From contig NZ_AKIV01000135.1 in assembly GCF_000282655.1 (NCBI RefSeq), forward strand, positions 1 through 64,000: 64,000 nt of DNA, written 5' to 3'. This document shows positions 1-64,000 of the stretch, in pieces (positions within the stretch are counted from its first letter, which is position 1; each line of letters opens with the position of its first letter). The position numbers were made by a program, and so were the translations under genes. This DNA is from Polaromonas sp. CF318. Lineage in GTDB: Bacteria > Pseudomonadota > Gammaproteobacteria > Burkholderiales > Burkholderiaceae_C. Under the pieces are notes generated by a model that saw only the letters and a program-made list of their open reading frames with translations, searched no databases and was not told the DNA's origin.

Positions 1-18
1 AAATTTGCCTTTTGCCAT
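1..18 (-). CDS. tuf: Elongation factor Tu, first six codons only (runs off left edge)
   Basis: The reverse complement of the first 18 bases reads ATG followed by codons for A-K-G-K-F, the N-terminus typical of betaproteobacterial EF-Tu (MAKGKF...). A CTGGAG Shine-Dalgarno at 27-32 precedes the ATG at good spacing. Upstream on the same strand are tRNA-Thr, tRNA-Gly and tRNA-Tyr, the conserved tRNA-tuf arrangement of Betaproteobacteria. EF-Tu delivers aminoacyl-tRNA to the ribosome with GTP hydrolysis. Only the start is in the window, so the call rests on six residues plus the strong context. Confidence 0.82.
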
Positions 19-109
19 TTTTTCAACTCCAGAAATTTATAAAGAGTTACAAAACCAGTGAATCACTACCGCCGGCCGCAGCACCTTGCATGCTGCGCCG
101 GCTCAAAAT

Positions 110-184
<75 letters not shown>

Positions 185-280
185 TTAAATTCTTCAAAAA
201 GTCAAACGACTTCAATCCCACCGCAATCCAACGCAAGACCAACCAACAGAGCCCGTAAACACCACAAAACCGCGGTTTTG

Positions 281-354
281 TGGAGCGGGAGACGGGAATC
301 GAACCCGCGTCATTAGCTTGGAAGGCTAGGGTTCTACCATTGAACTACTCCCGC
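281..354 (-). tRNA. tRNA-Gly(TCC)
   Basis: The reverse complement gives a complete cloverleaf with acceptor GCGGGAG paired to CTCCCGC, anticodon loop CTTCCAA (anticodon TCC), T-loop GGTTCGATTCC and an encoded CCA. It is the middle gene of the Tyr-Gly-Thr-tuf cluster on the minus strand. Confidence 0.96.
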
Positions 355-454
355 GCAGCTCTGCCAATTCAACTCACATCAAACCACTCACAGCCCAAAG
401 CCCGCTTTTCGCGACTGCCTTGCACCGGCCGCTTGCCAAAAATCAACAAAAATC

Positions 455-540
455 TGGTGGATGAGGCTGGATTCGAACCAGCGTAGGCGTTAGCCAACAG
501 ATTTACAGTCTGCCCCCTTTAGCCACTCGGGCACCCATCC
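455..540 (-). tRNA. tRNA-Tyr(GTA)
   Basis: This is a class II tRNA of 86 nt with a long variable arm. The acceptor is GGATGGG, the anticodon loop contains GTA, the T-arm is GGTTCGAATCC and CCA is encoded. It is the first gene of the minus-strand tRNA-tuf transcription unit. Confidence 0.96.
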
Positions 541-556
541 TTCAAGCGAACCTCGG

Positions 557-585
557 ATTATGCCACGGTTTTATGTCGGACGGAA
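557..585 (-). promoter_or_regulatory. Candidate promoter of the tRNA-Tyr/Gly/Thr-tuf unit
   Basis: On the minus strand a CATAAT hexamer (557-562) lies 17 bp downstream of TTCCGT (580-585), about 17 bp before the mature 5' end of tRNA-Tyr. The -10 is good and the -35 is weak. Position and spacing fit a sigma-70 promoter for the stable RNA operon. Inferred from sequence only. Confidence 0.4.
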
Positions 586-620
586 TCCCTGGGTATCGCA
601 AAAAGCATTAAAAATAGCCC

Positions 621-1724
621 ATGAGCACCCCACCCCCCATCCCCTCGCCGCCAGATCCCTCTTCCCAGCGCCGGGTCAACCTGGCCCTGCAGGGCGGCGG
701 CTCCCATGGCGCCTTCACCTGGGGCGTCCTGGACGCCCTGCTGCAGGACGAGCGCATCCAGTTCGACGGCATCAGCGGCGCCAGCGCGGGAGCGGTCAAT
801 GCCGTGGCGCTGGCGCACGGATTTGCCGTCGCCGCGCACAAAAACAGCGGAACGCCTAATCCCCGGGAGGCGGCGCGCGCCTCGCTGGCCCGGATCTGGC
901 AGGGCGTGGCCGCCATGGGCAGCCTGGGCTCCATGGCTGATGGCATCAGCAAGATGCTGCTGGGAGTCTGGCCTTCCGACAAAGTGGGCGCTAACTTTTT
1001 CAATAGTGCCATGAGCCAATGGCTCTCGCCCTACCAGTCCAACCCGTTGGACATCAACCCCCTGCGCAAGCTGCTGCAGGCCGAAATCGACTTTCCCGCC
1101 GTCGCCGCCCTGCAACTGCCCAAGGCTTTTGTGTCCGCGACCCATGTGAACACGGGCCAGGCCGAAATCTTTTCGGGCAAGCGCCTGACATTGCAGGCGG
1201 TGATGGCCTCCACCTGCCTGCCCACGTTGTTCCAGGCGGTGGAAATTGACGGCCAGTCTTACTGGGACGGCGGATTTTCCAGCAATCCCTCCCTGCTGCC
1301 CCTGATCAGCGAATGCAGCAGCCGCGACATCATCGTGGTGCAGATCAACCCGCTGCGGCGGCCCGAGGTGCCCCACACGCCGCACGACATCATGGACCGG
1401 GTGAACGAGCTGACCTTTAACGCCAGCCTGCTGTCCCAGATGCGCACCATCGATTTCATCAATCGCCTGCTGGCGGACGGGCGTCTGCAGGAAGGCGTGA
1501 AGTACAAAAGCCTGCTGCTGCACCGCATCGACGGCGGCGAGGCCCTGGAAAACCTGCCCTCGTCGAGCAAGATGTCGGCCGACGGCGCCATGATCGAAAA
1601 GCTCTTTGAAATGGGCCAGGGCGCGGCCAAACGCTGGCTGCGCCGCCACTTTGAAGCGCTGGGCCAGCAAAGCACGGTCAATATCCGGCGCGACTATGTC
1701 GGCAGCCTCCCCCAGGAGTTCTAG
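621..1724 (+). CDS. Patatin-like phospholipase
   Basis: This 367-aa protein has the patatin catalytic signatures: the oxyanion-hole glycine loop GGGSHGAF near residue 25, the nucleophile elbow GASAG with Ser55, and the dyad aspartate in YWDGG at about D216. The family hydrolyses acyl esters of phospholipids or other lipids with a Ser-Asp dyad. There is no obvious signal peptide; the proline-rich N-terminus suggests a cytoplasmic or membrane-associated enzyme. It stands alone between the divergent tRNA cluster and mscS. The ribosome binding site is weak, but the catalytic domain begins only about 20 residues after this ATG, so little can be missing. Confidence 0.9.
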   Translation: MSTPPPIPSPPDPSSQRRVNLALQGGGSHGAFTWGVLDALLQDERIQFDGISGASAGAVNAVALAHGFAVAAHKNSGTPNPREAARASLARIWQGVAAMGSLGSMADGISKMLLGVWPSDKVGANFFNSAMSQWLSPYQSNPLDINPLRKLLQAEIDFPAVAALQLPKAFVSATHVNTGQAEIFSGKRLTLQAVMASTCLPTLFQAVEIDGQSYWDGGFSSNPSLLPLISECSSRDIIVVQINPLRRPEVPHTPHDIMDRVNELTFNASLLSQMRTIDFINRLLADGRLQEGVKYKSLLLHRIDGGEALENLPSSSKMSADGAMIEKLFEMGQGAAKRWLRRHFEALGQQSTVNIRRDYVGSLPQEF

Positions 1725-1944
1725 CGGGGTCCTCAAAAAACCCTCCTGGCGTTGTTGCGCCGCCTTGCCGTGCTGGTGCACTGTCTGCGGCGGCGCGCCT
1801 AGCCAGGACCGCTTCGCTGGGCTTTGTGAGTGTCTTTGGCCCGGCCGCTGTGGATGAGCCACGACGCGGCGCCCCTTCCTTGTTTACACCCGCTTGTCCC
1901 ATCCCTAAGATGCCCGGTACATCAACAACTGAACAGGGGAACGC

Positions 1945-2760
1945 ATGAACACCGCACAAGTTGGCAGCTGGATGGAGCAGGCCCAGCCGATCCTGGTTGC
2001 CTTCGGCCTGAAAGTCATAGGCGCGATCGCCGTCTTCATCATTGGGCGATGGCTCATCCATCTGGTGACGCGGCTGGTCGGCGCGGCCATGACGCGCCAG
2101 GAAATCGACCCCACGGTGCAGCGCTACCTGGTGAGCTTCATCACCGTCGCGCTCAACATCGTGCTGGTCGTCGCCATCCTCGGCTACTTCGGGGTGGAGA
2201 CCACCAGCTTCGCCGCATTGGTGGCCGGCGCGGGCGTGGCCATAGGCGCGGCCTGGAGCGGCCTGCTCAGCAACTTCGCCGCGGGCATTTTCCTGCTGGT
2301 GCTGCGGCCCTACAAGGTGGGTGAATATGTGCAGGCCGGCGGCGTGGAAGGCACGGTGCTGGAAATCGGCCTGTTCGGCACCGGCATCAACACGCCCGAC
2401 AACGTCAAGACCGTGGTGGGCAACGCCAAGATCATGGGCGGCGACATCAAGAACTACACGGCCAACCCGTATCGCCGGGTCGAACTCGCCGCGCAGCTGG
2501 CCGGCTCGGCCGACATCCACAAGGCCATCGCGCTGCTCAAGGAGTCCGTCGCCAAGGTCGCCAACACCATGAAAACGCCGGCGGTGGATGTGGAGATCCT
2601 GGAGTTCAACGAATTCGGACCCAAGCTCGCGGTGCGCCCCTATTGCCACACCGACCACTACTGGCAGGTCTACTTCGACACCAATATGGCGATTGCAGAC
2701 ACGCTGGGTGCTGCGGGTTTCCCCGTCGCCACGCGGCCGGTCAAGGTCTATCCGGTTTAA
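1945..2760 (+). CDS. mscS: Small-conductance mechanosensitive channel, MscS family
   Basis: This 271-aa protein has three hydrophobic segments (about residues 15-38, 65-85 and 88-125). The Gly/Ala-rich third helix (AALVAGAGVAIGAAW...) is typical of the MscS pore helix, and the cytoplasmic beta domain follows (LRPYKVGEYVQAGGVEGTV). Length matches compact E. coli-type MscS (about 286 aa). The family opens on membrane tension to release solutes during hypo-osmotic shock. It starts 17 bp after a purine-rich AACAGGGG Shine-Dalgarno. It is monocistronic; the 121 bp before the convergent cysB end shows only weak GC hairpins. Confidence 0.92.
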   Translation: MNTAQVGSWMEQAQPILVAFGLKVIGAIAVFIIGRWLIHLVTRLVGAAMTRQEIDPTVQRYLVSFITVALNIVLVVAILGYFGVETTSFAALVAGAGVAIGAAWSGLLSNFAAGIFLLVLRPYKVGEYVQAGGVEGTVLEIGLFGTGINTPDNVKTVVGNAKIMGGDIKNYTANPYRRVELAAQLAGSADIHKAIALLKESVAKVANTMKTPAVDVEILEFNEFGPKLAVRPYCHTDHYWQVYFDTNMAIADTLGAAGFPVATRPVKVYPV

Positions 2761-2881
2761 GGGATCACCCCTATCGGACGCTCGCTGCGCGTAGCGCCTT
2801 TTCCCCTTCCAGGGACGGGCGCCTTGCGGCCGGCAAAGCCGGACCGCGGCCCCCGCTGGCGGGCGCATGCTGTGAGCGGCT

Positions 2882-3826
2882 CTAGATGTCGTAGCTTGCA
2901 GCGCCGGGCTCCTCGCTCAAGGTCTTCTCGACAACAGCGCGGCTCAGCGTGGGCGCGAACGATTCGATAAACGCATAGACATAGCCGCGCAGGTAGCCGC
3001 CGCGGCGCACCGCGAGTTTGGTCAGGTTGATGCCGAACAGCGCGCCCGCGTCCAGCGCGCGCAGGGCGGTGTCGCGCTCGGCCTCGTAGGCGATGGACGC
3101 GACGATGCCCACGCCCATGCCCAGCTCCACATAGGTCTTGATCACGTCGGCATCCATGGCCGTCAGCACGATGTTGGGCGCCAGGCCGCGCTGGGTGAAA
3201 GCGCCGTCGATGTGCGATCGGCCGGTAAAACCCGTGTCGTAGGTGATCAGCGCGAAGCGCGCCAGGCCCTCCAGCGTGAGCGGGCCGTCCAGCAAGGGGT
3301 GGCCGGGCGGCACGATGACCGAATGCGTCCAGCGGTAGCAGGGCAGGGCGACAAGCTCGGGATAGTCGTTGAGCGCCTCGGTGGCGATGCCCACGTCGAC
3401 CTCGCCCGATACCAGCATGTCGGCCACCTGCTTGGGCGAGCCCTGGTGCAGATGCAGTTTCACGTTGGGAAACTGGCTGCGGAACTCCTGCACCGCGTGC
3501 GGCAGCGCATAGCGCGCCTGCGAGTGTGTGGCGGCAATCGACAGCAGGCCGCTTTGCTGGGCCATGAATTCCTGGCCGGCTTTTTTCAGGTTGCTGCTCT
3601 CCAGCAGCAGGCGTTCGATGATGGGCAGCACATGGGCACCCGGCGCGGTCAGTCCCGTCAGGCGCTTGCCGGCGCGGACAAAGAGTTCAATGCCCAGCTC
3701 CTCCTCGAGTTCGCGGATCTGCCGGCTGACCCCGGGTTGCGAGGTGTGCAGGGCATTGGCCACATCGGTCAGGTTGAAATTGCATCGCACGGCCTCGCGC
3801 ATGGAACGCAGCTGCTGGAAGTTCAT
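2882..3826 (-). CDS. cysB: LysR-type regulator CysB/Cbl family (sulfur assimilation)
   Basis: A 314-aa LysR protein with an N-terminal winged helix-turn-helix (about 18-50, TSQPGVSRQIRELEEELG) and a periplasmic-binding-like effector domain. It carries the CysB-specific ligand loop around T100-H-S-Q-ARYALP, T149 and the TYDTGFTGR segment near 195-203. In CysB these residues bind sulfate, thiosulfate or N-acetylserine to control cysteine biosynthesis; here one contact is Ser instead of Thr. No cys genes are adjacent, so its regulon must be elsewhere. Cbl and the CysB-like SsuR are alternatives within the same family. Confidence 0.85.
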   Translation of the reverse strand: MNFQQLRSMREAVRCNFNLTDVANALHTSQPGVSRQIRELEEELGIELFVRAGKRLTGLTAPGAHVLPIIERLLLESSNLKKAGQEFMAQQSGLLSIAATHSQARYALPHAVQEFRSQFPNVKLHLHQGSPKQVADMLVSGEVDVGIATEALNDYPELVALPCYRWTHSVIVPPGHPLLDGPLTLEGLARFALITYDTGFTGRSHIDGAFTQRGLAPNIVLTAMDADVIKTYVELGMGVGIVASIAYEAERDTALRALDAGALFGINLTKLAVRRGGYLRGYVYAFIESFAPTLSRAVVEKTLSEEPGAASYDI

Positions 3827-3899
3827 GGTGGCGAAGGCGCGGGGCGCGCGGTGTTGAAGAAGTCAAACACCGGATTGTGGGCAGGCGCCCTTATTTGAG

Positions 3900-3916
3900 G
3901 AACTACTGATTAGTTC
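3900..3916. promoter_or_regulatory. Inverted repeat upstream of cysB (candidate autoregulatory site)
   Basis: A perfect 6-bp inverted repeat GAACTA-N5-TAGTTC lies in the AT-rich stretch about 75-90 bp upstream of the cysB start. LysR regulators commonly bind dyad sequences at such distances and repress their own gene. It is also downstream of the hypothetical gene ending at 3948. Function is inferred from position and symmetry. Confidence 0.35.
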
Positions 3917-3947
3917 GTTTTAAATCACCAAAACATCCTAAGAAGCA

Positions 3948-4253
3948 CTACACCCGCGTCAGCATGCGCTCCGGCAAGCGGCTGGAAAAGGCGGGCAGCA
4001 GCGCATTGATGCGCAGCGCCGCCTCCTGCTGGCAGAACTCGCGAGAGACCAGCTGGAAGATCTCCCCTCGCAGCAGCCACAGGTGCTGTGCGGTGCACGC
4101 CGCGTCGATGCGCCAGTGCAGGCGTTCGCACATGGGCCCCTCGCATTGCTGCAACGCATCGTGGAGCTGAAGCCGCAGCGCCTCCAGGTTTGCCTTGGGC
4201 GGTTCCATGGAGCTTTCGTACAGCCAGCTCTGCAGTGACCTTTTCCATGCCAT
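3948..4253 (-). CDS. Hypothetical protein, 101 aa
   Basis: A small soluble protein of unknown function. It is rich in Leu, Glu, Gln and Arg with predicted helices and has four cysteines. It starts at an ATG preceded by AGGGGAA at 6-8 bp. It follows the binding-protein gene at 4307 on the same strand by 53 bp and could be its distal operon partner. Two other minus frames are open here, but this one has the best ribosome binding site and a balanced residue composition. No family recognised. Confidence 0.55.
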   Translation of the reverse strand: MAWKRSLQSWLYESSMEPPKANLEALRLQLHDALQQCEGPMCERLHWRIDAACTAQHLWLLRGEIFQLVSREFCQQEAALRINALLPAFSSRLPERMLTRV

Positions 4254-4306
4254 GGCATTTCCCCTTTTGGATGGGCGCTGATGTGCTCGAGGGTCGGGGC
4301 CGCGCG

Positions 4307-5419
4307 TCAGCGCACAAAGCGGCCTTCAAGGTCCACGATGGAGAGGTCGGCAAAGTCCAGGCCCGTGTGGTCGTCGGGGCCGAAACTCACCTCCAGCCCG
4401 CCCAGGTCGTAGCGCTTCATGCCCTCCAGGGCCGCCTGCAGCGTGTCGCGCGTGGGGTTTTTGCCCGCGCGCCGCAGGCCCTCCACCAGCACTTTGGCGG
4501 CGGCATAGCCTTCCAGGATGGCGGGCGACAGCATGATCTTTTTGGCCTTGGCGAGCTCGGTGGCTTCCTGCACCATGGTGTAGGCATAAGAGCGCTCGGA
4601 CGGGTAGACCTGCGTGACGATGACGCCGCGTGAATACTCCCCCAGTGCCTTGACGAAGCCCTGTGATGCGTTGTTCGACAGGGTGACCACGCGCACCGAC
4701 GATTTGGCGGCGCGAAAGGCCTTCACCCCTTCGGCCACGGCGTTGGCCGAGCCAATCCACAGCACGGCCTGCGCATCGCTGGCGAGGATGGGCGGCACGA
4801 GCAGGCTGTAGTCGGGCTTGCTGCGGTCGGCTTTCAGGACATGCGTGGGTTTCAGCTTGGCCTGGGCAAAGCCCTTGTTGGCGCCCTCCAGTCCGTCGCG
4901 GCCGAAGGAGTCGTCCGCATGGACCAGGGCGATGCGCGTGATCCCCAGCGTATTCAGGTGCTCAATGGCTTTCTGGGCCTCGCGCTGGTAGGTCGCGCGC
5001 ACATTGAAGACATAGCGCTGCACCGGCTGGTGCAACACCATCGCGCCGGTGGACGGGCCCACCAGCGGCAGGCGGTTGGCCTGCAGCACGGGCAGCACGG
5101 CTTCGGTGGGCGGCGTGCCGCGCGTCAGGAACAGGGCGACGGCGCCGCGCTCGGCGAGCTTCTGCGCGTTCTCCGCGGCGAGCTTGGGGTCGAACTTGTC
5201 GTCCATGGACACCAGTTCCAGTTGTTGGCCCGCGATACCGCCCCGGGCGTTCACCGCATCCAGCCACAGGCGCGCTCCGTCCGTTGTCTCCTTGACGCCC
5301 GCGGCCACAGGGCCGGTAAAACCGGCTGTCTGGCCGATCAGGATCTGTGCGTGTCCCGCGCCGCACAGGGCGACCGCCAGCAGCGCCGCTGCGCAATTTT
5401 TAAGTGTTTTCGTGTCCAT
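4307..5419 (-). CDS. ABC transporter substrate-binding protein, Liv type (orphan)
   Basis: A 370-aa periplasmic protein with a cleavable signal peptide (residues 1-24, ending AGHAQ). It has a Peripl_BP_6/LivK-like fold: the early ILIGQTAGFTGP strand, VNARGGIAGQ, and a two-lobed organisation ending in the LGGLEVSFGPDDHTGLDF segment. The family captures branched-chain amino acids, amides or aromatic acids for LivHMGF-type importers. No permease or ATPase genes adjoin it, so it is an orphan receptor. It is similar in layout to the binding protein at 8244, and both belong to an expanded betaproteobacterial family. The ligand is unknown. Confidence 0.85.
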   Translation of the reverse strand: MDTKTLKNCAAALLAVALCGAGHAQILIGQTAGFTGPVAAGVKETTDGARLWLDAVNARGGIAGQQLELVSMDDKFDPKLAAENAQKLAERGAVALFLTRGTPPTEAVLPVLQANRLPLVGPSTGAMVLHQPVQRYVFNVRATYQREAQKAIEHLNTLGITRIALVHADDSFGRDGLEGANKGFAQAKLKPTHVLKADRSKPDYSLLVPPILASDAQAVLWIGSANAVAEGVKAFRAAKSSVRVVTLSNNASQGFVKALGEYSRGVIVTQVYPSERSYAYTMVQEATELAKAKKIMLSPAILEGYAAAKVLVEGLRRAGKNPTRDTLQAALEGMKRYDLGGLEVSFGPDDHTGLDFADLSIVDLEGRFVR

Positions 5420-5704
5420 TTGTTACCTTTGAGCCTTACGTCGCCGAACGATAGGGACGAACACTCATAAGATCAAATACGACAAAAACGACTTTTCCAG
5501 ACTAAAAAAATATGGGAGAAGTCCTGTGCTGGTCGGGATGAATGCGGCTGGAAGCGGCTTGCCGCTTCACTTTGCGTGGGTAAGGACGCCATCGCGGAGG
5601 CTGGAGGCGGCTGCCGGCCGGCCGACCGTGAAGGGCAGCCGGCGGCAAGCGCCGGGGCAGTGGCCCGGCGCGGGTAATTCGTTGCTATTCGTAAACCGGT
5701 CGCC

Positions 5705-6127
5705 TCAGCCCGGCTGCAGCATTGCCATGGTGATGCGTGAGACGCAGGTCAGCTCGCCCGCGTCGTTGTGCAGGTCTATCTGCCAGACCTGGGTGCTGCG
5801 GCCTATGTGCACCGGGCGCGTGGTGCCCGTGACCCAGCCGCTGGTCGTGCCCTTGAGGTGGTTGGCATTGATGTCCAGCCCCACGGCGCGGTGGCCCGCC
5901 GGCGCCGCAAAGGCCGCGCCGCAGGAGCCCAGGGTTTCGGCCAGCACCACCGACACGCCGCCGTGCAAAAGCCCGTAGGGCTGCACCGTGCGGCGGTCCA
6001 CCGGCACCCGCGCGCGTATGAAATCGTCCCCGACCTCCAGGAACTCTATGCCCAGGTGCGTCACCGCGCTGTCGGCGTTGGCGGCGGTGAGCAGTGCGAC
6101 GGAGATGGGCTGTTTCCAGATGGGCAT
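5705..6127 (-). CDS. Hotdog-fold acyl-CoA thioesterase, PaaI/YdiI type
   Basis: This 140-aa single-domain protein has the hotdog thioesterase signature YGLLHGGVSVVLAETLGS (about residues 51-68), where the HGG loop and the following Glu are catalytic in YdiI/MenI-type enzymes. The C-terminal strand pattern (GRSTQVWQIDLHNDAGELTCVSRITMAM) is also typical. Such enzymes hydrolyse aromatic or medium-chain acyl-CoAs in the cytoplasm. It is divergent from the AsmA-like gene. A 285-bp gap downstream shows only GC-rich hairpins and no recognisable gene. Confidence 0.87.
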   Translation of the reverse strand: MPIWKQPISVALLTAANADSAVTHLGIEFLEVGDDFIRARVPVDRRTVQPYGLLHGGVSVVLAETLGSCGAAFAAPAGHRAVGLDINANHLKGTTSGWVTGTTRPVHIGRSTQVWQIDLHNDAGELTCVSRITMAMLQPG

Positions 6128-6249
6128 GGTGATGGGGCTTTCTCAGGTATCAGGACTATAAGCTTGCGGCCTACAGCATGTGGGCCAGTTGTCGCCTCGG
6201 CAACAGCGGCGCCGGGGCCTAAGCTGGCCCACATGAGAGACATGATTCG

Positions 6250-7542
6250 ATGACGCGCGCGAACAAGTGGTTGCTGGGCCTGGGCATTGCGGTGCTGCTG
6301 CTGGGCGGCGCCTGGATTGCGTTGCTGCGCTGGTTGCCATCCGATGAAGCGCTGGCACGCCGCGCCTCCGTCGAACTGGAGGCCCAGCTGGGCACCAAGG
6401 TGCGCGTGGGCGCGCTGCACTGGCGGTTGCTGCCTTCGCCCGCCGTGGTCATCGAAGATGTCGCGACCGAGCAGCCCCAGCCCATACTGATCAAAACGCT
6501 CACCGCCTATCCCGACGTGTTCGCGCTGGCGCAGCGCCGCGTCAAGATAGACCGGGCCGACCTGGAAGGCGCCGTGGTGCCCCAACTCTCGCTGCACGGC
6601 CTGGGCGGCGGCCGTGAGAAGGACGAGACGGCGGCCGAAGAGCTGCCGCTCGCGCGTTTTGTGTTTCGCGACCTGACCTGGATCTCGCGGCGCGGCATCG
6701 CGGTGGTCTATGAGGGCGAAGTCGATTTTGACCCCGGCTGGCGCCCGCGCAAGGCCGAGCTGCGCCGGCCCGGTTTCAAGCCCGCCACCGACCTGAGCCT
6801 GGCACGCCAGGGCCAGGAGGATCGCTGGGCCGCGCGCATCCACGTGGGCGGGGGCACGGCCAACGGCGAAGTCAGGCTGGACTTTCGTGCCAATGGCCGC
6901 ATGCACCTGGAGGGCACATTGCAGCCGCAGGGCGTGGAAGTCGAGACCATGATGGCGGCGTTCAACCGCCGCTCCGTCATCGCGGGCAAGGCCTCGGGCG
7001 AGACCACGCTTGCGGCCAACGGCGACACGGTGGGTGAGCTCGCGCGCTCGCTGCACACGCGCACGCCCTTCAGCATCGGCAAGTCCACCTTGCTGCGCTT
7101 TGACCTGGACAAGGCCGTGCGCAGCGCCGGCAGGGAGCACGCCGGCCAGACGCCGCTGGATTCGGTCACCGGCCAGCTCGATACGCAGAACACGCCGCAG
7201 GGCATGGTGGTCACTTATACGGATCTCAAGGCGACATCGGGCTCATTGAGCGCTTCGGGCCAGGCCAAGGTCGCCAACCGCCAGATCGAGGCCGAGTTAG
7301 CCGTCGACCTGGTGGACGGCATCGTCGGCGTCCCGCTCAGCGTCAGCGGCCCGCTCGACAACGTCAAATTCTCGGTGCCCAACAGCGCCATCGCGGGCGC
7401 CGTTGTCGGCACTGCTGTGCTGCCGGGCGTGGGCACGGCCATAGGCGCGCGCATAGGGGCTACGCTGGGGAAAATTTTCAGCCCGGGGCCGGCACCGCCC
7501 GCATCCGCGCCACCGGCCAAACCTGCCGCCAAAACCCGCTGA
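6250..7542 (+). CDS. AsmA-like membrane-anchored periplasmic protein
   Basis: This 430-aa protein has one N-terminal transmembrane anchor (about residues 7-28) followed by a long beta-rich region. It opens with the AsmA pattern: a short amphipathic segment, then LGTKVRVGALHWRLLPSPAVVIEDV, as in AsmA/TamB-family bridge proteins. The C-terminus is Ala/Pro-rich after a Gly-rich hydrophobic stretch (AIAGAVVGTAVLPGVGTAIGARIGATLG). AsmA-like proteins are linked to phospholipid transport and outer membrane assembly. It is shorter than E. coli AsmA (617 aa). No operon partner is evident; the next gene begins 164 bp downstream. Confidence 0.72.
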   Translation: MTRANKWLLGLGIAVLLLGGAWIALLRWLPSDEALARRASVELEAQLGTKVRVGALHWRLLPSPAVVIEDVATEQPQPILIKTLTAYPDVFALAQRRVKIDRADLEGAVVPQLSLHGLGGGREKDETAAEELPLARFVFRDLTWISRRGIAVVYEGEVDFDPGWRPRKAELRRPGFKPATDLSLARQGQEDRWAARIHVGGGTANGEVRLDFRANGRMHLEGTLQPQGVEVETMMAAFNRRSVIAGKASGETTLAANGDTVGELARSLHTRTPFSIGKSTLLRFDLDKAVRSAGREHAGQTPLDSVTGQLDTQNTPQGMVVTYTDLKATSGSLSASGQAKVANRQIEAELAVDLVDGIVGVPLSVSGPLDNVKFSVPNSAIAGAVVGTAVLPGVGTAIGARIGATLGKIFSPGPAPPASAPPAKPAAKTR

Positions 7543-7706
7543 AGACCCGCGGGGCGGATACCCCGCCTCGCCCAAAGCCTTTGCCGGCCCCTGCGGGCCG
7601 CAAGCGTAAAATCGTCCGCGGATTCCGCGCGCCGTTTGCAAGCCCTCGCTTTTGTGTAGGTTCATGACCGGCAACGGTCCTGCCTCTTCCCATCAAGGAC
7701 CCTGAC

Positions 7707-8045
7707 ATGCCCCAGCCGCTATCCGCCGTACCCACGCCACTGGAACGTGCGCTTGACCAGAACGAGTCCGTGAAAGACACGGTGGAACAGTCGGCCGCCG
7801 AGCTGCTGGTGATCAACACGGTACTCAAGCAGGAAATTCCGCCCGAGGTGCAAACCGGCGAGGTCGCCCAGGCACTCGAAAAAACCGATGCACTGGAAAC
7901 CCGCATCCAGGAGTCCGCCGAAGACCTGGCCCAGGTCAACGAGGTGCTGGAGCAGCAAATCGATGAGCGCGCCGACCTGGAGCGCGAACTCAGGGCCACC
8001 AAGGCCGCCCTGGCCAAGGCGACAGGGCCAGCGCAGGCCAAATAA
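7707..8045 (+). CDS. Hypothetical coiled-coil protein, 112 aa
   Basis: An acidic, Glu/Gln/Ala-rich small protein, probably almost entirely helical. Heptad-like spacing of Leu/Val/Ile from about residue 10 to 105 suggests a coiled coil. There is no signal peptide or membrane segment. It contains an internal near-repeat, with QSAAELLVINTVLKQEI (about residues 30-46) resembling ESAEDLAQVNEVLEQQI (71-87), which points to an ancestral duplication. Function unknown. Confidence 0.7.
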   Translation: MPQPLSAVPTPLERALDQNESVKDTVEQSAAELLVINTVLKQEIPPEVQTGEVAQALEKTDALETRIQESAEDLAQVNEVLEQQIDERADLERELRATKAALAKATGPAQAK

Positions 8046-8243
8046 GGCGGCGGCCCATGCGGCCTGTTCCTGATATTCCTGTTATCGAACGGTTTATCAG
8101 GGTTACTACCTAGAATCCATTACACTCCGGTGCTTCCGCTGCCGGCCCGTGCTTTTGCGCCGGGCGGCGGCTAGTTGTTCACCCTCAAGGCCGCACGGCC
8201 TTGTTCTTCCGGCTTCACGGCCGCCCCCTGGAGATTCTTCGCG

Positions 8244-9395
8244 ATGTTTCGCCGCCGCTTCCTTTCGCTCGCCCCTCAAATGGCTGCCCTTGCCGCCGCC
8301 CCCGCCTTCATTCGCAACGCCTATGCCCAGGAGGGCCTGACCGCCAAGGCCATCACCATCGGCAGCACGGGCGCGACCAGCGGCCCGCTGGCCGGTGTCG
8401 GTGCCGAGCTGAAGCAGGGCGTTGATGCCGCCATGGGTGAGATCAACGCCAAGGGTGGCGTGAACGGCCGCACGCTGCGCTTTCAGATGATGGACGATGC
8501 CTATGTGCCGCAGCGCAGCGCCGACAACGTCAAGAAGATGATCGACGACGGCAGCATTTTTGCGCTGATGTCCTGTGTGGGCACGCCCAACAACGCCGCC
8601 ATCGTGCCGCTGATTGAAGAGTCCAACCTGCCTTACGTCGGGCCGCGCTCGGGCGCCTCGTCGCTGCGCAAGCCCGGCATGCGCAATGTGTTCCACGTGC
8701 GCGCCAGCTTTACCGACGAAACCCAGCGCCTGGTGCAGCGGCTGGTGAGCATGGGCATGAAGGACCTGACGGTCGTTTACCTGGACAACGACTACGGCAA
8801 GGAAGTGCTGGCCGACGTCAATCGCGCGCTGCAGGCGCAGGGCGCCAAACCCGCCGCATCGGTGGCGCTGGCCGTCGACGGCAAGAACCTCAACGACGTC
8901 GTCAGCCAGGTCGTCGCGGGCAAGCCCGGCGCCGTGCTGCTGGGGACTGCCGGCTCGGCTTCGGTCGGCGTGATCGCCGCGCTGAAGAAAGTCTCGCCCA
9001 TGCTGCCCATCGCGGGCCTGAGCGTCACGCTGTCCGGCGAAGGCATCAAGGCGCTGGGCGCGGCCGGTTCCGGCCTGGCGCTGACCATGGTGTTCCCCGA
9101 CCCGTATCGCGCCAGGCTCGAGGTCGTGCGTGAGTACCAGGCCGCCATGCGCGCCGTCGGCCAGCAGGAGTTTTCGCTGGGCAGCCTGGAGAGCTACATC
9201 AACACCCACGTGATGGCTGCGGGCCTGGAGCGCGCCGGCCGCGACCTGACGCGCGCCAAGCTGCGCACCGCACTGGCCGGCCTGCAAAAGTTCGACCTGG
9301 GCGGCTTCAGTGTCGACTACGCCGCGCCGCCGTTCGCGGGCTCGAAGTTTGTGGAGCTTGGCGTGCTGGGCACCGGCGGCCGCTTTATCGGTTAA
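8244..9395 (+). CDS. ABC transporter substrate-binding protein, Liv type (orphan)
   Basis: A 383-aa protein of the LivK/Peripl_BP_6 family with an N-terminal export signal that includes a twin-arginine-like RRRFL motif and a hydrophobic stretch ending NAYAQ. The ATG at 8244 is preferred over an upstream in-frame ATG (8175) because GGAG lies 10 bp before it and it starts directly at the signal peptide. It has the ITIGSTGATSGPLAGVG ligand-loop pattern and a C-terminal LGGFSVDYAAPPFAGSKFVELG segment. No permease or ATPase is adjacent. A strong terminator follows, so it is a single-gene unit. Confidence 0.86.
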   Translation: MFRRRFLSLAPQMAALAAAPAFIRNAYAQEGLTAKAITIGSTGATSGPLAGVGAELKQGVDAAMGEINAKGGVNGRTLRFQMMDDAYVPQRSADNVKKMIDDGSIFALMSCVGTPNNAAIVPLIEESNLPYVGPRSGASSLRKPGMRNVFHVRASFTDETQRLVQRLVSMGMKDLTVVYLDNDYGKEVLADVNRALQAQGAKPAASVALAVDGKNLNDVVSQVVAGKPGAVLLGTAGSASVGVIAALKKVSPMLPIAGLSVTLSGEGIKALGAAGSGLALTMVFPDPYRARLEVVREYQAAMRAVGQQEFSLGSLESYINTHVMAAGLERAGRDLTRAKLRTALAGLQKFDLGGFSVDYAAPPFAGSKFVELGVLGTGGRFIG

Positions 9396-9418
9396 GCGCC
9401 AGGCCTGAATAAAACCAG

Positions 9419-9457
9419 AAGCCCCGGCCAGTCTTTGCACTGGCCGGGGCTTTGTTT
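9419..9457 (+). terminator. Rho-independent terminator of the binding-protein gene at 8244
   Basis: A 13-14 bp GC-rich stem (AGCCCCGGCCAGT paired with ACTGGCCGGGGCT) with a 6-nt loop is followed directly by TTTGTTTT. It lies about 24 bp after the stop codon. It is the clearest intrinsic terminator in the window. Confidence 0.92.
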
Positions 9458-9600
9458 TGCCGTATTGGTTCGGCGGCGCCCAGCTCATCAGCGGGTCAGC
9501 CGCCCACCAGCCTGCGGCGAAGCGCCGGGGCTTGCCGGGTGGTTGACGGATTAGGACGATCATCCTAGAATTTGCCGATCCCAGAGCCGCCGTCCGAATC

Positions 9601-10194
9601 ATGAGTACGCCAACCCGCGACAGCATCGTCCAAGCTGCAGACACCTTGTTTTATGAACAAGGGTTCGAGCACACATCCTTCTCGAACATTGCGGACGCCG
9701 TGAAGATCTCGCGGGGCAACTTCTACCACCACTTCAAGACCAAGGATGAAATCCTGGCCGCAGTTGTTGCCGAGCGGCTCAAGCGTACACGCGCGATGCT
9801 GGCGCAATGGGAGGCCGATGGCGAGAGCCCGCAGGACCGCATCCAGCTATTCATCACTCTCCTGATCCGCAATCAATCCAAGATCATGCGCCATGGCTGC
9901 CCGGTCGGCACCCTGTGCATGGAGCTGGCAAAGCTCAGGCACCCGGGGCGGGGCGAAGCTGACGCCGTCATGGACCTCTTCCGGGCGTGGCTTCGAGGTC
10001 AATTCCGGGAGATGGGTCGCGGCAAGGACGCGGATGTCCTTGCCCTGCATCTCCTGGCGCGTGCCCAGGGCGTCGCCGTGTTGGCGCAATCGCTTCGCGA
10101 CGAAGACTTCGTGCGGCATGAGGTGGACCTCATGACTGCCTGGGTCCGATCCTGCGGTCCCGCAAGGAAGGCCGGCTCAAACCATTCACGTTAG
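9601..10194 (+). CDS. TetR/AcrR-family transcriptional regulator
   Basis: A 197-aa protein with the TetR DNA-binding domain at residues 8-55 (FSNIADAVKISRGNFYHHFKTKDEIL) and a divergent all-helical ligand domain. It is the first gene of a compact plus-strand unit with a YciI-like protein (22 bp gap) and the DNA glycosylase tag, so it probably controls that unit and itself. The ligand is unknown. Confidence 0.88.
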   Translation: MSTPTRDSIVQAADTLFYEQGFEHTSFSNIADAVKISRGNFYHHFKTKDEILAAVVAERLKRTRAMLAQWEADGESPQDRIQLFITLLIRNQSKIMRHGCPVGTLCMELAKLRHPGRGEADAVMDLFRAWLRGQFREMGRGKDADVLALHLLARAQGVAVLAQSLRDEDFVRHEVDLMTAWVRSCGPARKAGSNHSR

Positions 10195-10216
10195 CTCTCA
10201 CTTCAGGAAGGTTTTT

Positions 10217-10510
10217 ATGTTCTGCGTCTTTCTCAGGTTCTCAAGCAACAAGGGCCGGGCAGCCCAGCATGTGGCGGAGCACAAGCGCTGGATCGACCAG
10301 GGTTTCAACGAAGGGGTTTTTCTTGTGACAGGCAGCCTCGCAGGCAATCTGGGTGGTATGGTCCTGGCGCACAACACCACGCGCGAGGCGCTGCAAGCGC
10401 GCGTGGCACTCGATCCTTTTGTCGCTGAAAACGTGGTTGATGCCGAGATTGTGGAGATGCTCCCCAACCGGTCTGATGAACGCCTGCGGTTCCTGCTGGA
10501 TCACGCTTGA
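10217..10510 (+). CDS. YciI-like protein
   Basis: A 97-aa ferredoxin-like small protein matching the YciI pattern: an early F-x-V-F-L-R-F strand, the HVAEHKRWIDQG helix, a GSLAGNLGG loop and the DPFVAENVVDAEIVEM C-terminal strand. The conserved His of the helix and the DPF motif are present. The family includes muconolactone-isomerase-like folds; biochemical roles are mostly unproven. It has a strong AGGAAGG Shine-Dalgarno and sits between the TetR gene and tag with a 1-nt gap to tag. Confidence 0.8.
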   Translation: MFCVFLRFSSNKGRAAQHVAEHKRWIDQGFNEGVFLVTGSLAGNLGGMVLAHNTTREALQARVALDPFVAENVVDAEIVEMLPNRSDERLRFLLDHA

Positions 10511-10511
10511 C

Positions 10512-11120
10512 ATGGATTCCGTCATACCAGGTCCCGATGGGCAGCCGCGTTGCCGCTGGTGTGCCGCTGCCCCCGAGTTCCTCCACTACCACGATACCGA
10601 ATGGGGATTTCCGGTTACGGATGAGTTGCGCCTGTTCGAAAAACTGTGCCTGGAGGGTTTTCAGTCAGGCCTGAGTTGGCGCACCATTCTCGCCAAGCGC
10701 GAGAACTTTCGAGCGGCCTTCTTGAATTTCGACTACCGGCGTGTCGCCCGCTTTGATGAAAGTGACGTCAAACGATTGCTTCTGGATAGTGGAATCGTGC
10801 GCCACCGCGGCAAGATAGAGGCCGTAATTCACAACGCCCGGATGGCCGAGGCCCTGGCGGACCGTGGCGGTTCGCTGGCATCTTTTTTCTGGAGCCGCGA
10901 GCCGGATCCCACGCAGCTGGCAGAGCCGCAAACCGTCTCGGCCTCGGCGGCGTCACACGCCTTGTCCAGGGAGCTGAAAAAACTGGGCTGGAAGTTCGTC
11001 GGACCGACGACCGTGTACGCCTTCATGCAGGCGGTGGGGCTGGTCAACGACCATGTCGCAGGATGTGTAGCGCGCGCCCAGGTAGAGCGAGCGCGCCGAG
11101 CGCTTGTGTTGCCGGCTTAG
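10512..11120 (+). CDS. tag: DNA-3-methyladenine glycosylase I
   Basis: A 202-aa base-excision repair enzyme that removes 3-methyladenine from alkylated DNA. It aligns with E. coli Tag along its length: zinc ligands C14, H27 (YHDTEWG) and the C-terminal GLVNDHVAGC pair, the catalytic-region Glu in LCLEGFQSGLSW, and GIVRHRGKI. The ATG at 10512 is chosen because the in-frame upstream extension overlaps the YciI gene and is not Tag-like. Coupling with a TetR regulator suggests inducible expression. Confidence 0.95.
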   Translation: MDSVIPGPDGQPRCRWCAAAPEFLHYHDTEWGFPVTDELRLFEKLCLEGFQSGLSWRTILAKRENFRAAFLNFDYRRVARFDESDVKRLLLDSGIVRHRGKIEAVIHNARMAEALADRGGSLASFFWSREPDPTQLAEPQTVSASAASHALSRELKKLGWKFVGPTTVYAFMQAVGLVNDHVAGCVARAQVERARRALVLPA

Positions 11121-11195
11121 CGGCCTGATTCCTATCCTCGCACCGCGATCCGGACCCACATCAGCCCGAGGGAGCAGCCGCAAAGGCGCTTCGGC

Positions 11196-11230
11196 GAAAG
11201 CCCAGCTCACCTGCGGCCAGCCGGGCTTTC
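11196..11230. terminator. Hairpin between convergent tag and nucleobase permease genes
   Basis: A perfect 8-bp stem (GAAAGCCC/GGGCTTTC) encloses a 19-nt GC-rich loop, between the tag stop and the end of the minus-strand permease gene. It may terminate both genes, but there is no long T-run and the loop is large. Confidence 0.35.
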
Positions 11231-11244
11231 CATCAGCGGCCGAC

Positions 11245-12531
11245 TCAATGCTTGCGATTGAGCAGCGCGTACAGCAGGATGGCGCCGAAGGTGGCCGTGC
11301 CTATGCCGCCCAGCGCGAACTGGCCGAAGCGCAGCGTGAAGTCGCCGGTGCCCAGCACCAGCGTGATGGCCGCGACGATCAGGTTTTTGTTGTCCGAAAA
11401 ATCCACCTTGTTGTCCACCCAGATCTTGGCGCCGGCCACGGCGATCAGGCCGAACACCACAATGCTCACGCCGCCCATCACCGGCAGCGGGATGGCCTGG
11501 ATCAGCGCGCCGAATTTGGGGCTGAAGCCCAGCAGCACGGCGATCAACGCCGCCACCACAAAGACGGCCGTCGAGTAAATCTTGGTCGCGGCCATCACGC
11601 CGATGTTTTCCGCGTAAGTCGTCACCCCCGTGCCGCCCGCGCCGCCCGAAACCATGGTGGCCACGCCGTCGCCGATAAAGGCCCGGCCCATGTAGACGTC
11701 CAGGTTCTTGCCGGTCATGGCCGTCACCGCCTTGATGTGGCCCAGGTTTTCCGCCACCAGGATGATGGCCACCGGCGCGATCAGCAGCATGGCGCCGGCG
11801 TCGAACACCGGCGTGGTGAAGCCCGGCAGGCCGACCCAGGCGGCGCTCGCGATGCCCGACAGGTCTATGGGTTTGCCCAGGCCCAGGCCGTTGGTGAGCA
11901 CCGCGTAAATCACGCTGGCCACAATCAGGCCGACCAGGATCAGGAGGCGCTGCACCATGCCGCGCGTCATCACTGCCACCAGGGCCACGCTGACGAAGGT
12001 CACCAGCTGCATCCACGCATCAAAATTGCCGGCCGCCATGTTCTTGACCGGAATGCCGGCCAGGTTCAGGCCTATCACCGCCACCACCGCGCCCGTGACC
12101 ACCGGCGGCATGAAACGCTCTATCCAGCCTGTGCCTATGACCTGCACCACCACGCCTATCAGGGTATAGAGCGCGCCGCAGGCAATGATGCCGCCCAGCG
12201 CGACGCCCAGGTTGGCGTTGGGCCCCTTGCCGGCATAGGCCGTGGCGGCGATCACCACGCCGATGAAGGCAAAGCTCGAGCCCAGGTAGCTGGGCACCTT
12301 GCCGCCGGTGACGAGGAAAAAAATCAGCGTACCTATGCCGCTCATCAGGATGGCGATGTTGGGGTCAAAGCCCATCAGGATGGGCGCCAGCACCGTGGCG
12401 CCGAACATCGCGATCACGTGCTGCACGCCCATGACTGCGGTCTGCGGCCAGGGCAGGCGTTCATCGGGGCCTATGACTCCGCCTTGCTGCAGTACCGCGC
12501 TGCTTTTTTCCGTCCAGTCCAGCATTCCCAT
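11245..12531 (-). CDS. NCS2-family uracil/xanthine:cation symporter
   Basis: A 428-aa integral membrane protein with about 12-14 transmembrane segments. It has the NCS2 hallmarks GVQHVIAMFGATVLAPILMGFDP near the N-terminus, the half-helix GSSFAF, and the AENLGHIKAV substrate-site segment with its conserved Glu, followed by GGAGGTGVTTYAENIGVM. It is closest in style to UraA/RutG uracil permeases, which import pyrimidines with protons. The start at 12531 has TTGGAGGG 6 bp upstream. It follows the hydrolase gene on the same strand by 82 bp; a functional link is not evident. Confidence 0.9.
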   Translation of the reverse strand: MGMLDWTEKSSAVLQQGGVIGPDERLPWPQTAVMGVQHVIAMFGATVLAPILMGFDPNIAILMSGIGTLIFFLVTGGKVPSYLGSSFAFIGVVIAATAYAGKGPNANLGVALGGIIACGALYTLIGVVVQVIGTGWIERFMPPVVTGAVVAVIGLNLAGIPVKNMAAGNFDAWMQLVTFVSVALVAVMTRGMVQRLLILVGLIVASVIYAVLTNGLGLGKPIDLSGIASAAWVGLPGFTTPVFDAGAMLLIAPVAIILVAENLGHIKAVTAMTGKNLDVYMGRAFIGDGVATMVSGGAGGTGVTTYAENIGVMAATKIYSTAVFVVAALIAVLLGFSPKFGALIQAIPLPVMGGVSIVVFGLIAVAGAKIWVDNKVDFSDNKNLIVAAITLVLGTGDFTLRFGQFALGGIGTATFGAILLYALLNRKH

Positions 12532-12613
12532 GGCATTCCCTCCAATTGATGAGTGGGGCAATGCTAGGGGGAATGCACGCCCCGCACAAGGGCGGTGCGT
12601 CGCGCAGGCGCCG

Positions 12614-13498
12614 CTAGGCCAGGAAGGCCGCCACTTCGCGCAGCACTTCCTCGTCCTTGAGGATCTTGCGGTGGCCCAGGCCCTCGGTCGCCACCAGGCG
12701 CGCGCCGGCAATCGATTCGCTGTAGGCCACGCCGTCGGCGAAGCGGTTGATGCTGTCGTGGCGGTCATGCACCACCAGCGTGGGCAGGCTGATGCGCGGG
12801 CCGACCGCGGCGGGCTCGAACTGCGGCATCAGGATGCCTTCGCGCGCTTCTATGCGCCGCTGCATGGCCGCGCGTGTGGCTTCGCTGAGGCCGAACACAT
12901 GGGCGAACAGCCGTGTGTATTCCAGCGGCGAGGCCGGCGGCGCCAGCAGCACGAGGCGGCCTGCCGCCAGCCCGCGGCTGGCCGCGTAGGCCCCGGCGTT
13001 GGCGGCCAGCGAATGCGCGACCACCGCGCGCAGCGTGTGGCCCTGCTGCAGCAGCCGCGCCGTCACGTACTCCAGCACGCGCGCAAACTGCGGCAGGTTG
13101 CTGACCGAGCCGCTGCTGCGGCCGTGCGCCGGCATCTCGACGATCACCGGGCGCAGGCCCTGCGCGCTGAGCCGTTCGGCCAGCGCCAGCATCTGGCCGG
13201 CATGGCCGCCCCAGCCGTGCACCAGCAGCACCACCGGGCCGTGCGGCGCGACGGGGCGTGAATACAGCGTGAGGCCGGCGTCTTCGAACGGCCATTGCTC
13301 GATGTGCCAGTCGGGGCTCCAGCCGCGGCGCCGGCTGATCCATTTGGGCGGCAGCGGGGTGCCGAACAGCCGGTAGGCCGCGCGCACGGCCAGGGCCGGC
13401 CACAGCTGCTGCGAAGCGCCCAGGCCCCAGCGGAAGATGCGCGTCAGGGGGCTGGCGTTGTAAAAGGCCGTGGTGGCCTGCAGGGAGGTGCGTGTCAT
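12614..13498 (-). CDS. Alpha/beta hydrolase
   Basis: A 294-aa protein with the alpha/beta hydrolase core: oxyanion-loop VLLVHGWGGHAGQM (about 92-105), nucleophile strand AVVAHSLAANAGA, the acid in VVHDRHDSINRF and the catalytic His in EGLGHRKIL. The nucleophile elbow reads AHSLA instead of the usual GxSxG, so the first small residue is Ala. About 75 N-terminal residues precede the core and could contact the membrane. It is 25 bp downstream of a 37-aa membrane peptide gene under a TetR operator, so it is likely derepressed by the TetR ligand. Substrate unknown. Confidence 0.85.
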   Translation of the reverse strand: MTRTSLQATTAFYNASPLTRIFRWGLGASQQLWPALAVRAAYRLFGTPLPPKWISRRRGWSPDWHIEQWPFEDAGLTLYSRPVAPHGPVVLLVHGWGGHAGQMLALAERLSAQGLRPVIVEMPAHGRSSGSVSNLPQFARVLEYVTARLLQQGHTLRAVVAHSLAANAGAYAASRGLAAGRLVLLAPPASPLEYTRLFAHVFGLSEATRAAMQRRIEAREGILMPQFEPAAVGPRISLPTLVVHDRHDSINRFADGVAYSESIAGARLVATEGLGHRKILKDEEVLREVAAFLA

Positions 13499-13523
13499 GG
13501 CGTGGGCTCTCCGTGCTTGCTCT

Positions 13524-13637
13524 TCAGTACCAGACCCAGTCTTCGTTGCTGCGCGGCAGGCCGCGCAGCGAAGCCAGGGCGGCCGTCACGGCGCGAGCGC
13601 CAAAAAATACACCCAGGGCGATGATCAGAATCAACAT
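13524..13637 (-). CDS. 37-aa single-pass membrane peptide
   Basis: A short ORF translated from an ATG with GAGGAAATC immediately upstream, ending in TGA at 13524. The product begins MLILIIALGVFFGARAV, a likely transmembrane helix, followed by a polar tail ending PRSNEDWVWY. Its ribosome binding site is among the best here and the frame ends cleanly 25 bp before the hydrolase start, so a real gene is likely. It is preceded by the TetR-type palindrome at 13655-13666. Role unknown; it may act with the hydrolase in the membrane. Confidence 0.7.
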   Translation of the reverse strand: MLILIIALGVFFGARAVTAALASLRGLPRSNEDWVWY

Positions 13638-13654
13638 GATTTCCTCATTTCTAC

Positions 13655-13666
13655 GCACAGTCGTGC
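13655..13666 (-). promoter_or_regulatory. TetR operator copy in front of the small peptide-hydrolase unit
   Basis: Palindrome GCAC-AGTC-GTGC, read on the minus strand as TTTCGCACGACTGTGCG, 18 bp before the 37-aa gene start. The same TTTCGCAC-RAYY-GTGC pattern occurs in the promoter of the TetR gene just upstream. A TAATTT hexamer lies directly before it in the direction of transcription. Confidence 0.7.
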
Positions 13667-13735
13667 GAAATTAGAATTTACCGACACATGCGGAAATGGC
13701 GTCGCCGCCTTCTTCCGCGCTTTTTTCCTAGTCTT

Positions 13736-14356
13736 TTATTGTGGGTTGCTCGCTTCGGTCTGGTAGCTTCGCAGCAGGCGCTTCCAGGATGCCTGGGCCC
13801 GGTCGGCCGCGCGGTTGTCGCGCAGGAAACGGGCATCGTGCAACAAGCCCATGGACAGGGCGTAAATCTCGGCCACCAGCTGCTCGGGGTCGGTATCGGC
13901 CTGCAGGTGGCCGGCCTCCACCGCCTGCAGCACGGTGCGGCGCAGGGCGGCGCGCCAGCGGGTGATTTCACCCAGCAGGGTGTCGCGCAGCTCGCCCTCG
14001 CGGTCGTCCAGCTCGAAAGCGCCCGCGGTGTAAATGCAGCCTGACTGGATCTCCACGTCGCGCATGCGCACGATCCAGCGCTGCACGATGGCGTCCAGCC
14101 GCGGCAGGCCCTTGGGCTGCTGCATGGCGGGCACAAACACGTCGGCGATGAAGCGCCGGCCGAACTCTTCAATGACGGCTTTCTGCAAGGCCTCGCGCGA
14201 GCCTATGCGCGAAAACACGCCGCTCTTGGAAATCCCGATGCGGTCGGCCACGGCCTGCAGCGTGATGGCTTCCAGGCCTTCCGCGGCGGCCAAGTCTATG
14301 CCCGCGCCAATGATGGCGGCGCGGGTCATTTCGCTTTTCTGGGTTTTGGCGTCCAT
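13736..14356 (-). CDS. TetR/AcrR-family regulator of the adjacent hydrolase unit
   Basis: A 206-aa protein with an N-terminal TetR helix-turn-helix (about residues 9-60: LQAVADRIGISKSGVFSRIGSREALQKAVIEEF) and a C-terminal ligand domain of the TetR_C type common in betaproteobacterial regulators. The ATG at 14356 directly follows a promoter whose spacer holds the palindrome, so it is chosen over longer in-frame extensions. The same palindrome lies upstream of the next gene on this strand. Autoregulation and control of the peptide-hydrolase unit are inferred from this shared site. Confidence 0.88.
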   Translation of the reverse strand: MDAKTQKSEMTRAAIIGAGIDLAAAEGLEAITLQAVADRIGISKSGVFSRIGSREALQKAVIEEFGRRFIADVFVPAMQQPKGLPRLDAIVQRWIVRMRDVEIQSGCIYTAGAFELDDREGELRDTLLGEITRWRAALRRTVLQAVEAGHLQADTDPEQLVAEIYALSMGLLHDARFLRDNRAADRAQASWKRLLRSYQTEASNPQ

Positions 14357-14363
14357 GGCGCGG

Positions 14364-14391
14364 ATATTAGCACGATTGTGCGAAAGTGCAA
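14364..14391 (-). promoter_or_regulatory. TetR gene promoter with embedded operator
   Basis: On the minus strand TTGCAC (14386-14391) and TAATAT (14364-14369) are separated by a 16-bp spacer reading TTTCGCACAATCGTGC, which contains the palindrome GCAC-AATC-GTGC (14370-14381). Repressor bound there would block RNA polymerase between -35 and -10. The element matches the second copy at 13655. Confidence 0.68.
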
Positions 14392-14471
14392 GTGGGCCAG
14401 ACTCGCGCCAGATTCCCAGCCGGCCGACGGGGGGCAAAGCGCGAGGGGTCGAAGAGAAATTCACCTTAAAG

Positions 14472-14511
14472 CAACGATTAAATAAAGAAAATCGTTGAAA
14501 TAACAACGAAT
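14472..14511. promoter_or_regulatory. HipB-type operator: inverted repeat plus extra half-site
   Basis: A perfect 8-bp inverted repeat CAACGATT-N10-AATCGTTG (14472-14497) is followed by a third half-site CAACGAAT at 14504-14511, in an AT-rich stretch 20-60 bp before hipB. HipB antitoxins bind spaced inverted repeats upstream of their own operon and repress it, with HipA as co-repressor. Assignment is by position and symmetry. Confidence 0.72.
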
Positions 14512-14530
14512 ATGAAATAAAGTCACTCCT

Positions 14531-14848
14531 ATGCGTAAGACCCCCCCCAGCCAGCCGGCCAAGCCGACGCCGGTGCTGATCCAGGCCGCCCTGCAGCGCC
14601 TGGGCAAGCGCCTGGGCACGGCGCGTAAGGCGCGCCAGCTGACGCAAGAAGACCTTGCTCACCAATCCGACGTAGGCACCAGCACCGTGCGCGCCATTGA
14701 GGCCGGTATGGACGGCGTTTCCATGGGCAATTTCCTGAAAGTCATGCGCGGCCTTCAATTGCTGGAGGAGGCCGAGCAACTGCTGGACCCGAAGCGTGAT
14801 CCCGAGATGGTCACCTACGCCTTGAAACGCATGGGGCGTTCCGCATGA
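14531..14848 (+). CDS. hipB: HipB-like antitoxin, XRE family
   Basis: A 105-aa protein with an XRE helix-turn-helix (about residues 23-75: LGTARKARQLTQEDLAHQSDVGTSTVRAIEAGMDGVSMGNFLKVM). It precedes and overlaps a HipA-like kinase gene by four bases (ATGA). By family knowledge it binds and neutralises HipA and represses the operon at the repeats just upstream. Length fits HipB (88-110 aa). Confidence 0.85.
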   Translation: MRKTPPSQPAKPTPVLIQAALQRLGKRLGTARKARQLTQEDLAHQSDVGTSTVRAIEAGMDGVSMGNFLKVMRGLQLLEEAEQLLDPKRDPEMVTYALKRMGRSA

Positions 14849-16107
14849 GCGTCGCGCCTGTCTGGGTCTGGTTGCCGGGCCAGGCCGAGCCGGTGCTGGC
14901 GGGCGAGCTCACGGTCATGCCGGCGGGCGGCCGTTTCAGGTATGTGGAGACGTACCTGGGCCTCGAGCAGCCCGTTTCCCTGGACCCTGTTGAACTGCGC
15001 CTGACGCGCCGCGTCCGGGGCATTGCCCTTCGCGGCGCCGATGGATTGCCCGGTGTCGTGCGGGACGCCAGGCCGGCCGGCTACGGCGCTGACCGGCTCA
15101 ACGCGCAGGCCGGCAGGGAACTCAGCGCGCTCGAACTGTTGCAACGTGGCGTTCCGGACGGCGTGGGTGCCATTGAGGTTTGCCAGGATCTTGAATCCAA
15201 GCTCCGCTGGAGACCCCAAAGCCTGGAAAGTCTTGAGGCCCTGCTCAAGGAACTTGACCAGCTTGAAGCGCCCAGCCGCGCCCTGCGGCGCCTGAACGGC
15301 GACCTGGATACCAGCGCGGGCGGCGAGAGGCCCAAGGCCACCCTCGTGCATGAGGGCAAGCTGTGGCTTGCCAAGATGCAGGCCCGCGGCGATCGGCCGG
15401 CCCTGCCGGCACGCGAATTCGTGACGATGCGGCTGGCGGGGGAAGCCGGGATTGAACCCGCCCGCGTGCTGCTGCGCACGCTGGGGGAACATCAGGTGCT
15501 GCTGGTCGAACGCTTTGACCGGGCCGGTGACCCCGTGCGGCCGCAACGCCGGCTCTATGCCAGCGCACATACCGTGCTGCAGCTCCAGCCCTCCGCCACC
15601 CGGGGCGACCCGGCGCGCTCCTACCTCAATCTGGCCGACCGGCTTCGCGTCTGGATGCATGGGCGGGAGGACCTGCAGCGGCAGCTTGAATTGCTGTGGC
15701 GCCGCATGGTGTTCAACGCCCTGGTGGGTAACGTGGACGATCATCCCCTTAACCATGGGCTGCTCCACGACGGGAAGGGGTGGGCGCTGGCACCGGCCTT
15801 TGACATCACGCCGGCCCTGACCCAAGCCACCAAAGAAGAGGCGCCCATGTTGCTCATGGCCACCGGCGCCGACGGGAGCGCGGTGGCCAGCGCCGGGCGG
15901 CTGCTGGATGCCTCGGTGTACTTTGGGCTACGGCGTGAAGATGCGCAGGATTGGCTGAACCAGGCCGCCCGGCTCGTTGCGGGGCGCTGGGAGGGCATGC
16001 TGCGCGAAGCGGTGGGCCCCGTTGTCGAAGACGCCGCACGCAAGGACGCCCTGGTGGCGGACGCCCGCGCAGCCTTTTCTTACGCGGAAAGTCTCGCGCG
16101 AGGCTAA
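14845..16107 (+). CDS. hipA: HipA-like serine/threonine kinase toxin
   Basis: This 420-aa protein has a HipA N-subdomain (residues 1-110), the glycine-rich phosphate-binding loop SAGGERPKATL (about 153-163), the catalytic loop NVDDHPLNHG (about 294-303, with the catalytic Asp) and the metal-binding FDITPAL (about 314). In E. coli HipA phosphorylates glutamyl-tRNA synthetase and induces persistence; related toxins use other tRNA synthetases. All kinase motifs appear intact, so it should be active unless bound by HipB. It is translationally coupled to hipB. The target is unknown. Confidence 0.87.
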   Translation: MSVAPVWVWLPGQAEPVLAGELTVMPAGGRFRYVETYLGLEQPVSLDPVELRLTRRVRGIALRGADGLPGVVRDARPAGYGADRLNAQAGRELSALELLQRGVPDGVGAIEVCQDLESKLRWRPQSLESLEALLKELDQLEAPSRALRRLNGDLDTSAGGERPKATLVHEGKLWLAKMQARGDRPALPAREFVTMRLAGEAGIEPARVLLRTLGEHQVLLVERFDRAGDPVRPQRRLYASAHTVLQLQPSATRGDPARSYLNLADRLRVWMHGREDLQRQLELLWRRMVFNALVGNVDDHPLNHGLLHDGKGWALAPAFDITPALTQATKEEAPMLLMATGADGSAVASAGRLLDASVYFGLRREDAQDWLNQAARLVAGRWEGMLREAVGPVVEDAARKDALVADARAAFSYAESLARG

Positions 16108-16115
16108 GAGTCTGT

Positions 16116-16550
16116 TCAACGCCTAAACGGGGCCGGGCTCTTGGGCGGCAGGCCCACGGCTGCGCGTGCAAGCGCATCGGCCTCTTGGTTGCGGTGGCGC
16201 GGAATCCATACAAGCCGCGCGGATGCGAAAGAAAGCAGCGCCGCGCGCGCCTCGTCAAACAGCGGCGCCAGCCGAAGAAAAGGCTCGGTCGCGGTGCCTG
16301 CGAGCTGCTGCACGACCACGCTGTTGTCGCAGTGAATGAGCAGCGCGGCCGCTCCGCGTTGCCTCGCTTCCTGCAATGCCGCCATCAGGGCGCGCAGTTC
16401 CGCTTCGTTGTTACAGCCGCGGCCCTCCGCCGGGGCGGACATGGGGTAGCGCGTGCCGTCGGGTGACATGAGCACCGCGCCCAGGCCCATGCGGCCCGGG
16501 TTGGGCACGGCGCTGCCGTCGCAGTGAATCGTCCAGACTTGGTCGCTCAA
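16116..16550 (-). CDS. RNase HI-like protein
   Basis: A 144-aa RNase H-fold protein with the DEDD carboxylates in place: D11 (IHCDGSA), E49 (NNEAELRAL), D75 (HCDNSVVV) and D125 (RNQEADALAR). This fits the reverse-transcriptase-like RNase H (RVT_3) group, which cleaves RNA in RNA-DNA hybrids. It differs from canonical E. coli RnhA by the shorter central part and its PRHRNQEAD ending, so it may be a second, accessory RNase H. It is convergent with hipA, with only an 8-bp gap. Confidence 0.85.
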   Translation of the reverse strand: MSDQVWTIHCDGSAVPNPGRMGLGAVLMSPDGTRYPMSAPAEGRGCNNEAELRALMAALQEARQRGAAALLIHCDNSVVVQQLAGTATEPFLRLAPLFDEARAALLSFASARLVWIPRHRNQEADALARAAVGLPPKSPAPFRR

Positions 16551-16640
16551 TCAACACTTTCAGGGTGGGCGGCGCTATGGCGCCTCGGGCAATATACGCC
16601 ACGGCGCATCGCGGCTCGCCGCAGCCACCCGACTTGGTTT

Positions 16641-18665
16641 ATGGTTGCACCCATGTTCCAGATACGCCACTACCAGAACTGGCTGCGGGCCACACGCGGC
16701 CTGTCATTCGACAACTACGATGCCTTGTGGCGCTGGTCGGTCAGCGACCTCGACGCCTTCTGGCAAAGCATCTGGGACTACTTCGAGGTCCAGTCGCCCA
16801 CGCCGCATACGGCCGTGCTGGGCCGGCGCGCCATGCCGGGCGCTGAATGGTTTCCCGGCGCGCAGGGCAACTACGCGCGGCAGGTGTTCCGCCATGTGGC
16901 CGCGGCCGAGGCGGCCGGTGTGCCCGCCATCCTGAGCCAGGGCGAAGCCAGCCTGGCCAGGGGCGAGGCGGCGCGTCAACTGGGCTGGGCCGAGATGCGC
17001 CGGCAGTCGGCTTCGCTGGCCTTGCACCTCAAGGCGCAGGGCGTCCAGCCCGGCGACCGCGTGGCCGCCTACCTGCCCAACACGCCCGAGACCATGGTCG
17101 CCTTTCTCGCGACGGTCAGCCTGGGCGCCGTCTGGAGCGTCTGCGCGCCCGACATGGGCACGCCCGCCGTGCTGGACCGCTTTCGCCAGATCGCGCCCAA
17201 GGTGCTGATCGCCTGCAACGGCGTGCACTATGGCGGGCGCGACATGGCGCGCGATGAGGCGGTGGCTGAACTCGTCGCGGCGCTGCCCAGCGTCACGCAC
17301 GTGCTTGTCCACGAGATCCTCCCGTCTTCGGGCTTGCCGGCTGGCCGCGCGAGCTTCGCGCAGGCCGTCGCGCGCAACGATGCGCAGGTTGCGGCCTTTG
17401 AGCCGCTCTGGCTGCCCTTTGAGCATCCGCTGTGGATCGTCTACTCCAGCGGCACCACCGGCCTGCCCAAGCCCATCGTCCACGGCCACGGCGGCGTGGC
17501 GCTCGTGGGCTTGGCGCTGCTGCGCCTGCACAACGACCTGGCGCCCAGCCATGCCGACCCGGCCCATCCCGAACGCTTTCACTGGTACAGCTCTACGGGC
17601 TGGATCATGTGGAACGTGCAGGCCGCCAGCCTGCTCAACGGCACGACCTGCTGCATTTACGACGGCAACCCGGCCGGCACCCACAAGGACCAGCCCGACT
17701 GGACCACGCTGTGGCGTTTTGTCGCCAACACCGGCGCGACTTTCTTTGGCGCGGGTGCAGCCTTTTTTGCCAATTGCATGAAGGCGGGCATAGACATCGC
17801 GCAATGCGGGGACCTGAGCCGGCTGCGCACACTGGGCACGACAGGTTCACCGCTGAGCGAAGACACGCAGCGCTGGGGCACAGCGCAATTCGCGAAGATT
17901 GGAAACCCCAACATCTGGTGGTGCAATATCTCCGGGGGCACGGACTTCGCGGGCGCATTTATCGGCGGCAATCGCGAACTGCCCGTGGTTCCCGGCGAAA
18001 TGCAATGCCGCATCCTGGGCTGTGCCGTCGAGGCCTGGAACGACAAGGGCGAGTCCGTGGTCGATGAAGTCGGAGAACTGGTCTGCACCCAGCCCCTGCC
18101 TTCCATGCCGCTGTATTTCGTCGGCGACAAGGACAAGCAGCGCTACCTGGCGAGCTACTTCGACACCTACCCCGGCGTCTGGCGCCACGGCGACTGGCTC
18201 AAGGTCACGCGCTCGGGCGGCTGCATCATCTATGGCCGCAGCGACGCCACCATCAACCGCCACGGCCTGCGCATGGGCACCAGCGAGCTCTACAGCGCCA
18301 TCGAGGCCTTGCCCGAGGTGCTGGACTCCATGGTGGTCGACCTCGAATACCTGGGCCGCGAAAGTTATATGCCGCTCTTCGTGGTGCTGCGCCCGGGCTA
18401 TGAGCTCGACGAGGCGATGAAGGCGCGCCTGAACCAGGCCGTCAAGACCGCGCTGTCACCGCGTTTTGTGCCCAACGAAATTTTTGCCGTGCCCGAGATT
18501 CCGCGCACGCTCTCCGGCAAAAAACAGGAGCTGCCGATCAAAAAGCTGCTGCTGGGCCAGCCGCTCGAGAAGGTCGTGAACCGCGACGCCATGGCCAACC
18601 CGGCTTGCCTGGACTGGTATGTGGACTTTGCGCGCCGGCGCGCCGGGACTGCTCCTCAGGCTTGA
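16641..18665 (+). CDS. Acetoacetate-CoA ligase (acetoacetyl-CoA synthetase)
   Basis: A 674-aa AMP-forming synthetase that activates acetoacetate with ATP and CoA. Motifs in order: N-terminal ACAS cap (FDNYDALWRWSVSDLDAFWQSIWDYF), P-loop YSSGTTGLPKPIVH, STGWIMWN, GTTGSPL, ISGGTDF, the hinge-region GDWLKVTRSGGCIIYGRSDATINRHGLRMGTSELY and the C-terminal lysine region PRTLSGKKQELPIKK. The N-terminus is about 20 residues shorter than many homologues. No strong ribosome binding site is visible; ATG at 16653 is an alternative, and an upstream ATG at 16524 would overlap the divergent RNase H start. It probably serves ketone-body or PHB turnover. Confidence 0.9.
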   Translation: MVAPMFQIRHYQNWLRATRGLSFDNYDALWRWSVSDLDAFWQSIWDYFEVQSPTPHTAVLGRRAMPGAEWFPGAQGNYARQVFRHVAAAEAAGVPAILSQGEASLARGEAARQLGWAEMRRQSASLALHLKAQGVQPGDRVAAYLPNTPETMVAFLATVSLGAVWSVCAPDMGTPAVLDRFRQIAPKVLIACNGVHYGGRDMARDEAVAELVAALPSVTHVLVHEILPSSGLPAGRASFAQAVARNDAQVAAFEPLWLPFEHPLWIVYSSGTTGLPKPIVHGHGGVALVGLALLRLHNDLAPSHADPAHPERFHWYSSTGWIMWNVQAASLLNGTTCCIYDGNPAGTHKDQPDWTTLWRFVANTGATFFGAGAAFFANCMKAGIDIAQCGDLSRLRTLGTTGSPLSEDTQRWGTAQFAKIGNPNIWWCNISGGTDFAGAFIGGNRELPVVPGEMQCRILGCAVEAWNDKGESVVDEVGELVCTQPLPSMPLYFVGDKDKQRYLASYFDTYPGVWRHGDWLKVTRSGGCIIYGRSDATINRHGLRMGTSELYSAIEALPEVLDSMVVDLEYLGRESYMPLFVVLRPGYELDEAMKARLNQAVKTALSPRFVPNEIFAVPEIPRTLSGKKQELPIKKLLLGQPLEKVVNRDAMANPACLDWYVDFARRRAGTAPQA

Positions 18666-18677
18666 GCCAAGGAAGCA

Positions 18678-19637
18678 TCACACCCGCGAGCGTAACCACT
18701 GCGCCAGGTCCACCATGACCCGCAAGCCCACAGGCGACACCGCCGTGAAATGGATGCAGGCATGAATCGCCTCGGGGTAGTGCCGGTGTGCCACCTCCAC
18801 GCCCGCTGCGGCCACGCGTCGCGCGAGGGCGTGGCCTTCGTCGCGCAGCGGGTCGTGGCCCATGGTCGCCACCCAGGTGGCGGGAAGCCTGGCCAGGCCG
18901 CCTGAATCGAGCAAGGCAAAGTCGGGGTGCTTTTGCGCACCGGCCTGCTCGCCGAGATAGCTGGCCATAAACCACTGCATCACGCCCATGCTGAGAAATT
19001 TGCCTTCGTTCTCTTCGTAGGACGCGCTGGGCTGGTCGGGGTGTTGTGCCACCGGGTAGATCAGGCCCAGGGCGCGCACGGCCCTGGCGTCCACGCGGCG
19101 CGCCGCCACCAGCGCCAGCTGCGCACCGGCGCTGTCGCCGGCCACCGCGATGCGGCCGGCGTCGCCGCCCAGCGCGGTGGCGTTCGCGAGCACCCAGCGC
19201 AGGGCGGCCTCGGTGTCGTCCGGCGCGGCGGGAAAGGGATGCTCGGGCGCCAGCCGGTAATCCACCGCCACCACCAACATGCCGGCGTGGTAGCACAACG
19301 TGCGGCAGACCTTGTCATGGGTCTCCAGGTCGCCGATCACAAAACCGCCGCCATGCGCATACAGCAGCACGGGCCAGGGGCCGGCGGTGTCGGGGCTGTA
19401 CACGCGCAGGCCCAGCGGGCCGCCCGGCCCGGGGATGCTGCTGTCGTTCACCTTGCCGATGGCCGGGGCCGGCAGGCCCAGCGTGTCGGCCAGCTCGCGA
19501 TACACCTGGCGCGCGATGGCGGGAGGCAGGCTTTCCAGCGGCGGGTTGCCCTGCGCGGCGGCCTGGGCCAGGAAGCCGGCCAGGGCAGGATCCAGGGGAG
19601 CCGTCTCGAGCACGGCGGGGATGGCAGAGGGGGTCAT
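18678..19637 (-). CDS. HSL-family alpha/beta hydrolase (esterase)
   Basis: A 319-aa hormone-sensitive-lipase-type carboxylesterase with HGGGF oxyanion motif, nucleophile GDSAG, YRLAPEHPFPA, the acid in GHDPLRDEG and a catalytic His in EAIHACIHF. ATG 19637 is chosen over an in-frame upstream ATG because AAGGA lies 6 bp before it. It is the last gene of the minus-strand sigma-54-linked operon, 82 bp after the binding-protein gene, so it may hydrolyse an ester to feed the dehydrogenases encoded upstream. Substrate unknown. Confidence 0.87.
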   Translation of the reverse strand: MTPSAIPAVLETAPLDPALAGFLAQAAAQGNPPLESLPPAIARQVYRELADTLGLPAPAIGKVNDSSIPGPGGPLGLRVYSPDTAGPWPVLLYAHGGGFVIGDLETHDKVCRTLCYHAGMLVVAVDYRLAPEHPFPAAPDDTEAALRWVLANATALGGDAGRIAVAGDSAGAQLALVAARRVDARAVRALGLIYPVAQHPDQPSASYEENEGKFLSMGVMQWFMASYLGEQAGAQKHPDFALLDSGGLARLPATWVATMGHDPLRDEGHALARRVAAAGVEVAHRHYPEAIHACIHFTAVSPVGLRVMVDLAQWLRSRV

Positions 19638-19719
19638 TGCAGTCCTTAGCAGTTCACAGTTGCAGTACAAGGGCTAGCGCGGAACCGGCTTTTGCCGGGC
19701 CGCAGGCGCTTCAGGGGTG

Positions 19720-20832
19720 TCATCTCATTAATTTGCCGTCGCGCGCCCGCATGCCGATCTCGACGTGGTCCGACGCGTGGTGCCGCTCTTTTCCAAACAG
19801 GAGCCTGAAGCCGCCCAGGTCCAGCGCGCCCAGGCTCTCCATCGCCTCGCCCATGCGCGGGCCGTCGGCGCGCGGGCCGGCGCGGCGCAAGGCCTCGGTG
19901 CAGACACGCAGGTTCAGGTAGGACTCCAGGCCCTCGAAGGTCAAGGCCTCTGGGCCTATGAAGGCGTCGGCATCGCGCTCGAGTTCGCGCACGATGGGCA
20001 GGCGGGCCACCTCGGGGTTCGGCACCACGCTGGTGTAGCCCACCAGCCGGTTGCGAAACAGGCGCGTCAGCTGCGTGAGCCCCGCCGTCGACAAGGTGGC
20101 GACGGTGGACGGCGCGCTGTCATAGGTCGAGGCCGGAAGCCGGCCCAGCGCATCCAGCACCTCGTTGCCCAGGTTCAGCACCAGGGCTTGCGGCGCGGCT
20201 TTGGCGACGTCCTGGAAAGCCTTGTCGATCACGTCCAGGCGCGTATCGGTCGTGATGCGCGTGAGCTGCCGGCCATTGCCCTGCAGGGCCGCCGTCAGTG
20301 CCTCGGTGCGTGCCGGCTCGGAGTCATCGGCCAGCAGCACCACCCTGGAAACGCCAATCGATGCCAGCTGGCGCGCCAGTGCATCGGCCTCCCTGGCATC
20401 ATCCGGCCGCAGGCTGAATACATGGCGAACGTCCGGGGCGCGAAGGGCCAGCGCGCCCGACATGGGGCCGACCAGCGGCACACGCAGCTCGCGCGTGGCC
20501 TGGGCCGCCTCCAGGCAGGCCCGCTCGCCCAGGCAGTTCACGATGAGCGCCGCCTTGTGCTGGCGCACCAGGGTTCGCAGGTTGGCGGCCACACGCCGGC
20601 TGTCGCCGCCGTCGTCCAGCGTCACCAGCTCCACGGGGCGACCGAGGATGCCGCCCGACGCATTGACGCGCTCCACATGGGCGCGGGCGCCGGCCAGCAC
20701 ACGGTTCGCGACCGGAAAGCCGGCACCGGTCAGCGGCAGCGACTGCCCGATGACGATGGGCTCGGGCGCGGCCCGGCTTGCCATGCAGGCGCACAGCAGC
20801 ATCGCCGCGGCAAGCAGTGTGCGCCGGCTCAT
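19720..20832 (-). CDS. Liv-type periplasmic binding protein coupled to RND gene
   Basis: A 370-aa protein with a signal peptide (SRRTLLAAAMLLCACMASRA, ending about residue 21) and the Peripl_BP_6 fold (IVIGQSLPLTGAG, VNASGGILGRPVELVTLDDGG, and the C-terminal LGGFRLLF). Such proteins bind small molecules for ABC importers or sensors. Its ATG overlaps the stop of the RND transporter gene (ATGA), so the two are translationally coupled, and no ABC permease is in the operon. It is diverged from the other three binding proteins of this window. It may serve as a periplasmic ligand carrier or receptor for the RND system. Confidence 0.85.
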   Translation of the reverse strand: MSRRTLLAAAMLLCACMASRAAPEPIVIGQSLPLTGAGFPVANRVLAGARAHVERVNASGGILGRPVELVTLDDGGDSRRVAANLRTLVRQHKAALIVNCLGERACLEAAQATRELRVPLVGPMSGALALRAPDVRHVFSLRPDDAREADALARQLASIGVSRVVLLADDSEPARTEALTAALQGNGRQLTRITTDTRLDVIDKAFQDVAKAAPQALVLNLGNEVLDALGRLPASTYDSAPSTVATLSTAGLTQLTRLFRNRLVGYTSVVPNPEVARLPIVRELERDADAFIGPEALTFEGLESYLNLRVCTEALRRAGPRADGPRMGEAMESLGALDLGGFRLLFGKERHHASDHVEIGMRARDGKLMR

Positions 20833-23276
20833 GCCGGCACACCCGCGCCGTCCGGCCTGGGGCTGGCGAAGGCCGGGGCCGGCCGCAGCAGAAAGTAGGC
20901 CAGCGCCGGCAGCAGCACCAGCGCCCCCACCATGTTCCACACAAACATAAAGGCCAGCAGGATGCCCATGTCGGCCTGGAACTTGATCGGCGAAAAAGCC
21001 CAGGTGCTCACGGCGAGGGCCAGCGTGATACCGGTGAGCAGCACCACGCGGCCGGTGAACTGCAGCGCATGGTGGTAGGCGTCGGACAGGCTGGCGCCTT
21101 CGCGCATGCGGGCCAGCGTGATGCTGAGCACATAAAGCGCGTAGTCCACGCCTATGCCCACGCCCAGCGCGATCACCGGCAACGTGGCGACCTTGACCCC
21201 CATGCCAAGGCCTACCATCAGCGCCTCGCACAAAATCGAAGTCAGCACCAGCGGCAGCACCGCCACCACCACCGCGCGCCAGGAGCGGAAGGTGATCCAG
21301 CACAACACCACCACCGCCGCATAGACCCACAGCAGCATCTCGCGCATGGCCTTGCCCACCACGATATTGGTGGCGGCCGCGATGCCGGCGCTGCCGGCCG
21401 CCAGCTTGAAGCTGACCTCGGGCGTGTTGTTGACGGCCGCGAAGCGCTCCACGCCCTCCACCACGCCGGCCAGCGTTTCGGCCTTGTGGTCTTTCAGGTA
21501 AACATAGAGGGCCAGGAAGGAGCAGCTCTGGTTGAAGAGCTCGCGCGGCGCGCGCGTCTGCACGCCGCCCAGCGCGCCCTCGTTGGGCAGCAACTCGAAC
21601 CACTTGAAGTTGCCTTCGTTGTAGCCCACCATGGCCAGCTTGGACAGCGCGGCCATGGAGTTGGTGGACTCTACGCCGGGCAACTGCTCAAGCCGCCAGG
21701 CCAGCGCGTCGACCTTGGCCAGGGTTTCATAGGCCGTGCATTTGTCCGCGGGCGTGGTGACCATCACCGTCAGGATGTCGGCGCTGGCCGCGTAGTGGGC
21801 GATCTGGTAGGCGTTGTCCTGGTTGTAGCGCGAGCCCGGCCGCAGCTCGGAGGCGCCCGCATCCAGGTCTCCTATCTTCAGGTGCAGGCTGGCGGCATAA
21901 CCGCCCGCGGCCATCAGGGCCGCAACCACCACGGCCGCCGTGGCCCAGCGCTTTTGCGTGAAATGGTCGAGCAAGGCCCACAGCCATGAGCGCCGGCCTT
22001 GCCGTCCCTGCTGCTCGGTTTCCTGGCGCAGGCTGCGCGCCGCGGCGGCCGGTGCCACGCCCGCATAGGACAGCAGTATGGGCAGCAGCACCAGGTTGCT
22101 GAAGATCAGCACCGCCACGCCTATGCTGGCGATCAGCGCCAGGTCCTGGATGACCTTGATCTGGATGATGACCAGCACCGCGAAGCCCACGGCATCGCAG
22201 AGCAGGGCGGTCAGGCCGGCCACAAAGAGGCGCCGGAAGGTGTAGCGCGCGGCCACCACGCGGTGCGTGCCGCGGCCTATGTCCTGCATGATGCCGTTCA
22301 TCTTCTGCGCGCCGTGGCTCATGCCGATGGCGAACACCAGAAAGGGCACCAGCACCGAATAAGGGTCCAGCTCGTAGCCCAGCAGTGCCAGCAGGCCGAA
22401 CTGCCAGACCACCGCCACCAGCGAGCAGGCCACCACCAGCGCGGTGCTGCGCTTGCAGCGGGTGTAGCCGTAGAGCACCACGGTGGTGATGGCCAGGGCC
22501 AGCAGGAAGAACAGCAACACCTGGTGCAGGCCCTCGATCAGGTCGCCCACCACCTTGGCGAAACCGGTTACGCGGATCTGCAGCGTGTCGCTGCCGTACT
22601 TGGCGCGCAAGGCTTCGACCTGGCGCGACAGTTCGCCGTAGTCCAGCGCCTGGCCGGTCTCGGGGTTGCGGTCCAGCAGCGGGACAAACACGATGCTGGA
22701 CTTGAAGTCGCCCGCCACCAGCTGGCCGATCTCGCCCGAACGCTCAACGTTGGCGCGCAGCCCGGCGAGGCTCGCGGGCGAGCCGTCGTAAGCGTCGGGG
22801 ATCACCGGCCCGCCGTCCAGTCCTTCCTCGGTCACAGCCACCCAGCGCGTGTTGGAGGTCCACAGCGACTTCATGAAAGGCCGGTCCACGCCGGGCAGCA
22901 AAAAGATCTCGTCATTGACCTTTTGCAGCGCGTCGAGGTAGGCCTTGTCGAAGATGGTGCCTTGTTTGGCCTCCACCACCAGCCGCAGCGCGTTGGCCTG
23001 GCCGCCCAGGTCGGCCTTGTGGGCCAGGTAATTGACGATGTAGGGATGGCCCGTGGGAATGGTTTTCTCAAAGCTCGCGTTCAGGCGCAGCCTGGTCGCC
23101 TGCCAGCCCAGCAGCAGGGTGAGCAGCACGCAGACGGCCATGACCCAGGGCCTGTGGTTGAAAAAGACGCGCTCGAGCAGCGAGCCCGAGCGCGTGTCGA
23201 AATCCTCCAGCCGCGCAACGACGGGTTGTGCGGGCTGGAGATCAGGAGAAGAGGCGGAGGAGGAATCGGCGTGCAT
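20829..23276 (-). CDS. RND-superfamily transporter, MMPL type
   Basis: An 815-aa membrane protein with the RND topology: TM1 at about residues 45-63, a large periplasmic loop, a five- to six-helix bundle (about 235-430), a second anchor around 465, another large loop and a final six-helix bundle (about 645-800). Proton-relay-like polar residues lie in the helices (IGMSHGAQKMNG in the first bundle; GVGIGVDYALYVLS in the second). The MMPL branch moves lipids, sterols, hopanoids and other hydrophobic molecules, not usually as a tripartite drug pump. The operon partners are a YCF48 propeller, DUF1329 and DUF1302 proteins, which suggests a dedicated trans-envelope pathway. Confidence 0.9.
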   Translation of the reverse strand: MHADSSSASSPDLQPAQPVVARLEDFDTRSGSLLERVFFNHRPWVMAVCVLLTLLLGWQATRLRLNASFEKTIPTGHPYIVNYLAHKADLGGQANALRLVVEAKQGTIFDKAYLDALQKVNDEIFLLPGVDRPFMKSLWTSNTRWVAVTEEGLDGGPVIPDAYDGSPASLAGLRANVERSGEIGQLVAGDFKSSIVFVPLLDRNPETGQALDYGELSRQVEALRAKYGSDTLQIRVTGFAKVVGDLIEGLHQVLLFFLLALAITTVVLYGYTRCKRSTALVVACSLVAVVWQFGLLALLGYELDPYSVLVPFLVFAIGMSHGAQKMNGIMQDIGRGTHRVVAARYTFRRLFVAGLTALLCDAVGFAVLVIIQIKVIQDLALIASIGVAVLIFSNLVLLPILLSYAGVAPAAAARSLRQETEQQGRQGRRSWLWALLDHFTQKRWATAAVVVAALMAAGGYAASLHLKIGDLDAGASELRPGSRYNQDNAYQIAHYAASADILTVMVTTPADKCTAYETLAKVDALAWRLEQLPGVESTNSMAALSKLAMVGYNEGNFKWFELLPNEGALGGVQTRAPRELFNQSCSFLALYVYLKDHKAETLAGVVEGVERFAAVNNTPEVSFKLAAGSAGIAAATNIVVGKAMREMLLWVYAAVVVLCWITFRSWRAVVVAVLPLVLTSILCEALMVGLGMGVKVATLPVIALGVGIGVDYALYVLSITLARMREGASLSDAYHHALQFTGRVVLLTGITLALAVSTWAFSPIKFQADMGILLAFMFVWNMVGALVLLPALAYFLLRPAPAFASPRPDGAGVPA

Positions 23277-23299
23277 GACTTTTGGGTGACTGTCTTTTT

Positions 23300-24358
23300 T
23301 CAGTGGGCGGGCAGTTCCACGCGCCGCATGCCGCGCAGGCTCGCGAGTACCAGCGCGCCATCGGCCGCCAGCGCGACGCCGGAGACCGGGACAGGCTCGC
23401 GCGCGGGGATGCGCCGCAGCGCCGGTCCGTCCGCGCCGCCCAGCAAGGCGTCGCCGGCCTGGCCCAGCAGCACAAAGCCGCCGTTCGGCAAAGCCGTGCC
23501 GGCACCAACGGCCATGGGCAGGCCGGTGTCCAGCTTGTCCCAGTGCTGCCCTTCATCGCCGGAACGCCAGGCCGTGCCGCGCAGGCCGTAGGCCACCAGG
23601 GCGCCGCCGCGTGTCTGCAGCAGGCCGAAGAAACTGCCCTTGTAGGGCGAGGCCAGCGCGCTGAAGCTCGCGCCGCCATCGGTGGAGCGCAGCAGCAGGC
23701 CCTGCTCGCCGGCAACCACCAGCGTGCGGCCGCGGGCGCGCACGCCGTAGAGGTGCAAGCTCTTGGGGTTGGGCAAGCGCGGCCCCAGCGCCGCCCAGCT
23801 CTTGCCGCCGTCATCGGTGGCAAACATCAGGTTGTAGGCGCCGACGGCAAAGCCGCGCTGCGCATCGAGAAATTCCAGGTCAAAAAAAGGTTTGTCGGCG
23901 CCCTCTTCCACCAGGCGCTCCGCTTGTGCCATGGCCTTGGCATCGCCGCTGCGCTGCGCCGCCTGCTTCACGAGCTCGGCCGCCTGCACGCCGTCAAGCT
24001 GCTTGTGCCAGCTGGCGCCGGCGTCGTCGCTGCGCAGGATGACGCCCAGGTGGCCGGCGGCCCAGCCGGTGCGCGCGTCGGCAAAACACACGGCCGCCAG
24101 GCTGGCCTGCACCGGCACCTGCGCCTGCCGCCAGCTCGCGCCGTGGTCGTCCGACAGCAGCACCGTGCCGCGCTCGCCGACGGCCACCAGCCGGTCGCCG
24201 GCCCGCGCCACGGCCAGCGTGGCCGCGCCGAGTGCCTTGGGTGTGGGCAGCGCGGCCTGCGACAGCACGGCCGGCACGCTGGCCGCCCATGCGGGCAGCA
24301 TCGCCGCGCCACCCAGCAGGCCCGCCAGGGCGGCTTGCCGGCGCGTGACTCCAGCCAT
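23300..24358 (-). CDS. YCF48/HCF136-like beta-propeller protein
   Basis: This 352-aa exported protein starts with a twin-arginine-like signal (TRRQAALAGLLGG...AWAAS). It has repeated Asp-box or BNR-like units, e.g. LLSDDHGASWRQ, LRSDDAGASWHK, FATDDGGKSWAA, LRSTDGGASFSA and WRSGDEGQHWDK, consistent with a seven-bladed propeller like the plant HCF136/YCF48 assembly factor. It overlaps the DUF1329 gene by one base (TGATG) and ends 23 bp before the RND gene. It is likely a periplasmic adaptor of the RND complex. The exact role is unknown. Confidence 0.85.
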   Translation of the reverse strand: MAGVTRRQAALAGLLGGAAMLPAWAASVPAVLSQAALPTPKALGAATLAVARAGDRLVAVGERGTVLLSDDHGASWRQAQVPVQASLAAVCFADARTGWAAGHLGVILRSDDAGASWHKQLDGVQAAELVKQAAQRSGDAKAMAQAERLVEEGADKPFFDLEFLDAQRGFAVGAYNLMFATDDGGKSWAALGPRLPNPKSLHLYGVRARGRTLVVAGEQGLLLRSTDGGASFSALASPYKGSFFGLLQTRGGALVAYGLRGTAWRSGDEGQHWDKLDTGLPMAVGAGTALPNGGFVLLGQAGDALLGGADGPALRRIPAREPVPVSGVALAADGALVLASLRGMRRVELPAH

Positions 24359-25716
24359 CAGCGCGCGCCTTCGCTGGAGAGCGACTCGGCGCTGAAGAAG
24401 GAGCGCGGAATCGGCGGCTGCACCTCGTACTGCCTGGGTAGCTCGTTGGAGGCCATGTTCAGGTAGTAGGCGCCGGTCTGCATGTCATAGCCGCCCCACA
24501 GCACGACGTTGCTCACGGCCGGGATGTCCGGCGCCGTCAGCATCAGCGCGTAGTTGGTGCGCCAGAGCTGGCCCTTGGCGTCCCAGCCGTCGAACAGCGC
24601 GATTTGCCAGGAGTCCTCGTCGATGTAGTACTTGCGCTTGGGCACCACGTGGCGCTTGCCGGCCGCCAGCGTGGCCTCGACTTCCCAGACGCGGTGCAGC
24701 TCCCAGCGCACCTGCGTGGGGTTCAGCGTGTTGGGCGTCACCAGGTCTTCGATCTTCGCGGAGGCGGCGCGGTTGTTGTTGTAGGGGATGTAGATCTCCT
24801 TCTTGCCCACCAGCTTGAGCTCGTGTTTGTCGATGGGGCCGAACAGCGTGAAGGCCTCGTCGAACAGGCCTATGCCGGAGGTCACCGAGTCGGGCGTGTC
24901 GTAGGCCACGGAAGGCGCCTTGCGCACGCGGCGCTGGCCCACCAGGTATTGCCACAGGCCGCGCGGCGCGGCTTCCGAGACGCCGTCGAGTGCCAGGATG
25001 GCCTCGCCCGCCTTGGAGCCCGGCGCGTTGACCACCAGCTTGCCGTACTGGTAGTAGCCGTCGAATTTCTCGGCGCTGCCGTCCTTGTCGTAAAAGGCCT
25101 GGCGTATGGTCTGCGTGCCGCCGGAGGCCATGGTGCGCTTGCCGTCGGAAGTCACCACCCACACGCGCATGGGCATGGAGAAGTTGCCGCCGCGCCAGGC
25201 CGTGCGCTGGTTCCACATGGCTTCATAGCCGTCCTTGGGGATGGGAAACGGTATGCCGCCGAAAGCGCCTTCCATGCCGTAGCCGCCCTCTATGGTCTTG
25301 GCCCGGGTGGCGTTTTTAAAAGTGTTGTCGTACACCGACTGCGGCGCCGCCGCGGTGCGGTGCGTGGGATAGACGTCGATGCGGAAGTCGGGGTATTTCT
25401 TCATCAGCGCCTGCACGCCGTCGGTCAGCTTGTCGGCGTGCTGCGCCATGTTCTTGGCATTGATCGACAGGAGGGGTTTTTCGCCGGGGTAGAGGTCGGG
25501 CCGCGCATCGCCGTTTTTGTAGCCCGGCGTGGCCTTGGTGAGGCCCCCTTCCCAGGGCGGGATGCTGCCGTCCTTGTTGCCGGCTTTTTCGGCGCCCATG
25601 GGCGTCAAGGTGGATTTCAGCCTGGCGGCCTCTTCGGCGGTGACGCCGGCCTGGGCGGAGATCGCGCCGGCCAGCAGGGCTGCCATGAGCAAGGAATGTG
25701 TTGCGGTCTGCTTCAT
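24358..25716 (-). CDS. DUF1329 envelope protein
   Basis: A 452-aa exported protein with a signal peptide ending SAQA and DUF1329 hallmarks: LTPMGAEKAGNKDGSIPPWEGGL near the N-terminus, KNATRAKTIEGGYGMEGAFGGIPFPIP, and a C-terminal RRTY-like region with KRKYYIDEDSWQIALFDGWDAKGQLWR. Structural knowledge of the family suggests a LolA/LolB-like fold able to hold lipophilic ligands. It is almost always encoded with a DUF1302 protein and an RND transporter, as here. A periplasmic carrier or outer membrane-associated role is inferred. Confidence 0.88.
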   Translation of the reverse strand: MKQTATHSLLMAALLAGAISAQAGVTAEEAARLKSTLTPMGAEKAGNKDGSIPPWEGGLTKATPGYKNGDARPDLYPGEKPLLSINAKNMAQHADKLTDGVQALMKKYPDFRIDVYPTHRTAAAPQSVYDNTFKNATRAKTIEGGYGMEGAFGGIPFPIPKDGYEAMWNQRTAWRGGNFSMPMRVWVVTSDGKRTMASGGTQTIRQAFYDKDGSAEKFDGYYQYGKLVVNAPGSKAGEAILALDGVSEAAPRGLWQYLVGQRRVRKAPSVAYDTPDSVTSGIGLFDEAFTLFGPIDKHELKLVGKKEIYIPYNNNRAASAKIEDLVTPNTLNPTQVRWELHRVWEVEATLAAGKRHVVPKRKYYIDEDSWQIALFDGWDAKGQLWRTNYALMLTAPDIPAVSNVVLWGGYDMQTGAYYLNMASNELPRQYEVQPPIPRSFFSAESLSSEGAR

Positions 25717-25754
25717 GATGGTTGTCTCGGTGGTGTTATCGAAAAGTCGGAAAC

Positions 25755-27434
25755 TCAGAACGTGCGGGAAGCGGTGAAGGAAACGTAGTTGCGGTCTTTC
25801 AGGCTTTGGCCATAGGACAGCATGCGGGTGGGCGTGCTCGGGTCGGTGACGGTCAAGGTGTTTTCCTTGCCGAAGAAGGCCGTGTAGTTCAGCGCGAAAT
25901 TCCAGGCGTTCTGGTACTTGCCCTTGATGCCTATGCTCACGTCGCCCGCCTTGCTGGCGCCGCCGGCGAAGTTGATGACGGCCGAGGAGCGGCCGCCGAA
26001 GTTGTAGCCCAGGCTCAGCGGGATGGACAGGTCCAGGCCGGGCAGCACCTGGAAGTACTGCGGTTCAAAAATCATGCGAAACGCCGCCGCGTCGCGCGTG
26101 GCATTCGGGTCCAGCCCGCCGAAGCCGACGGCGCTCGGGTTCTTCGTCACGCTCAGCAGCCGGTTCCAGGCGAGTTCCGCCACCAGGGCGCCGCCGTCCC
26201 ACAGGCTGGACTTGTTGAGCACATAAATACCCGAGAGGTTGATGTGCGCCGTCCTGCCGGTGGCATAGCAGGGGTTGGCGGCCGAGCCGTCGCAGTTGGC
26301 CGGCGGCATGAAGGGCGCGCCGCCCAGCACGGCCGGGTCGCTGGCCAGCGGCGCATTGCTGCGCAGCGAGCCTTCGAGCGCCCAGTTGAGCTGGCCGATC
26401 GACGAGGTGACGCTGGCGCCCACGGTCTTGATGCCCTTGGCATAGACGTTGTGCACATTGCCGTTGATCAGGTCGAACACCGGGACGGCCGGGGTCTTGT
26501 CGTTGTAGCGCGCCGCGTACAGGCCGAACTCATAGTTGCTGCCGGCCGGGGCCCAGCGCAGCTGCGCGCCGAACTGGCCGCTGTCGCCCGGCTTCTGGTC
26601 GCGGCTGGTGTCGGTGGGCAGCACCGGCCCGCCCAGGTAGACGCGGCCGCCGCCTATGTAGTCCTGGTTGGAGAAATAGCTGCCGACCCCGGGGATCTTG
26701 CTGGGCCGCCACTTGAGCTGGTAGTAGCCGCCAAGCGTCAGGCCTTCGGCCACCTGCAGCGTGCCCGAGATCTGCTCCACCGGCAGCAGCACTTCCTTGA
26801 ACTGCCAGTTCGGCACCGAGACGATTTTGGCGATGTCCACCGGGCCTTGCGCGTTGGCGATGCCGTTCTGGCCGAAGAACACGCTCTCGCCGTACTGCAG
26901 CGCGTGTTTGCCCACGCGTATCGAGGCCGGCATGCTGCCTATCGATCCCTTGCCCCAGACAAAGGCATCGAGGAATTCGTCGCCGCGGCCATGCTGGTCC
27001 CGGGTCGCGGGCACGAACTGGTTGGCGGGCTGGCCGGCGAAGTTGCTGACGCCGGCCGTGCCGTCGTTGGCATTGGCGCGCAGGTACTGCGAGTCGTACC
27101 AGGCCGAGTGGCTGATGCGCAGGCCCCAGTTGCTGCGGCTGTAGTCGAACTCGGTCAGCAGGTCGGCGCGGTTGGAGATCAGGCCCTTCTTGAAGTTGAG
27201 GTCGCCGTCGTTCTCGTTGGTCACGCCGCCGTCGCCGCGGGCGGCGGGCGAGGTCAGCAGCGCCGACGGATCCTTGAGCCGCCAGGCCAGGCTGTATTTG
27301 GGCGTGAAGTCCAGCCGGATCTTGGTGTCCGGGTCGGCGGATTCCAGCTCAAAGGCATGGGCCGGCAGCACGCAGGCCAGGCTGCAGCTCAGCGCCAGCG
27401 TGCTGAGCCGGAAGGGGGTGAATAACTTGGTCAT
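25755..27434 (-). CDS. DUF1302 outer-membrane protein
   Basis: A 559-aa protein with a clear signal peptide (ending AHA at about residue 27) followed by FELESADPDTKIRLDFTPKYSLAWR, the standard DUF1302 opening. Alternating aromatic or hydrophobic strands and a terminal Phe (SFTASRTF) fit a beta-barrel inserted by BAM. ATG 27434 has GAGGAGAC upstream; the longer ORF in this frame is an artefact. DUF1302 proteins accompany DUF1329 and RND genes in loci for hydrophobic substrates. It probably forms the outer membrane passage. Confidence 0.88.
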   Translation of the reverse strand: MTKLFTPFRLSTLALSCSLACVLPAHAFELESADPDTKIRLDFTPKYSLAWRLKDPSALLTSPAARGDGGVTNENDGDLNFKKGLISNRADLLTEFDYSRSNWGLRISHSAWYDSQYLRANANDGTAGVSNFAGQPANQFVPATRDQHGRGDEFLDAFVWGKGSIGSMPASIRVGKHALQYGESVFFGQNGIANAQGPVDIAKIVSVPNWQFKEVLLPVEQISGTLQVAEGLTLGGYYQLKWRPSKIPGVGSYFSNQDYIGGGRVYLGGPVLPTDTSRDQKPGDSGQFGAQLRWAPAGSNYEFGLYAARYNDKTPAVPVFDLINGNVHNVYAKGIKTVGASVTSSIGQLNWALEGSLRSNAPLASDPAVLGGAPFMPPANCDGSAANPCYATGRTAHINLSGIYVLNKSSLWDGGALVAELAWNRLLSVTKNPSAVGFGGLDPNATRDAAAFRMIFEPQYFQVLPGLDLSIPLSLGYNFGGRSSAVINFAGGASKAGDVSIGIKGKYQNAWNFALNYTAFFGKENTLTVTDPSTPTRMLSYGQSLKDRNYVSFTASRTF

Positions 27435-27513
27435 GGTTTTGTCTCCTCGTGGGGTGTCGTTGTGGTCGTTGCTGCGGATGCCCTCGCACCCGCCGTGTGC
27501 GTGTCGGATGTCG

Positions 27514-28281
27514 TCAGATATAGGTCGAGGCCAGGCCGCCGTCGACGGGAATGTTGGCGCCGCTGACCCAGCGCGCGGCGTCGCCGCACAGCCAGGCCAC
27601 CACGGGGGCGATCTCGTCGGCAAAGCCGGGGCGCAGCATGCGGTGGGCATCGGCCTGCACGCGCTCCTGGCCCAGCATGGCCACGAAGTCACCCAGGATG
27701 GGCGTGAATACCGGGCCGGGTGCCACGCAGTTCATGCGCACACCCTTGCCCAGGAACCACTCCTGCGACTGCACGGCGTTCCAGACGATCAACGCTTCCT
27801 TGAAGTACTGGTAGCAGGTCGCCTGCGGCACCGGGTGGGCGCGCAACCATGCGGCGCCGGCCTCAAAGCCCTTGGCTGCCGCGAGTTCCTTGTGCAGGGC
27901 CAGGCGTTGCGGCCATTCGGCGCCCAGGATGGAGGCCACGTTGACGATGCTGCCGCCGCGCGGCATGCGCGCCAGCACTTTTTCGGTCAAATGCCTCAGG
28001 CCCAGGTAGTTCACGCGGGCCACCAGCTCGCCCTCGGCCGTGCCCGGCACGCCGGCGATGTTGCACAGCGCATCGACCTGGGCCGGCAGCTGGGCCACGG
28101 CCGCGTCTATGGCCTCGGCGGTGCCGAGGTCGGCCTTGATGAAGCCGTCCAGCGTGAGGCTGGGGTCGTTGCGGTCCATGCCTATGACCCGGGCGCCCTG
28201 GAAGCGCGCCAGCCTGGCGGTTTCGGCGCCTATGCCCGACGAAGTGCCGGTGATGACGATGGTTTTGCCTTGCAGGCTCAT
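27514..28281 (-). CDS. SDR-family alcohol dehydrogenase (coniferyl-alcohol-dehydrogenase-like)
   Basis: A 255-aa short-chain dehydrogenase with cofactor motif TGTSSGIG (12-19), a DADL-like acidic segment KADLG, NIAG, catalytic Ser in NVASILG and the YxxxK pair in CYQYFKEALIVW. The latter stretch, the length and the PGPVFTPILGDF segment resemble CalA coniferyl alcohol dehydrogenase and 3-alpha-hydroxysteroid dehydrogenase/carbonyl reductase of pseudomonads and comamonads. Next to an aldehyde dehydrogenase it fits the first step of alcohol to aldehyde to acid oxidation. The true substrate, aromatic or steroid-like, is not decided by sequence. Confidence 0.82.
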   Translation of the reverse strand: MSLQGKTIVITGTSSGIGAETARLARFQGARVIGMDRNDPSLTLDGFIKADLGTAEAIDAAVAQLPAQVDALCNIAGVPGTAEGELVARVNYLGLRHLTEKVLARMPRGGSIVNVASILGAEWPQRLALHKELAAAKGFEAGAAWLRAHPVPQATCYQYFKEALIVWNAVQSQEWFLGKGVRMNCVAPGPVFTPILGDFVAMLGQERVQADAHRMLRPGFADEIAPVVAWLCGDAARWVSGANIPVDGGLASTYI

Positions 28282-28351
28282 AAGGCCTCCGGGGTGTGGG
28301 GATTCATGAAGCGCTCCTTGAAGTGGTGAAGTCGTGGGCTGAAGGCCCGAT

Positions 28352-29806
28352 TCAGAACGGGAACATGGGCGCGGTGTCCTTGATGGTCATCCACTGCCAC
28401 TGCGTGTATTCCTCCCAGTCGGCCGGGCCGCCCACGCTGGTGCCGTTGCCCGCGATGCCGGGGCCGCCGAAGGGGTTGACGCAGTCGTCGTTGACGGTCT
28501 GGTCGTTGATGTGGACCATGCCGGCCTTGAGCTGCTGGCCCACCGCCATGGCGCGGCCCACGGAGCGCGAAATGACGGCGCAGGCCAGGCTGCCGGTGTT
28601 GTTGTTGGCCAGCGCCACCGCCTCCTCGTCGCTGCCGAAGGTGATGATGTTGGCCACCGGGCCGAAGGTTTCCTCGTCGAACACGCGCATGCCGGGCTTC
28701 ACGCCCGACAGCACCGTCGGCTTGTAGAACAGGCCGTCATGGGTGCCGCCGGCTTCGAGCTTCGCACCGGCCTTGATGCTGTCCTGCACGATGGCATGCA
28801 CGCGGTCGCGCTGGCGCGCGTCGATCAGCGGCCCGAGCGCGACCTGGCCGGTGGCGCCGTCGCCGACCGGCAGGTGCGTGGCCTTGGCGACCAGGCGCTG
28901 CAGCAAGGGCGCGGCGATGCTGTGGTGCACCAGGATGCGGTTGGCGGCCATGCAGATCTGGCCCTGGTGCAGGTAGGCGGCCCAGGCCGCGTTGCTCGCG
29001 GCGATGTCCAGGTCGGCGTCGTCCAGGATGATCAGCGAGTTCGCGCCGCCCAGCTCCAGCGACACCTTTTTCAGGTGCTTGCCCGCGAGTTCGCCGATAC
29101 GCCTGCCCACGGCGGGTGAGCCGGTGAAGGCGATCATGGGCACCAGCGGGTCGGTCACCAAAGCCTCGCCGGCCTCGGCGTCGCCGGGCAACACATGCAG
29201 CAAATCCTTGGGCAGGCCCGCCTCCGCAAAAATGCGCGCGATCATCAGGCCGCCGGTCACCGGCGTGCGGGTGTCGGGCTTGATCACCACGGCATTGCCC
29301 GCGGCCAGCGCCGGCGCCACGGCGCGCAGCGTCAGGATCAGCGGAAAGTTGAAGGGCGAGATCACGCCCACCACGCCGTGCGGCATGCGGCGGGCAATGC
29401 TGGTGCGCCCCGGCACGCTGGGCAGCACATGGCCCTGGGGCTGCAGCGGCATGGCCGCGGCCAGGTGGCAGATCGTGATGGCCTCGCGGATTTCGTGCTG
29501 GCCCTTGGGCAGGATGCCGCCGGTTTCGCGGGTGGCATACAGCGCGAGCTCGTCGAAGTGCTGCTGGAACAGCGCGCCGGCGCGGCGAAAGACCTCGGCC
29601 TTCTCGCGCGGGGGCAGGGCGGCCCAGGGCTTTTGCGCGCCGGCCGCCGCCCGCGTGGCCGCTGCCACATCCGCCGCGTTGGCGATGCCCACGGTGCACA
29701 TCACTTTTCCGGTTGCGGGCTCGACCACCTCACGCTTGCCGCCGCCCAGCGGCGCGCTCGCCAGCGCGGAAAAATCCAGAAATGCCTTCGCGTCGGATAC
29801 ACCCAT
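28352..29806 (-). CDS. Aldehyde dehydrogenase (benzaldehyde/aryl-aldehyde type)
   Basis: A 484-aa NAD(P)-dependent aldehyde dehydrogenase: ISPFNFPLILTLRAVAPALAAGNAVVIKPD, FTGSPAVGRRIGE, catalytic Glu in LELGGANS, catalytic Cys in QGQICMAANR, and EETFGPVANI. The C-terminal VHINDQTVNDDCVNPFGGPG is typical of benzaldehyde and vanillin dehydrogenases (XylC/Vdh-like). It is the first gene of the minus-strand operon behind the sigma-54 promoter at 29869-29883 and divergent from a XylR-type activator. It converts an aldehyde, probably from the SDR gene product, to the acid. Confidence 0.9.
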   Translation of the reverse strand: MGVSDAKAFLDFSALASAPLGGGKREVVEPATGKVMCTVGIANAADVAAATRAAAGAQKPWAALPPREKAEVFRRAGALFQQHFDELALYATRETGGILPKGQHEIREAITICHLAAAMPLQPQGHVLPSVPGRTSIARRMPHGVVGVISPFNFPLILTLRAVAPALAAGNAVVIKPDTRTPVTGGLMIARIFAEAGLPKDLLHVLPGDAEAGEALVTDPLVPMIAFTGSPAVGRRIGELAGKHLKKVSLELGGANSLIILDDADLDIAASNAAWAAYLHQGQICMAANRILVHHSIAAPLLQRLVAKATHLPVGDGATGQVALGPLIDARQRDRVHAIVQDSIKAGAKLEAGGTHDGLFYKPTVLSGVKPGMRVFDEETFGPVANIITFGSDEEAVALANNNTGSLACAVISRSVGRAMAVGQQLKAGMVHINDQTVNDDCVNPFGGPGIAGNGTSVGGPADWEEYTQWQWMTIKDTAPMFPF

Positions 29807-29868
29807 TTGCTTTTGTCCTCACGGTTGTTTGATCAGCTCGCCACATCGGCGCGTCGTGCTGCTGTATC

Positions 29869-29883
29869 GCAATGCATGTACCA
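29869..29883 (-). promoter_or_regulatory. Candidate sigma-54 (-24/-12) promoter of the dehydrogenase-RND operon
   Basis: On the minus strand TGGTACATGCATTGC matches the consensus TGGCACG-N4-TTGC with GG and GC exactly 12 bp apart; only two consensus positions differ. The predicted start is near 29858, about 50 bp before the aldehyde dehydrogenase ATG. The divergent gene encodes a sigma-54-dependent activator, which supports use. Confidence 0.72.
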
Positions 29884-30000
29884 GCGCGGCGCGCCAGGCC
29901 CCGCCCGGGGCGCTGCGCCGGGCGTTTTTTCGCTGGGAAAACCGGGACATACCCTAGGTCCGATTGCTGCGGCGCAGCACATGGAAAGCACTGAGGGTTT

Positions 30001-30050
30001 TTTGATCAAATAGTTATAAAGTAAAACTACTTTTTCACCATTTGATCAAT
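30001..30050. promoter_or_regulatory. Paired enhancer-like sites (UAS) for the XylR-type activator
   Basis: The palindrome TTTGATCAAA (30001-30010) and near-palindrome TTTGATCAAT (30041-30050) have centres exactly 40 bp apart, about four helical turns. They lie roughly 135-190 bp upstream of the predicted sigma-54 start on the minus strand, the usual distance for XylR/DmpR enhancer sites, whose known sites carry TTGATCAA-type dyads. They also lie just before the activator ATG, which would allow autoregulation. Binding is inferred. Confidence 0.65.
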
Positions 30051-30064
30051 CAAGGACCAACGCC

Positions 30065-31867
30065 ATGGGTGTCTCCGACCGCATTTCCCTGGCCGAGGTG
30101 GCCCGGGCCACCGGCGTCGCGCTGGGCAGCTTCGACAGCGCGTCGGTGGCCAAGGCCATGGGCGGTTTTGCCAGCACCCACATAGGCGGCGACACGCACC
30201 CGACGATCGCGGACATCAGCGAATGCCTGTTCTTCTCGCCGGGCGATGGGCGCATCTGGCTGCAGGACCAGCGCATGGTGTTGCTGCACACCGAGGCGCT
30301 GGGCGCCATGCGCCGCGAGATGGTCGACAGCATGGGCATTGAAAAGGCGCGCGGCCTGTTCACCCGCGCCGGTTATGTCAGCGGCGCCCGCGATGCCCAG
30401 CTGGTGCGCAAGCACTGGCCCGACGCCGATCCGCCGGCGGCGGCCATGGCCGGCACGCGCCTGCATGCGCTCGAAGGCGTGGTCAAGGTGGAGCTGGTCA
30501 GCGTGACCTACGACCCCGACACCAGCGGCTACGAGGGCGAATTCATCTGGCACAACTCCAGCGAGGACGACGAACACATCGCCGCCTACGGCATAGGCGG
30601 CTCGCCGGCCTGCTGGATGCAGGTGGGTTACGCCACTGGCTACGTCAGCACGCTGTTCGGCCGCCTGATCGTGTTCCGCGAAACCATGTGCCGCTCCATG
30701 GGCCAGGCGCAGTGCCGGGTGGTCGGCAAGTCCGCCGACAAGTGGGACAACATCGAGGAGGACATGCGCTACCTGAACGCCAGGGAGTTTGTCGACACCG
30801 CGGCCTATGCGCGCAGCGAAGCGGGCCCGGCCGACCTGGCGCCCAGCGAGGCGGCGGCCGGCGACGCGATGGTGGGGGCCTCATCGGCCTTCAACGCGGC
30901 CTGCCACCAGTTAAGCCGCGTGGCGCGCACCTCGGCCACCGTGCTGTTCACGGGCGAGTCCGGCGTGGGCAAGGAAAAATTCGCCAGCATGCTGCACAGG
31001 ATCAGCCCGCGCAAGGACCAGCCTTTCATCGCCGTGAACTGCGCGGCCATTCCGGAAACCTTGATCGAGTCCGAGCTCTTCGGCGTGGAGCGCGGCGCCT
31101 ATACCGGGGCCAGCCATTCGCGGCCGGGCCGCTTTGAGCGCGCCAGCGGCGGCACCCTGTTCCTCGACGAAATCGGCATGCTGAGCTTTGTGGCTCAGGG
31201 CAAGCTGCTGCGCGCCTTGCAGGAGGGCGAGGTCGAGCGCGTGGGCGGCACGCGCGGCATCGCGGTGGATGTGCGTGTGGTGGCCGCCACCAATGAGGAC
31301 CTGCGCCTGGCCGTGCGCGAGGGCCGCTTTCGCGAGGACCTGTTCTTCCGGCTCAATGTGTTTCCCATCCACCTGCCGCCACTGCGCGAGCGGCGCGACG
31401 ACATTCCGCTGCTGATGAACCATTTCCTCAACCACTACCGGCGCAAGCACGGTTGCAACACCGGCGGCTTCACGCAGGCCTCGGTGCGCACCCTGCTGAA
31501 CTACGACTTTCCCGGCAACATCCGCGAACTGCAAAACCTGATTGAGCGCGCCGTGATCATGGCCGATGCCGACGGCCTGATCGACGTGCACCATTTGTTC
31601 ACCGGCGGTGAAACCCTGAGTGCCGAGGTTATGACCTTGCGCATGCAGGGCAGCTCGGGCACGCTGAACTTCGAGGGCGTGCCGGCCTGCGCAAACCCCG
31701 TGCTGGCGGGCGCCACCGCCTCGCCGCAATCCCTGGAGCAAACCGAGCGCGACACGCTGGAGCGCGCCATCTCCGCCTGCCAGGGCAACCTCTCGGCGGC
31801 GGCGCGGCGGCTGGGCACCACACGCGCCAAGCTGGCCTACCGGGCCAGAAAGCACAGCCTGATCTGA
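30065..31867 (+). CDS. XylR/DmpR-type sigma-54-dependent activator
   Basis: A 600-aa regulator with an N-terminal XylR_N signal domain (about 25-120), a V4R domain (about 135-200, ending [18 protein letters not shown]), an AAA+ domain with Walker A GESGVGKE (297 on), the sigma-54 contact loop GAYTGA (344-349; Tyr replaces the usual Phe) and Walker [10 protein letters not shown] (about 363), and a Fis-type helix-turn-helix at the C-terminus ([23 protein letters not shown]). Family members bind aromatic effectors directly through the N-terminal domain. It is divergent from the dehydrogenase-DUF1302-RND operon with a -24/-12 promoter, so it very probably induces it. Confidence 0.93.
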
Positions 31868-31876
31868 GAACAGCTT

Positions 31877-32509
31877 CTAGGCCGTCGCCGGCGCCAGCGC
31901 CCCCAGGTAGGCCCTGACCTTCTCGTCGCGCGCCAGCGTATCGAAGTCAGGCGCTTCGCTGACCACGCCCTTCTGCACAAAGATAAAGCGCTCGCAGCAT
32001 TGCCGCAGGATGTCCACGTGGTAGGACTCGTTGGGGTGCAGGCATAAAAACACCAGCCGGCCGTTGGCCTTGAGTCGAGCAAAGAAGTCCAGCATAAAGC
32101 CGATGTAGCCGTCCTGCGTGTTGAACTGCGGTTCGTCGAACAGATGCACCAGCGGCGAATCGCTGTGCGCGTGCGCCAGCATGAAGTCGGGCCTGGTCTT
32201 TTGAAACGAGCGCACCTGGTAGGACTGGTGGTAGTGGATGGCCAGCCGGTCGCGCTCGCGCGTGCGCACCTGGTGGATGTCCTGGCCGTTCACCAGCACG
32301 CGGCCCGCGCTGGGCAAGTTGCTGCCGGTGATCAGCTCGAACAGCGTGGTCTTGCCCGAGCCGTTGGGGCCCATGACGCCGACCACGCAGGGCTTGTGCA
32401 CCTCGAAGTCGGCGTTCAATGAAAAGGTCGTGGTCTTGCGGATGAGGCCGCGCTGGTATTGCTTGGCGAGGTTCTCGACGCGTAACAGTGGATGGAGTGG
32501 ATGGCTCAT
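31877..32509 (-). CDS. Atypical ABC ATPase lacking the signature region
   Basis: A 210-aa ATP-binding cassette protein with Walker A GPNGSGKTT (47-55), Q-loop region HYHQSYQVR (93-100), Walker B with catalytic Glu LVHLFDEP (120-127) and H-loop LCLHPNES (His158). Only 73 residues separate the Walker A Lys from the Walker B Glu, against roughly 115-120 in the LivG and LivF proteins next to it, and no LSGGQ-like motif is present, so most of the helical subdomain is missing. The frame is intact. The start at 32509 lies 5 bp after the livF stop, so it is the last gene of the livMGF operon. It could be a regulatory or non-canonical ATPase. Confidence 0.8.
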   Translation of the reverse strand: MSHPLHPLLRVENLAKQYQRGLIRKTTTFSLNADFEVHKPCVVGVMGPNGSGKTTLFELITGSNLPSAGRVLVNGQDIHQVRTRERDRLAIHYHQSYQVRSFQKTRPDFMLAHAHSDSPLVHLFDEPQFNTQDGYIGFMLDFFARLKANGRLVFLCLHPNESYHVDILRQCCERFIFVQKGVVSEAPDFDTLARDEKVRAYLGALAPATA

Positions 32510-32514
32510 GCGGG

Positions 32515-33257
<743 letters not shown>

Positions 33258-33261
<4 letters not shown>

Positions 33262-34001
33262 GCCAGGGCTCCCAGGTTGGAGCGGCGCACCCATTCGTTC
33301 TGTTTCAGGGCATCGGGCGTGCCCTGGCTGATGACCTGGCCCCAATGGATGACCGAGATCTGGTCGGCGAGCTTGAAGAGGAAGTTCATGTCGTGTTCGA
33401 TGATCACAATGGTCAGCTGGCGCTTGAGTTCTTTCACCAGCTCCATTAGCCGCGCCGTGCCTTCGGCGCCCAGGCCGGCAGTAGGCTCGTCGAGGAACAG
33501 CATGCGCGGCTCGGCCGCCAGTGCCACGCCGATCTCCAGCGCGCGGCGCTCGCCGTAAGACAGGCTGCTGGCCAGCGTGCGCTCCTTGCCCTTGAGGCCC
33601 ACGCGTTCGAGAATCGCGGCGGCCAGTTGTTGCGCCGTGTCGTCGGCGCCCAGGTCGCGCCAGGGGTTGAAGCCCTGACTGCGCACATGTGGCGTGGCCA
33701 CCAGCACGTTGTCGAGGGCGGTGTAGCTGTCGAACAAATTCATGATCTGGAAGGAGCGCGACACGCCCTTGCGCGCGATCTCGCGCGGCGAAAGGCCGGT
33801 GATGTCCTCGCCGGCAAAGGTCACGCGGCCGCGGTCGGGCTTGTAGCGGCCCGTCAGCACGTTGAAGCAGGTGGTCTTGCCCGCGCCGTTGGGGCCCATG
33901 ATGCCGTTCAGCTGGCCTTCCTCGAAGCTGAGCGTGATGTCTTGCAGCACCACCTGGGCGCCGAAACGTTTGGACAGGCCGCTGGCCTCAAAGAGCTTCA
34001 C
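33258..34001 (-). CDS. livG: Branched-chain-type ABC transporter ATPase LivG
   Basis: A 247-aa ATPase with Walker A MGPNGAGKTT, VSRSFQIMNLFDSYTALDNV, signature SLSYGERRALEIGVAL, Walker B MLFLDEPTAGLG and H-loop VIIEHDMNF. It starts at GTG (34001), overlapping the livM stop (GTGA), with GGGAGG 8 bp upstream; longer in-frame extensions lie inside livM. It pairs with LivF. Confidence 0.92.
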
Positions 34002-35011
34002 AGCGCACCTCCCGCGGGAGCCGGCTTGGCGGCGATCGCGCGGCGCGGCCTGGCCTTCCAGGCTTGCCATGCGCCGGCAATACCTTCGGGCTTGAACAGC
34101 ACCATGGCCATAAAGACCAGGCCGTACCAGAGCAGCCAGGTCTCGGTGTAGGCGCCCAGCAGGTCGCGTGCCAGGATAAAAAAGGTGGCGCCTATGACAG
34201 GGCCCCAGAAGCTCACCAGGCCGCCACCTATCAGCACCATCATCACGACAAAGCCCGAGTTGTGCAGGCTCATGACGTTGGGGTAGGCCGACTGCTGCGC
34301 CATGGCGAACAGCGCGCCGGCCAGACCGGCCACCGCGGTGGACAGTGTGAAGGCCAGCCATTTGTAGAGCCAGACGTTGTAGCCCACAAAGGCCGCGCGT
34401 GTCTCGTTCTGCTTGATGGCGCTGAAGATGCGGCCCAGCGGCGAATGGATCAACCGCCACAGCCCCAGCAGCACCAGCGCGAACAGAGCCAGACAAAAGA
34501 AGAAGAGGGCGTTGTTGCCCGACAGGTTGAAGGACACAAAACCGAAATCGGCCGGCAGGCGCTTGATGTTGAGCAGCCCGTCCTCACCACCAGTGACGGT
34601 GTGCCATTTGTTGGCGATGAACCAGAACACCTGGCCGAAGGCGATGGTGAGCAGCGCGTAATAAATGCCGCGCCGGTGCGAGATAAACAGCGCCACCAGC
34701 GCGCCCAGCGCCGCCGTGACCAGCACCGCGCCGGCCAGGTCGAACCACAGGTTGGGCCAGACCCTGAGCTGCAGCAGGCCGAAGGCGTAGGCGCCCGTGC
34801 CGAAAAAAGCGCCGTGCCCGAAGGAGGGCAGGCCGGTGAAGCCCAGCAGCAGGTTGTAGCCCAGCGCGAACAGCACCCAGATCATGATTTCCAGGGCCAG
34901 GTATTGGTAGAGCCCGACGCGGCCCACCCACAGCGGCGTGGACAGCAGCACCAGCAGCGTGGCGAGCATCGGCAAGGGAATCAGCGGCGCGCGGCCGGAA
35001 GCGAGTTGCAT
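33998..35011 (-). CDS. livM: Branched-chain-type ABC transporter permease LivM
   Basis: A 337-aa membrane protein with about nine to ten hydrophobic helices and LivM signatures: LGYNLLLGFTGLPSFGHGAFFGTGAYAFGLL near the N-terminus and the cytoplasmic EAA-like segment SPLGRIFSAIKQNETRAAFVGYNVWLYKWLAF. It is the first gene of livM-livG-livF-ATPase on the minus strand, divergent from the RpiR regulator. The partner permease livH and the binding protein are in the opposite-strand operon. Confidence 0.93.
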   Translation of the reverse strand: MQLASGRAPLIPLPMLATLLVLLSTPLWVGRVGLYQYLALEIMIWVLFALGYNLLLGFTGLPSFGHGAFFGTGAYAFGLLQLRVWPNLWFDLAGAVLVTAALGALVALFISHRRGIYYALLTIAFGQVFWFIANKWHTVTGGEDGLLNIKRLPADFGFVSFNLSGNNALFFFCLALFALVLLGLWRLIHSPLGRIFSAIKQNETRAAFVGYNVWLYKWLAFTLSTAVAGLAGALFAMAQQSAYPNVMSLHNSGFVVMMVLIGGGLVSFWGPVIGATFFILARDLLGAYTETWLLWYGLVFMAMVLFKPEGIAGAWQAWKARPRRAIAAKPAPAGGAL

Positions 35012-35089
35012 GGGGACCTTGTCTCTCTTGGGTTTTTCTTGGAGGAAGGGAAAACGAAAAAGCGTTCAAAAAAAGAAGCTGGACAAAAC

Positions 35090-35136
35090 AGAATATAAAT
35101 TCTATTATTTAAATACGCAAGAACATTTATTCTAAT
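35090..35136. promoter_or_regulatory. Tandem operator pair between livM and rpiR operons
   Basis: Two copies of a 17-bp near-palindrome, AGAATATAAATTCTATT (35090-35106) and AGAACATTTATTCTAAT (35120-35136), have 13 of 17 positions identical and starts exactly 30 bp apart. They lie 79 bp upstream of livM and 55 bp upstream of the RpiR start, in an AT-rich divergent promoter region. Probable sites for the RpiR protein; inference. Confidence 0.62.
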
Positions 35137-35190
35137 TTGACGCGATGCGAGCCGGCCCGGCCCATCGCATTCCCGAGGCGGCAAGGACCC

Positions 35191-36078
35191 ATGGACTCTG
35201 CAACGAATTACGAAGAACTCAAGGCGCTGATAGGCCGGACTTACCCGGACATGTCCAAGCAGCTGCAGCGCATCGCGCGCTTCGCGCTGGAGCAGCCCAA
35301 CGAGCTCGCCCTGGGCACGGTGGCCACGGTGGCCGAGGCCACCGAGGTCCAGCCCTCGGCCATGATCCGTTTTGCCAACGCGCTGGGCTACGGCGGCTTT
35401 TCCGAAATGCAGCAGGTGTTCCGCGGCCACCTGCTGGAGCGCTCCGACAGTTACCGGGAGCGCATAGACCAGATGCGCCGCAAGCAGCTCAACGGCGAGC
35501 GCGCGCCGGCCGGCGTGCTGCACCAGTTGGTGGGCGAATCGGTGGCCGAACTGGGCCACCTGGAGGAAAGCATCGCCCAGGCCGACCTGAAGGCCGCCGT
35601 CAAGCTCATGGCCTCGGCGCCGCGCATCCATGTGCTGGCGCAGCGCCGCGCCTTTCCGGTGGCGGGCTACCTCGCCTATGCGCTGAGCCAGCTGGAGCTG
35701 CGCACCCATTTGCTCGACGGCACCGGCGGCATGCTGCGCGAAAGCCTGCGCTCCATCGCGCCCGGCGACGTGCTGATCACCGCGAGCTTTCGCAACTACT
35801 CGCCCGAGGTCATCGAGGCAGCCGCCATCGCCGCCAAACTGGGCGCCTCGGTGATCGCCATCACCGACGGCCCGCTCTCGCCGCTCAAGGCGCATGCCAA
35901 GGTCTGCCTGGAGCTGGCCGACGATTCGTCCAAGCCCTTCCGTTCGCTGGTCGCGCCGCTGTGCCTGGCGCAGGCGCTGGTGGTTAGCACCGGCCACCAG
36001 CTGGCCGAGCAGGGCGCGGCCAAAACCACAACCAAGGGCAAGCCCGCCCCCGGGCCGGCACGCAAGAGGACCACATGA
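35191..36078 (+). CDS. RpiR-family transcriptional regulator (HTH + SIS)
   Basis: A 295-aa regulator with an N-terminal RpiR helix-turn-helix (about 15-75: LGTVATVAEATEVQPSAMIRFANALGYGGFSEMQQ) and a C-terminal SIS phosphosugar-binding domain (about 125-265: DVLITASFRNYSPEVIEAAAIAAKLGASVIAITD). ATG 35191 is chosen for AAGGA upstream; a TTG 54 bp earlier is unlikely. It overlaps the kinase gene by four bases (ATGA). By family it responds to a phosphorylated sugar and would control both divergent operons through the tandem sites at 35090-35136. Confidence 0.9.
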   Translation: MDSATNYEELKALIGRTYPDMSKQLQRIARFALEQPNELALGTVATVAEATEVQPSAMIRFANALGYGGFSEMQQVFRGHLLERSDSYRERIDQMRRKQLNGERAPAGVLHQLVGESVAELGHLEESIAQADLKAAVKLMASAPRIHVLAQRRAFPVAGYLAYALSQLELRTHLLDGTGGMLRESLRSIAPGDVLITASFRNYSPEVIEAAAIAAKLGASVIAITDGPLSPLKAHAKVCLELADDSSKPFRSLVAPLCLAQALVVSTGHQLAEQGAAKTTTKGKPAPGPARKRTT

Positions 36079-38009
36079 ACCGCCCGCTGGACCTGATTTG
36101 CGTGGGCCGCGCCGCCGTCGACCTGTACGGCGAGCAGATAGGCGGCCGCCTCGAAGACATGCAGAGCTTCAGCAAATACCTGGGCGGCTCGCCGGCCAAC
36201 ACCGCCGTGGGCGTGGCGCGCCTGGGCCTCAAGCCCGCCATGCTGACGCGCGTGGGTGATGAACACAACGGCCGCTTTGTGCGTGAAACCCTGGCGGCCG
36301 AAGGCGTGGACGTGAGCCACGTGGCCACCGACCCCAAGCGCCTGACCGCGCTGGTGTTCCTGGGCATCCAGGACCGCGACACCTTCCCGCTGGTGTTCTA
36401 CCGCGACAACTGCGCCGACATGGCGATCAGCCCTGAGGACTTCGACGCGGCCTTTATCGCCTCTTCCAAGGCGTTGCTGATTTCGGGCACCCATTTGTCG
36501 CAGCCGCTTACCTATGAAAGCTGCACCCGCGCCATGGCGCTGGCCAAGGCCGCCGGCACGCGGGTGGTGCTGGACATCGACTACCGCCCCGTGCTCTGGG
36601 GCCTGACCAGCCCCGGCATGGGCGAACAGCGCTTTGTGCCTTCGGGCGAGGTCAGCGCGCACCTGCAAACCATCATCGGTCACTGCGACCTGGTGGTCGG
36701 AACCGAGGAAGAAATCCACATCGCCGGCGGTAGCACCGACACGCTGGCCGCCCTGCGCCGCCTGCGCGAGCTGACGGCCGGCACGCTGGTCGTCAAGCGC
36801 GGACCCATGGGCTGCGTGGTGTTTGACGGCGCGATTCCCGACTCGCTCGAAAAAGGTTTGCAGGGCCCGGGCTTTCCGGTCGACGTCTACAACGTGCTGG
36901 GCGCGGGTGATGCCTTTATGTCGGGCTTTCTGCGCGGCTGGATACCGGGCGAGCCGCTGGCCCGCTGCTGTGCCTATGCCAATGCCTGCGGCGCGCTGGT
37001 GGTCTCGCGCCACGGCTGCGCGCCGGCGATGGCGAGTTGGGAAGAGCTGCAGTTTTTCCTGGCGCAGGGTTCGCCGACGCGCCGCTTGCGAGAAGACGCG
37101 CGGCTGGAGCACCTGCACCGCACCAGCACGCGCACCCGGCGTTGGGAAGAACTGGTCATCCTGGCTTTCGACCATCGTATGCAACTGGAGGAGTTGGCCG
37201 CGCGCCACGGCCAGGGAAACGAGCGCATTCCGCGATTCAAGTCCCTGATCGCAGAGGGCGCACGGCGCGGCGCGGGCCGGCGCGCCGGTGTCGGCGTGAT
37301 TGTCGACGGCCGCTTTGGCGAAGGTGTGCTTCCCACGGTGACCGGCAAGGGCTGGTGGGTGGCGCGGCCCGTCGAGCTGCCGGGCTCGCGCCCGCTGCGC
37401 TTCGAGGCCGGCGCCGGCCTGGGAGCGGCCATGCGGACCTGGCCTGGCGAACATGTCGCCAAATGCCTGGTGAGCTACCACCCGCAAGACCCCGAGGCCT
37501 TGCGCGAGAGCCAGCTGGCCAGCCTGGCCGACCTGCAGCACGCCAGCGTGGACAGCTTTCACGAATTCCTCATCGAGGTCATTCCGCCCAAGGACATGGC
37601 GGCCGACGAGGACACGGTGCCGCAGGCGCTGGCGCAGATCTACCAGGCCGGCGTTTTCCCCGACTGGTGGAAGCTGCCGCCCGCCGCGAGCGCGGCCGGC
37701 TGGGAAAAGATCGCGGCGGTCATTCATCAGCACGATCCCCATTGCCGCGGCGTGCTGGTGCTGGGCCTGGAAGCCAGCGAGGAAAAGCTGGACCAGAGCT
37801 TTCGCATCGCCGCGCCGCACGCCATCTGCCGGGGTTTTGCGGTCGGGCGCTCGATTTTTGCCGACGCCGCGAACGGCTGGTTTGCCGGCGCCATGGATGA
37901 CGCGGCGGTGGTCCAGGACATTGCTGCACGTTATGCGCGGCTGATCGCGCTCTGGGACCAGGCGCGAACCGGCCGGCACGCCGATGCCGCGGCCGAGGCC
38001 CTGAACTGA
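36075..38009 (+). CDS. iolC: Fused 5-dehydro-2-deoxygluconokinase (IolC) / DUF2090 protein
   Basis: A 644-aa two-domain protein. Residues 1-330 are a PfkB sugar kinase (VGRAAVDLYGEQIGG, YLGGSPANTAVGVARLG, and the ATP/anion-hole motif NVLGAGDAFMSGFLRG with catalytic D279). Residues about 345-640 are a DUF2090 TIM-barrel-like domain (LVILAFDHRMQLEELA at its start, RGFAVGRSIFADAANGWF at its end), related to class I-type aldolases. Such fusions are usually annotated in inositol catabolism as kinase plus a domain thought to act on 2-deoxy-5-keto-gluconate-6-phosphate. No other iol genes are present here, so the real substrate may be another deoxy or keto sugar acid. Confidence 0.9.
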   Translation: MNRPLDLICVGRAAVDLYGEQIGGRLEDMQSFSKYLGGSPANTAVGVARLGLKPAMLTRVGDEHNGRFVRETLAAEGVDVSHVATDPKRLTALVFLGIQDRDTFPLVFYRDNCADMAISPEDFDAAFIASSKALLISGTHLSQPLTYESCTRAMALAKAAGTRVVLDIDYRPVLWGLTSPGMGEQRFVPSGEVSAHLQTIIGHCDLVVGTEEEIHIAGGSTDTLAALRRLRELTAGTLVVKRGPMGCVVFDGAIPDSLEKGLQGPGFPVDVYNVLGAGDAFMSGFLRGWIPGEPLARCCAYANACGALVVSRHGCAPAMASWEELQFFLAQGSPTRRLREDARLEHLHRTSTRTRRWEELVILAFDHRMQLEELAARHGQGNERIPRFKSLIAEGARRGAGRRAGVGVIVDGRFGEGVLPTVTGKGWWVARPVELPGSRPLRFEAGAGLGAAMRTWPGEHVAKCLVSYHPQDPEALRESQLASLADLQHASVDSFHEFLIEVIPPKDMAADEDTVPQALAQIYQAGVFPDWWKLPPAASAAGWEKIAAVIHQHDPHCRGVLVLGLEASEEKLDQSFRIAAPHAICRGFAVGRSIFADAANGWFAGAMDDAAVVQDIAARYARLIALWDQARTGRHADAAAEALN

Positions 38010-38040
38010 CCGCAAAACAAGAAACAGGACGGAGACAAAG

Positions 38041-38943
38041 ATGACACCCAGGATTGGATTTATCGGCATAGGCATGATGGGCCACGGCATGGCCAAAAAC
38101 CTGCTGGCCAAAGGCTTCGCATTGACCTTCAAGGTCAATCGCAACCGCGACAACCTGGCGGACCTTATTGCCGCCGGGGCGAAGGAAGCGAAAACCAACG
38201 CCGAATGCGCGCAGGCCAGCGACATCGTGTTTATCTGCGTCACCGGCTCGCCCCAGGTCGAGGACATCGTCTATGGCAAGGACGGCCTGCTGGACGGCGG
38301 CCGCCAGGGTCTGATCGTGGTCGACACCTCCACGGCCGAGCCGGCCTCCAGCACCCGCATACGCAAAGACCTCGCGGCCAGGGGCATCAAGCTGGTCGAT
38401 GCGCCGCTGGCGCGCACGCCCAAGGAGGCCGAAGAAGGCCGGCTCAACACCATGGTGGGCGCCGAGCCCGAAGACTTCAAGGTGCTGGAGCCGGTGCTCA
38501 AGGCCTTTTGCGAAAACATCTTTCATGTCGGCCCGCCCGGCCACGGCCATGTGCTCAAGCTGGTCAACAACATGATGGCCATGAGCTTCGCCGCCTCGAT
38601 TGCCGAGGCCTTCGCGGTCGCGGCCAAAAGCGGGCTGGACCTCAACCGCCTGTATGACGTGATCTCGGCCGGCGGCGTGAACTGCGGCATCTTCCAGATG
38701 ATGGCGACCAAAACCCTGAAAGAAGGCGACGTCACCGGCTTCAAGTTCGGCATTGCCAATGCGCAGAAAGACCTGCGCTACTACACCCACCTGGCCGAGA
38801 TGCTGCCGGTCAGCAGCCTGATGGGCGAGGCCACGCACCAGAGCCTGATCCAGGCCAGCAATGCCGGCTTCGGCGACAAGCTGATCGCTTCGCTTTTTGA
38901 AGCGCAGGAAAAACTCAACGACGTCAAGATCGTTCCCCGTTAG
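38041..38943 (+). CDS. NAD(P)-dependent beta-hydroxyacid dehydrogenase (3-hydroxyisobutyrate/tartronate-semialdehyde type)
   Basis: A 300-aa dehydrogenase with N-terminal Rossmann motif GFIGIGMMGHGMAKNLL, substrate-binding DAPLARTPKEAEEGRL (in place of the usual DAPVSGG) and catalytic Lys in GHVLKLVNNMM. The family oxidises beta-hydroxyacids such as 3-hydroxyisobutyrate, tartronate semialdehyde/glycerate or 3-hydroxypropionate. The variant PLART loop suggests a different substrate. It follows iolC by 31 bp and is probably co-transcribed; it could process a semialdehyde released by the kinase-aldolase step. Confidence 0.88.
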   Translation: MTPRIGFIGIGMMGHGMAKNLLAKGFALTFKVNRNRDNLADLIAAGAKEAKTNAECAQASDIVFICVTGSPQVEDIVYGKDGLLDGGRQGLIVVDTSTAEPASSTRIRKDLAARGIKLVDAPLARTPKEAEEGRLNTMVGAEPEDFKVLEPVLKAFCENIFHVGPPGHGHVLKLVNNMMAMSFAASIAEAFAVAAKSGLDLNRLYDVISAGGVNCGIFQMMATKTLKEGDVTGFKFGIANAQKDLRYYTHLAEMLPVSSLMGEATHQSLIQASNAGFGDKLIASLFEAQEKLNDVKIVPR

Positions 38944-38992
38944 GCCGACCCGTTCGGACCGTTCGAACCATTCACACGCAGGAGACAAAACC

Positions 38993-40345
38993 ATGAGCGA
39001 GATCAACAACAAGCCCGCAGCCCCTGAATCCACACCCGAAGCCGCGGCCACCTCGCGCCGCGCACTGCTCAAGCACTCCAGCCTGGCGCTGGTGGGCGCG
39101 GGCCTGTACGGCGCGGCGCCCTTCATGGGCCCCTGGAAGCACAACCACGCCTGGGCGCAGGCCGGCCAGAAGAAACCGCTGACCATAGGCCTCACCATGG
39201 ACGCCTCGGGCCTGTACGCGGCCTCGGGCGGCGAGGAGCGCCTGGGCGCGATGATGGCCATCAAGGAGTTCAACGACAAGGGCGGCGTGCTGGGCCGGCG
39301 CATCGAAGCCATCCACATCGACACCGAAACCACGCCGGCCACGGGCTCGCGCGTGGCCGAACGCATGATCACGCGCAACGAGGCGGCCTTCCTGATAGGC
39401 GCGGTGCACTCGGGCGTGTCCAACGCCATCTCGCAGGTCGCGCAGAAATACGGCACGGTGTTTTTCAACACCAACTCCAGCAGCCCCACCGAGGCCGGCA
39501 AGGACTGCCACCGCACCAAGTTCGTCTGGGACGGCAACGGCACCAATTTTTCGAATGCCATCGTCAAGAACGCCATCAAGGCCAGCGGGCGCAACTGGGT
39601 GCTGCTGACCAACGACTATGTATGGGGACACACCACCTCCAAGGCGACGCGCGCCATCGTGGAGGCCAACGGCGGCAAGGTCGTGGAAGAACTCCTGGTG
39701 CCGCAGAACACCCGCGATTTTTCGTCCTACCTGCTCAAGCTGCAGCAGCTCAAGCCCAATGTGGTGGCCACGGCCGTGGGCGGCGACGACATCAAGGCGC
39801 TGCGCCAGCAGGTGGTGCAGCTCAAGATGAACCAGACCATGGCCTGGATCAACAACCAGCAGGACTGGCCCGACGTCTACGGCCTGGGCCCCGAGGCCAT
39901 CTTCGGCGTTTTCGGCACCACCTGGTATTGGCGCCTGGGCCTGCCCGGCGTGAAGGAGTTCGTCGCGGCCTACCAGAAGCAGTTCCCGGGCATGGCGATC
40001 CGCGTGCCGGGCAATGTGTTCCACAACAGCTACATGGCCACGCGCGAGCTGCTGCGCTGCGTGGAGGAAGCCGGCACCACGAACAACATCGCGGTCATCA
40101 AAAAACTCGAAGGCCGCAAGATGAGCGCGGCCGACCGCCTGCAGCATTACGACGCGTGGATGGACCCGGTCACCCACCAGTGCCAGCAGACGATTTACAT
40201 GGCCAGCTACAACGACCAGCCCGCCGAGAAGGACGACATCTTCAAGATCCTCACGCAGGCCGACCCCAAGGACGTGATGGACAAGGACGCCGCGGGCGCC
40301 TGCAAGCTCGAGAGCTACGACGCGACGCCCAGCTACGAAGCCTGA
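38993..40345 (+). CDS. Liv-type ABC transporter substrate-binding protein (Tat-exported)
   Basis: A 450-aa Peripl_BP_6 protein with a long N-region and a twin-arginine signal (SRRALLKHSSLALVGAGL, ending near AWAQ at about residue 56), so it is probably exported folded. It has LTIGLTMDASGLYAASGGEERLG, NDKGGVLGRRIEAIHIDTE and TNDYVWGHTTS motifs. ATG 38993 is preferred for GGAG at 10 bp. It is followed by livH after 33 bp and works with livM, livG and livF on the opposite strand. Larger than common LivK (about 370 aa), closer to urea/amide-type receptors. Confidence 0.88.
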   Translation: MSEINNKPAAPESTPEAAATSRRALLKHSSLALVGAGLYGAAPFMGPWKHNHAWAQAGQKKPLTIGLTMDASGLYAASGGEERLGAMMAIKEFNDKGGVLGRRIEAIHIDTETTPATGSRVAERMITRNEAAFLIGAVHSGVSNAISQVAQKYGTVFFNTNSSSPTEAGKDCHRTKFVWDGNGTNFSNAIVKNAIKASGRNWVLLTNDYVWGHTTSKATRAIVEANGGKVVEELLVPQNTRDFSSYLLKLQQLKPNVVATAVGGDDIKALRQQVVQLKMNQTMAWINNQQDWPDVYGLGPEAIFGVFGTTWYWRLGLPGVKEFVAAYQKQFPGMAIRVPGNVFHNSYMATRELLRCVEEAGTTNNIAVIKKLEGRKMSAADRLQHYDAWMDPVTHQCQQTIYMASYNDQPAEKDDIFKILTQADPKDVMDKDAAGACKLESYDATPSYEA

Positions 40346-40378
40346 GCGCCCAGCCGCCCACCTTTTCTCAAGGCCACC

Positions 40379-41308
40379 ATGGATTTCCTGCTTCAGCTGG
40401 TTCCGCACCTCGTCAACGGCATCTCGCTGGGCCTGCTGTTCGCGCTCATCGCGCTGGGCTTCATGCTCATCGTGGGGGTGATGGAAACCATCAACCTCGC
40501 GCACGGCTCGCTGTTCGCGCTGGGCATGTACTTCGCGCTGTTTTTGGTCGCGCCGCAGCTGGGCATGTTTCCGAATCTGCAGGCCTGGTACATGGGCCTG
40601 CCGCTGGGCACGCGCTACGGCGTGGCGCTGATCTTCGCGCCCATTTTTGTCGGCATCTTCGGCATGTTGCTGGAGCTGTGCATGCGGCGCACCTATGGCC
40701 GCGACCCGCTCTACGGCCTGCTGCTGACTTTCGGCGCCGCGCTGGTGATTGAAGAGGGCATACGCGTGGTCTGGGGCTCGTCGGAAAAGCAGCTCATGCT
40801 GCCCGAGGCCATTTCGGGCGCCTTCCTGATGGGGGACCTGGTGTATTCAAAGTACCGCTTCTTCGCCAGCGGCTTTGCCATCCTGATGATTGTGCTGCTC
40901 TGGGTGTTTTTGCAGAAGACACCCTACGGCGCCATCATCAAGGCCGGCGCGCACGACAGTGAAATGGTGCGGGCCCTGGGCATCAATCTCTCGCGCCTGC
41001 GCCTTTTTGTGTTCGGCCTCGGTGTGGCGCTGGCGGCCATCGCGGGCGTGGTCATGGCGCCGATCTGGGGTATACGCCCCCATGTGGGCGTGGACGCGGT
41101 GGTGCCGGCCTTTTTGATCATTGTGCTGGGCGGTGTCGGTTCGCTGTGGGGAGCGGTGATTGCCGGCTTGATGGTGGGCATGGTGGTGGGGCTGACCGGC
41201 TCCTATGCGTCAGAGTGGTCTTTGATGTCTATGTACCTGTTGTTCATCGCCGTGGTGACCTTCCGGTCCCGAGGTTTGTTCGGCAAAAAAAGCGTCCTCG
41301 ACGCTTGA
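40379..41308 (+). CDS. livH: Branched-chain-type ABC transporter permease LivH
   Basis: A 309-aa membrane protein with about eight helices and LivH signatures: VNGISLGLLFALIALGFMLIVGVMETINLAHGSLFALG near the N-terminus and the EAA-like loop KTPYGAIIKAGAHDSEMVRALGINLSRLRLFVFGLG. It completes the transporter with LivM (33998). Separation of livH from livM-G-F by the regulator and kinase genes is unusual. Confidence 0.93.
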   Translation: MDFLLQLVPHLVNGISLGLLFALIALGFMLIVGVMETINLAHGSLFALGMYFALFLVAPQLGMFPNLQAWYMGLPLGTRYGVALIFAPIFVGIFGMLLELCMRRTYGRDPLYGLLLTFGAALVIEEGIRVVWGSSEKQLMLPEAISGAFLMGDLVYSKYRFFASGFAILMIVLLWVFLQKTPYGAIIKAGAHDSEMVRALGINLSRLRLFVFGLGVALAAIAGVVMAPIWGIRPHVGVDAVVPAFLIIVLGGVGSLWGAVIAGLMVGMVVGLTGSYASEWSLMSMYLLFIAVVTFRSRGLFGKKSVLDA

Positions 41309-41344
41309 CTCTCACTGTCACCGCGTACCGCAGAAAGTATTTGA

Positions 41345-42088
41345 ATGAAACCGCTGCAAGATAAAGTCGCGCTGGTCACCGGTGCGGCCGGCACCATGGG
41401 CCTGGCCGTCGTCAAGGCCTTGCTTGAAGACGGTTGCAAGGTTGCGATGGTGGACGTAAGCCATGAGCGCAACCGTACATTGGCGGATGAGCTTGGGCCG
41501 CGCGCCCAGGCGTTTTCGTTTGACATCAGCGACCCCACCGCCGTGAGCGACGGCCATGCGCTTGTCGTCAAGGCCTTCGGGCCCGTCGACATCCTGGTCA
41601 ACAACGCCGGCATCCTGTCCAACAACAAGGTCGAGGCCACCGAAGCCGCTGAATGGCGGCGCGTGCTGGGGGCCAATCTGGACGGCGCTTTTTACCTCGC
41701 GCAGCAGGTGGTGCCGGCCATGAAGGCGCGGCGCTTCGGCCGCATCATCAACACCAGTTCGTTGGCGGCCAAGACGGGCGGGCTGACGGCGGGCACGGCC
41801 TATTCGGTGTCCAAGGGTGCGATGAGCTCGCTGACTTTTTCGCTGGCACGTGAGCTCGCGCCTTTTGGCGTCACGGCCAATGCGGTGGCGCCGGCCTACG
41901 TCAAGACGCCCATGATCACCGAACAGCTCAACGAGGAGCAGCGCCAGAAGCTGCTGAAGGACATCCCGGTCGGCCGCTTCTGCGAGCCCGAGGAGTTCGC
42001 CCACGTGGTGCGCTTCCTGGCGTCGCCGCTGTCGGGCTTTATCACCGGTGAGATCATCGACCTCAACGGCGGCCTGCTGATGGATTGA
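41345..42088 (+). CDS. SDR-family oxidoreductase
   Basis: A 247-aa short-chain dehydrogenase with TGAAGTMG cofactor loop, NNAG, catalytic NTSSLA and YSVSK, and C-terminal GFITGEIIDLNGGL. Typical of 3-oxoacyl-ACP-reductase-like or sugar/polyol dehydrogenases. It lies 36 bp downstream of livH in the rpiR-iolC operon, so it probably oxidises the imported polyol or an intermediate. Confidence 0.87.
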   Translation: MKPLQDKVALVTGAAGTMGLAVVKALLEDGCKVAMVDVSHERNRTLADELGPRAQAFSFDISDPTAVSDGHALVVKAFGPVDILVNNAGILSNNKVEATEAAEWRRVLGANLDGAFYLAQQVVPAMKARRFGRIINTSSLAAKTGGLTAGTAYSVSKGAMSSLTFSLARELAPFGVTANAVAPAYVKTPMITEQLNEEQRQKLLKDIPVGRFCEPEEFAHVVRFLASPLSGFITGEIIDLNGGLLMD

Positions 42089-42146
42089 GGAGACAAGGGA
42101 AAGCCCTTTCGCCGCCCGCCCGCTTTGCGCCCACAATTTCGCATCC

Positions 42147-42956
42147 ATGAGCATCACACCCCGGATTGATTTCAGCACCGCGCTGACAGGCTTGTTTGAC
42201 CTGCGCGGCAAGACCGCCTATGTGCCCGGCGGTTACGGCGGCATAGGTGAGGCGATTGCCTGGGGCCTGGCCATCGCCGGGGCGCGCGTGGCGGTGTCGG
42301 GCCGCGACGGGGCCAAGGCGCAGGCCGTGGCATCGGATTTGCGCGCGGCGGGGCATGAGGCCCTGGGCCTGGCCATGGACGCGCATTCGGTGCCGCAGAT
42401 GCAGGCGTCGGTCGACGCCGTGGCACGGCAGTGGGGCGGCCTGGACATCCTGGTGAACTGTATCGGCATGCAGCGCGAGCAGGCCTTGCTCGAGGTCACC
42501 GAAGAGGCGTTTGACGAAGTGCTGCAGGTCAACCTCAAGGCCGCGATGTTTCTCGCGCAGGCCGCGGCCAAAAAACAGATTGAAGGCGGCCAAGGCGGCG
42601 CGCAGGTTCATTTGCTTTCGGTGCGCGCGCAGCTGGGCCTGCGCGGCCGCGGTTATTCGGCCTACAGCAGCAGCAAGGGCGGCCTGGTCATGCTGATACG
42701 CCAGCATGCGAGTGAGCTGGCGCCGCACGGCATCACCGTCAACGGCATCGCGCCCACGGTGGTACAGACCGAGATGGCGCGCCACTGGCTGGAAAACCCC
42801 GAGACGCGCCAGCAGGTGCTGGAGCGCATTCCCCTGGGCCGCGTGGCCGACCCGCAGGACGTGGCCGGCGCGGCGGTGTTTTTTGCGGCGCCGGCCTCGC
42901 GTTTTGTCACGGGCCAGGTGCTGTACCTGGATGGCGGCATTACCGCATCACAGTAG
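42147..42956 (+). CDS. SDR-family oxidoreductase (gluconate-5-dehydrogenase-like)
   Basis: A 269-aa short-chain dehydrogenase with N-terminal extension FDLRGKTAYVPGGYGGIGEAIAWGLA, resembling gluconate 5-dehydrogenases (a leading F-x-L-x-GK then the GG-x-x-GIG loop). The first cofactor residue is Pro instead of Thr (PGGYGGIG). It has catalytic Ser in LLSVRAQLG and YSSSK, and ends FVTGQVLYLDGGI. It is the last gene of the rpiR operon (58 bp after the previous SDR). A gluconate-like or keto-sugar substrate would fit the neighbouring IolC-type kinase. Confidence 0.85.
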   Translation: MSITPRIDFSTALTGLFDLRGKTAYVPGGYGGIGEAIAWGLAIAGARVAVSGRDGAKAQAVASDLRAAGHEALGLAMDAHSVPQMQASVDAVARQWGGLDILVNCIGMQREQALLEVTEEAFDEVLQVNLKAAMFLAQAAAKKQIEGGQGGAQVHLLSVRAQLGLRGRGYSAYSSSKGGLVMLIRQHASELAPHGITVNGIAPTVVQTEMARHWLENPETRQQVLERIPLGRVADPQDVAGAAVFFAAPASRFVTGQVLYLDGGITASQ

Positions 42957-43005
42957 TGATGCACACAAAGGCCGCATCAATACGAAGTCTGGAAGTCTGA
43001 TTTTC

Positions 43006-43075
43006 AATCTGTGTAAATCTGCGTCATCTGCGGATGAATCTGACCCGCTACGCAGACGACGCGGATGAACGCGGG
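43006..43075. repeat. 'atctgcg' repeat element with long hairpin between convergent genes
   Basis: The stretch is built of related units (aatctgtgtaaatctgcg, catctgcggatgaatctg, gcagacgacgcggatgaa). Its arms 43018-43032 and 43051-43065 pair over 15 positions with one A-C mismatch and one G-U, leaving an 18-nt loop. Its composition differs from neighbouring coding DNA. It lies between convergent genes ending at 42956 and 43097, so it may act as a two-way terminator. I recall similar 'atctgcg.atctgcgga' sequences as dispersed intergenic repeats in many bacteria; this cannot be checked here. Confidence 0.65.
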
Positions 43076-43096
43076 TAAGGCAATCACGGTTCGGGC

Positions 43097-44290
43097 TCAG
43101 CGCTCACCTGCCAGCGCCGCGACGGCATGTTGCACGCCGCCGCTGCCTATGGGAATGCCTTGCACCTTCATGGCGGCTTCCACGCCGGCCAGGCAGCCCA
43201 GGATCATGGCCGGGTTCATATCGCCCAGGTGGCCTATGCGAAACGTGCGTCCCGCCAGCGGTCCCAGGCCGCCCGCGATGGCGACCTGGAATTGTTCGCG
43301 CGCGACTGAACGCAGGGCCTCGGGATCAATGCCGGCGCCGACCGACACCGTGGTGACGGAGACCGAGCGCGCCGCCGGCTCGCGCACAAAAAGCGCCAGC
43401 GCGCCGCCTTCGCTCCAGGCTTTGACGGCGGCATGCACCGCGCTTGCGATCAAGCGGTGGCGGGCAAAGACCTGTTCCAGGCCTTCATGAAAGATCAGCC
43501 CCAGCGCGGCTTCCAGGCCGAAGAGCAGGGTTTGCGGCGGCGTGCCGCAGAACTTGCGGTAGCTCAGCGGGCTTTGCCGCCGCGCCCAGTCCCAGTAAAA
43601 CCGGGGTGTCGGGTTGGCCGCGGCCACCTTCATCGCGGCGGCATCGGCGGCGACAAAGGCCAGGCCGGGCGGCACCATCAATCCCTTTTGCGAGGCGCCC
43701 AGCACGACGTTGGCGCCCAGCGCGTCCATGGCAAAAGGCGCCGCGCCCAGCGACGCGACCACGTCCACCACCAGCAGGGCGGGATGGCCCGCGGCGTCCA
43801 GCGCCTGCCGGACTTTGGCGAGCTCGCTGGTCATGCCGCTGGCGGTGTCGGTGTGCACCACAAACACGGCGACGATGGCATGCGCGGTGTCGGCGCGCAG
43901 GGCGGCCTCCATGGCGGGCACGTCAATCGGGTAGCCCTCGCGCCACGCTGTGCGCAGCACTTTCGCGCCCATGGCCTCGGCCTGGATAGCCCAGGATTCG
44001 GAAAAATGCCCGGTGCCGGCGATCAACACCTGTTGCCCCGGCGCCAGCAGGTTGGCGATCACGGCCTCCCAGGCGCCGTGGCCGTTGCAGGCATACATGA
44101 AGACGTCGGCCTTGTCGGTTTGCAGCAGCGCCTTGAGCCCGGTTTCGCAGGCCTGGATCACGCGCTCCAGCCGTGGGTCGGCCAGGTCCATGGGCTGGCG
44201 CCGCATCGCGTCCATGACCTCGTCGGGCACCCGCGTGGGGCCCGGTGAATGGAGGAATCGGTGGCCGGGAATGCGTGGGTGGGTCGTCAT
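43097..44290 (-). CDS. PLP-dependent aminotransferase class V (alanine/serine-glyoxylate type)
   Basis: A 397-aa class V aminotransferase with SPGPTRVPDEVMDAM at the start, CNGHGAWEAVIANLL, VVDVVASLGAAPFAMDALGANVVLGASQKGLMVPPGLAF (catalytic Lys in SQK) and GHLGDMNPAMILG. These fit alanine-glyoxylate, serine-glyoxylate or serine-pyruvate transaminases. It is 9 bp downstream of a DMT exporter gene on the same strand, so the two are likely one operon. Preferred amino donor not decidable. Confidence 0.88.
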   Translation of the reverse strand: MTTHPRIPGHRFLHSPGPTRVPDEVMDAMRRQPMDLADPRLERVIQACETGLKALLQTDKADVFMYACNGHGAWEAVIANLLAPGQQVLIAGTGHFSESWAIQAEAMGAKVLRTAWREGYPIDVPAMEAALRADTAHAIVAVFVVHTDTASGMTSELAKVRQALDAAGHPALLVVDVVASLGAAPFAMDALGANVVLGASQKGLMVPPGLAFVAADAAAMKVAAANPTPRFYWDWARRQSPLSYRKFCGTPPQTLLFGLEAALGLIFHEGLEQVFARHRLIASAVHAAVKAWSEGGALALFVREPAARSVSVTTVSVGAGIDPEALRSVAREQFQVAIAGGLGPLAGRTFRIGHLGDMNPAMILGCLAGVEAAMKVQGIPIGSGGVQHAVAALAGER

Positions 44291-44299
44291 GTCGAAAAA

Positions 44300-45196
44300 T
44301 TATGCGCCTGCCGGCTTGCGGTTGACCAGCACGATGCCGGCCGCCACGGTGGCCAGCGCCACCAGCAGGCCGGTGGTCACGCTTTCCTTGAGCCACAGCG
44401 CGCCGAACAGCAGCGCGAACAGCGGCGTGAAAAACACGAACACCGAAATCTTGGTGGCCGGGTAGCGCCCCAGCATCCACATCCAGGCCAGGTAGCTGGC
44501 GAACGCGCCTATCACCGTCTGCAGCAGCAGCGAGGTGATGGCAAACGGGCTGAAGTGCCAGGACCATTGCTCGCCCAGGTAGAGCGACAGCAGGGGAAAC
44601 ACGGCGGCGCTGACGGCCAACTGGTAGAACAGCAGCTTCTCGGCGGAGATTTTGACCAGTTGGGTGGCGCGTATCACCACGGTGGTCAGGCCCCACAGCA
44701 TGCCGGCGGCCAGCGCCAGCAGGTCGCCGCGCGCGGTCGAGGCATGGTCGCCGGTAAAGCCTTCGCGCAGCGCGAACACCACGGCGGCAAACGCGCACAG
44801 CAGGCCCAGCCACTGCAGGCCGCGCAACCGTTCGGACTTGACCCACAGCGGCACCAGCGCCGCGACCCAGAAGGGCGAGGTGTACAAAAACACCGTGAGG
44901 CGGGAGGCGCTGGTGTATTGCAGGCCCACGTAGATGCAGGCGAACTCCGCACCGAACAGCGCGCCTGCCATCAGGCCGGCCTTCAGTGAGCCGTCGCGGC
45001 TGAACAGCGGGATCTTGCGCCACAGGCACCACAGCCATAGCAGGGCCGTGGCGCCGACCAGGCGCAGCGAGGCCTGGAACATGGGCGGGATCTCGCTGAT
45101 CGTGGCCTTGATCAGCACCTGCTGCAGGCCCCAGAACAGGCAGCAGCCCAGCAGCAGGGACATGGCGAGGGTGTCGAGATGGGTCTTGCGTGTCAT
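44300..45196 (-). CDS. DMT-superfamily (EamA) transporter
   Basis: A 298-aa membrane protein with ten predicted helices in two EamA repeats (about 8-140 and 155-290); typical pieces are LLLGCCLFWGLQQVLIKATISEIPP and FTPLFALLFGALWLKE near the end. Such proteins export amino acids or metabolites. The ATG at 45196 is the first of the hydrophobic region; no strong ribosome binding site is visible. Upstream of the aminotransferase. Confidence 0.85.
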   Translation of the reverse strand: MTRKTHLDTLAMSLLLGCCLFWGLQQVLIKATISEIPPMFQASLRLVGATALLWLWCLWRKIPLFSRDGSLKAGLMAGALFGAEFACIYVGLQYTSASRLTVFLYTSPFWVAALVPLWVKSERLRGLQWLGLLCAFAAVVFALREGFTGDHASTARGDLLALAAGMLWGLTTVVIRATQLVKISAEKLLFYQLAVSAAVFPLLSLYLGEQWSWHFSPFAITSLLLQTVIGAFASYLAWMWMLGRYPATKISVFVFFTPLFALLFGALWLKESVTTGLLVALATVAAGIVLVNRKPAGA

Positions 45197-45266
45197 TGGT
45201 GAAGGGCCTGGGAAAACAAACGGGACCTGAGGGTGGCGGGGCGGTCGGCCGCCGCCTTTTCCGCGC

Positions 45267-45785
45267 TTACAGCGGATGTTCGGTGTAGAACCTGCCGCCG
45301 TGGAACAGCAGCGGCGAGGCACCCGCGCGGTGGCCGCAGCGCTCGACCTCTCCGACGAAGATCACATGGTCGCCTTCTTCATAGCGGCTGCGGTTGAAGC
45401 ATTCAAAGTGCGCGGCCGCGCCGTCCAGCAGCGGCGCGCCGCTGGCGCCCTCGGTGTGGGCCACGCCGTCCCAACGGTCGGCGCGCCCGCTGGCAAAACG
45501 TTCGGCCAGCTCTTTCTGGTCGGCCGCGAGGATGTTGATCGCGTAGTGCGAGCCGGTGCTCAGCGCGGCCATGGAGCCGGCCGCGCGCGCCAGGCTCCAG
45601 AGCACCAGCGGCGGCTGCAGCGACACCGAATTGAAGGAGTTGGCGGTCAGGCCCACCAGCACGCCGGCCGGCGTGCGCGCGGTGACGATGGTGACCCCGG
45701 TGGCGAACATGGCCAGCGACGCCCGGAATTCCCGCTGTGAAAAACTGGGGCTGCTCGCCTGGCGAGGTATGGCGGGGGTCGGCAT
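45267..45785 (-). CDS. Flavin reductase-like protein (HpaC type)
   Basis: A 172-aa protein with the flavin reductase domain: FRASLAMFATGVTIVTARTPAG, GLTANSFNSVSLQPPLVLWSL, INILAADQKELAERFAS, and GDHVIFVGEVERCGHRAGASPLLFHGGRFY. Such small reductases supply FMNH2 or FADH2 to two-component monooxygenases. No monooxygenase gene is adjacent. It is divergent from the MpaA-like gene. Confidence 0.87.
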   Translation of the reverse strand: MPTPAIPRQASSPSFSQREFRASLAMFATGVTIVTARTPAGVLVGLTANSFNSVSLQPPLVLWSLARAAGSMAALSTGSHYAINILAADQKELAERFASGRADRWDGVAHTEGASGAPLLDGAAAHFECFNRSRYEEGDHVIFVGEVERCGHRAGASPLLFHGGRFYTEHPL

Positions 45786-45884
45786 AGACGGCTAATTTAA
45801 CTGATACGGCCCCGGCCCACTTGCGTCAGGGTTTAGCCGGGTGGACGGCAGGGGCCGCGGCGGACGCCGGTTAAACTCGCGGGC

Positions 45885-46736
45885 ATGCCGTTTCACCGCT
45901 TTGCCCTCTGCCTGTTTGCTACCTATTTCATAGCGGGCAGTGCCCGGGCTGATTCGCCTTGCGCCGACTACGCGGCCAAACTGCCGAACGTCAAGCGGGA
46001 ACTCTGCGAGGCGGCGCAACTGCAGCCCACGGGCGCGCGATCCGTCAACGGGCAGGCGCTTTGGGTGCGCGACATCAAGCCCGACAACGCCGGCCTGCGC
46101 GTGCTGGTGGTGGGCGCCATCCACGGCGACGAGCTGTCCTCGGGCGCGGTGGCCCTGCACTGGATCAAGCTGGCAGGGCAGCCGCCGCAGGACGCGCCAC
46201 AGGTGGTGCACTGGCGTTTTGTGCCGGTGCTCAATCCCGACGGCGTGCTGTCCACGCCGCCGCGCCGCGTCAACGCGCACGGTGTGGACCTGAACCGCAA
46301 CTTCCCCACGCCCAACTGGGAGCGCGACGCCAAGGTCTACTGGGAAAAGCGCACGGGCAAGGACCCGCGCCGCTGGCCCGGCCCCAAGCCGCTGTCCGAG
46401 CCCGAGTCGCGTTTCCTGCACGAGCAGATGCAAAGCTTCAAGCCGCAGCTCATCGTCAGCATCCATGCGCCTTACGGCGTGCTCGACTTCGACGGGCCTT
46501 CGGTTCCGCCCTCGCGCCTGGGGCGGCTTTACCTGGACCAGGTCGGCATCTTCCCCGGCTCGCTGGGCAACTACGGCGGCATCCACAAAGGCGTGCCGGT
46601 GGTGACCATAGAACTGCCCAATTCCACACGCACGCCGCTCGATGCCGAGATGCGCCAGATGTGGCTGGACCTGCTGCGCTGGATGAGCGAGCGGGCGGTC
46701 GGGCAGGGCGCGGAACACGCGCCGCGCGTGCCCTAG
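45885..46736 (+). CDS. M14 zinc carboxypeptidase, MpaA-like, secreted
   Basis: A 283-aa protein with a signal peptide (residues 1-22, ending SARA) and M14 zinc ligands H and E in VGAIHGDELS (about 78-87), substrate-binding Arg/Asn in GVDLNRNFP, the third zinc His in VSIHAPYG and the catalytic Glu in VTIELP. E. coli MpaA cleaves gamma-D-glutamyl-diaminopimelate in murein tripeptide. Unlike cytoplasmic MpaA this one has an export signal. It ends 13 bp from the convergent dppA-like gene, whose operon also handles unusual peptides. Confidence 0.85.
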   Translation: MPFHRFALCLFATYFIAGSARADSPCADYAAKLPNVKRELCEAAQLQPTGARSVNGQALWVRDIKPDNAGLRVLVVGAIHGDELSSGAVALHWIKLAGQPPQDAPQVVHWRFVPVLNPDGVLSTPPRRVNAHGVDLNRNFPTPNWERDAKVYWEKRTGKDPRRWPGPKPLSEPESRFLHEQMQSFKPQLIVSIHAPYGVLDFDGPSVPPSRLGRLYLDQVGIFPGSLGNYGGIHKGVPVVTIELPNSTRTPLDAEMRQMWLDLLRWMSERAVGQGAEHAPRVP

Positions 46737-46749
46737 GGCGGTGAACAGC

Positions 46750-47568
46750 CTAGCGCAGCATGCTGGACATGGCCGACAGGCTGTTGACCATGCGCACCGC
46801 GGCCTCCACGGTGGGCGCGTCAAAGCCGACCTCATCGCCGTCCAGCCGCCGCAAGGCCGGCCATTGGCAGAACAGGTCGGCCAGCGCCGGCGACTGGGTC
46901 TGGATGCGCACGGCGATGGGGCCCGCCAGCACATAAGGGCGGGCTGAGCCGCGCTGCACCAGCGCGGCGGCAACCCCGGCACGGATGGCGCCGCAGGCCT
47001 GGGCCGGGGACAGGCTGATGCCGCTGGTCTGGCCGGTGGCCCGCTTGGTCTGCACAAAGGTGGCGTGCGGGAACAGCGGGCGGTGCTCCTCGATGAACAC
47101 ATCGTCGCCGCTGGCCATCACCACCGGCACGCCGTACTCGCCGGCCAGCGCGCCGTAGATGCCGGCTTCGCCCAGTTCAATGCCGTTGAAATACACACGC
47201 GCAAAGGCAAAGCTGTTGATGGTGTGCGCCAGGATGCCGCGGCCCTGCGCGCGCGAGTGGTAGCCGATCATGCAGACGGCGTCTACGCCGTCGTCGACGC
47301 CGGCCATCATGCTCAGGTAGCGCGGCTTGCCCATGACGGCCTGGGCGCGCGCGTCCAGCAGCTCCGGCGGCATGTTGCGAAAACTCCCATGCGAATCGTT
47401 GACCAGCACCTCGGTGGCGCCCGCATCGAAGGCGCCGGCAATGGCGGCATTGGCCTCGTGCGCCATCAGCAGGCGGGCGCGTTCGTACTCGGGATTGCCG
47501 GCACGCACCTGCTCGTGGTGAAAAACGCCGGCAACGCCTTCGATGTCGGTGGAGATCAGGACTTTCAT
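46750..47568 (-). CDS. dppA: M55-family D-aminopeptidase, DppA-like
   Basis: A 272-aa enzyme starting MKVLISTDIEGVAGV, with D8 and E10 as metal ligands, then LVNDSHGSFRNMPPELLD, GYHSRAQ and EAGIYGALAGEYGVPVVMASGDD. It matches Bacillus DppA, a decameric zinc D-aminopeptidase that releases N-terminal D-amino acids. It overlaps the dmpA stop (ATGA) and is the last gene of the gsi-like operon. (This symbol is the Bacillus peptidase, not the E. coli dipeptide-binding protein.). Confidence 0.88.
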   Translation of the reverse strand: MKVLISTDIEGVAGVFHHEQVRAGNPEYERARLLMAHEANAAIAGAFDAGATEVLVNDSHGSFRNMPPELLDARAQAVMGKPRYLSMMAGVDDGVDAVCMIGYHSRAQGRGILAHTINSFAFARVYFNGIELGEAGIYGALAGEYGVPVVMASGDDVFIEEHRPLFPHATFVQTKRATGQTSGISLSPAQACGAIRAGVAAALVQRGSARPYVLAGPIAVRIQTQSPALADLFCQWPALRRLDGDEVGFDAPTVEAAVRMVNSLSAMSSMLR

Positions 47569-48641
47569 GGGGGATTCGCTGAGGGTTGCAATGAGGATGA
47601 AGAAGGCCAGCCGGGCAGCAGCCCGGCCAGCGCGCGGCGGTGGTGGCCGCCGCGGCCGGTGACGGCGCGGGCCTGCCACAGGGCGTGGATGATGGCCTGC
47701 TCGGTGCTGTCGGCCACGGCCTGGAACAGCGGGTCTATCAGGCCATCGTGCAGCAGGGCCACGGCCGGCATGGGCCTGGTGGTTTGCTGCGGCACGGTGT
47801 AGGCGGTGGAAAACGCCAGCGCGATGTCGCCGCTGCCGTGGCCGAACACCGAGCCGGTGCGCGCCAGCCCGGCGCCGGCGCGCAAGGCCAGCCGGCGCAG
47901 CTGGCGCGCGTCCAGCGGCGCATCGGTGGCGATCAGCAGGATGATGGAGCCTTTTTCGGGCTCTGCTGCTTGCGCTTGATGTGCCGCCAGCCGGGCGCCC
48001 AGGGCCTGGCCGGCCATGAGCAGTTGCGGCAGCTGGCCGTAGTTGGCCAGCACCAGCGCGCCTACGGTGTACTCGCCGCCCCCTGCGGCCGCCACGCGGC
48101 GCGAGGCCGTGCCCACGCCGCCCTTGAGCCCGAAGCTGGACATGCCGCGCCCCGCGCCGACCGAACCTTCCGCGACCTCCACGCCCGCCTGCTCGCAGGC
48201 CTGCAGGTAATGCTGCTCTGCGACGGCCATGCGCTGGATGTCGTTGAGAAAGCCGTCGTTGCATTCGAACACCAGCGGGTTGACCGTGGGCAGGCTGCGC
48301 CCTGTTTCGGGGTTGGCGGCCATGCACTGGCGGATTTGCGCGGTGGCCACGGCGGCGACCGAAAAGGTATTGGTGAGTGCGATCGGCGTTTCCAGCACGC
48401 CGAGCTCCTCGAGCTGCAGCAGGCCCACGCTCTTGCCGAAGCCGTTGAGCACGGCCGCCGCGGCCGGGACCCGGTCGCGGAACAGGTCGCCGCCATGGGG
48501 GCGCACCACCGTCACGCCCGTCTGGATCTCGCCGGCGTCCAGCGTGCAATGGCCGACGCTCACGCCGGCGACGTCGGTGATGGCGTTGCGCTGCCCGTGC
48601 GGCAGGCTGCCGATGTGGGGCAGCAGGTGGCGGGGTGTCAC
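47565..48641 (-). CDS. dmpA: P1-family aminopeptidase DmpA (L-aminopeptidase/D-esterase)
   Basis: A 358-aa N-terminal nucleophile enzyme that self-cleaves at G231-S232 (EKGSIILLIATDAPL), giving two chains with Ser232 as nucleophile; the Asn in LVLANYG (N200) and the GGVGTASR loop match DmpA of Ochrobactrum. The family removes N-terminal L-residues from peptides and hydrolyses D-amino acid esters or beta-peptides. It starts with GTG, 18 bp after the permease gene, within the peptide-uptake operon. Confidence 0.88.
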   Translation of the reverse strand: MTPRHLLPHIGSLPHGQRNAITDVAGVSVGHCTLDAGEIQTGVTVVRPHGGDLFRDRVPAAAAVLNGFGKSVGLLQLEELGVLETPIALTNTFSVAAVATAQIRQCMAANPETGRSLPTVNPLVFECNDGFLNDIQRMAVAEQHYLQACEQAGVEVAEGSVGAGRGMSSFGLKGGVGTASRRVAAAGGGEYTVGALVLANYGQLPQLLMAGQALGARLAAHQAQAAEPEKGSIILLIATDAPLDARQLRRLALRAGAGLARTGSVFGHGSGDIALAFSTAYTVPQQTTRPMPAVALLHDGLIDPLFQAVADSTEQAIIHALWQARAVTGRGGHHRRALAGLLPGWPSSSSLQPSANPP

Positions 48642-48659
48642 GAAGCGGCCTTGCCCCGC

Positions 48660-49589
48660 TTACTGGCGGTCGATCTTGGGGTCCAGCGCATCGCGCAGGC
48701 CGTCGCCCAGCAGGTTGAAGGCCAGCACGGTCAGGAAGATGGCCAGGCTGGGAAACAGCGCGATATGCGGTGCGTTGAGCATGTCGGCGCGCGCCTCGTT
48801 GAGCATGGCGCCCCATTCCGGCGTGGGCGGCTGCGCGCCCAGGCCCAGGAAGGACAGGCTGGCGGCCGTGATGATGGAGGTGCCTATGCGCATGGTCAGG
48901 TACACCACCACCGAGGACACCGTACCCGGCAGCAGGTGGCGCAGCATGATGACCGAGTCGGGCGCGCCTATGGAGCGCACCGCCTCGATGTAGGTCTGGT
49001 GCTTGAGCGAGAGCACATTGCCGCGCACCAGGCGCGCGAACGCCGGCACGCTGAACACGGCCACGGCCATGATCACGTTGACCATGCCGTTGCCCAGGAT
49101 GGCGACGATGCCGATGGCCAGCAAAATGCCGGGAAAGGCAAACAGCACGTCGGACATGCGCATGACGATGCGGTCCCACCAGCCTTCGTAATAACCCGCC
49201 AGCAGCCCGAGCAACGTACCGATCACGGCGCCCACGGCCACCGAGACAAGGCCCGCGGCCAGCGAAATGCGCGCGCCCATCAGGATGCGGCTGAAGATGT
49301 CACGGCCCAGCGCGTCCACGCCGAACCAGTGTTTGGCCGAGGGCGGCGCGTTCAGGGCGTCGTAGTCGAAGAAATTCTCCGCGTCAAAAGGGCTCAGCCA
49401 GGGCGCGAGCACCGCCACCAGCACCAGCAGCAGCACAAAACCGCCGGCCGCCAGGGCCACGCGCTGCTTCTTGAATTTGCGCCAGAACTCGGCGGCGGGC
49501 GTGCGCACGGCGAGGGCGGCGGGATGCGCGCTTTCGGGAGGTGGCGCTTCGCTCGCGGCGGCGGCGACTGGGGATTCGGGGGTGTTCAC
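48660..49589 (-). CDS. gsiD: Peptide/glutathione ABC permease, GsiD/DppC type
   Basis: A 309-aa inner membrane protein with a Pro/Ala-rich cytoplasmic N-terminus, one TM near 45-65, then a BPD_transp_1 domain with five TMs and the EAA loop ([21 protein letters not shown]). It has the OppC_N-type N-terminal region and [18 protein letters not shown] start at 49589 overlaps the gsiC stop (GTGA). It pairs with GsiC. Confidence 0.9.
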
Positions 49590-50506
49590 TTGAAACGGAT
49601 GGTCGGGTTGATGATGGCGTAGAGCATGTCCACCACCAGGTTGATCAGGATGAATTCGAGCGAGAACAGCAGGACCAGCGCCTGAATCACGGGATAGTCG
49701 CGCATCTCCACCGCGTCGACCAGCAGCCGGCCCATGCCGGGCCAGTTGAACACCACCTCGACGACGATGGAGCCGCCCAGCAGGAAGCCGAACTGCAGGC
49801 CCATCATGGTGACCACCGGGATCAGTGCGTTGCGCAGCGCGTGCTTGACCACCACCACGGTTTCGGAGAGACCCTTGGCGCGCGCCGTGCGCACGTAGTC
49901 TTCCTTGAGGATGTCGATGAAGGAGCTGCGCGTAAAGCGCGCCATCACGGCCGCCACACCCGCGCCCAGTGTGAGGGACGGCAGGATGTAGTGCCTCCAT
50001 GAGTCGGCCCCGACGGTGGGCAGCCAGCCCAGTTGGACTGAAAAGAACTGCATGAGCAGCATGCCCAGCGCGAACGAGGGAAACGAAATGCCCGAGACCG
50101 CCAGCGACATGCCCAGCCGGTCGGGCCAGCGGTTGCGCCACACCGCCGACACCATGCCCAGCACCAGGCCCAGCAGCACCGACCAGCCCATGGCCGCGAT
50201 GGTGAGCCAGAAGGTGGGCGCGAAACGCTCCGCGATCTCCGTGGCCACGGGCCGCTTGGTGCGTATGGACAGGCCGAAGTCGCCTTGCAGCGCGTGGCTG
50301 AAAAAGCGCACGAACTGCTGCGGTATCGGCAGGTCCAGCCCCAGGTCGCGGCGCACCAGCTCCACGGTTTCGGGGCCCGCGTCGGGCCCGGCGGCCAGCC
50401 GTGCCGGGTCGCCGGGCAGCAGGTGCACGAACAGGAACACCAGCACGGCCACGATCAGCAGCGTCGGCAGCAGGCCCAGCAGGCGCTTGAGAAGGTAGTA
50501 GGTCAT
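49586..50506 (-). CDS. gsiC: Peptide/glutathione ABC permease, GsiC/DppB type
   Basis: A 306-aa permease with six TMs, N-terminal [33 protein letters not shown], the DppB-type [15 protein letters not shown] segment, EAA loop [29 protein letters not shown] and a terminal [14 protein letters not shown]. Together with GsiD it forms the channel. The gap to gsiB upstream is 40 bp. Confidence 0.92.
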
Positions 50507-50546
50507 GCGGTGAGCGCGTTTTGTCAGGAGGCGGTCGCGACCGGGA

Positions 50547-52094
50547 TTACTTGAGTTCGACTTCGTCGAAGTTGAAGCTGCCGTCCGGGATCACGTAAAA
50601 GCCGGCCAGGTTGCGCGCGCGCACCGACAGCAGCCGTTCGGTCACGAGGAAGGCCCAGGGTGCGTCCTTCCAGATGCGCTGCTGGGCGTCGGTGTACAGC
50701 TTGGCTTTTTCCGCGCCGCTGGTGGTGACCAGCGCCTTGGCGATGTCGGCGTCCACTTCAGCGTTCTTGTAGTAGGCGGTGTTGAACATCTTGGGCGGCA
50801 GGGACTCGGAGGCCAGCAGCGGGCGCAGCGCCCAGTCGGCCTCGCCGGTGGACGAGGACCAGCCCACGTAGTACATGCGCACCGGCGCCGTCGCGGGATC
50901 CTGCGCGCTTTCCACGCGCTCCACGCGCTGGCCGGCCTCCAGCGCCTGCACCTGCACCTTGATGCCGACCTGGGCCAGCTGCTGCTGCACGAACTGGATC
51001 ACCTTCTGCGCCGTGGTGTAGTTGTAGGCCGACCACAAGGTGCTTTCAAAACCGTTGGGATAGCCGGCTTCCTTCAACAGCTCGCGCGCCTTGGCCGGGT
51101 TGTAGGGCCAGGGGCCCAGCTTGGCGGCGTATTCCACGCCGTGGGGCACCACGCCTTCGGCGGGAATCGCGTAGCCCGAGAAGGCCACCTTGACCAGGGC
51201 CTCCTTGTTGATCGCGTAGTTGATGGCTTCACGCACCTTCGGGTTGTCGAAGGGCTTTTGCAGCGTGTTCATCGAGAGGTAGCGATGGATGATGGAGGGC
51301 GCGCTCGTCACTTCCAGGCTGGGTTTTTTCGACAGGCTTTCCACCGTCTCGGGCGGCATCGGGAAGGCGAAATGCGCCTCGTTGGTCTGCATCATGGCCG
51401 CGCGCGTGTTGTTGTCCACCACCGGGCGCCAGGTGATGCTGTCCACCTTGGGGTAGCCCTTCTTCCAGTAGCCTTCCCACTTGGCGACCTTGAGGTAGTC
51501 GGTGGCCTTCCACTCGACAAACTTGAAGGGCCCCGTGCCCACGGGGTTCTGCGCGATGCCCTTGCTGCCGTACTTGGCCAGGGCTGCGGGCGAAATCATC
51601 ACGCCCGAGGGGTGGGCCAGCGTGTTGATGAAGGGCGAGAAGGGCTCCTTGAGCATCACGCGCACGGTGCTGGCGTCCACCGCTTCGGTCTTGGCGATGT
51701 TCTTGTAAAGGTTGTAGCGCTTGAGCTTGTTGTCGGGGTTGGTGACGCGGTCGAAATTGACTTTCACGGCCTCGGCGTTGAAAGGCGTGCCGTCGTGGAA
51801 CTTGATGCCGGACTTGAGCTTGAAGGTGTAGACCAGCCCGTCCTTGCTCACGGTGTGGCTCTCGGCCAGCACCGGCACCATCTTCATGTCCTTGTCGAAA
51901 CCGTACAGGCCCTGGTAGAAGGACTTGGCCATGGCTTGCGACAGCGTGTCGTTGGCGTCATACGGGTCGGTGCTGGTGAAATTGGACTGGACGGCAACGA
52001 CCACGTCCTTGGCGGCAAGGGCCGGCGCGGCAAAGCCCGCCAGGCCGATCAGGCCGGCCAGCGCGGCGGTAAGGGTGGAAAGACGATTCTTCAT
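50547..52094 (-). CDS. gsiB: Peptide/glutathione-binding protein, GsiB type
   Basis: A 515-aa periplasmic binding protein (SBP_bac_5) with a signal peptide ending APALA at about residue 27. It has GsiB-like features: [34 protein letters not shown], the signature [23 protein letters not shown], and C-terminal [26 protein letters not shown] lies 7 bp upstream of the ATG. It captures glutathione or other gamma- or D-linked peptides for the GsiACD transporter. Ligand inferred from family. Confidence 0.9.
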
Positions 52095-52188
52095 GACAAA
52101 ACTCCTTGGGGCGAAATGAGGGGCAAACACGGGAGACGAAAAGAGGAAAAGGGCAATGCGAAAGGCGGGTGGTGGGCAATGACGGGGG

Positions 52189-54048
52189 TCAATAAGGGCC
52201 TCCCACTGAATGCCGCGCGACAAAATGCCCCGGCGCCACCTGGTGCAGCGGCGCCACTTGCGGCGCGTCGCCCACGGCCCGTATGGGGCTGGGAATCTCG
52301 TCGGCCATGAGCTCGCGCACGGCGTTGCGGCGCGCCGGGTCGGCAACCGGCACGGCCGCCAGCAGGCGCCGGGTGTAGGCGTGCTGCGGGTTCTCGAACA
52401 CGGCCCGGCGCGGGCCGATCTCCACGATCTGGCCCAGGTACATCACGGCCACGCGGTGGCTGATGCGCTCGACCACCGCCATGTCGTGCGAGATGAACAG
52501 GAAGGCGACGCCGAATTCCTGCTGCAGGTCCAGCATCAGGTTGATGATCTGTGCGCGGATGGACACGTCCAGCGCCGATACCGCCTCGTCGGCGATCACC
52601 ACCTTGGGGTTGAGCGCCAGTGCCCGTGCAATCGCCACGCGCTGGCGCTGCCCGCCGGAGAACTCGTGCGGGTAGCGATGGGCCGCCTCGGCCGGCAGGC
52701 CCACCTTGCCCAGCAGCCAGCGCACGCGCTCCTCGGCCTCCTTGGGCGAGGCGAGCTTGTGGATCAGCATGGGCTCCATGACCGAATAGCCTATGGTCAG
52801 CCGCGGATCGAGCGAGGCGAAAGGATCCTGGAACACGAACTGGATATCGCGGCGCAGCGCCTGCAGCGCCCGGCCCTTGAGTGCGGAGATGTCGCGCCCC
52901 GCGACCTCGACCTGCCCGCTGTTGAATTCCAGCAGCCGCGCCAGCGAGCGGCCGGTGGTGGATTTTCCGCAACCCGACTCTCCCACCAGGGACAGGGTCT
53001 CGCCGGCCTTGAGTTCGAAGCTGAGCTGCTCCACCGCATACACCTGCCGGCGCACGCGCCCGAGCAGGCCGCCCGCCAATGGAAAGCGCGTGACCAGGTC
53101 CTGCACCTTGAGCACGGGCGGCAGGTCGTTGCGCACGGTGCTGGCGGCGCTGAGGGCCTGGCCGCTATCCTGCAGCGGCGCGCCCGGCACCGCGAAGCGC
53201 GCCGGCAGGTCCTGCCCCTGCATGGCGCCCAGCCGGGGCACCGCCGCCAGCAAGGCCTGGGTGTAGGGCTGCTGCGGCCTGGCAAAAAGGCTGGCGCAGT
53301 CGCCTTCTTCCACCTTGTCGCCGCGGTACATCACGAGCACGCGGTCGGCGATTTCGGCCACCACGCCCATGTCGTGGGTGATGAAGATCACCGCCATGGC
53401 GAGCTCGCGCTGCAGCTGCTGAATCAGCGCGAGGATCTGCGCCTGGATGGTCACGTCCAGTGCCGTGGTCGGCTCGTCGGCGATCAGCAGCGTGGGCTTG
53501 CAGGCCAGCGCCATGGCGATCACCACGCGCTGGCGCATACCCCCCGACAGCTGGTGCGGATGGCGCCCCAGCACGCTTTTGGCTTCCGGGATGCGAACCA
53601 GGTCCAGCATGCGCAGCGCCTCGGCCAGCGCCGCCTGGCGCGACAGCCCCTGGTGCAGGCGTATCGATTCCGCGATCTGCTCGCCCACCGTGAACACCGG
53701 GTTGAGCGAGGTCATGGGCTCCTGGAACACCATGGCGAGGTCGGCCCCGCGCAGGCTGCGCATCTGCGACTGCGAAGCGCGCGCCAGGTCCAGGCGCTCG
53801 CCGTTGCGGCGCGTCAGCCACATGCTGCCGCTGCCCAGACGTCCGCCGCCTTGCTCCACCAGGCGCATCAGGGCCAGCGACGACACCGATTTGCCGGAGC
53901 CCGACTCACCCACGATGGCCAGCGTCTCCCCGGCATCCACGTGAAAACCGAGTTTGCGCACCGCGTGCACGGTGCGCTGCTCGTTGGCAAAGCTCACACT
54001 GAGGTCGTTGACCTCAATGACGCGTTGGCGGTTGGGCAGGGGGCTCAT
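52189..54048 (-). CDS. gsiA: Peptide/glutathione ABC transporter, duplicated ATPase GsiA
   Basis: A 619-aa protein with two ABC domains. First half: Walker A GESGSGKS (about 47), signature [15 protein letters not shown], Walker [13 protein letters not shown]. Second half: Walker [10 protein letters not shown] (about 349), signature [15 protein letters not shown], Walker [13 protein letters not shown] (Ala for the usual Pro after Glu). It matches GsiA/YliA length (about 612-623). It starts at an ATGA overlap with the isoaspartyl peptidase gene, so the operon order is rpiR-iaaA-gsiA-gsiB-gsiC-gsiD-dmpA-dppA. Confidence 0.94.
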
Positions 54049-55049
54049 GCGGCGAATCCCTCGACGGCATCGGCGTAAATGGCGCTCACCGGCGCTTCGC
54101 CCACGCGGGCCCAGCCGCGGTACATGCCTTCGGTGTTGAAGGGCAGGCTCAGGTGGCCCTGCGCATCGACGGCGATCAGGCCGCCTCGCCCGCCCAGGGC
54201 GGGCAGCACCTTCATGACCACTTCCCGGGCGGCAGCCTCCAGCGGCATGCCGGCATAGGCCATGCGCGCGCAGATGTCGTAGGCCGCCGCGGAGCGTATG
54301 AACATTTCGCCCGTGCCGGTGCAGGAAATCGCCGCCGTACGGTTGTCGGCATAGGTGCCGGCGCCTATCAGGGGCGAGTCGCCCACCCGGCCGGCGCGTT
54401 TGTTGGTCATGCCGCCGGTGGAGGTGGCGGCGGCCAGGTTGCCTTGCGCATCCAGGGCCACGGCGCCCACGGTGCCGAGCTTGCGGCCTTCGTCCAGGGG
54501 CGCGGCGCCGGGCGCGGGTGTGCGGAACACCAATGCCGCGCCGTCGTGGTCCAGCACGGCCGCGTCGGTGGCCAGCGCGCGCCGCAACTGCTCGCGGCGG
54601 GCCTCGGTGGAAAAGTAATCGGGCGAGACCATCTCCAGCCCCTGTTCCCTGGCAAAGGCTTCGGCGCCGGCCCCGACCAGCAACACATGGGCGCTGTGCT
54701 CCATCACGGCGCGCGCCGCGCGCACCGGGCGGCGCACATGGTTCACGCAGGCCACCGCACCGGCGCGCAGGGTGGCGCCGTCCATCACGGCCGCATCGAG
54801 CTCATGGGTTTCGTCGTGGGTGAAGACGGCGCCGTGCCCGGCGTTGAAGAGCGGGCAGTCCTCGAGCAGCTCCACCGCCAGGCTGACCGCGTCCAGCGCG
54901 CTGCCGCCGCCGGCCAGCAGCAGCTGTGCGGGCCGCAGGATGGCCTGCAGGGCGGCGTGGTAGGCCGCGTTTTGCTCCGCGCTGATGTGGCTGCGGCTCA
55001 TGGTGCCGGCGCCGCCGTGGATGGCGATAAGGGGAAGGGGCCGTGTCAC
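54045..55049 (-). CDS. iaaA: Isoaspartyl peptidase/L-asparaginase (plant-type)
   Basis: A 334-aa N-terminal nucleophile hydrolase: [12 protein letters not shown] at the start, [26 protein letters not shown], and the autocleavage site [11 protein letters not shown] with Thr193 as nucleophile, followed by [28 protein letters not shown]. coli IaaA cleaves beta-aspartyl dipeptides and is likewise encoded directly before gsiABCD. GTG start overlaps the RpiR stop (GTGA). It releases Asp from imported isopeptides. Confidence 0.93.
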
Positions 55050-56005
55050 TTGGAAACCTTTGGCGATTTGGAGGGGGTGCGGGCTTTGCGGGGTGCGGGC
55101 GCCGCGGCGTCGGCATCGGCGCGCAGCCGGCTGGCGTGGCTGCCGTGCAACCAGGGCAGCACCGACTCGGCCAGCTGCGTCGCCGCCTTGAGCGAGTCTT
55201 TGGCGCTGTGGGCGACGGCGCTGCACAAGGCCTCGATCAGCGCCAGCACGGTGGCTTCGGAATTGGCGAAATACTGGCTCTCGGTGTGGGCGTAGAGCGC
55301 GACGCTGGCCAGCGGCGCCAGCGGCGATGTCACGCGGTCGGTCAGCGCCAGCACGGGCACGCCCGCGTCGTGCGCGCGGCGCGCCAGCAAGATCGTGTCG
55401 CTGAAATAGCGCGGGTAGGCGATGGCGATCAGCAGGTCCTCGGGCTTCAGGCGCGCCAGCACGCGCGCGCCGTAAGAGGAGCTCTCCACGCTGGCCAGCA
55501 GCTGGACGTTGTCGCAATACGGGTCCAGCGAGCGCTGCAGCAGCCCGCCCAGCCAGCTGCTGCTGCCGAAGCCGGCGATGTAGATGCGCCGTGCCTTCAG
55601 GATGGCCGCCACCGCCTGCTCGCAGCTCTGGGCATCCAGCGCTTGCCGTGTCAGCTCAATGTTGTGCTGGCTTTGCGCCAGCGCGGAAGCAAACACGTCG
55701 GCCACCGTGGCGGAGTGCTCCAGCTTGTTGCGCAGCTTCTCGACCGGGGCCAGTGTGGCTTCGAAACCCAGCACCAGCGCGGCGCGGAACTGCGGGTAGC
55801 CGTCAAATTCCAGCGCCCGCGCGAAGCGGTTGGCGGTGGCCACGGAAACCCCCAGCGTGGCGGCCAGCTCGTCGATGGGCATGGTCGCTGCTTGCAGGGG
55901 ATGGGCCAGCACATAGTCGGCCATCTGCCGGTGGGAGCGCGTCAGCGTCGGCAGCAAGCGCCCAATACGCTGTGCCATCGAAGGGTTGCCGGGAAATGTC
56001 GCCAT
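55046..56005 (-). CDS. RpiR-family regulator of the peptide-uptake operon
   Basis: A 319-aa protein with an RpiR helix-turn-helix (about 20-80: MPIDELAATLGVSVATANRFARALEFDGYPQFRAAL) and a SIS domain (about 130-265: RRIYIAGFGSSSWLGGLLQRSL, LKPEDLLIAIAYPRYFSDTILLARRAHDAGVPVLALTD), plus a basic Ala/Pro/Lys tail. It is the first gene of the gsi-like operon, translationally coupled to iaaA. A palindrome 23 bp upstream suggests autoregulation. MurR-like RpiR proteins sense murein sugar phosphates, which would fit a cell-wall peptide theme; this is inference. Confidence 0.88.
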   Translation of the reverse strand: MATFPGNPSMAQRIGRLLPTLTRSHRQMADYVLAHPLQAATMPIDELAATLGVSVATANRFARALEFDGYPQFRAALVLGFEATLAPVEKLRNKLEHSATVADVFASALAQSQHNIELTRQALDAQSCEQAVAAILKARRIYIAGFGSSSWLGGLLQRSLDPYCDNVQLLASVESSSYGARVLARLKPEDLLIAIAYPRYFSDTILLARRAHDAGVPVLALTDRVTSPLAPLASVALYAHTESQYFANSEATVLALIEALCSAVAHSAKDSLKAATQLAESVLPWLHGSHASRLRADADAAAPAPRKARTPSKSPKVSK

Positions 56006-56027
56006 CAGGGTCGAGAGCCGAATTGAA

Positions 56028-56043
56028 TGTATATAAATTTACA
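56028..56043. promoter_or_regulatory. Palindromic operator candidate upstream of RpiR-gsi operon
   Basis: TGTATATAAATTTACA is a 16-bp palindrome with six of eight pairs matching, in an AT-rich patch 23 bp before the RpiR start. RpiR-family regulators (e.g. HexR) bind TGTA-N7/8-TACA type sites. Probably the autoregulatory operator of this operon. Confidence 0.5.
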
Positions 56044-56178
56044 AACTAATTCATCATAACGAAATATTTGATCATTTCCAATTAAATTGAAGCCTGCGAT
56101 GCGTTGCAGGTTCAGGCGCGGGGTTCAGGAAGGTGCGGCCGGGGACACGGGCAACCGCCGGGGAAAGCGCAACAGGCC

Positions 56179-56472
56179 CTAGGCCCCGAGCTTTTTGTAG
56201 GCGCGGTCCATCTCTACGCTTTTGCTGGTGTCTTTCACGCCGCGCTTCAGGTCGCGCCCCGCCTGCTCGACGACCGGGTTGGGCTTGGCATTCGTCATGT
56301 CCACCGCCTGGTCCCGCTCGTGCGGCAGTTCCAGGCTGGACTCGACGGCGCCGTCCTTCAGGGTGTGCTGCTGGCCCGGACGCGAACGTTGTGTACGCGG
56401 GTCTTTGCCCGGCATGCCTTTGCTGGAGGCGGGTTGCGGGCGGCTGTTCAGGGGCGTGTTTTTAGGGACCAT
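56179..56472 (-). CDS. Hypothetical protein, 97 aa
   Basis: A small polar, Pro/Lys/Arg/Gln-rich protein with no hydrophobic segment, probably largely disordered with a C-terminal amphipathic helix (VVEQAGRDLKRGVKDTSKSVEMDRAYKKLGA). The CDS uses a clear ATG and has balanced codon use. No family recognised. An 18-bp motif shared with the region before the sensor gene (62436) lies about 55 bp upstream. Confidence 0.62.
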   Translation of the reverse strand: MVPKNTPLNSRPQPASSKGMPGKDPRTQRSRPGQQHTLKDGAVESSLELPHERDQAVDMTNAKPNPVVEQAGRDLKRGVKDTSKSVEMDRAYKKLGA

Positions 56473-56524
56473 GGGACGACTCTGCGCGTCCCGCCGCGCC
56501 GGCCCTGTCAGCCCGCAAAATCAG

Positions 56525-56542
56525 GCCCTGTAGGAGAAGGCC
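56525..56542. repeat. Shared 18-bp motif, copy 1
   Basis: gccctgtaggagaaggcc occurs here and, with a single base change, at 62436-62453. This copy lies between the FMN reductase end and the small hypothetical gene start, in that gene's upstream region. A regulatory role is possible but unproven. Confidence 0.4.
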
Positions 56543-56566
56543 ACTTGAGGCGGCTTCGCCGAGCCC

Positions 56567-57142
56567 TCAGGCCGCCAGAAAGCTCGCGGCCTGCGCCAGC
56601 GCCGCCGTGTCGGCCTTGACGGCGTCGGGTGGCCCGCCTTTGCCCCACAGCTCGCCGCCGTAGTTCATGGCCATGAATTGCGCGCACAGGCGGATGGAGT
56701 CGACCATGGGCTGCGCCTTGGCGCGGTCGCCGCTGGTGGTGATGAGCCACAGCGTTTTTTTCGCCATCTCTTCCTTGAAGGGCAGGCCGGGCACGCGCAT
56801 CCAGGCGCTCCAGTGGTCCAGGTAGATCTTCAGCGGCGCCGGGATGCTGTACCAGTAGACCGGGGCCACGAACACGATGTCGGTGGCGGCCAGGGTTGCG
56901 TCCAGCAGGGTCTTCATGTCGCCCTCGGGCATGGGGTATTGGCCCGTGGTGTGGCGCTGGTCCACAAACAGCGGCATTTTCATGCGCGACAAATGGTGCC
57001 AGGCCTGGGGCGTGCCGGCCGGCAGCGCCGCGGCGGCCTGCCGGGCCAGCCATTCGGTGTTGCCCAGTGCGCCGGGTTCGCGCGTGGAGGTGGCCAGGAA
57101 GAGGAATTGGGAGGCGGGGGAGGCGGCATTCATGGCGGCCAT
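56567..57142 (-). CDS. NAD(P)H-dependent FMN reductase / flavodoxin-like oxidoreductase
   Basis: A 191-aa flavodoxin-fold protein: FLFLATSTREPGALGNTEWLARQ (FMN phosphate loop), VFVAPVYWYSIPAPLKIYLDHWSAWMR and LITTSGDRAKAQPMVDSIRLCAQFMAMNYGG. Such enzymes reduce FMN, quinones or nitro compounds. Start at 57142 or the ATG at 57133; neither has a strong Shine-Dalgarno. It is divergent from the VOC gene. Confidence 0.83.
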   Translation of the reverse strand: MAAMNAASPASQFLFLATSTREPGALGNTEWLARQAAAALPAGTPQAWHHLSRMKMPLFVDQRHTTGQYPMPEGDMKTLLDATLAATDIVFVAPVYWYSIPAPLKIYLDHWSAWMRVPGLPFKEEMAKKTLWLITTSGDRAKAQPMVDSIRLCAQFMAMNYGGELWGKGGPPDAVKADTAALAQAASFLAA

Positions 57143-57229
57143 GGTAGCGGCAGCCGCGAGCCCTTGCCGCTGTGGGGTTTGGGCCCGCGTGCCAGAATCA
57201 CGCACCGATTCACTGGAGCCGCCCTCGCC

Positions 57230-57652
57230 ATGATCCGTATTCGCGACATCGACCACATCGTCCTGCGGGTCAGCGACCTCATGGGCATGCTGCGCTTTTA
57301 CCAGCAGGTGCTGGGCTGCAGCCTGGAGCGCCGGCAGGACGCCATCGGCCTGGTGCAGCTGCGCGCCGGGCGCTCGCTGGTGGACCTGGTGCCGGTGGAC
57401 GGCCCGCTGGGCAAGGCCGGCGGCGCGGCGCCGGGCAAGGAGGGCCGCAATGTCGACCATGTCTGCTTTCGCGTGGAGCCCTTTGATGCCGAGGCCTTGC
57501 GCCGCCACCTGGCGGCCCATGGCGTCGAGGCGGGCGAGGTGGAATCGCGTTATGGCGCCGAGGGCGAGGGGCCTTCGATCTACCTCAATGACCCGGAAGG
57601 CAACACCGTGGAACTCAAGGGCCCGCCCTGGCCCGAGGGCGGCAAGCCTTAG
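57230..57652 (+). CDS. VOC-family protein (glyoxalase/dioxygenase superfamily)
   Basis: A 140-aa vicinal-oxygen-chelate protein: DIDHIVLRVSDLMGMLRFYQQVLGC (first metal His9), QLRAGRSLVDLVPV, NVDHVCFRVEPFDAEALRRHL (second His) and IYLNDPEGNTVELKGP (metal Glu). One or two beta-alpha-beta-beta-beta modules, like glyoxalase I or fosfomycin-resistance relatives. It starts at the ATG right before the domain and is convergent with the LysE gene. Substrate unknown. Confidence 0.87.
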   Translation: MIRIRDIDHIVLRVSDLMGMLRFYQQVLGCSLERRQDAIGLVQLRAGRSLVDLVPVDGPLGKAGGAAPGKEGRNVDHVCFRVEPFDAEALRRHLAAHGVEAGEVESRYGAEGEGPSIYLNDPEGNTVELKGPPWPEGGKP

Positions 57653-57661
57653 AGCGGCTTC

Positions 57662-58297
57662 CTAAAACTGCCGCCAGCCCTGCCAGGCCGTGAAGCCGGC
57701 GCACACGATCAGCACGGCGCCCACGGCCCGCGCCATCACCACGCCGGCGCCCGGCCGGTCGGCCAGCCACTGGCGCGCGCCGGCGGCAGCCAATGCCAGC
57801 GAGCCATACACACCGGTCTGGGTCAGCGCGATGATCAGGCCCAGCGCCAGCGCCTGTATCCACAGCGAGCCGTATTCCAGCCGCAGGAACTGCGGAAAAA
57901 TCGCCAGCATGAACAAATAGGCTTTGGGGTTGAGCAGGCAGGTCAGCGCGGCCTGGCGGAAGGTGCGCCACGGCGGGCTTTCCTGCAGCACCGGCAGGCC
58001 GCCGAACACCGAACTGCTGCGGGTCAGCGACCAGCCTATCCAGGCGATATAGAGGCTGCCGGCCAGCAGCATCACGTTGACCATGCCGGGCACCAGCTTC
58101 AGCACGATGCCCAGCCCCAGCGCACCGGCCACCACGTGGCAGACGCCGCCGGCGACGATACCGCCGACCGCGAACAGGCCGGCGCGGCGCCCGCCGGTCA
58201 GCGAGCTGGCCATCACAAAAGCCATGTCCATGCCGGGCAGGATGATGATGCCCAGCACCATCAGGAAAAACAGCCAGAGGTGGGTGAACTGGTCCAT
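57662..58297 (-). CDS. LysE/RhtB-family amino acid exporter
   Basis: A 211-aa membrane protein with six predicted helices and LysE motifs: ILPGMDMAFVMASSLTGGRRAGLFAVGGIVAG near the N-terminus and FRQAALTCLLNPKAYLFMLAIFPQFL in the middle. It exports amino acids or homoserine lactone-like compounds. It follows the gene at 58310 by 12 bp on the same strand. Confidence 0.88.
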   Translation of the reverse strand: MDQFTHLWLFFLMVLGIIILPGMDMAFVMASSLTGGRRAGLFAVGGIVAGGVCHVVAGALGLGIVLKLVPGMVNVMLLAGSLYIAWIGWSLTRSSSVFGGLPVLQESPPWRTFRQAALTCLLNPKAYLFMLAIFPQFLRLEYGSLWIQALALGLIIALTQTGVYGSLALAAAGARQWLADRPGAGVVMARAVGAVLIVCAGFTAWQGWRQF

Positions 58298-58309
58298 GCC
58301 GATGCCCTC

Positions 58310-58831
58310 CTAGCGCATGGCGGAGTAGGCCGGCCGGGCCAGGTCCATGACCCAGTTGGGTTCCCAGTGGCGGCCGCCGTCTTCGGAAAAAGCCTGCTCC
58401 CAGCGGGCGCGGGTGGGCGTGATGCCTGACCAGGTAAAGCGCACCCGCACCGGCCGGCCTTCATGGCTGTCATGGCCCTCGAAACGGCCCGTGCCGTCCA
58501 CAAACGCGCCCGTCACCGGCGGCTGCATCAGGCCGTCGCTGTGGCTGACCCAGTAAAGGCTCCAGAGCCGGGTCTGCGGGCTGAAAAAACGCAGCGACAT
58601 GCCCAGGGTCTGCTTGCCGTCCACGACGAGGTCGTTCATATTGCCCAGGCCGCCCAGCAGCAGCGCGCCGTCCTGCACGGCCTCAAAACGCTCCCACTCG
58701 GTGCAGCCCGCCAGGCGCTTTTTGAGCCGCTTGTTGCTGACCAGCCAGCGCCCTGCGATGAAGTTGAAGTCGTGCCGCCCGTCGTTCAGCAGGGACGGAT
58801 CCAGGGGTTTGGGCAGGGTAGTGGTGGTCAT
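58310..58831 (-). CDS. DUF1579-like hypothetical protein
   Basis: A 173-aa soluble protein, probably a beta-barrel lipocalin-like fold: NDGRHDFNFIAGRWLVSNKRLKKRLAGCTEWERFEAVQDGALLLGGLGNMND, RFFSPQTRLWSLYWVSHSDG and FEGHDSHEGRPVRVRFTWSGI. The pattern (W-x-V at the start, G-N-x-D, FDP-like and W-x-x-Y-W segments) fits the DUF1579 type. No known activity. Probably one operon with the LysE gene. Confidence 0.68.
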   Translation of the reverse strand: MTTTTLPKPLDPSLLNDGRHDFNFIAGRWLVSNKRLKKRLAGCTEWERFEAVQDGALLLGGLGNMNDLVVDGKQTLGMSLRFFSPQTRLWSLYWVSHSDGLMQPPVTGAFVDGTGRFEGHDSHEGRPVRVRFTWSGITPTRARWEQAFSEDGGRHWEPNWVMDLARPAYSAMR

Positions 58832-58944
58832 GGTTTCAAAGCGCTTGTGGCGCCCCGTGATACGTTGGCGATACCTGTGGAAAAACCCAGTTTATGAATG
58901 TAATAGGGCTCTTTCAGCCCTAATTGGGCGTTAGACTTTTCGGC

Positions 58945-59895
58945 ATGTATTCCCCGACCACCCGTGTATTGACCGTGCTGGAACTGCTGCAGTCCCATGG
59001 GCGCATGAGCGGCGCCGAACTGGCGCGGCGGCTGGAGGTGGACGGCCGCACCTTGCGCCGCTACATCGCCAAGCTGGAGGACCTGGGCATTCCGGTAGTG
59101 GCCGAACGCGGCCGCTACGGCTGCTACAGCCTGATCGCCGGCTTCAAGCTGCCGCCCATGATGTTCACCGACGACGAAGCCCTGGCGCTGTCCCTGGGCT
59201 TGCTGGCCGCGCGCAGCCTGGGGCTGGCCGAGGCCGCGCCCGCCGCGCAAAGCGCGCAGGCCAAGCTCGAACGCGTGATGCCGCACAACCTGAAAAACCG
59301 CGTTCGCGGGCTTGGTGAAACGGTGACGCTGGACCTGCGCCGCGCCGACGCGCCCGGCGACAACACCGCCTTGCTGGCCCTGAGCGCCGCCGCGCACGGC
59401 TGGCAGCGCGTGCACATGGCTTACCAGTCGGCCGAGGGCGAGGTCACCGAGCGCGAGTTCGACGCCTACGGCCTGGTGTTTCGCAAGGGCCGCTGGTATG
59501 CGGCGGGCTGGTGCCACCTGCGCGGCGCGCTGCGTTCATTCCGGCTGGACCGGGTGCGCGAGGTGCGCGCCCTCAATGTGGTGTTCACGCCGCCGGCCGA
59601 CTTCGACGCCGTGCAGCACCTGGCGCTGGGCCTGGCGACCATGCCGCGCAGCAACACCGTGCGGCTGCTTCTGCACACCGACCTGCAGACCGCGCAGATG
59701 GAGTTGCCCGACAGCGTGGGCGTGTTCCAGCCCAGCGAGGAGGGGGTGCTGCTGCACAGCCAGACCGACCACCTGGGCTGGTTCGCGCGGCAGCTGATGC
59801 GTTTGTCTTTTTCCTTCGACGTCCAGGAGCCGGCGGCCTTGCGCGTCGCGCTGCGCGAGCATGCGCAGCGCACCCTGGAGCAGCACGCCGCTTAG
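58945..59895 (+). CDS. WYL-domain transcriptional regulator (YafY/DeoR-like HTH)
   Basis: A 316-aa regulator with an N-terminal HTH_11 (residues 7-58: RVLTVLELLQSHGRMSGAELARRLEVDGRTLRRYIAKLEDLGIPVVAERGRYGCY) and a WYL domain (about 140-215, FDAYGLVFRKGRWYAAGWCHLRGALRSFRLDRV) plus a WCX C-terminal extension. ATG 58945 is chosen over an upstream TTG. WYL proteins bind nucleic acid or small ligands. It is divergent from the DUF1579-like/LysE pair, which it may control. Confidence 0.9.
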   Translation: MYSPTTRVLTVLELLQSHGRMSGAELARRLEVDGRTLRRYIAKLEDLGIPVVAERGRYGCYSLIAGFKLPPMMFTDDEALALSLGLLAARSLGLAEAAPAAQSAQAKLERVMPHNLKNRVRGLGETVTLDLRRADAPGDNTALLALSAAAHGWQRVHMAYQSAEGEVTEREFDAYGLVFRKGRWYAAGWCHLRGALRSFRLDRVREVRALNVVFTPPADFDAVQHLALGLATMPRSNTVRLLLHTDLQTAQMELPDSVGVFQPSEEGVLLHSQTDHLGWFARQLMRLSFSFDVQEPAALRVALREHAQRTLEQHAA

Positions 59896-59902
59896 GCCGT
59901 GA

Positions 59903-61252
59903 TCAGGCGGTCCTGGTTTGCAGGCGGCCGCCGCCGCGGTCCTGCCCGTAAAAACCGAAATCCATGGCCGGCACTTCGCCGCTGATCAGCTCGGCGATGG
60001 CCTTGCCCGAGCCCGCGCCGTGCGTCCAGCCCAGCGTGCCATGGCCGGCGTTGACCCAGAGGCGGCCGACCCTGGTCTTGCCGATATAGGGGATGTTGGT
60101 GGGCGTCGCGGGGCGCAGGCCGGTCCAGAAGTTCGGCGTGCCGCCTTGCTCTTCCAGGCGGGTATCGCACACGCCCGGCAACACTTCCTCGATGCGATCG
60201 GCCAGCATTTTGCAGCGGGCCTTGGCCAGCGGCGTGTCCAGCGAAAGGTCGTAGCCGCCGACCTCAATGGTGCCGGCAACGCGCAGGTGGTCGCCCAGCC
60301 GGCTCATCGCGCATTTGACTTCGTCGTCGATGGTGCTGACAAAAGGCGCCAGTTCCGGCTTGAGCAGCTTGAAGGTGGCGCTGTAGCCCTTGCCGGGATA
60401 GATGGGCAGGTCGACGCCCACGGTGCGCAGCAGCGGCGCCGTGTGGGAGCCGCAGGCCACGACGATTTCGTCGGCCTTGAGCCGGACCAGCTCTTCGTTC
60501 TCACCGCGTATCGTGCGCGGCCGCACGGCGACGGACTCGATGGCGCCGCCGGTTTTCTCCAGCCGCTCTATGTCGTGGCCGTAGAGGAAACGCGCGCCGC
60601 GGGCGGCGCAGCGCTGCGCCAGCGCCTGGGTGAAAACGCGGGCGTCGCCGCTTTCGTCGCTGGCGGTGTAGGTGCCGCCCACGATGCGGTGCGCGAAGGA
60701 TTTGAAGGCCGGCTCTATGGCCAGCAGTTCGGCCGTGCTCACCACGCGTCGCGCCACGCCGTATTTGCGCATCAAGGCCGCGGCCTCGCCGGCCGTGTCA
60801 AAGGTCTTCTGGTCGGTGTAGTAGTGCGCGATGCCGCGCTCCAGCCGGTTGTATTCGATGCCGGTGGCGGCCACCACCTCCTTGAGCGCCGCATGGCTGT
60901 AGGCGCCCAGGGCCACCAACTGCTGCACGTTGCGCTCGAAGGCGGTGTCGTTGCACTGCGCCAGGAACTGCAGGCCCCAGCGCCACTGCTGCCAGCCTTC
61001 GCCGAAAGGCAGCTGCGGGCGGAACAGCAGCGGCGCGTCGTCCCGGAACATCCATTTGAGCGCCTTCAGCGGCGCGTCCTTGTTGGCCCAGGGCTCGCAA
61101 TAGCTGACGGAAATCTGCGCCGCGTTGCCGAAACTGGTTTCCATCGCCGCGTCGGGCTGGCGGTCCACCACCGTGACCTCGTGGCCGCGTTCCAGCAGAT
61201 GCCAGGCGGTGCTCACGCCGATGATGCCGGCCCCTAAAACTACAACTTTCAT
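59903..61252 (-). CDS. dadA: D-amino acid dehydrogenase
   Basis: A 449-aa flavoprotein with N-terminal FAD-binding VVVLGAGIIGVSTAWHLLERGHEVTVVDRQP, ETSFGNAAQISVSYCEPWANKDAPLKALKWM typical of DadA, and C-terminal WTGLRPATPTNIPYIGKTRVGRLWVNAGHGTLGWTHGAGSGK. It oxidises D-amino acids to oxo acids and ammonia on the inner membrane. It starts at ATG 61252 (a GTG is adjacent upstream) and is divergent from an ArgP-like LysR gene. With the DppA and DmpA peptidases nearby it could use released D-residues. Confidence 0.92.
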   Translation of the reverse strand: MKVVVLGAGIIGVSTAWHLLERGHEVTVVDRQPDAAMETSFGNAAQISVSYCEPWANKDAPLKALKWMFRDDAPLLFRPQLPFGEGWQQWRWGLQFLAQCNDTAFERNVQQLVALGAYSHAALKEVVAATGIEYNRLERGIAHYYTDQKTFDTAGEAAALMRKYGVARRVVSTAELLAIEPAFKSFAHRIVGGTYTASDESGDARVFTQALAQRCAARGARFLYGHDIERLEKTGGAIESVAVRPRTIRGENEELVRLKADEIVVACGSHTAPLLRTVGVDLPIYPGKGYSATFKLLKPELAPFVSTIDDEVKCAMSRLGDHLRVAGTIEVGGYDLSLDTPLAKARCKMLADRIEEVLPGVCDTRLEEQGGTPNFWTGLRPATPTNIPYIGKTRVGRLWVNAGHGTLGWTHGAGSGKAIAELISGEVPAMDFGFYGQDRGGGRLQTRTA

Positions 61253-61292
61253 CACGAACCCCTTTGCAACATTCCAGTGTGAAGGATGTTGC

Positions 61293-61386
61293 TTTCAATT
61301 AATAGAAAAATTAAACTCTCAGTGAAAACATCAGAACAGCTAATAAAGCTAAAAAGCGCCGGTAGCTGGCACAACTAGCACAACTG
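61293..61386. promoter_or_regulatory. dadA-argP divergent control region: dyad and tandem repeat
   Basis: The 169-bp intergenic region holds TTTC-N8-GAAA (61293-61308), a LysR-type dyad 41 bp before dadA, and a direct 9-bp repeat GCACAACTA/GCACAACTG (61369-61386) 36 bp before the LysR gene. Divergent LysR genes usually bind in such regions to regulate both sides. Exact sites are inferred. Confidence 0.38.
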
Positions 61387-61421
61387 GTAGAGCAAATAGA
61401 CAACGGAAGAGGGGATGCGGG

Positions 61422-62366
61422 ATGAGTACTTTTGACCCTGATGCACTCGAATGCCTGGCGGCGATTGTGGAAGAAGGCGGTTTTGAGCGCGCGGCCCAGC
61501 GCCTGTCCATCACCCAGTCGGCGGTGTCGCAGCGCCTGCGGGCCCTGGAGGCCCAGGTCGGCACCGTGCTGATCGTGCGCAGCCGGCCGCTCAAGCCCAC
61601 CTCGGCCGGCCAGCTGTTGCTTAAACACACCAAAATGCTGCGCCTTCTGCGCGCCGACCTCGAGCGCGACCTCAAGGAGCTGGCGCCCAGTTCGCTGGGC
61701 GGCGCGCGCGAGGAAGAACGCATTTCCATCGCCATCAACGCCGACAGCATCGCCACCTGGGCCTTGCCGGCGCTGACCGAGCTGGTGCAGCAGGGCCTGC
61801 CCATGGAAATCATCCACGACGACCAGAATTTCACCCATGAATGGCTGCGCGAAGGCCAGGTGCTGGGCTGCGTGACCACGCTCAAGCAGGCGCTGCGCGG
61901 CTGCAAGGTGGAGCCGCTGGGCGCGATGCAGTACATCGCGGTGGCCGCGCCGGCTTTCGCGCAGGGCCGGCTCGGCCAGCGTGACGGCGGCGGCGACAGG
62001 CCTGCCGCGCCCCTGCTCACGCAATACAACTTCCGCGAAGTGCCTTTTATCGCCTTCAACCGCAAGGACGAATTGCCGGTCGATTTTGTGGGCAAGGCCT
62101 TCGGGCTCAAGCGTGTCACCCTGAACCAGCTGTTCGTGCCTTCGTCGGAAGGCATGGTCAGGGCCGTGCTGGCGGGCTGGGGCGTCAGCGTGGTGCCCCG
62201 CCTGCTGGCGCAGGGTCTCATAGACCAGGGCCAACTGGTCAATGTGGCGCCCCACTACACGCTGCCCGTTCAGCTGTACTGGCATTGCTGGAACCTGGAA
62301 TCCGAGGTTCTGGACGCGCTGACGGCCGCGCTCAAGCAGACCGCGGCCCAGTCGTTGGTGCCCTGA
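61422..62366 (+). CDS. argP: LysR-type regulator, ArgP/LysG family
   Basis: A 314-aa LysR protein with HTH FERAAQRLSITQSAVSQRLRALEAQVGTVLIVRSRPLKPTSAGQLLLKH (residues 20-70). It has ArgP hallmarks in the effector domain: ISIAINADSIATWALPAL, HEWLREGQVLGCVTTLKQALRGCKVEPLGAMQYIAVAAP and GVSVVPRLLAQGLIDQGQL. ArgP senses lysine or arginine and activates argO or dap/lys genes. Being divergent from dadA, it may control D- or basic amino acid catabolism here. Confidence 0.9.
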   Translation: MSTFDPDALECLAAIVEEGGFERAAQRLSITQSAVSQRLRALEAQVGTVLIVRSRPLKPTSAGQLLLKHTKMLRLLRADLERDLKELAPSSLGGAREEERISIAINADSIATWALPALTELVQQGLPMEIIHDDQNFTHEWLREGQVLGCVTTLKQALRGCKVEPLGAMQYIAVAAPAFAQGRLGQRDGGGDRPAAPLLTQYNFREVPFIAFNRKDELPVDFVGKAFGLKRVTLNQLFVPSSEGMVRAVLAGWGVSVVPRLLAQGLIDQGQLVNVAPHYTLPVQLYWHCWNLESEVLDALTAALKQTAAQSLVP

Positions 62367-62435
62367 CGCGCGGCCGGCCGGTTCAGGCCGGAGCAAACCC
62401 TTGGTATTCAATTTACCGCTGCCAGGGGAGGCATA

Positions 62436-62453
62436 GCCCTGTAGGACAAGGCC
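62436..62453. repeat. Shared 18-bp motif, copy 2
   Basis: gccctgtaggacaaggcc, 17 of 18 identical to 56525-56542. It lies about 125 bp upstream of the sensor gene, in a 213-bp region that otherwise shows only a GC-rich hairpin (62374-62391) and no gene. Confidence 0.4.
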
Positions 62454-62579
62454 GGGGATAGAGACTTATGGCCTCAGTTCGGGGACTATTCCCATTTACA
62501 AAAGCCCGGGGGGTAAGCACACTGCAAAAGCCACGCGGGGCAGGCTGCTGCGTGGCGTGAAAGGCATAAGGTAATCCGA

Positions 62580-64000
62580 ATGCTGGGATGGCTGGGACTG
62601 CGTACCCGTCTGGTAATGCTGGTGCTGCTCGCGCTGCTCCCCGTCTTCGGCCTGCTTGTCTACTCCGCGGAACAAAGCCACCGGGCCGCGCTGCGGCTGG
62701 CACGGTCCGACCTGCTGTCGGACGTGCTGGTGCTCTCGACGCGCACGCAACGCACCATCGACCTGGTCCACGAGCTGCTGGGCGGCATCGCCAGCGGGCC
62801 GCACATCAAGAACCCCGTGCCCGGCCTGTGCGACCAGCACCTGAAAAACCTGCATGCCGAGCATCCCGAGTTCACCAACATAGGCCTGGCCGCAACCGAC
62901 GGCAAGTTGCTGTGCGACGCGCTGGGCCAGGCCAAAAACCTGCGCGCCGATGACCGGCCCTACTTTCAACAAGCCATGGCGGGCCAGCGCTTCGCGGTGG
63001 GCCGTTATGCCGTTGGCCGCGCCAGCGGGCGTCCCGGCATAGGCTTCGCGGTGCCCGTGCGCAACGAGGCCGGAAAAGTCAGCGGCGTGGCCTTCGCGGT
63101 GCTGGGCCTGCCCGCCCTGGCGGAGTCACTGGCGGAGGTGTCCTCCCTGCCGGGCGCGCGCCTGGCCGTGCTGGACCGGGACGGCACGGTGCTGGCCATA
63201 TCCCCGCCGGCGCCGTCCTGGCTGGGCCAGCCGCATCCGGACCCCGTCGTGCAACAAGCCGTGCGGGAGCGCCGGCAAGGCGTGCAGCAGGCGGCGGACG
63301 CGCAGGGTATGCAACGGGTCTATGCCGCGGCGCCCGTACCGGGGGGCGGGCGCGAGGGACTGTTTGTCGCGATCAGCACGCCGGAAGCGGCAATCGCGGC
63401 TTCCGGCCACGAAGACCTGGCGATTGAGCTGCTGGCGCTGCTCGCCGTCGCCCTGTTCGGCGGGGCCTGCGCATGGTGGCTGGGCAACCGGCTCATCGTC
63501 AACCCCGCCAAGGCCATCCTGAAAGAGGCCAACGAGGTGGCGCGGGGCAATCTGGAAGCGCGTGTCAGGCTGGGCCCGCTGTACCAGGGCGAACTTGGCG
63601 AGATCGGGCACACCTTCAACCGCATGGCCGAATCGCTGCAGGCGCGGCAGCGCGAGCTCGATGCCATGCTGGAACGCGTGGACAAGGAACGCGCCCTGCT
63701 GGACCTCATCCTCAACAGCATGAACGAGGGTGTGATCGCCGCGGACACCGAGGGCCGTTTCCTGCTGTTCAACGCCACGGCGCGCGCGCTGTTCAACGGG
63801 GCGCCGCCTCCCGGCATGCGGGTCGAGGACTGGCGCCGCGATCACCAACTGCTGATGCTGGACGGCAAGACGGCCTATCCCACCTCGGAGCGGCCCCTGT
63901 CGCAGGCCGCGCGCGGCATCACCATCGACAACTGGGATGTGGTGTTTCGCCGGGCCGGCGCGGAAGACCGGGTGCTGCGCCTGAGCACCCGGCCGCTGCG
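62580..64000 (+). CDS. Membrane sensor protein with Cache-like, HAMP and PAS domains (runs off right edge)
   Basis: The frame is open from ATG 62580 to the window end (473 codons). Order: TM1 (about 9-28, LRTRLVMLVLLALLPVFGLLVYS), a periplasmic double-Cache-like domain (about 30-270: FTNIGLAATDGKLLCDA, DDRPYFQQAMAGQRFAVG, GIGFAVPVRNEAGKVSGV), TM2 (about 282-302), HAMP (about 305-355: NRLIVNPAKAILKEANEVARGNLEARV) and a PAS start (DLILNSMNEGVIAADTEGRFLLFNATARALF). The C-terminal output domain (histidine kinase or diguanylate cyclase) is outside the window. AAGG lies upstream of the ATG. Confidence 0.88.
   Translation, partial: MLGWLGLRTRLVMLVLLALLPVFGLLVYSAEQSHRAALRLARSDLLSDVLVLSTRTQRTIDLVHELLGGIASGPHIKNPVPGLCDQHLKNLHAEHPEFTNIGLAATDGKLLCDALGQAKNLRADDRPYFQQAMAGQRFAVGRYAVGRASGRPGIGFAVPVRNEAGKVSGVAFAVLGLPALAESLAEVSSLPGARLAVLDRDGTVLAISPPAPSWLGQPHPDPVVQQAVRERRQGVQQAADAQGMQRVYAAAPVPGGGREGLFVAISTPEAAIAASGHEDLAIELLALLAVALFGGACAWWLGNRLIVNPAKAILKEANEVARGNLEARVRLGPLYQGELGEIGHTFNRMAESLQARQRELDAMLERVDKERALLDLILNSMNEGVIAADTEGRFLLFNATARALFNGAPPPGMRVEDWRRDHQLLMLDGKTAYPTSERPLSQAARGITIDNWDVVFRRAGAEDRVLRLSTRPL

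Follow-up and report, generated by a model that had tools for sequence, protein, structure and literature searches.

Within the window, a stretch of 64,000 nucleotides from Polaromonas sp. CF318 (contig NZ_AKIV01000135.1), eight minus-strand genes form a cluster at 18678-29806 that faces a divergent sigma-54 regulator. The first gene encodes an aldehyde dehydrogenase (ALDH) of the aromatic-aldehyde type (28352..29806), assigned by Pfam Aldedh and its nearest solved structures, and the second an SDR of the coniferyl-alcohol dehydrogenase subfamily (27514..28281). The six genes that follow all exceeded curated Pfam cut-offs and encode a predicted outer-membrane barrel of the DUF1302 family, AmeA-type (25755..27434; PF06980, E 1.5e-123), a LolA-like periplasmic carrier of the DUF1329 family, AmeB-type (24358..25716; PF07044, E 2.5e-130), a predicted exported YCF48/BNR (PSII_BNR) propeller, AmeC-type (23300..24358; PF14870, E 7.4e-19), an MMPL/HAE3 RND transporter, AmeD-type (20829..23276; PF03176, E 1.4e-20), a type I Liv-type periplasmic binding protein (19720..20832; Peripla_BP_6, PF13458, E 5.2e-36, scored on a version that begins 30 bases further upstream) and an HSL-family (Abhydrolase_3) esterase (18678..19637; PF07859, E 1e-62). 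The starts of the last two were corrected from the sequence, with the ATG of the esterase placed behind AAGGA. Gaps of 70, 79 and 38 bases separate ALDH from SDR, SDR from DUF1302 and DUF1302 from DUF1329, DUF1329 and YCF48 overlap by 1 base, and a gap of 23 bases precedes the RND gene, which overlaps the binding protein by 4 bases (the ATG of the latter meets the RND stop as ATGA); 82 bases lie between binding protein and esterase. The initial annotation described six adjoining envelope, binding-protein and esterase genes behind two dehydrogenases with small gaps or overlaps, and the coordinates and Pfam scores bear out this arrangement. We infer that the eight genes share a single transcript.

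The divergent gene (30065..31867, plus strand) encodes a sigma-54 activator of the MobR/MopR/DmpR type in which Pfam recognises a XylR_N and V4R sensor, an AAA+ domain and a Fis-type HTH. In an alignment with MopR, Cys183, Glu206, Cys209 and Cys217 occupy the positions of its zinc ligands (Cys3Glu site). His134 and Trp162 align with MopR His106 and Trp134, the pair that holds the phenol hydroxyl (PMC10715001), for which the corresponding DmpR residues have also been described (PMC7264223). A sigma-54-like -24/-12 site, TGGTACATGCATTGCG (29868..29883, minus strand), precedes the ALDH start by about 62 bases, and a similar site was found in 8 of 9 and, in a further comparison, 12 of 13 related gaps, so that a sigma-54 promoter is predicted before the operon. 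A palindrome, TTTGATCAAA (30001..30010), about 120 bases upstream of the -24/-12 site, and a near-palindrome, TTTGATCAAT (30041..30050), are possible activator sites. Upstream palindromes at 100-200 bases from the promoter, as looked for with activators of the MopR/DmpR/PoxR kind, are clear in the window and in L033, and TGATCA-type or TTGA..TCAA words occur in some relatives (L034, L038, L259, L260, L262 and L264), with no such words in the others compared; TTGATCAA palindromes were not found in most relatives. The regulator and the predicted promoter suggest that the operon is inducible; the literature on expression in Polaromonas JS666 offered nothing usable.

The catabolic genes give an indication of the substrate class. 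The SDR scored well over the curated cut-off of the coniferyl-alcohol dehydrogenase model NF009092 (407.8 vs 242 bits) and contains both the YxxxK and TGxxxGIG motifs. No displayed NCBIfam model was above cut-off for the ALDH, and its nearest solved structures include 4-hydroxybenzaldehyde, benzaldehyde and salicylaldehyde dehydrogenases. The esterase has the motifs HGGG and GDSAG and esterases as its nearest structures, with its NCBIfam model below cut-off. Among the 20 closest family loci, ALDH and SDR are present together in 12, the divergent regulator in 16 and an esterase within 4 kb downstream in 10. An Azospirillum plasmid carries a version of this module in which the alcohol dehydrogenase is unrelated: a benzaldehyde dehydrogenase, a Zn-type alcohol dehydrogenase, the four cassette genes and a MobR-like regulator. 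Eight plasmid loci out of 39 matches were inspected, and four had annotated aromatic genes, one was suggestive and three were not. The combination of a coniferyl-alcohol dehydrogenase, an aromatic-aldehyde-like ALDH and a MopR/DmpR-like sensor suggests aromatic alcohols, perhaps of the phenylpropanoid or benzyl kind, as the substrates and not sterols. The conserved gene set supports the earlier proposal of components that span the envelope, act on a hydrophobic substrate and are linked to alcohol and aldehyde oxidation and to an esterase.

The DUF1302, DUF1329, YCF48 and RND genes are adjacent in the window in the order A-B-C-D, as found by Pfam scan, and this order is kept in 73 of the 80 nearest RND relatives. 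Thirty full-length DUF1329 copies outside the window were found independently, and all four genes were present in the fetched stretch for 21 of them, including eight with the order B-A-D-C or A-D-C-B and one that is divergently split, whereas nine were without one or more partners in the stretch, five of these without all three. Both counts place the co-occurrence of DUF1302, DUF1329, YCF48 and MMPL genes, a check proposed in the initial annotation, far above chance. Loci were counted by homology searches, since antisense frames confound gene calling in DNA this rich in G+C, and the conservation counts exclude iterated profiles, which mix in remote matches. The AmeABCD-type cassette is widespread (a single scan confirmed at least 589 RND relatives), and its distribution is patchy (70 of 299 family genomes).

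The best NCBIfam match of the RND protein was HAE3 TIGR00921 (166.4 bits, E 7.4e-49, below the cut-off of 351.9 bits), by which it appears HAE3-like rather than HAE1. This assignment, together with the conservation of an operon with aromatic oxidation genes and an aromatic-sensing regulator, argues against an ordinary broad drug efflux pump that lies beside catabolic genes by chance; membership of the RND superfamily speaks for that reading, which we consider very improbable. The RND protein is also distantly similar to HpnN, which could suggest trafficking of hopanoids, sterols or lipids, but the HpnN models scored far below their cut-offs (78.0 vs 751.85 and 23.4 vs 1100 bits), no sterol or hopanoid genes were present among the ten genes scanned with Pfam, and the spread of the cassette is patchy; we give such trafficking hardly any weight. 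On the HpnN scores we rejected a hopanoid or sterol transporter, and the sterol and hopanoid parallel drawn initially amounts to kinship at superfamily level. The YCF48 protein had been called Tat-like, and a twin arginine is present in the window copy and in three of ten relatives inspected at the N-terminus (L033, L035 and L098), but the remaining seven (L034, L036, L038, L040, L043, L050 and L066) show none downstream of their likely start; an automatic tally of 30 of 79 was set aside, as it counted untranslated upstream letters. The label thus fits the window copy, and by sequence the twin-arginine signal is not a trait of the YCF48 family here.

AlphaFold2 modelled DUF1302 with many long strands (mean pLDDT 86.8) and DUF1329 with a mean pLDDT of 90.7, and a fold search with the latter gave LolA3, the DUF1329 structure 4z48 and LolA-superfamily proteins as best matches; as modelled, the DUF1329 protein has a LolA-like fold. 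Two other MMPL proteins (L013 and L172) end in a LolA_like domain that partly matches DUF1329, and this supports a direct hand-off from RND protein to carrier. The fold and the fusion favour carriage of a lipophile over a function in outer-membrane vesicles or 'nanopods', whereby the envelope would be remodelled during aromatic growth and the substrate not moved. Deletion of the DUF1329 gene in a nanopod-forming Delftia impaired growth on phenanthrene, but the DUF1329 protein of the ORM2a study that discusses it is only 21% identical to the Delftia one, according to the available text (PMC13101534), and we consider a nanopod function improbable.

Seven of the 20 closest family loci have a gene for a Liv-type binding protein inside the operon, and these proteins fall into two unrelated ortholog groups that are mixed among close relatives and differ in position. 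Type I orthologs directly follow the RND gene in L033, L264 and L266, whereas that of L261 comes at a distance of 1 kb from it, and the type II protein of L259 has orthologs in L034, L268, L269 and L270. The L259 protein matches CouP at E 1.8e-99, whereas the window type I protein gave five PDB matches at E 1e-5, with 3lop as the best and CouP entries absent, and is not CouP-like by these searches. A tree of operon and generic binding proteins was mostly unresolved, with long rows badly placed, and was set aside. An 'ABC substrate-binding protein' overlapping the RND gene in P. sprentiae was discarded as a further case, as it had no Pfam family at E 1e-5.

LivM/G/F genes are located beyond the regulator in the window (31880-35011) and in JS666, and were rejected as conserved partners of the binding protein because JS666 is the only other place where they stand beside the operon. 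With the window's own Liv proteins as the only query, Liv ABC genes were absent from 12 of 13 other upstream stretches and from 19 of 20 operon stretches. In genome G805 (L261 and L292), LivG- and LivF-like genes are on the operon strand about 2 kb before the SDR, and the binding protein there may have ABC partners. Past the window's LivM/G/F there are also a Liv permease, a binding protein and a kinase gene, a set that is beside the operon elsewhere only in JS666.

That related operons repeatedly carry either of two unrelated, apparently interchangeable binding proteins looks new. We suggest, quite tentatively and as rather unlikely in its full form, an RND-based envelope conveyor in which a Liv-type binding protein no longer tied to an ABC transporter would deliver an aromatic ligand to the chain of RND, YCF48 and LolA-like proteins or take it over from this chain, two unrelated proteins filling the same slot.

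Taken together, we favour with moderate confidence the view that this operon is under sigma-54 control, that it serves both growth on aromatic alcohols or their esters and survival in their presence, and that an AmeABCD-type transport apparatus forms its core. The MopR/DmpR-like regulator would sense a phenolic or similar aromatic compound and turn on one promoter; the HSL esterase would release the aryl alcohol from its ester, the SDR would oxidise it to the aldehyde and the ALDH would oxidise this to the acid. At the same time, the RND protein, with YCF48 as its putative adaptor, would extract the hydrophobic compound from the inner membrane or periplasm and hand it to the LolA-like DUF1329 protein, which would ferry it to the outer-membrane DUF1302 barrel, while the Liv-type binding protein may hold the aromatic ligand in the periplasm. 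Transport would be directed outward, and export is the general rule for RND proteins that have partners. The main role may then be protection by outward removal, by analogy with what the available text reports for AmeABCD (PMC6394551).

Uptake is a possible, though distinctly less probable, explanation. On this view, a poorly soluble aromatic ester or alcohol would enter by way of the barrel and the LolA-like carrier and be gathered in the periplasm by the binding protein, and the RND protein would shuttle it between the carrier and a leaflet of the inner membrane. Periplasmic binding proteins usually imply uptake, and they recur in these operons, one type being CouP-like; the general habit of RND proteins with partners, to export, speaks against it. 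In Pseudomonas putida, the homologs PP_0765, PP_0766, PP_2018 and PP_2019 are reported to be required for Tween 20 use, which fits uptake as well (PMC10866462, available in part). Deletion of ameABCD harmed growth on non-functionalised monoterpenes and not on perillyl alcohol, aldehyde or acid, as uptake would allow, but acetate rescued the mutant at limonene up to 5 mM, a better fit to toxicity (PMC6394551, in its available sections).

Export remains our preferred direction, and the sub-clade makes the question of direction and hand-off directly testable, since its operon is small, the substrate class (aryl alcohols and esters) can be predicted, the ligand of the regulator is open to test, the LolA-like carrier is confidently modelled and there are two alternative binding proteins, one of which resembles a protein of known ligand. 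AmeABCD-type cassettes often adjoin aromatic or terpene genes, and the question is relevant to lignin and aromatic bioconversion strains.

The initial annotation put the system forward as its best candidate for an undescribed one, but the four-gene cassette has already been named and has further published occurrences, each described here as far as the available text of its source goes. Judged by families and order, the window's DUF1302-DUF1329-YCF48-HAE3 RND arrangement is of the AmeABCD kind, the tetrapartite HAE3 RND cassette for apolar monoterpene efflux of Castellaniella defragrans (DUF1302, DUF1329/LolA-like, COG4447/YCF48, HAE3 RND), which was studied by deletion and Nile Red tests, adjoins catabolic genes for hydrophobic plant compounds and is induced by monoterpenes (PMC6394551). 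The published evidence for export is modest: ameABCD mutant and wild type showed a slight difference in Nile Red accumulation and nearly the same curves of real-time efflux (PMC6394551). The window's four families also occur as COG4447-COG1033-PF07044-DUF1302 operons in the AphR, AphS and AphT regulons of Betaproteobacteria, a comparative prediction under aromatic regulators of which AphR belongs to the XylR/DmpR group. The adjacent operons of Burkholderia sp. 383 encode an esterase/lipase and an aldehyde dehydrogenase, and, in contrast to the window, the available text mentions neither a Liv-type binding protein nor a coniferyl-alcohol dehydrogenase (PMC6449761). Fitness data tie DUF1302 and DUF1329 of P. 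putida to a periplasmic protein and an efflux transporter, with contacts predicted among the four proteins, although these homologs are at two separate loci by locus number and are tied to Tween 20 use (PMC10866462). The 'Nanopod' cluster of the benzene degrader ORM2a has porin-like, DUF1329, YCF48-related and MMPL proteins as in the window, but belongs to a distant anaerobe, adds a universal stress protein and has a function that is proposed only (PMC13101534). CouP (RPA1789), the ferulate and cinnamate binder of Rhodopseudomonas palustris, resembles the L259 type II protein by sequence, unlike the window type I protein, and works with the ABC proteins CouSTU (PMC3610893). Unlike AmeABCD as described in the available text, the window cassette is set in an operon of the aryl-alcohol type, with an esterase, a coniferyl-alcohol dehydrogenase, a MopR-like regulator and a binding protein.

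The six minus-strand genes that the initial annotation placed at 18678-27434, encoding DUF1302, DUF1329, YCF48 and MMPL-type RND proteins (A, B, C and D), a Liv-type binding protein and an HSL-family esterase, are all present, each over its curated Pfam cut-off, and the two dehydrogenases that it placed close by, an SDR (27514-28281, minus strand) and an ALDH (28352-29806, minus strand), bring the cluster to eight genes, none separated from the next by more than 82 bases. Starts were corrected to 20832 for the binding protein, whose ATG overlaps the stop of the RND gene, and to 19637 for the esterase (both minus strand). A MopR/DmpR-like sigma-54 activator (30065-31867, plus strand) is divergent from the operon. 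One DUF1302 gene and one DUF1329 gene were found by genome search, and Polaromonas sp. JS666 is the nearest named relative among the matches listed, its RND protein being 98% identical. An acetoacetate-CoA ligase gene (16626-18665, plus strand; NF002937 and TIGR01217 over cut-off) converges on the operon from the esterase side, and a HipA_C domain protein is encoded at 14845-16104 (plus strand).

An alignment of five RND proteins served as the query to collect relatives, at least 589 of which were confirmed; the best 80 were kept, so that the sample leans to close kin. The co-occurrence that the initial annotation called for was borne out, with A-B-C-D order on one strand by profile in 73 of these best 80 of at least 589 RND relatives; at one locus, L064, the order is kept but a few kb separate B and C. 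When the window proteins were used as tblastn queries against the same loci over their whole length (again the best 80 of at least 589), RND was found in 80, YCF48 in 78, DUF1302 and DUF1329 in 74 each, ALDH in 17, the regulator in 16, SDR in 13, the esterase in 10 and the binding protein in 2. Approached from DUF1329, some match occurred in 44 of 200 genomes of the order, many being short pieces in other proteins, and matches under E 1e-50, taken as full-length, gave 31 copies in 19 of these genomes. The 30 copies outside the window were fetched in stretches of 7-18 kb, two of which end at contig ends, and searched with profiles built from close relatives, which remote relatives may escape; all four genes lay in the stretch for 21 of 30, ordered A-B-C-D in 12 (counting L180, whose two gene pairs are ~9 kb apart), B-A-D-C in 7, A-D-C-B in 1 and as a divergent split in 1. 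The other nine had no full set by profile within the 7-18 kb searched, including three stretches in genome G168 without recognisable DUF1302 and one without YCF48. One genome of 4.1 Mb (G129) holds six DUF1329 copies (L163, L164, L165, L167, L168 and L192), five of which stand alone, with no recognisable DUF1302, YCF48 or RND neighbours in the fetched stretch. The distribution of the RND gene is patchy: at E 1e-100 it occurs in 70 of 299 genomes in the family and in 45 of 369 in the class.

Fold matches of the DUF1329 model (mean pLDDT 90.7) were LolA3, the DUF1329 entry 4z48 and LolA-superfamily proteins, with a TM score against LolA3 of 0.83 by target length and 0.47 by query length; the DUF1302 model is strand-rich (pLDDT 86.8) and, as expected, fits a predicted barrel. 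Pump and carrier are naturally fused in two other genomes, where an MMPL RND protein continues in one open frame into a LolA_like domain at its C-terminus that partially matches DUF1329 (L013:658-3843 and L172:1661-4834, both minus strand). In the RND protein (20829-23276) all 81 aligned rows conserve Asp711-Tyr712 in the second half, and 80 have Ser320-His321 at the matching first-half place, the remaining row having X; the relay-like motifs of this AmeD-type lineage are asymmetric, Ser-His in the first half and Asp-Tyr in the second. We take them to lie in TM4 and TM10, at the relay-acid positions of other family members.

The sequence matches of the enzymes and the regulator suggest that the operon is coupled to aryl-alcohol oxidation. 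The SDR scores over the cut-off of a coniferyl-alcohol dehydrogenase model, and the ALDH is closest to 4-hydroxybenzaldehyde dehydrogenases; its ten listed matches further include dehydrogenases of benzaldehyde and salicylaldehyde. PoxR, MopR and CapR/DmpR align with the regulator; in such sensors the phenol hydroxyl is anchored by His and Trp (excerpts of PMC10715001 and PMC7264223), to which His134 and Trp162 correspond in the alignment, and the zinc ligands are kept. MopR Phe99 is replaced by Ala127, which suggests a different ligand. A -24/-12-like sequence pattern lies at 29868-29883. Scored with our own weights for the consensus (maximum 8.8 points), the best such site in relatives reached at least 7.0 in 12 of 13 regulator-operon gaps, compared with 87 of 714 windows of equal length from the loci that hold these gaps; for a score of at least 7.4 the counts were 10 of 13 gaps and 22 of 714 windows. 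The 13 gaps leave out 7 of 20 loci (three with an intervening gene, four where no regulator was found). A second set had a site of at least 6.8 in 8 of 9 related gaps, and the gap at locus L038 had none of 6.4 or more. Eight of 39 plasmid records were inspected, including Azospirillum plasmid pAB510c, on which a benzaldehyde dehydrogenase (so annotated), an alcohol dehydrogenase that NCBIfam hits place in the Zn type, and a MobR-like regulator accompany the four cassette genes. Three of the eight have annotated hydroxyquinol, homogentisate or 4-hydroxybenzoate genes within ~8 kb, one is suggestive (a Rieske protein and a fumarylacetoacetate hydrolase family member) and three are without clear aromatic context, one of them with no DUF1302 or DUF1329 gene annotated beside its RND gene.

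What is new here is apparently a binding protein recruited and exchanged in an operon with a known transporter core, as judged from gene content. Among the 20 family loci that rank next after the window (L259-L278), ABCD was found in 19 (the remaining one is cut by its contig), the divergent regulator in 16, SDR upstream in 13, ALDH with SDR in 12, the esterase within 4 kb downstream in 10 and a Liv-type binding protein in the operon in 7; the seven include L261, counted by hand, where the RND gene precedes the binding protein by 1 kb and the locus yielded neither ALDH nor regulator. In a wider set of 66 loci, a distance rule puts the binding protein immediately behind RND at 2 and the esterase there at 5, most of these loci reaching only 1.5 kb beyond the RND gene and their counts overlapping with those of L259-L278. 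The genome holds 33 binding-protein genes over cut-off, and chance would place one in 0.35-0.7 of 13 SDR-type operons against 7 observed, an estimate that assumes ~4800 genes and independent operons, which close relatives are not. The operon binding proteins form two ortholog groups, with between-group matches of ~30% that are mostly short. Type I (window, L261, L264 and L266, 54-67% identical; also L033, 95%) follows the RND gene, type II (L034, L259, L268, L269 and L270, 67-84% identical) sits in the ALDH-SDR gap, in the SDR-DUF1302 gap or behind the esterase, and the operon of L098, which lacks SDR, has a third kind. Type I and type II occurred together in no operon among those examined. 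A quick RND tree, several of whose forks stay open, puts the window (type I) closest to L259 (type II), their RND proteins being 93% identical; elsewhere the types and the absence of a binding protein are mixed, a pattern that suggests repeated refilling of the slot.

The type II protein of L259 matches the CouP entries 4jb0 and 4jb2 (E 1.8e-99), and CouP has nanomolar affinity for coumarate, caffeate, ferulate and cinnamate (excerpt of PMC3610893); the type I protein of the window has weak structural relatives only, the best being 3lop (E 1.5e-24). Queries with the Liv permease and ATPase proteins of the window, which could miss remote relatives, found no such genes in 19 of 20 operon stretches or, JS666 apart, in 12 of 13 upstream stretches. 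The exception is genome G805 (L261 and L292, same genes), where LivG-/LivF-like genes (33-36%) lie on the operon's own strand ~2 kb before SDR, preceded by another binding protein, with a second one near the end of the SDR-ABCD operon. The RND envelope conveyor might work with an interchangeable Liv-type binding protein freed from its ABC transporter, an idea that we considered doubtful and that the G805 genes made slightly less probable still. Beyond the window regulator lie LivM-, LivG- and LivF-like genes and a third ABC ATPase-like gene (31880-35011, minus strand); these Liv genes also occur in JS666, the other upstream stretches being without them, bar the remote LivG/LivF-like genes in G805. 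The stretch at 36075-41305 (plus strand), preceded by an RpiR-like frame at 35137 (named by eye), encodes a PfkB-DUF2090 fusion kinase, a Liv-type binding protein and a Liv permease and resembles a region for uptake and catabolism of inositol or sugar.

No published account of a binding protein associated with this cassette was found in the open-licence literature searched. All or some of the four families recur in several reports, as far as excerpts of these show: all four are listed in the AphR, AphS and AphT regulons, and in Burkholderia sp. 383 occur with esterase/lipase and aldehyde dehydrogenase in adjacent operons (PMC6449761); P. putida homologs are tied to Tween 20 use (PMC10866462); a 'Nanopod' cluster contains DUF1329, YCF48 and MMPL proteins (PMC13101534); and a phenol-hydroxylase cluster has a sigma-54 regulator, DUF1302 and DUF1329 (PMC7012976). 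The proposal that the cassette is an undescribed system does not stand, since the order DUF1302, DUF1329, YCF48, RND is common to the window and the published ameABCD of Castellaniella defragrans, and the transporter core is of an already known kind. In the available text of that study (PMC6394551), ameABCD deletion mutants grew less on non-functionalised monoterpenes, limonene among them, and accumulated slightly more Nile Red, AmeB was already assigned to the LolA superfamily, and the authors describe ameABCD as conserved in composition and order and likely a new HAE3 subfamily.
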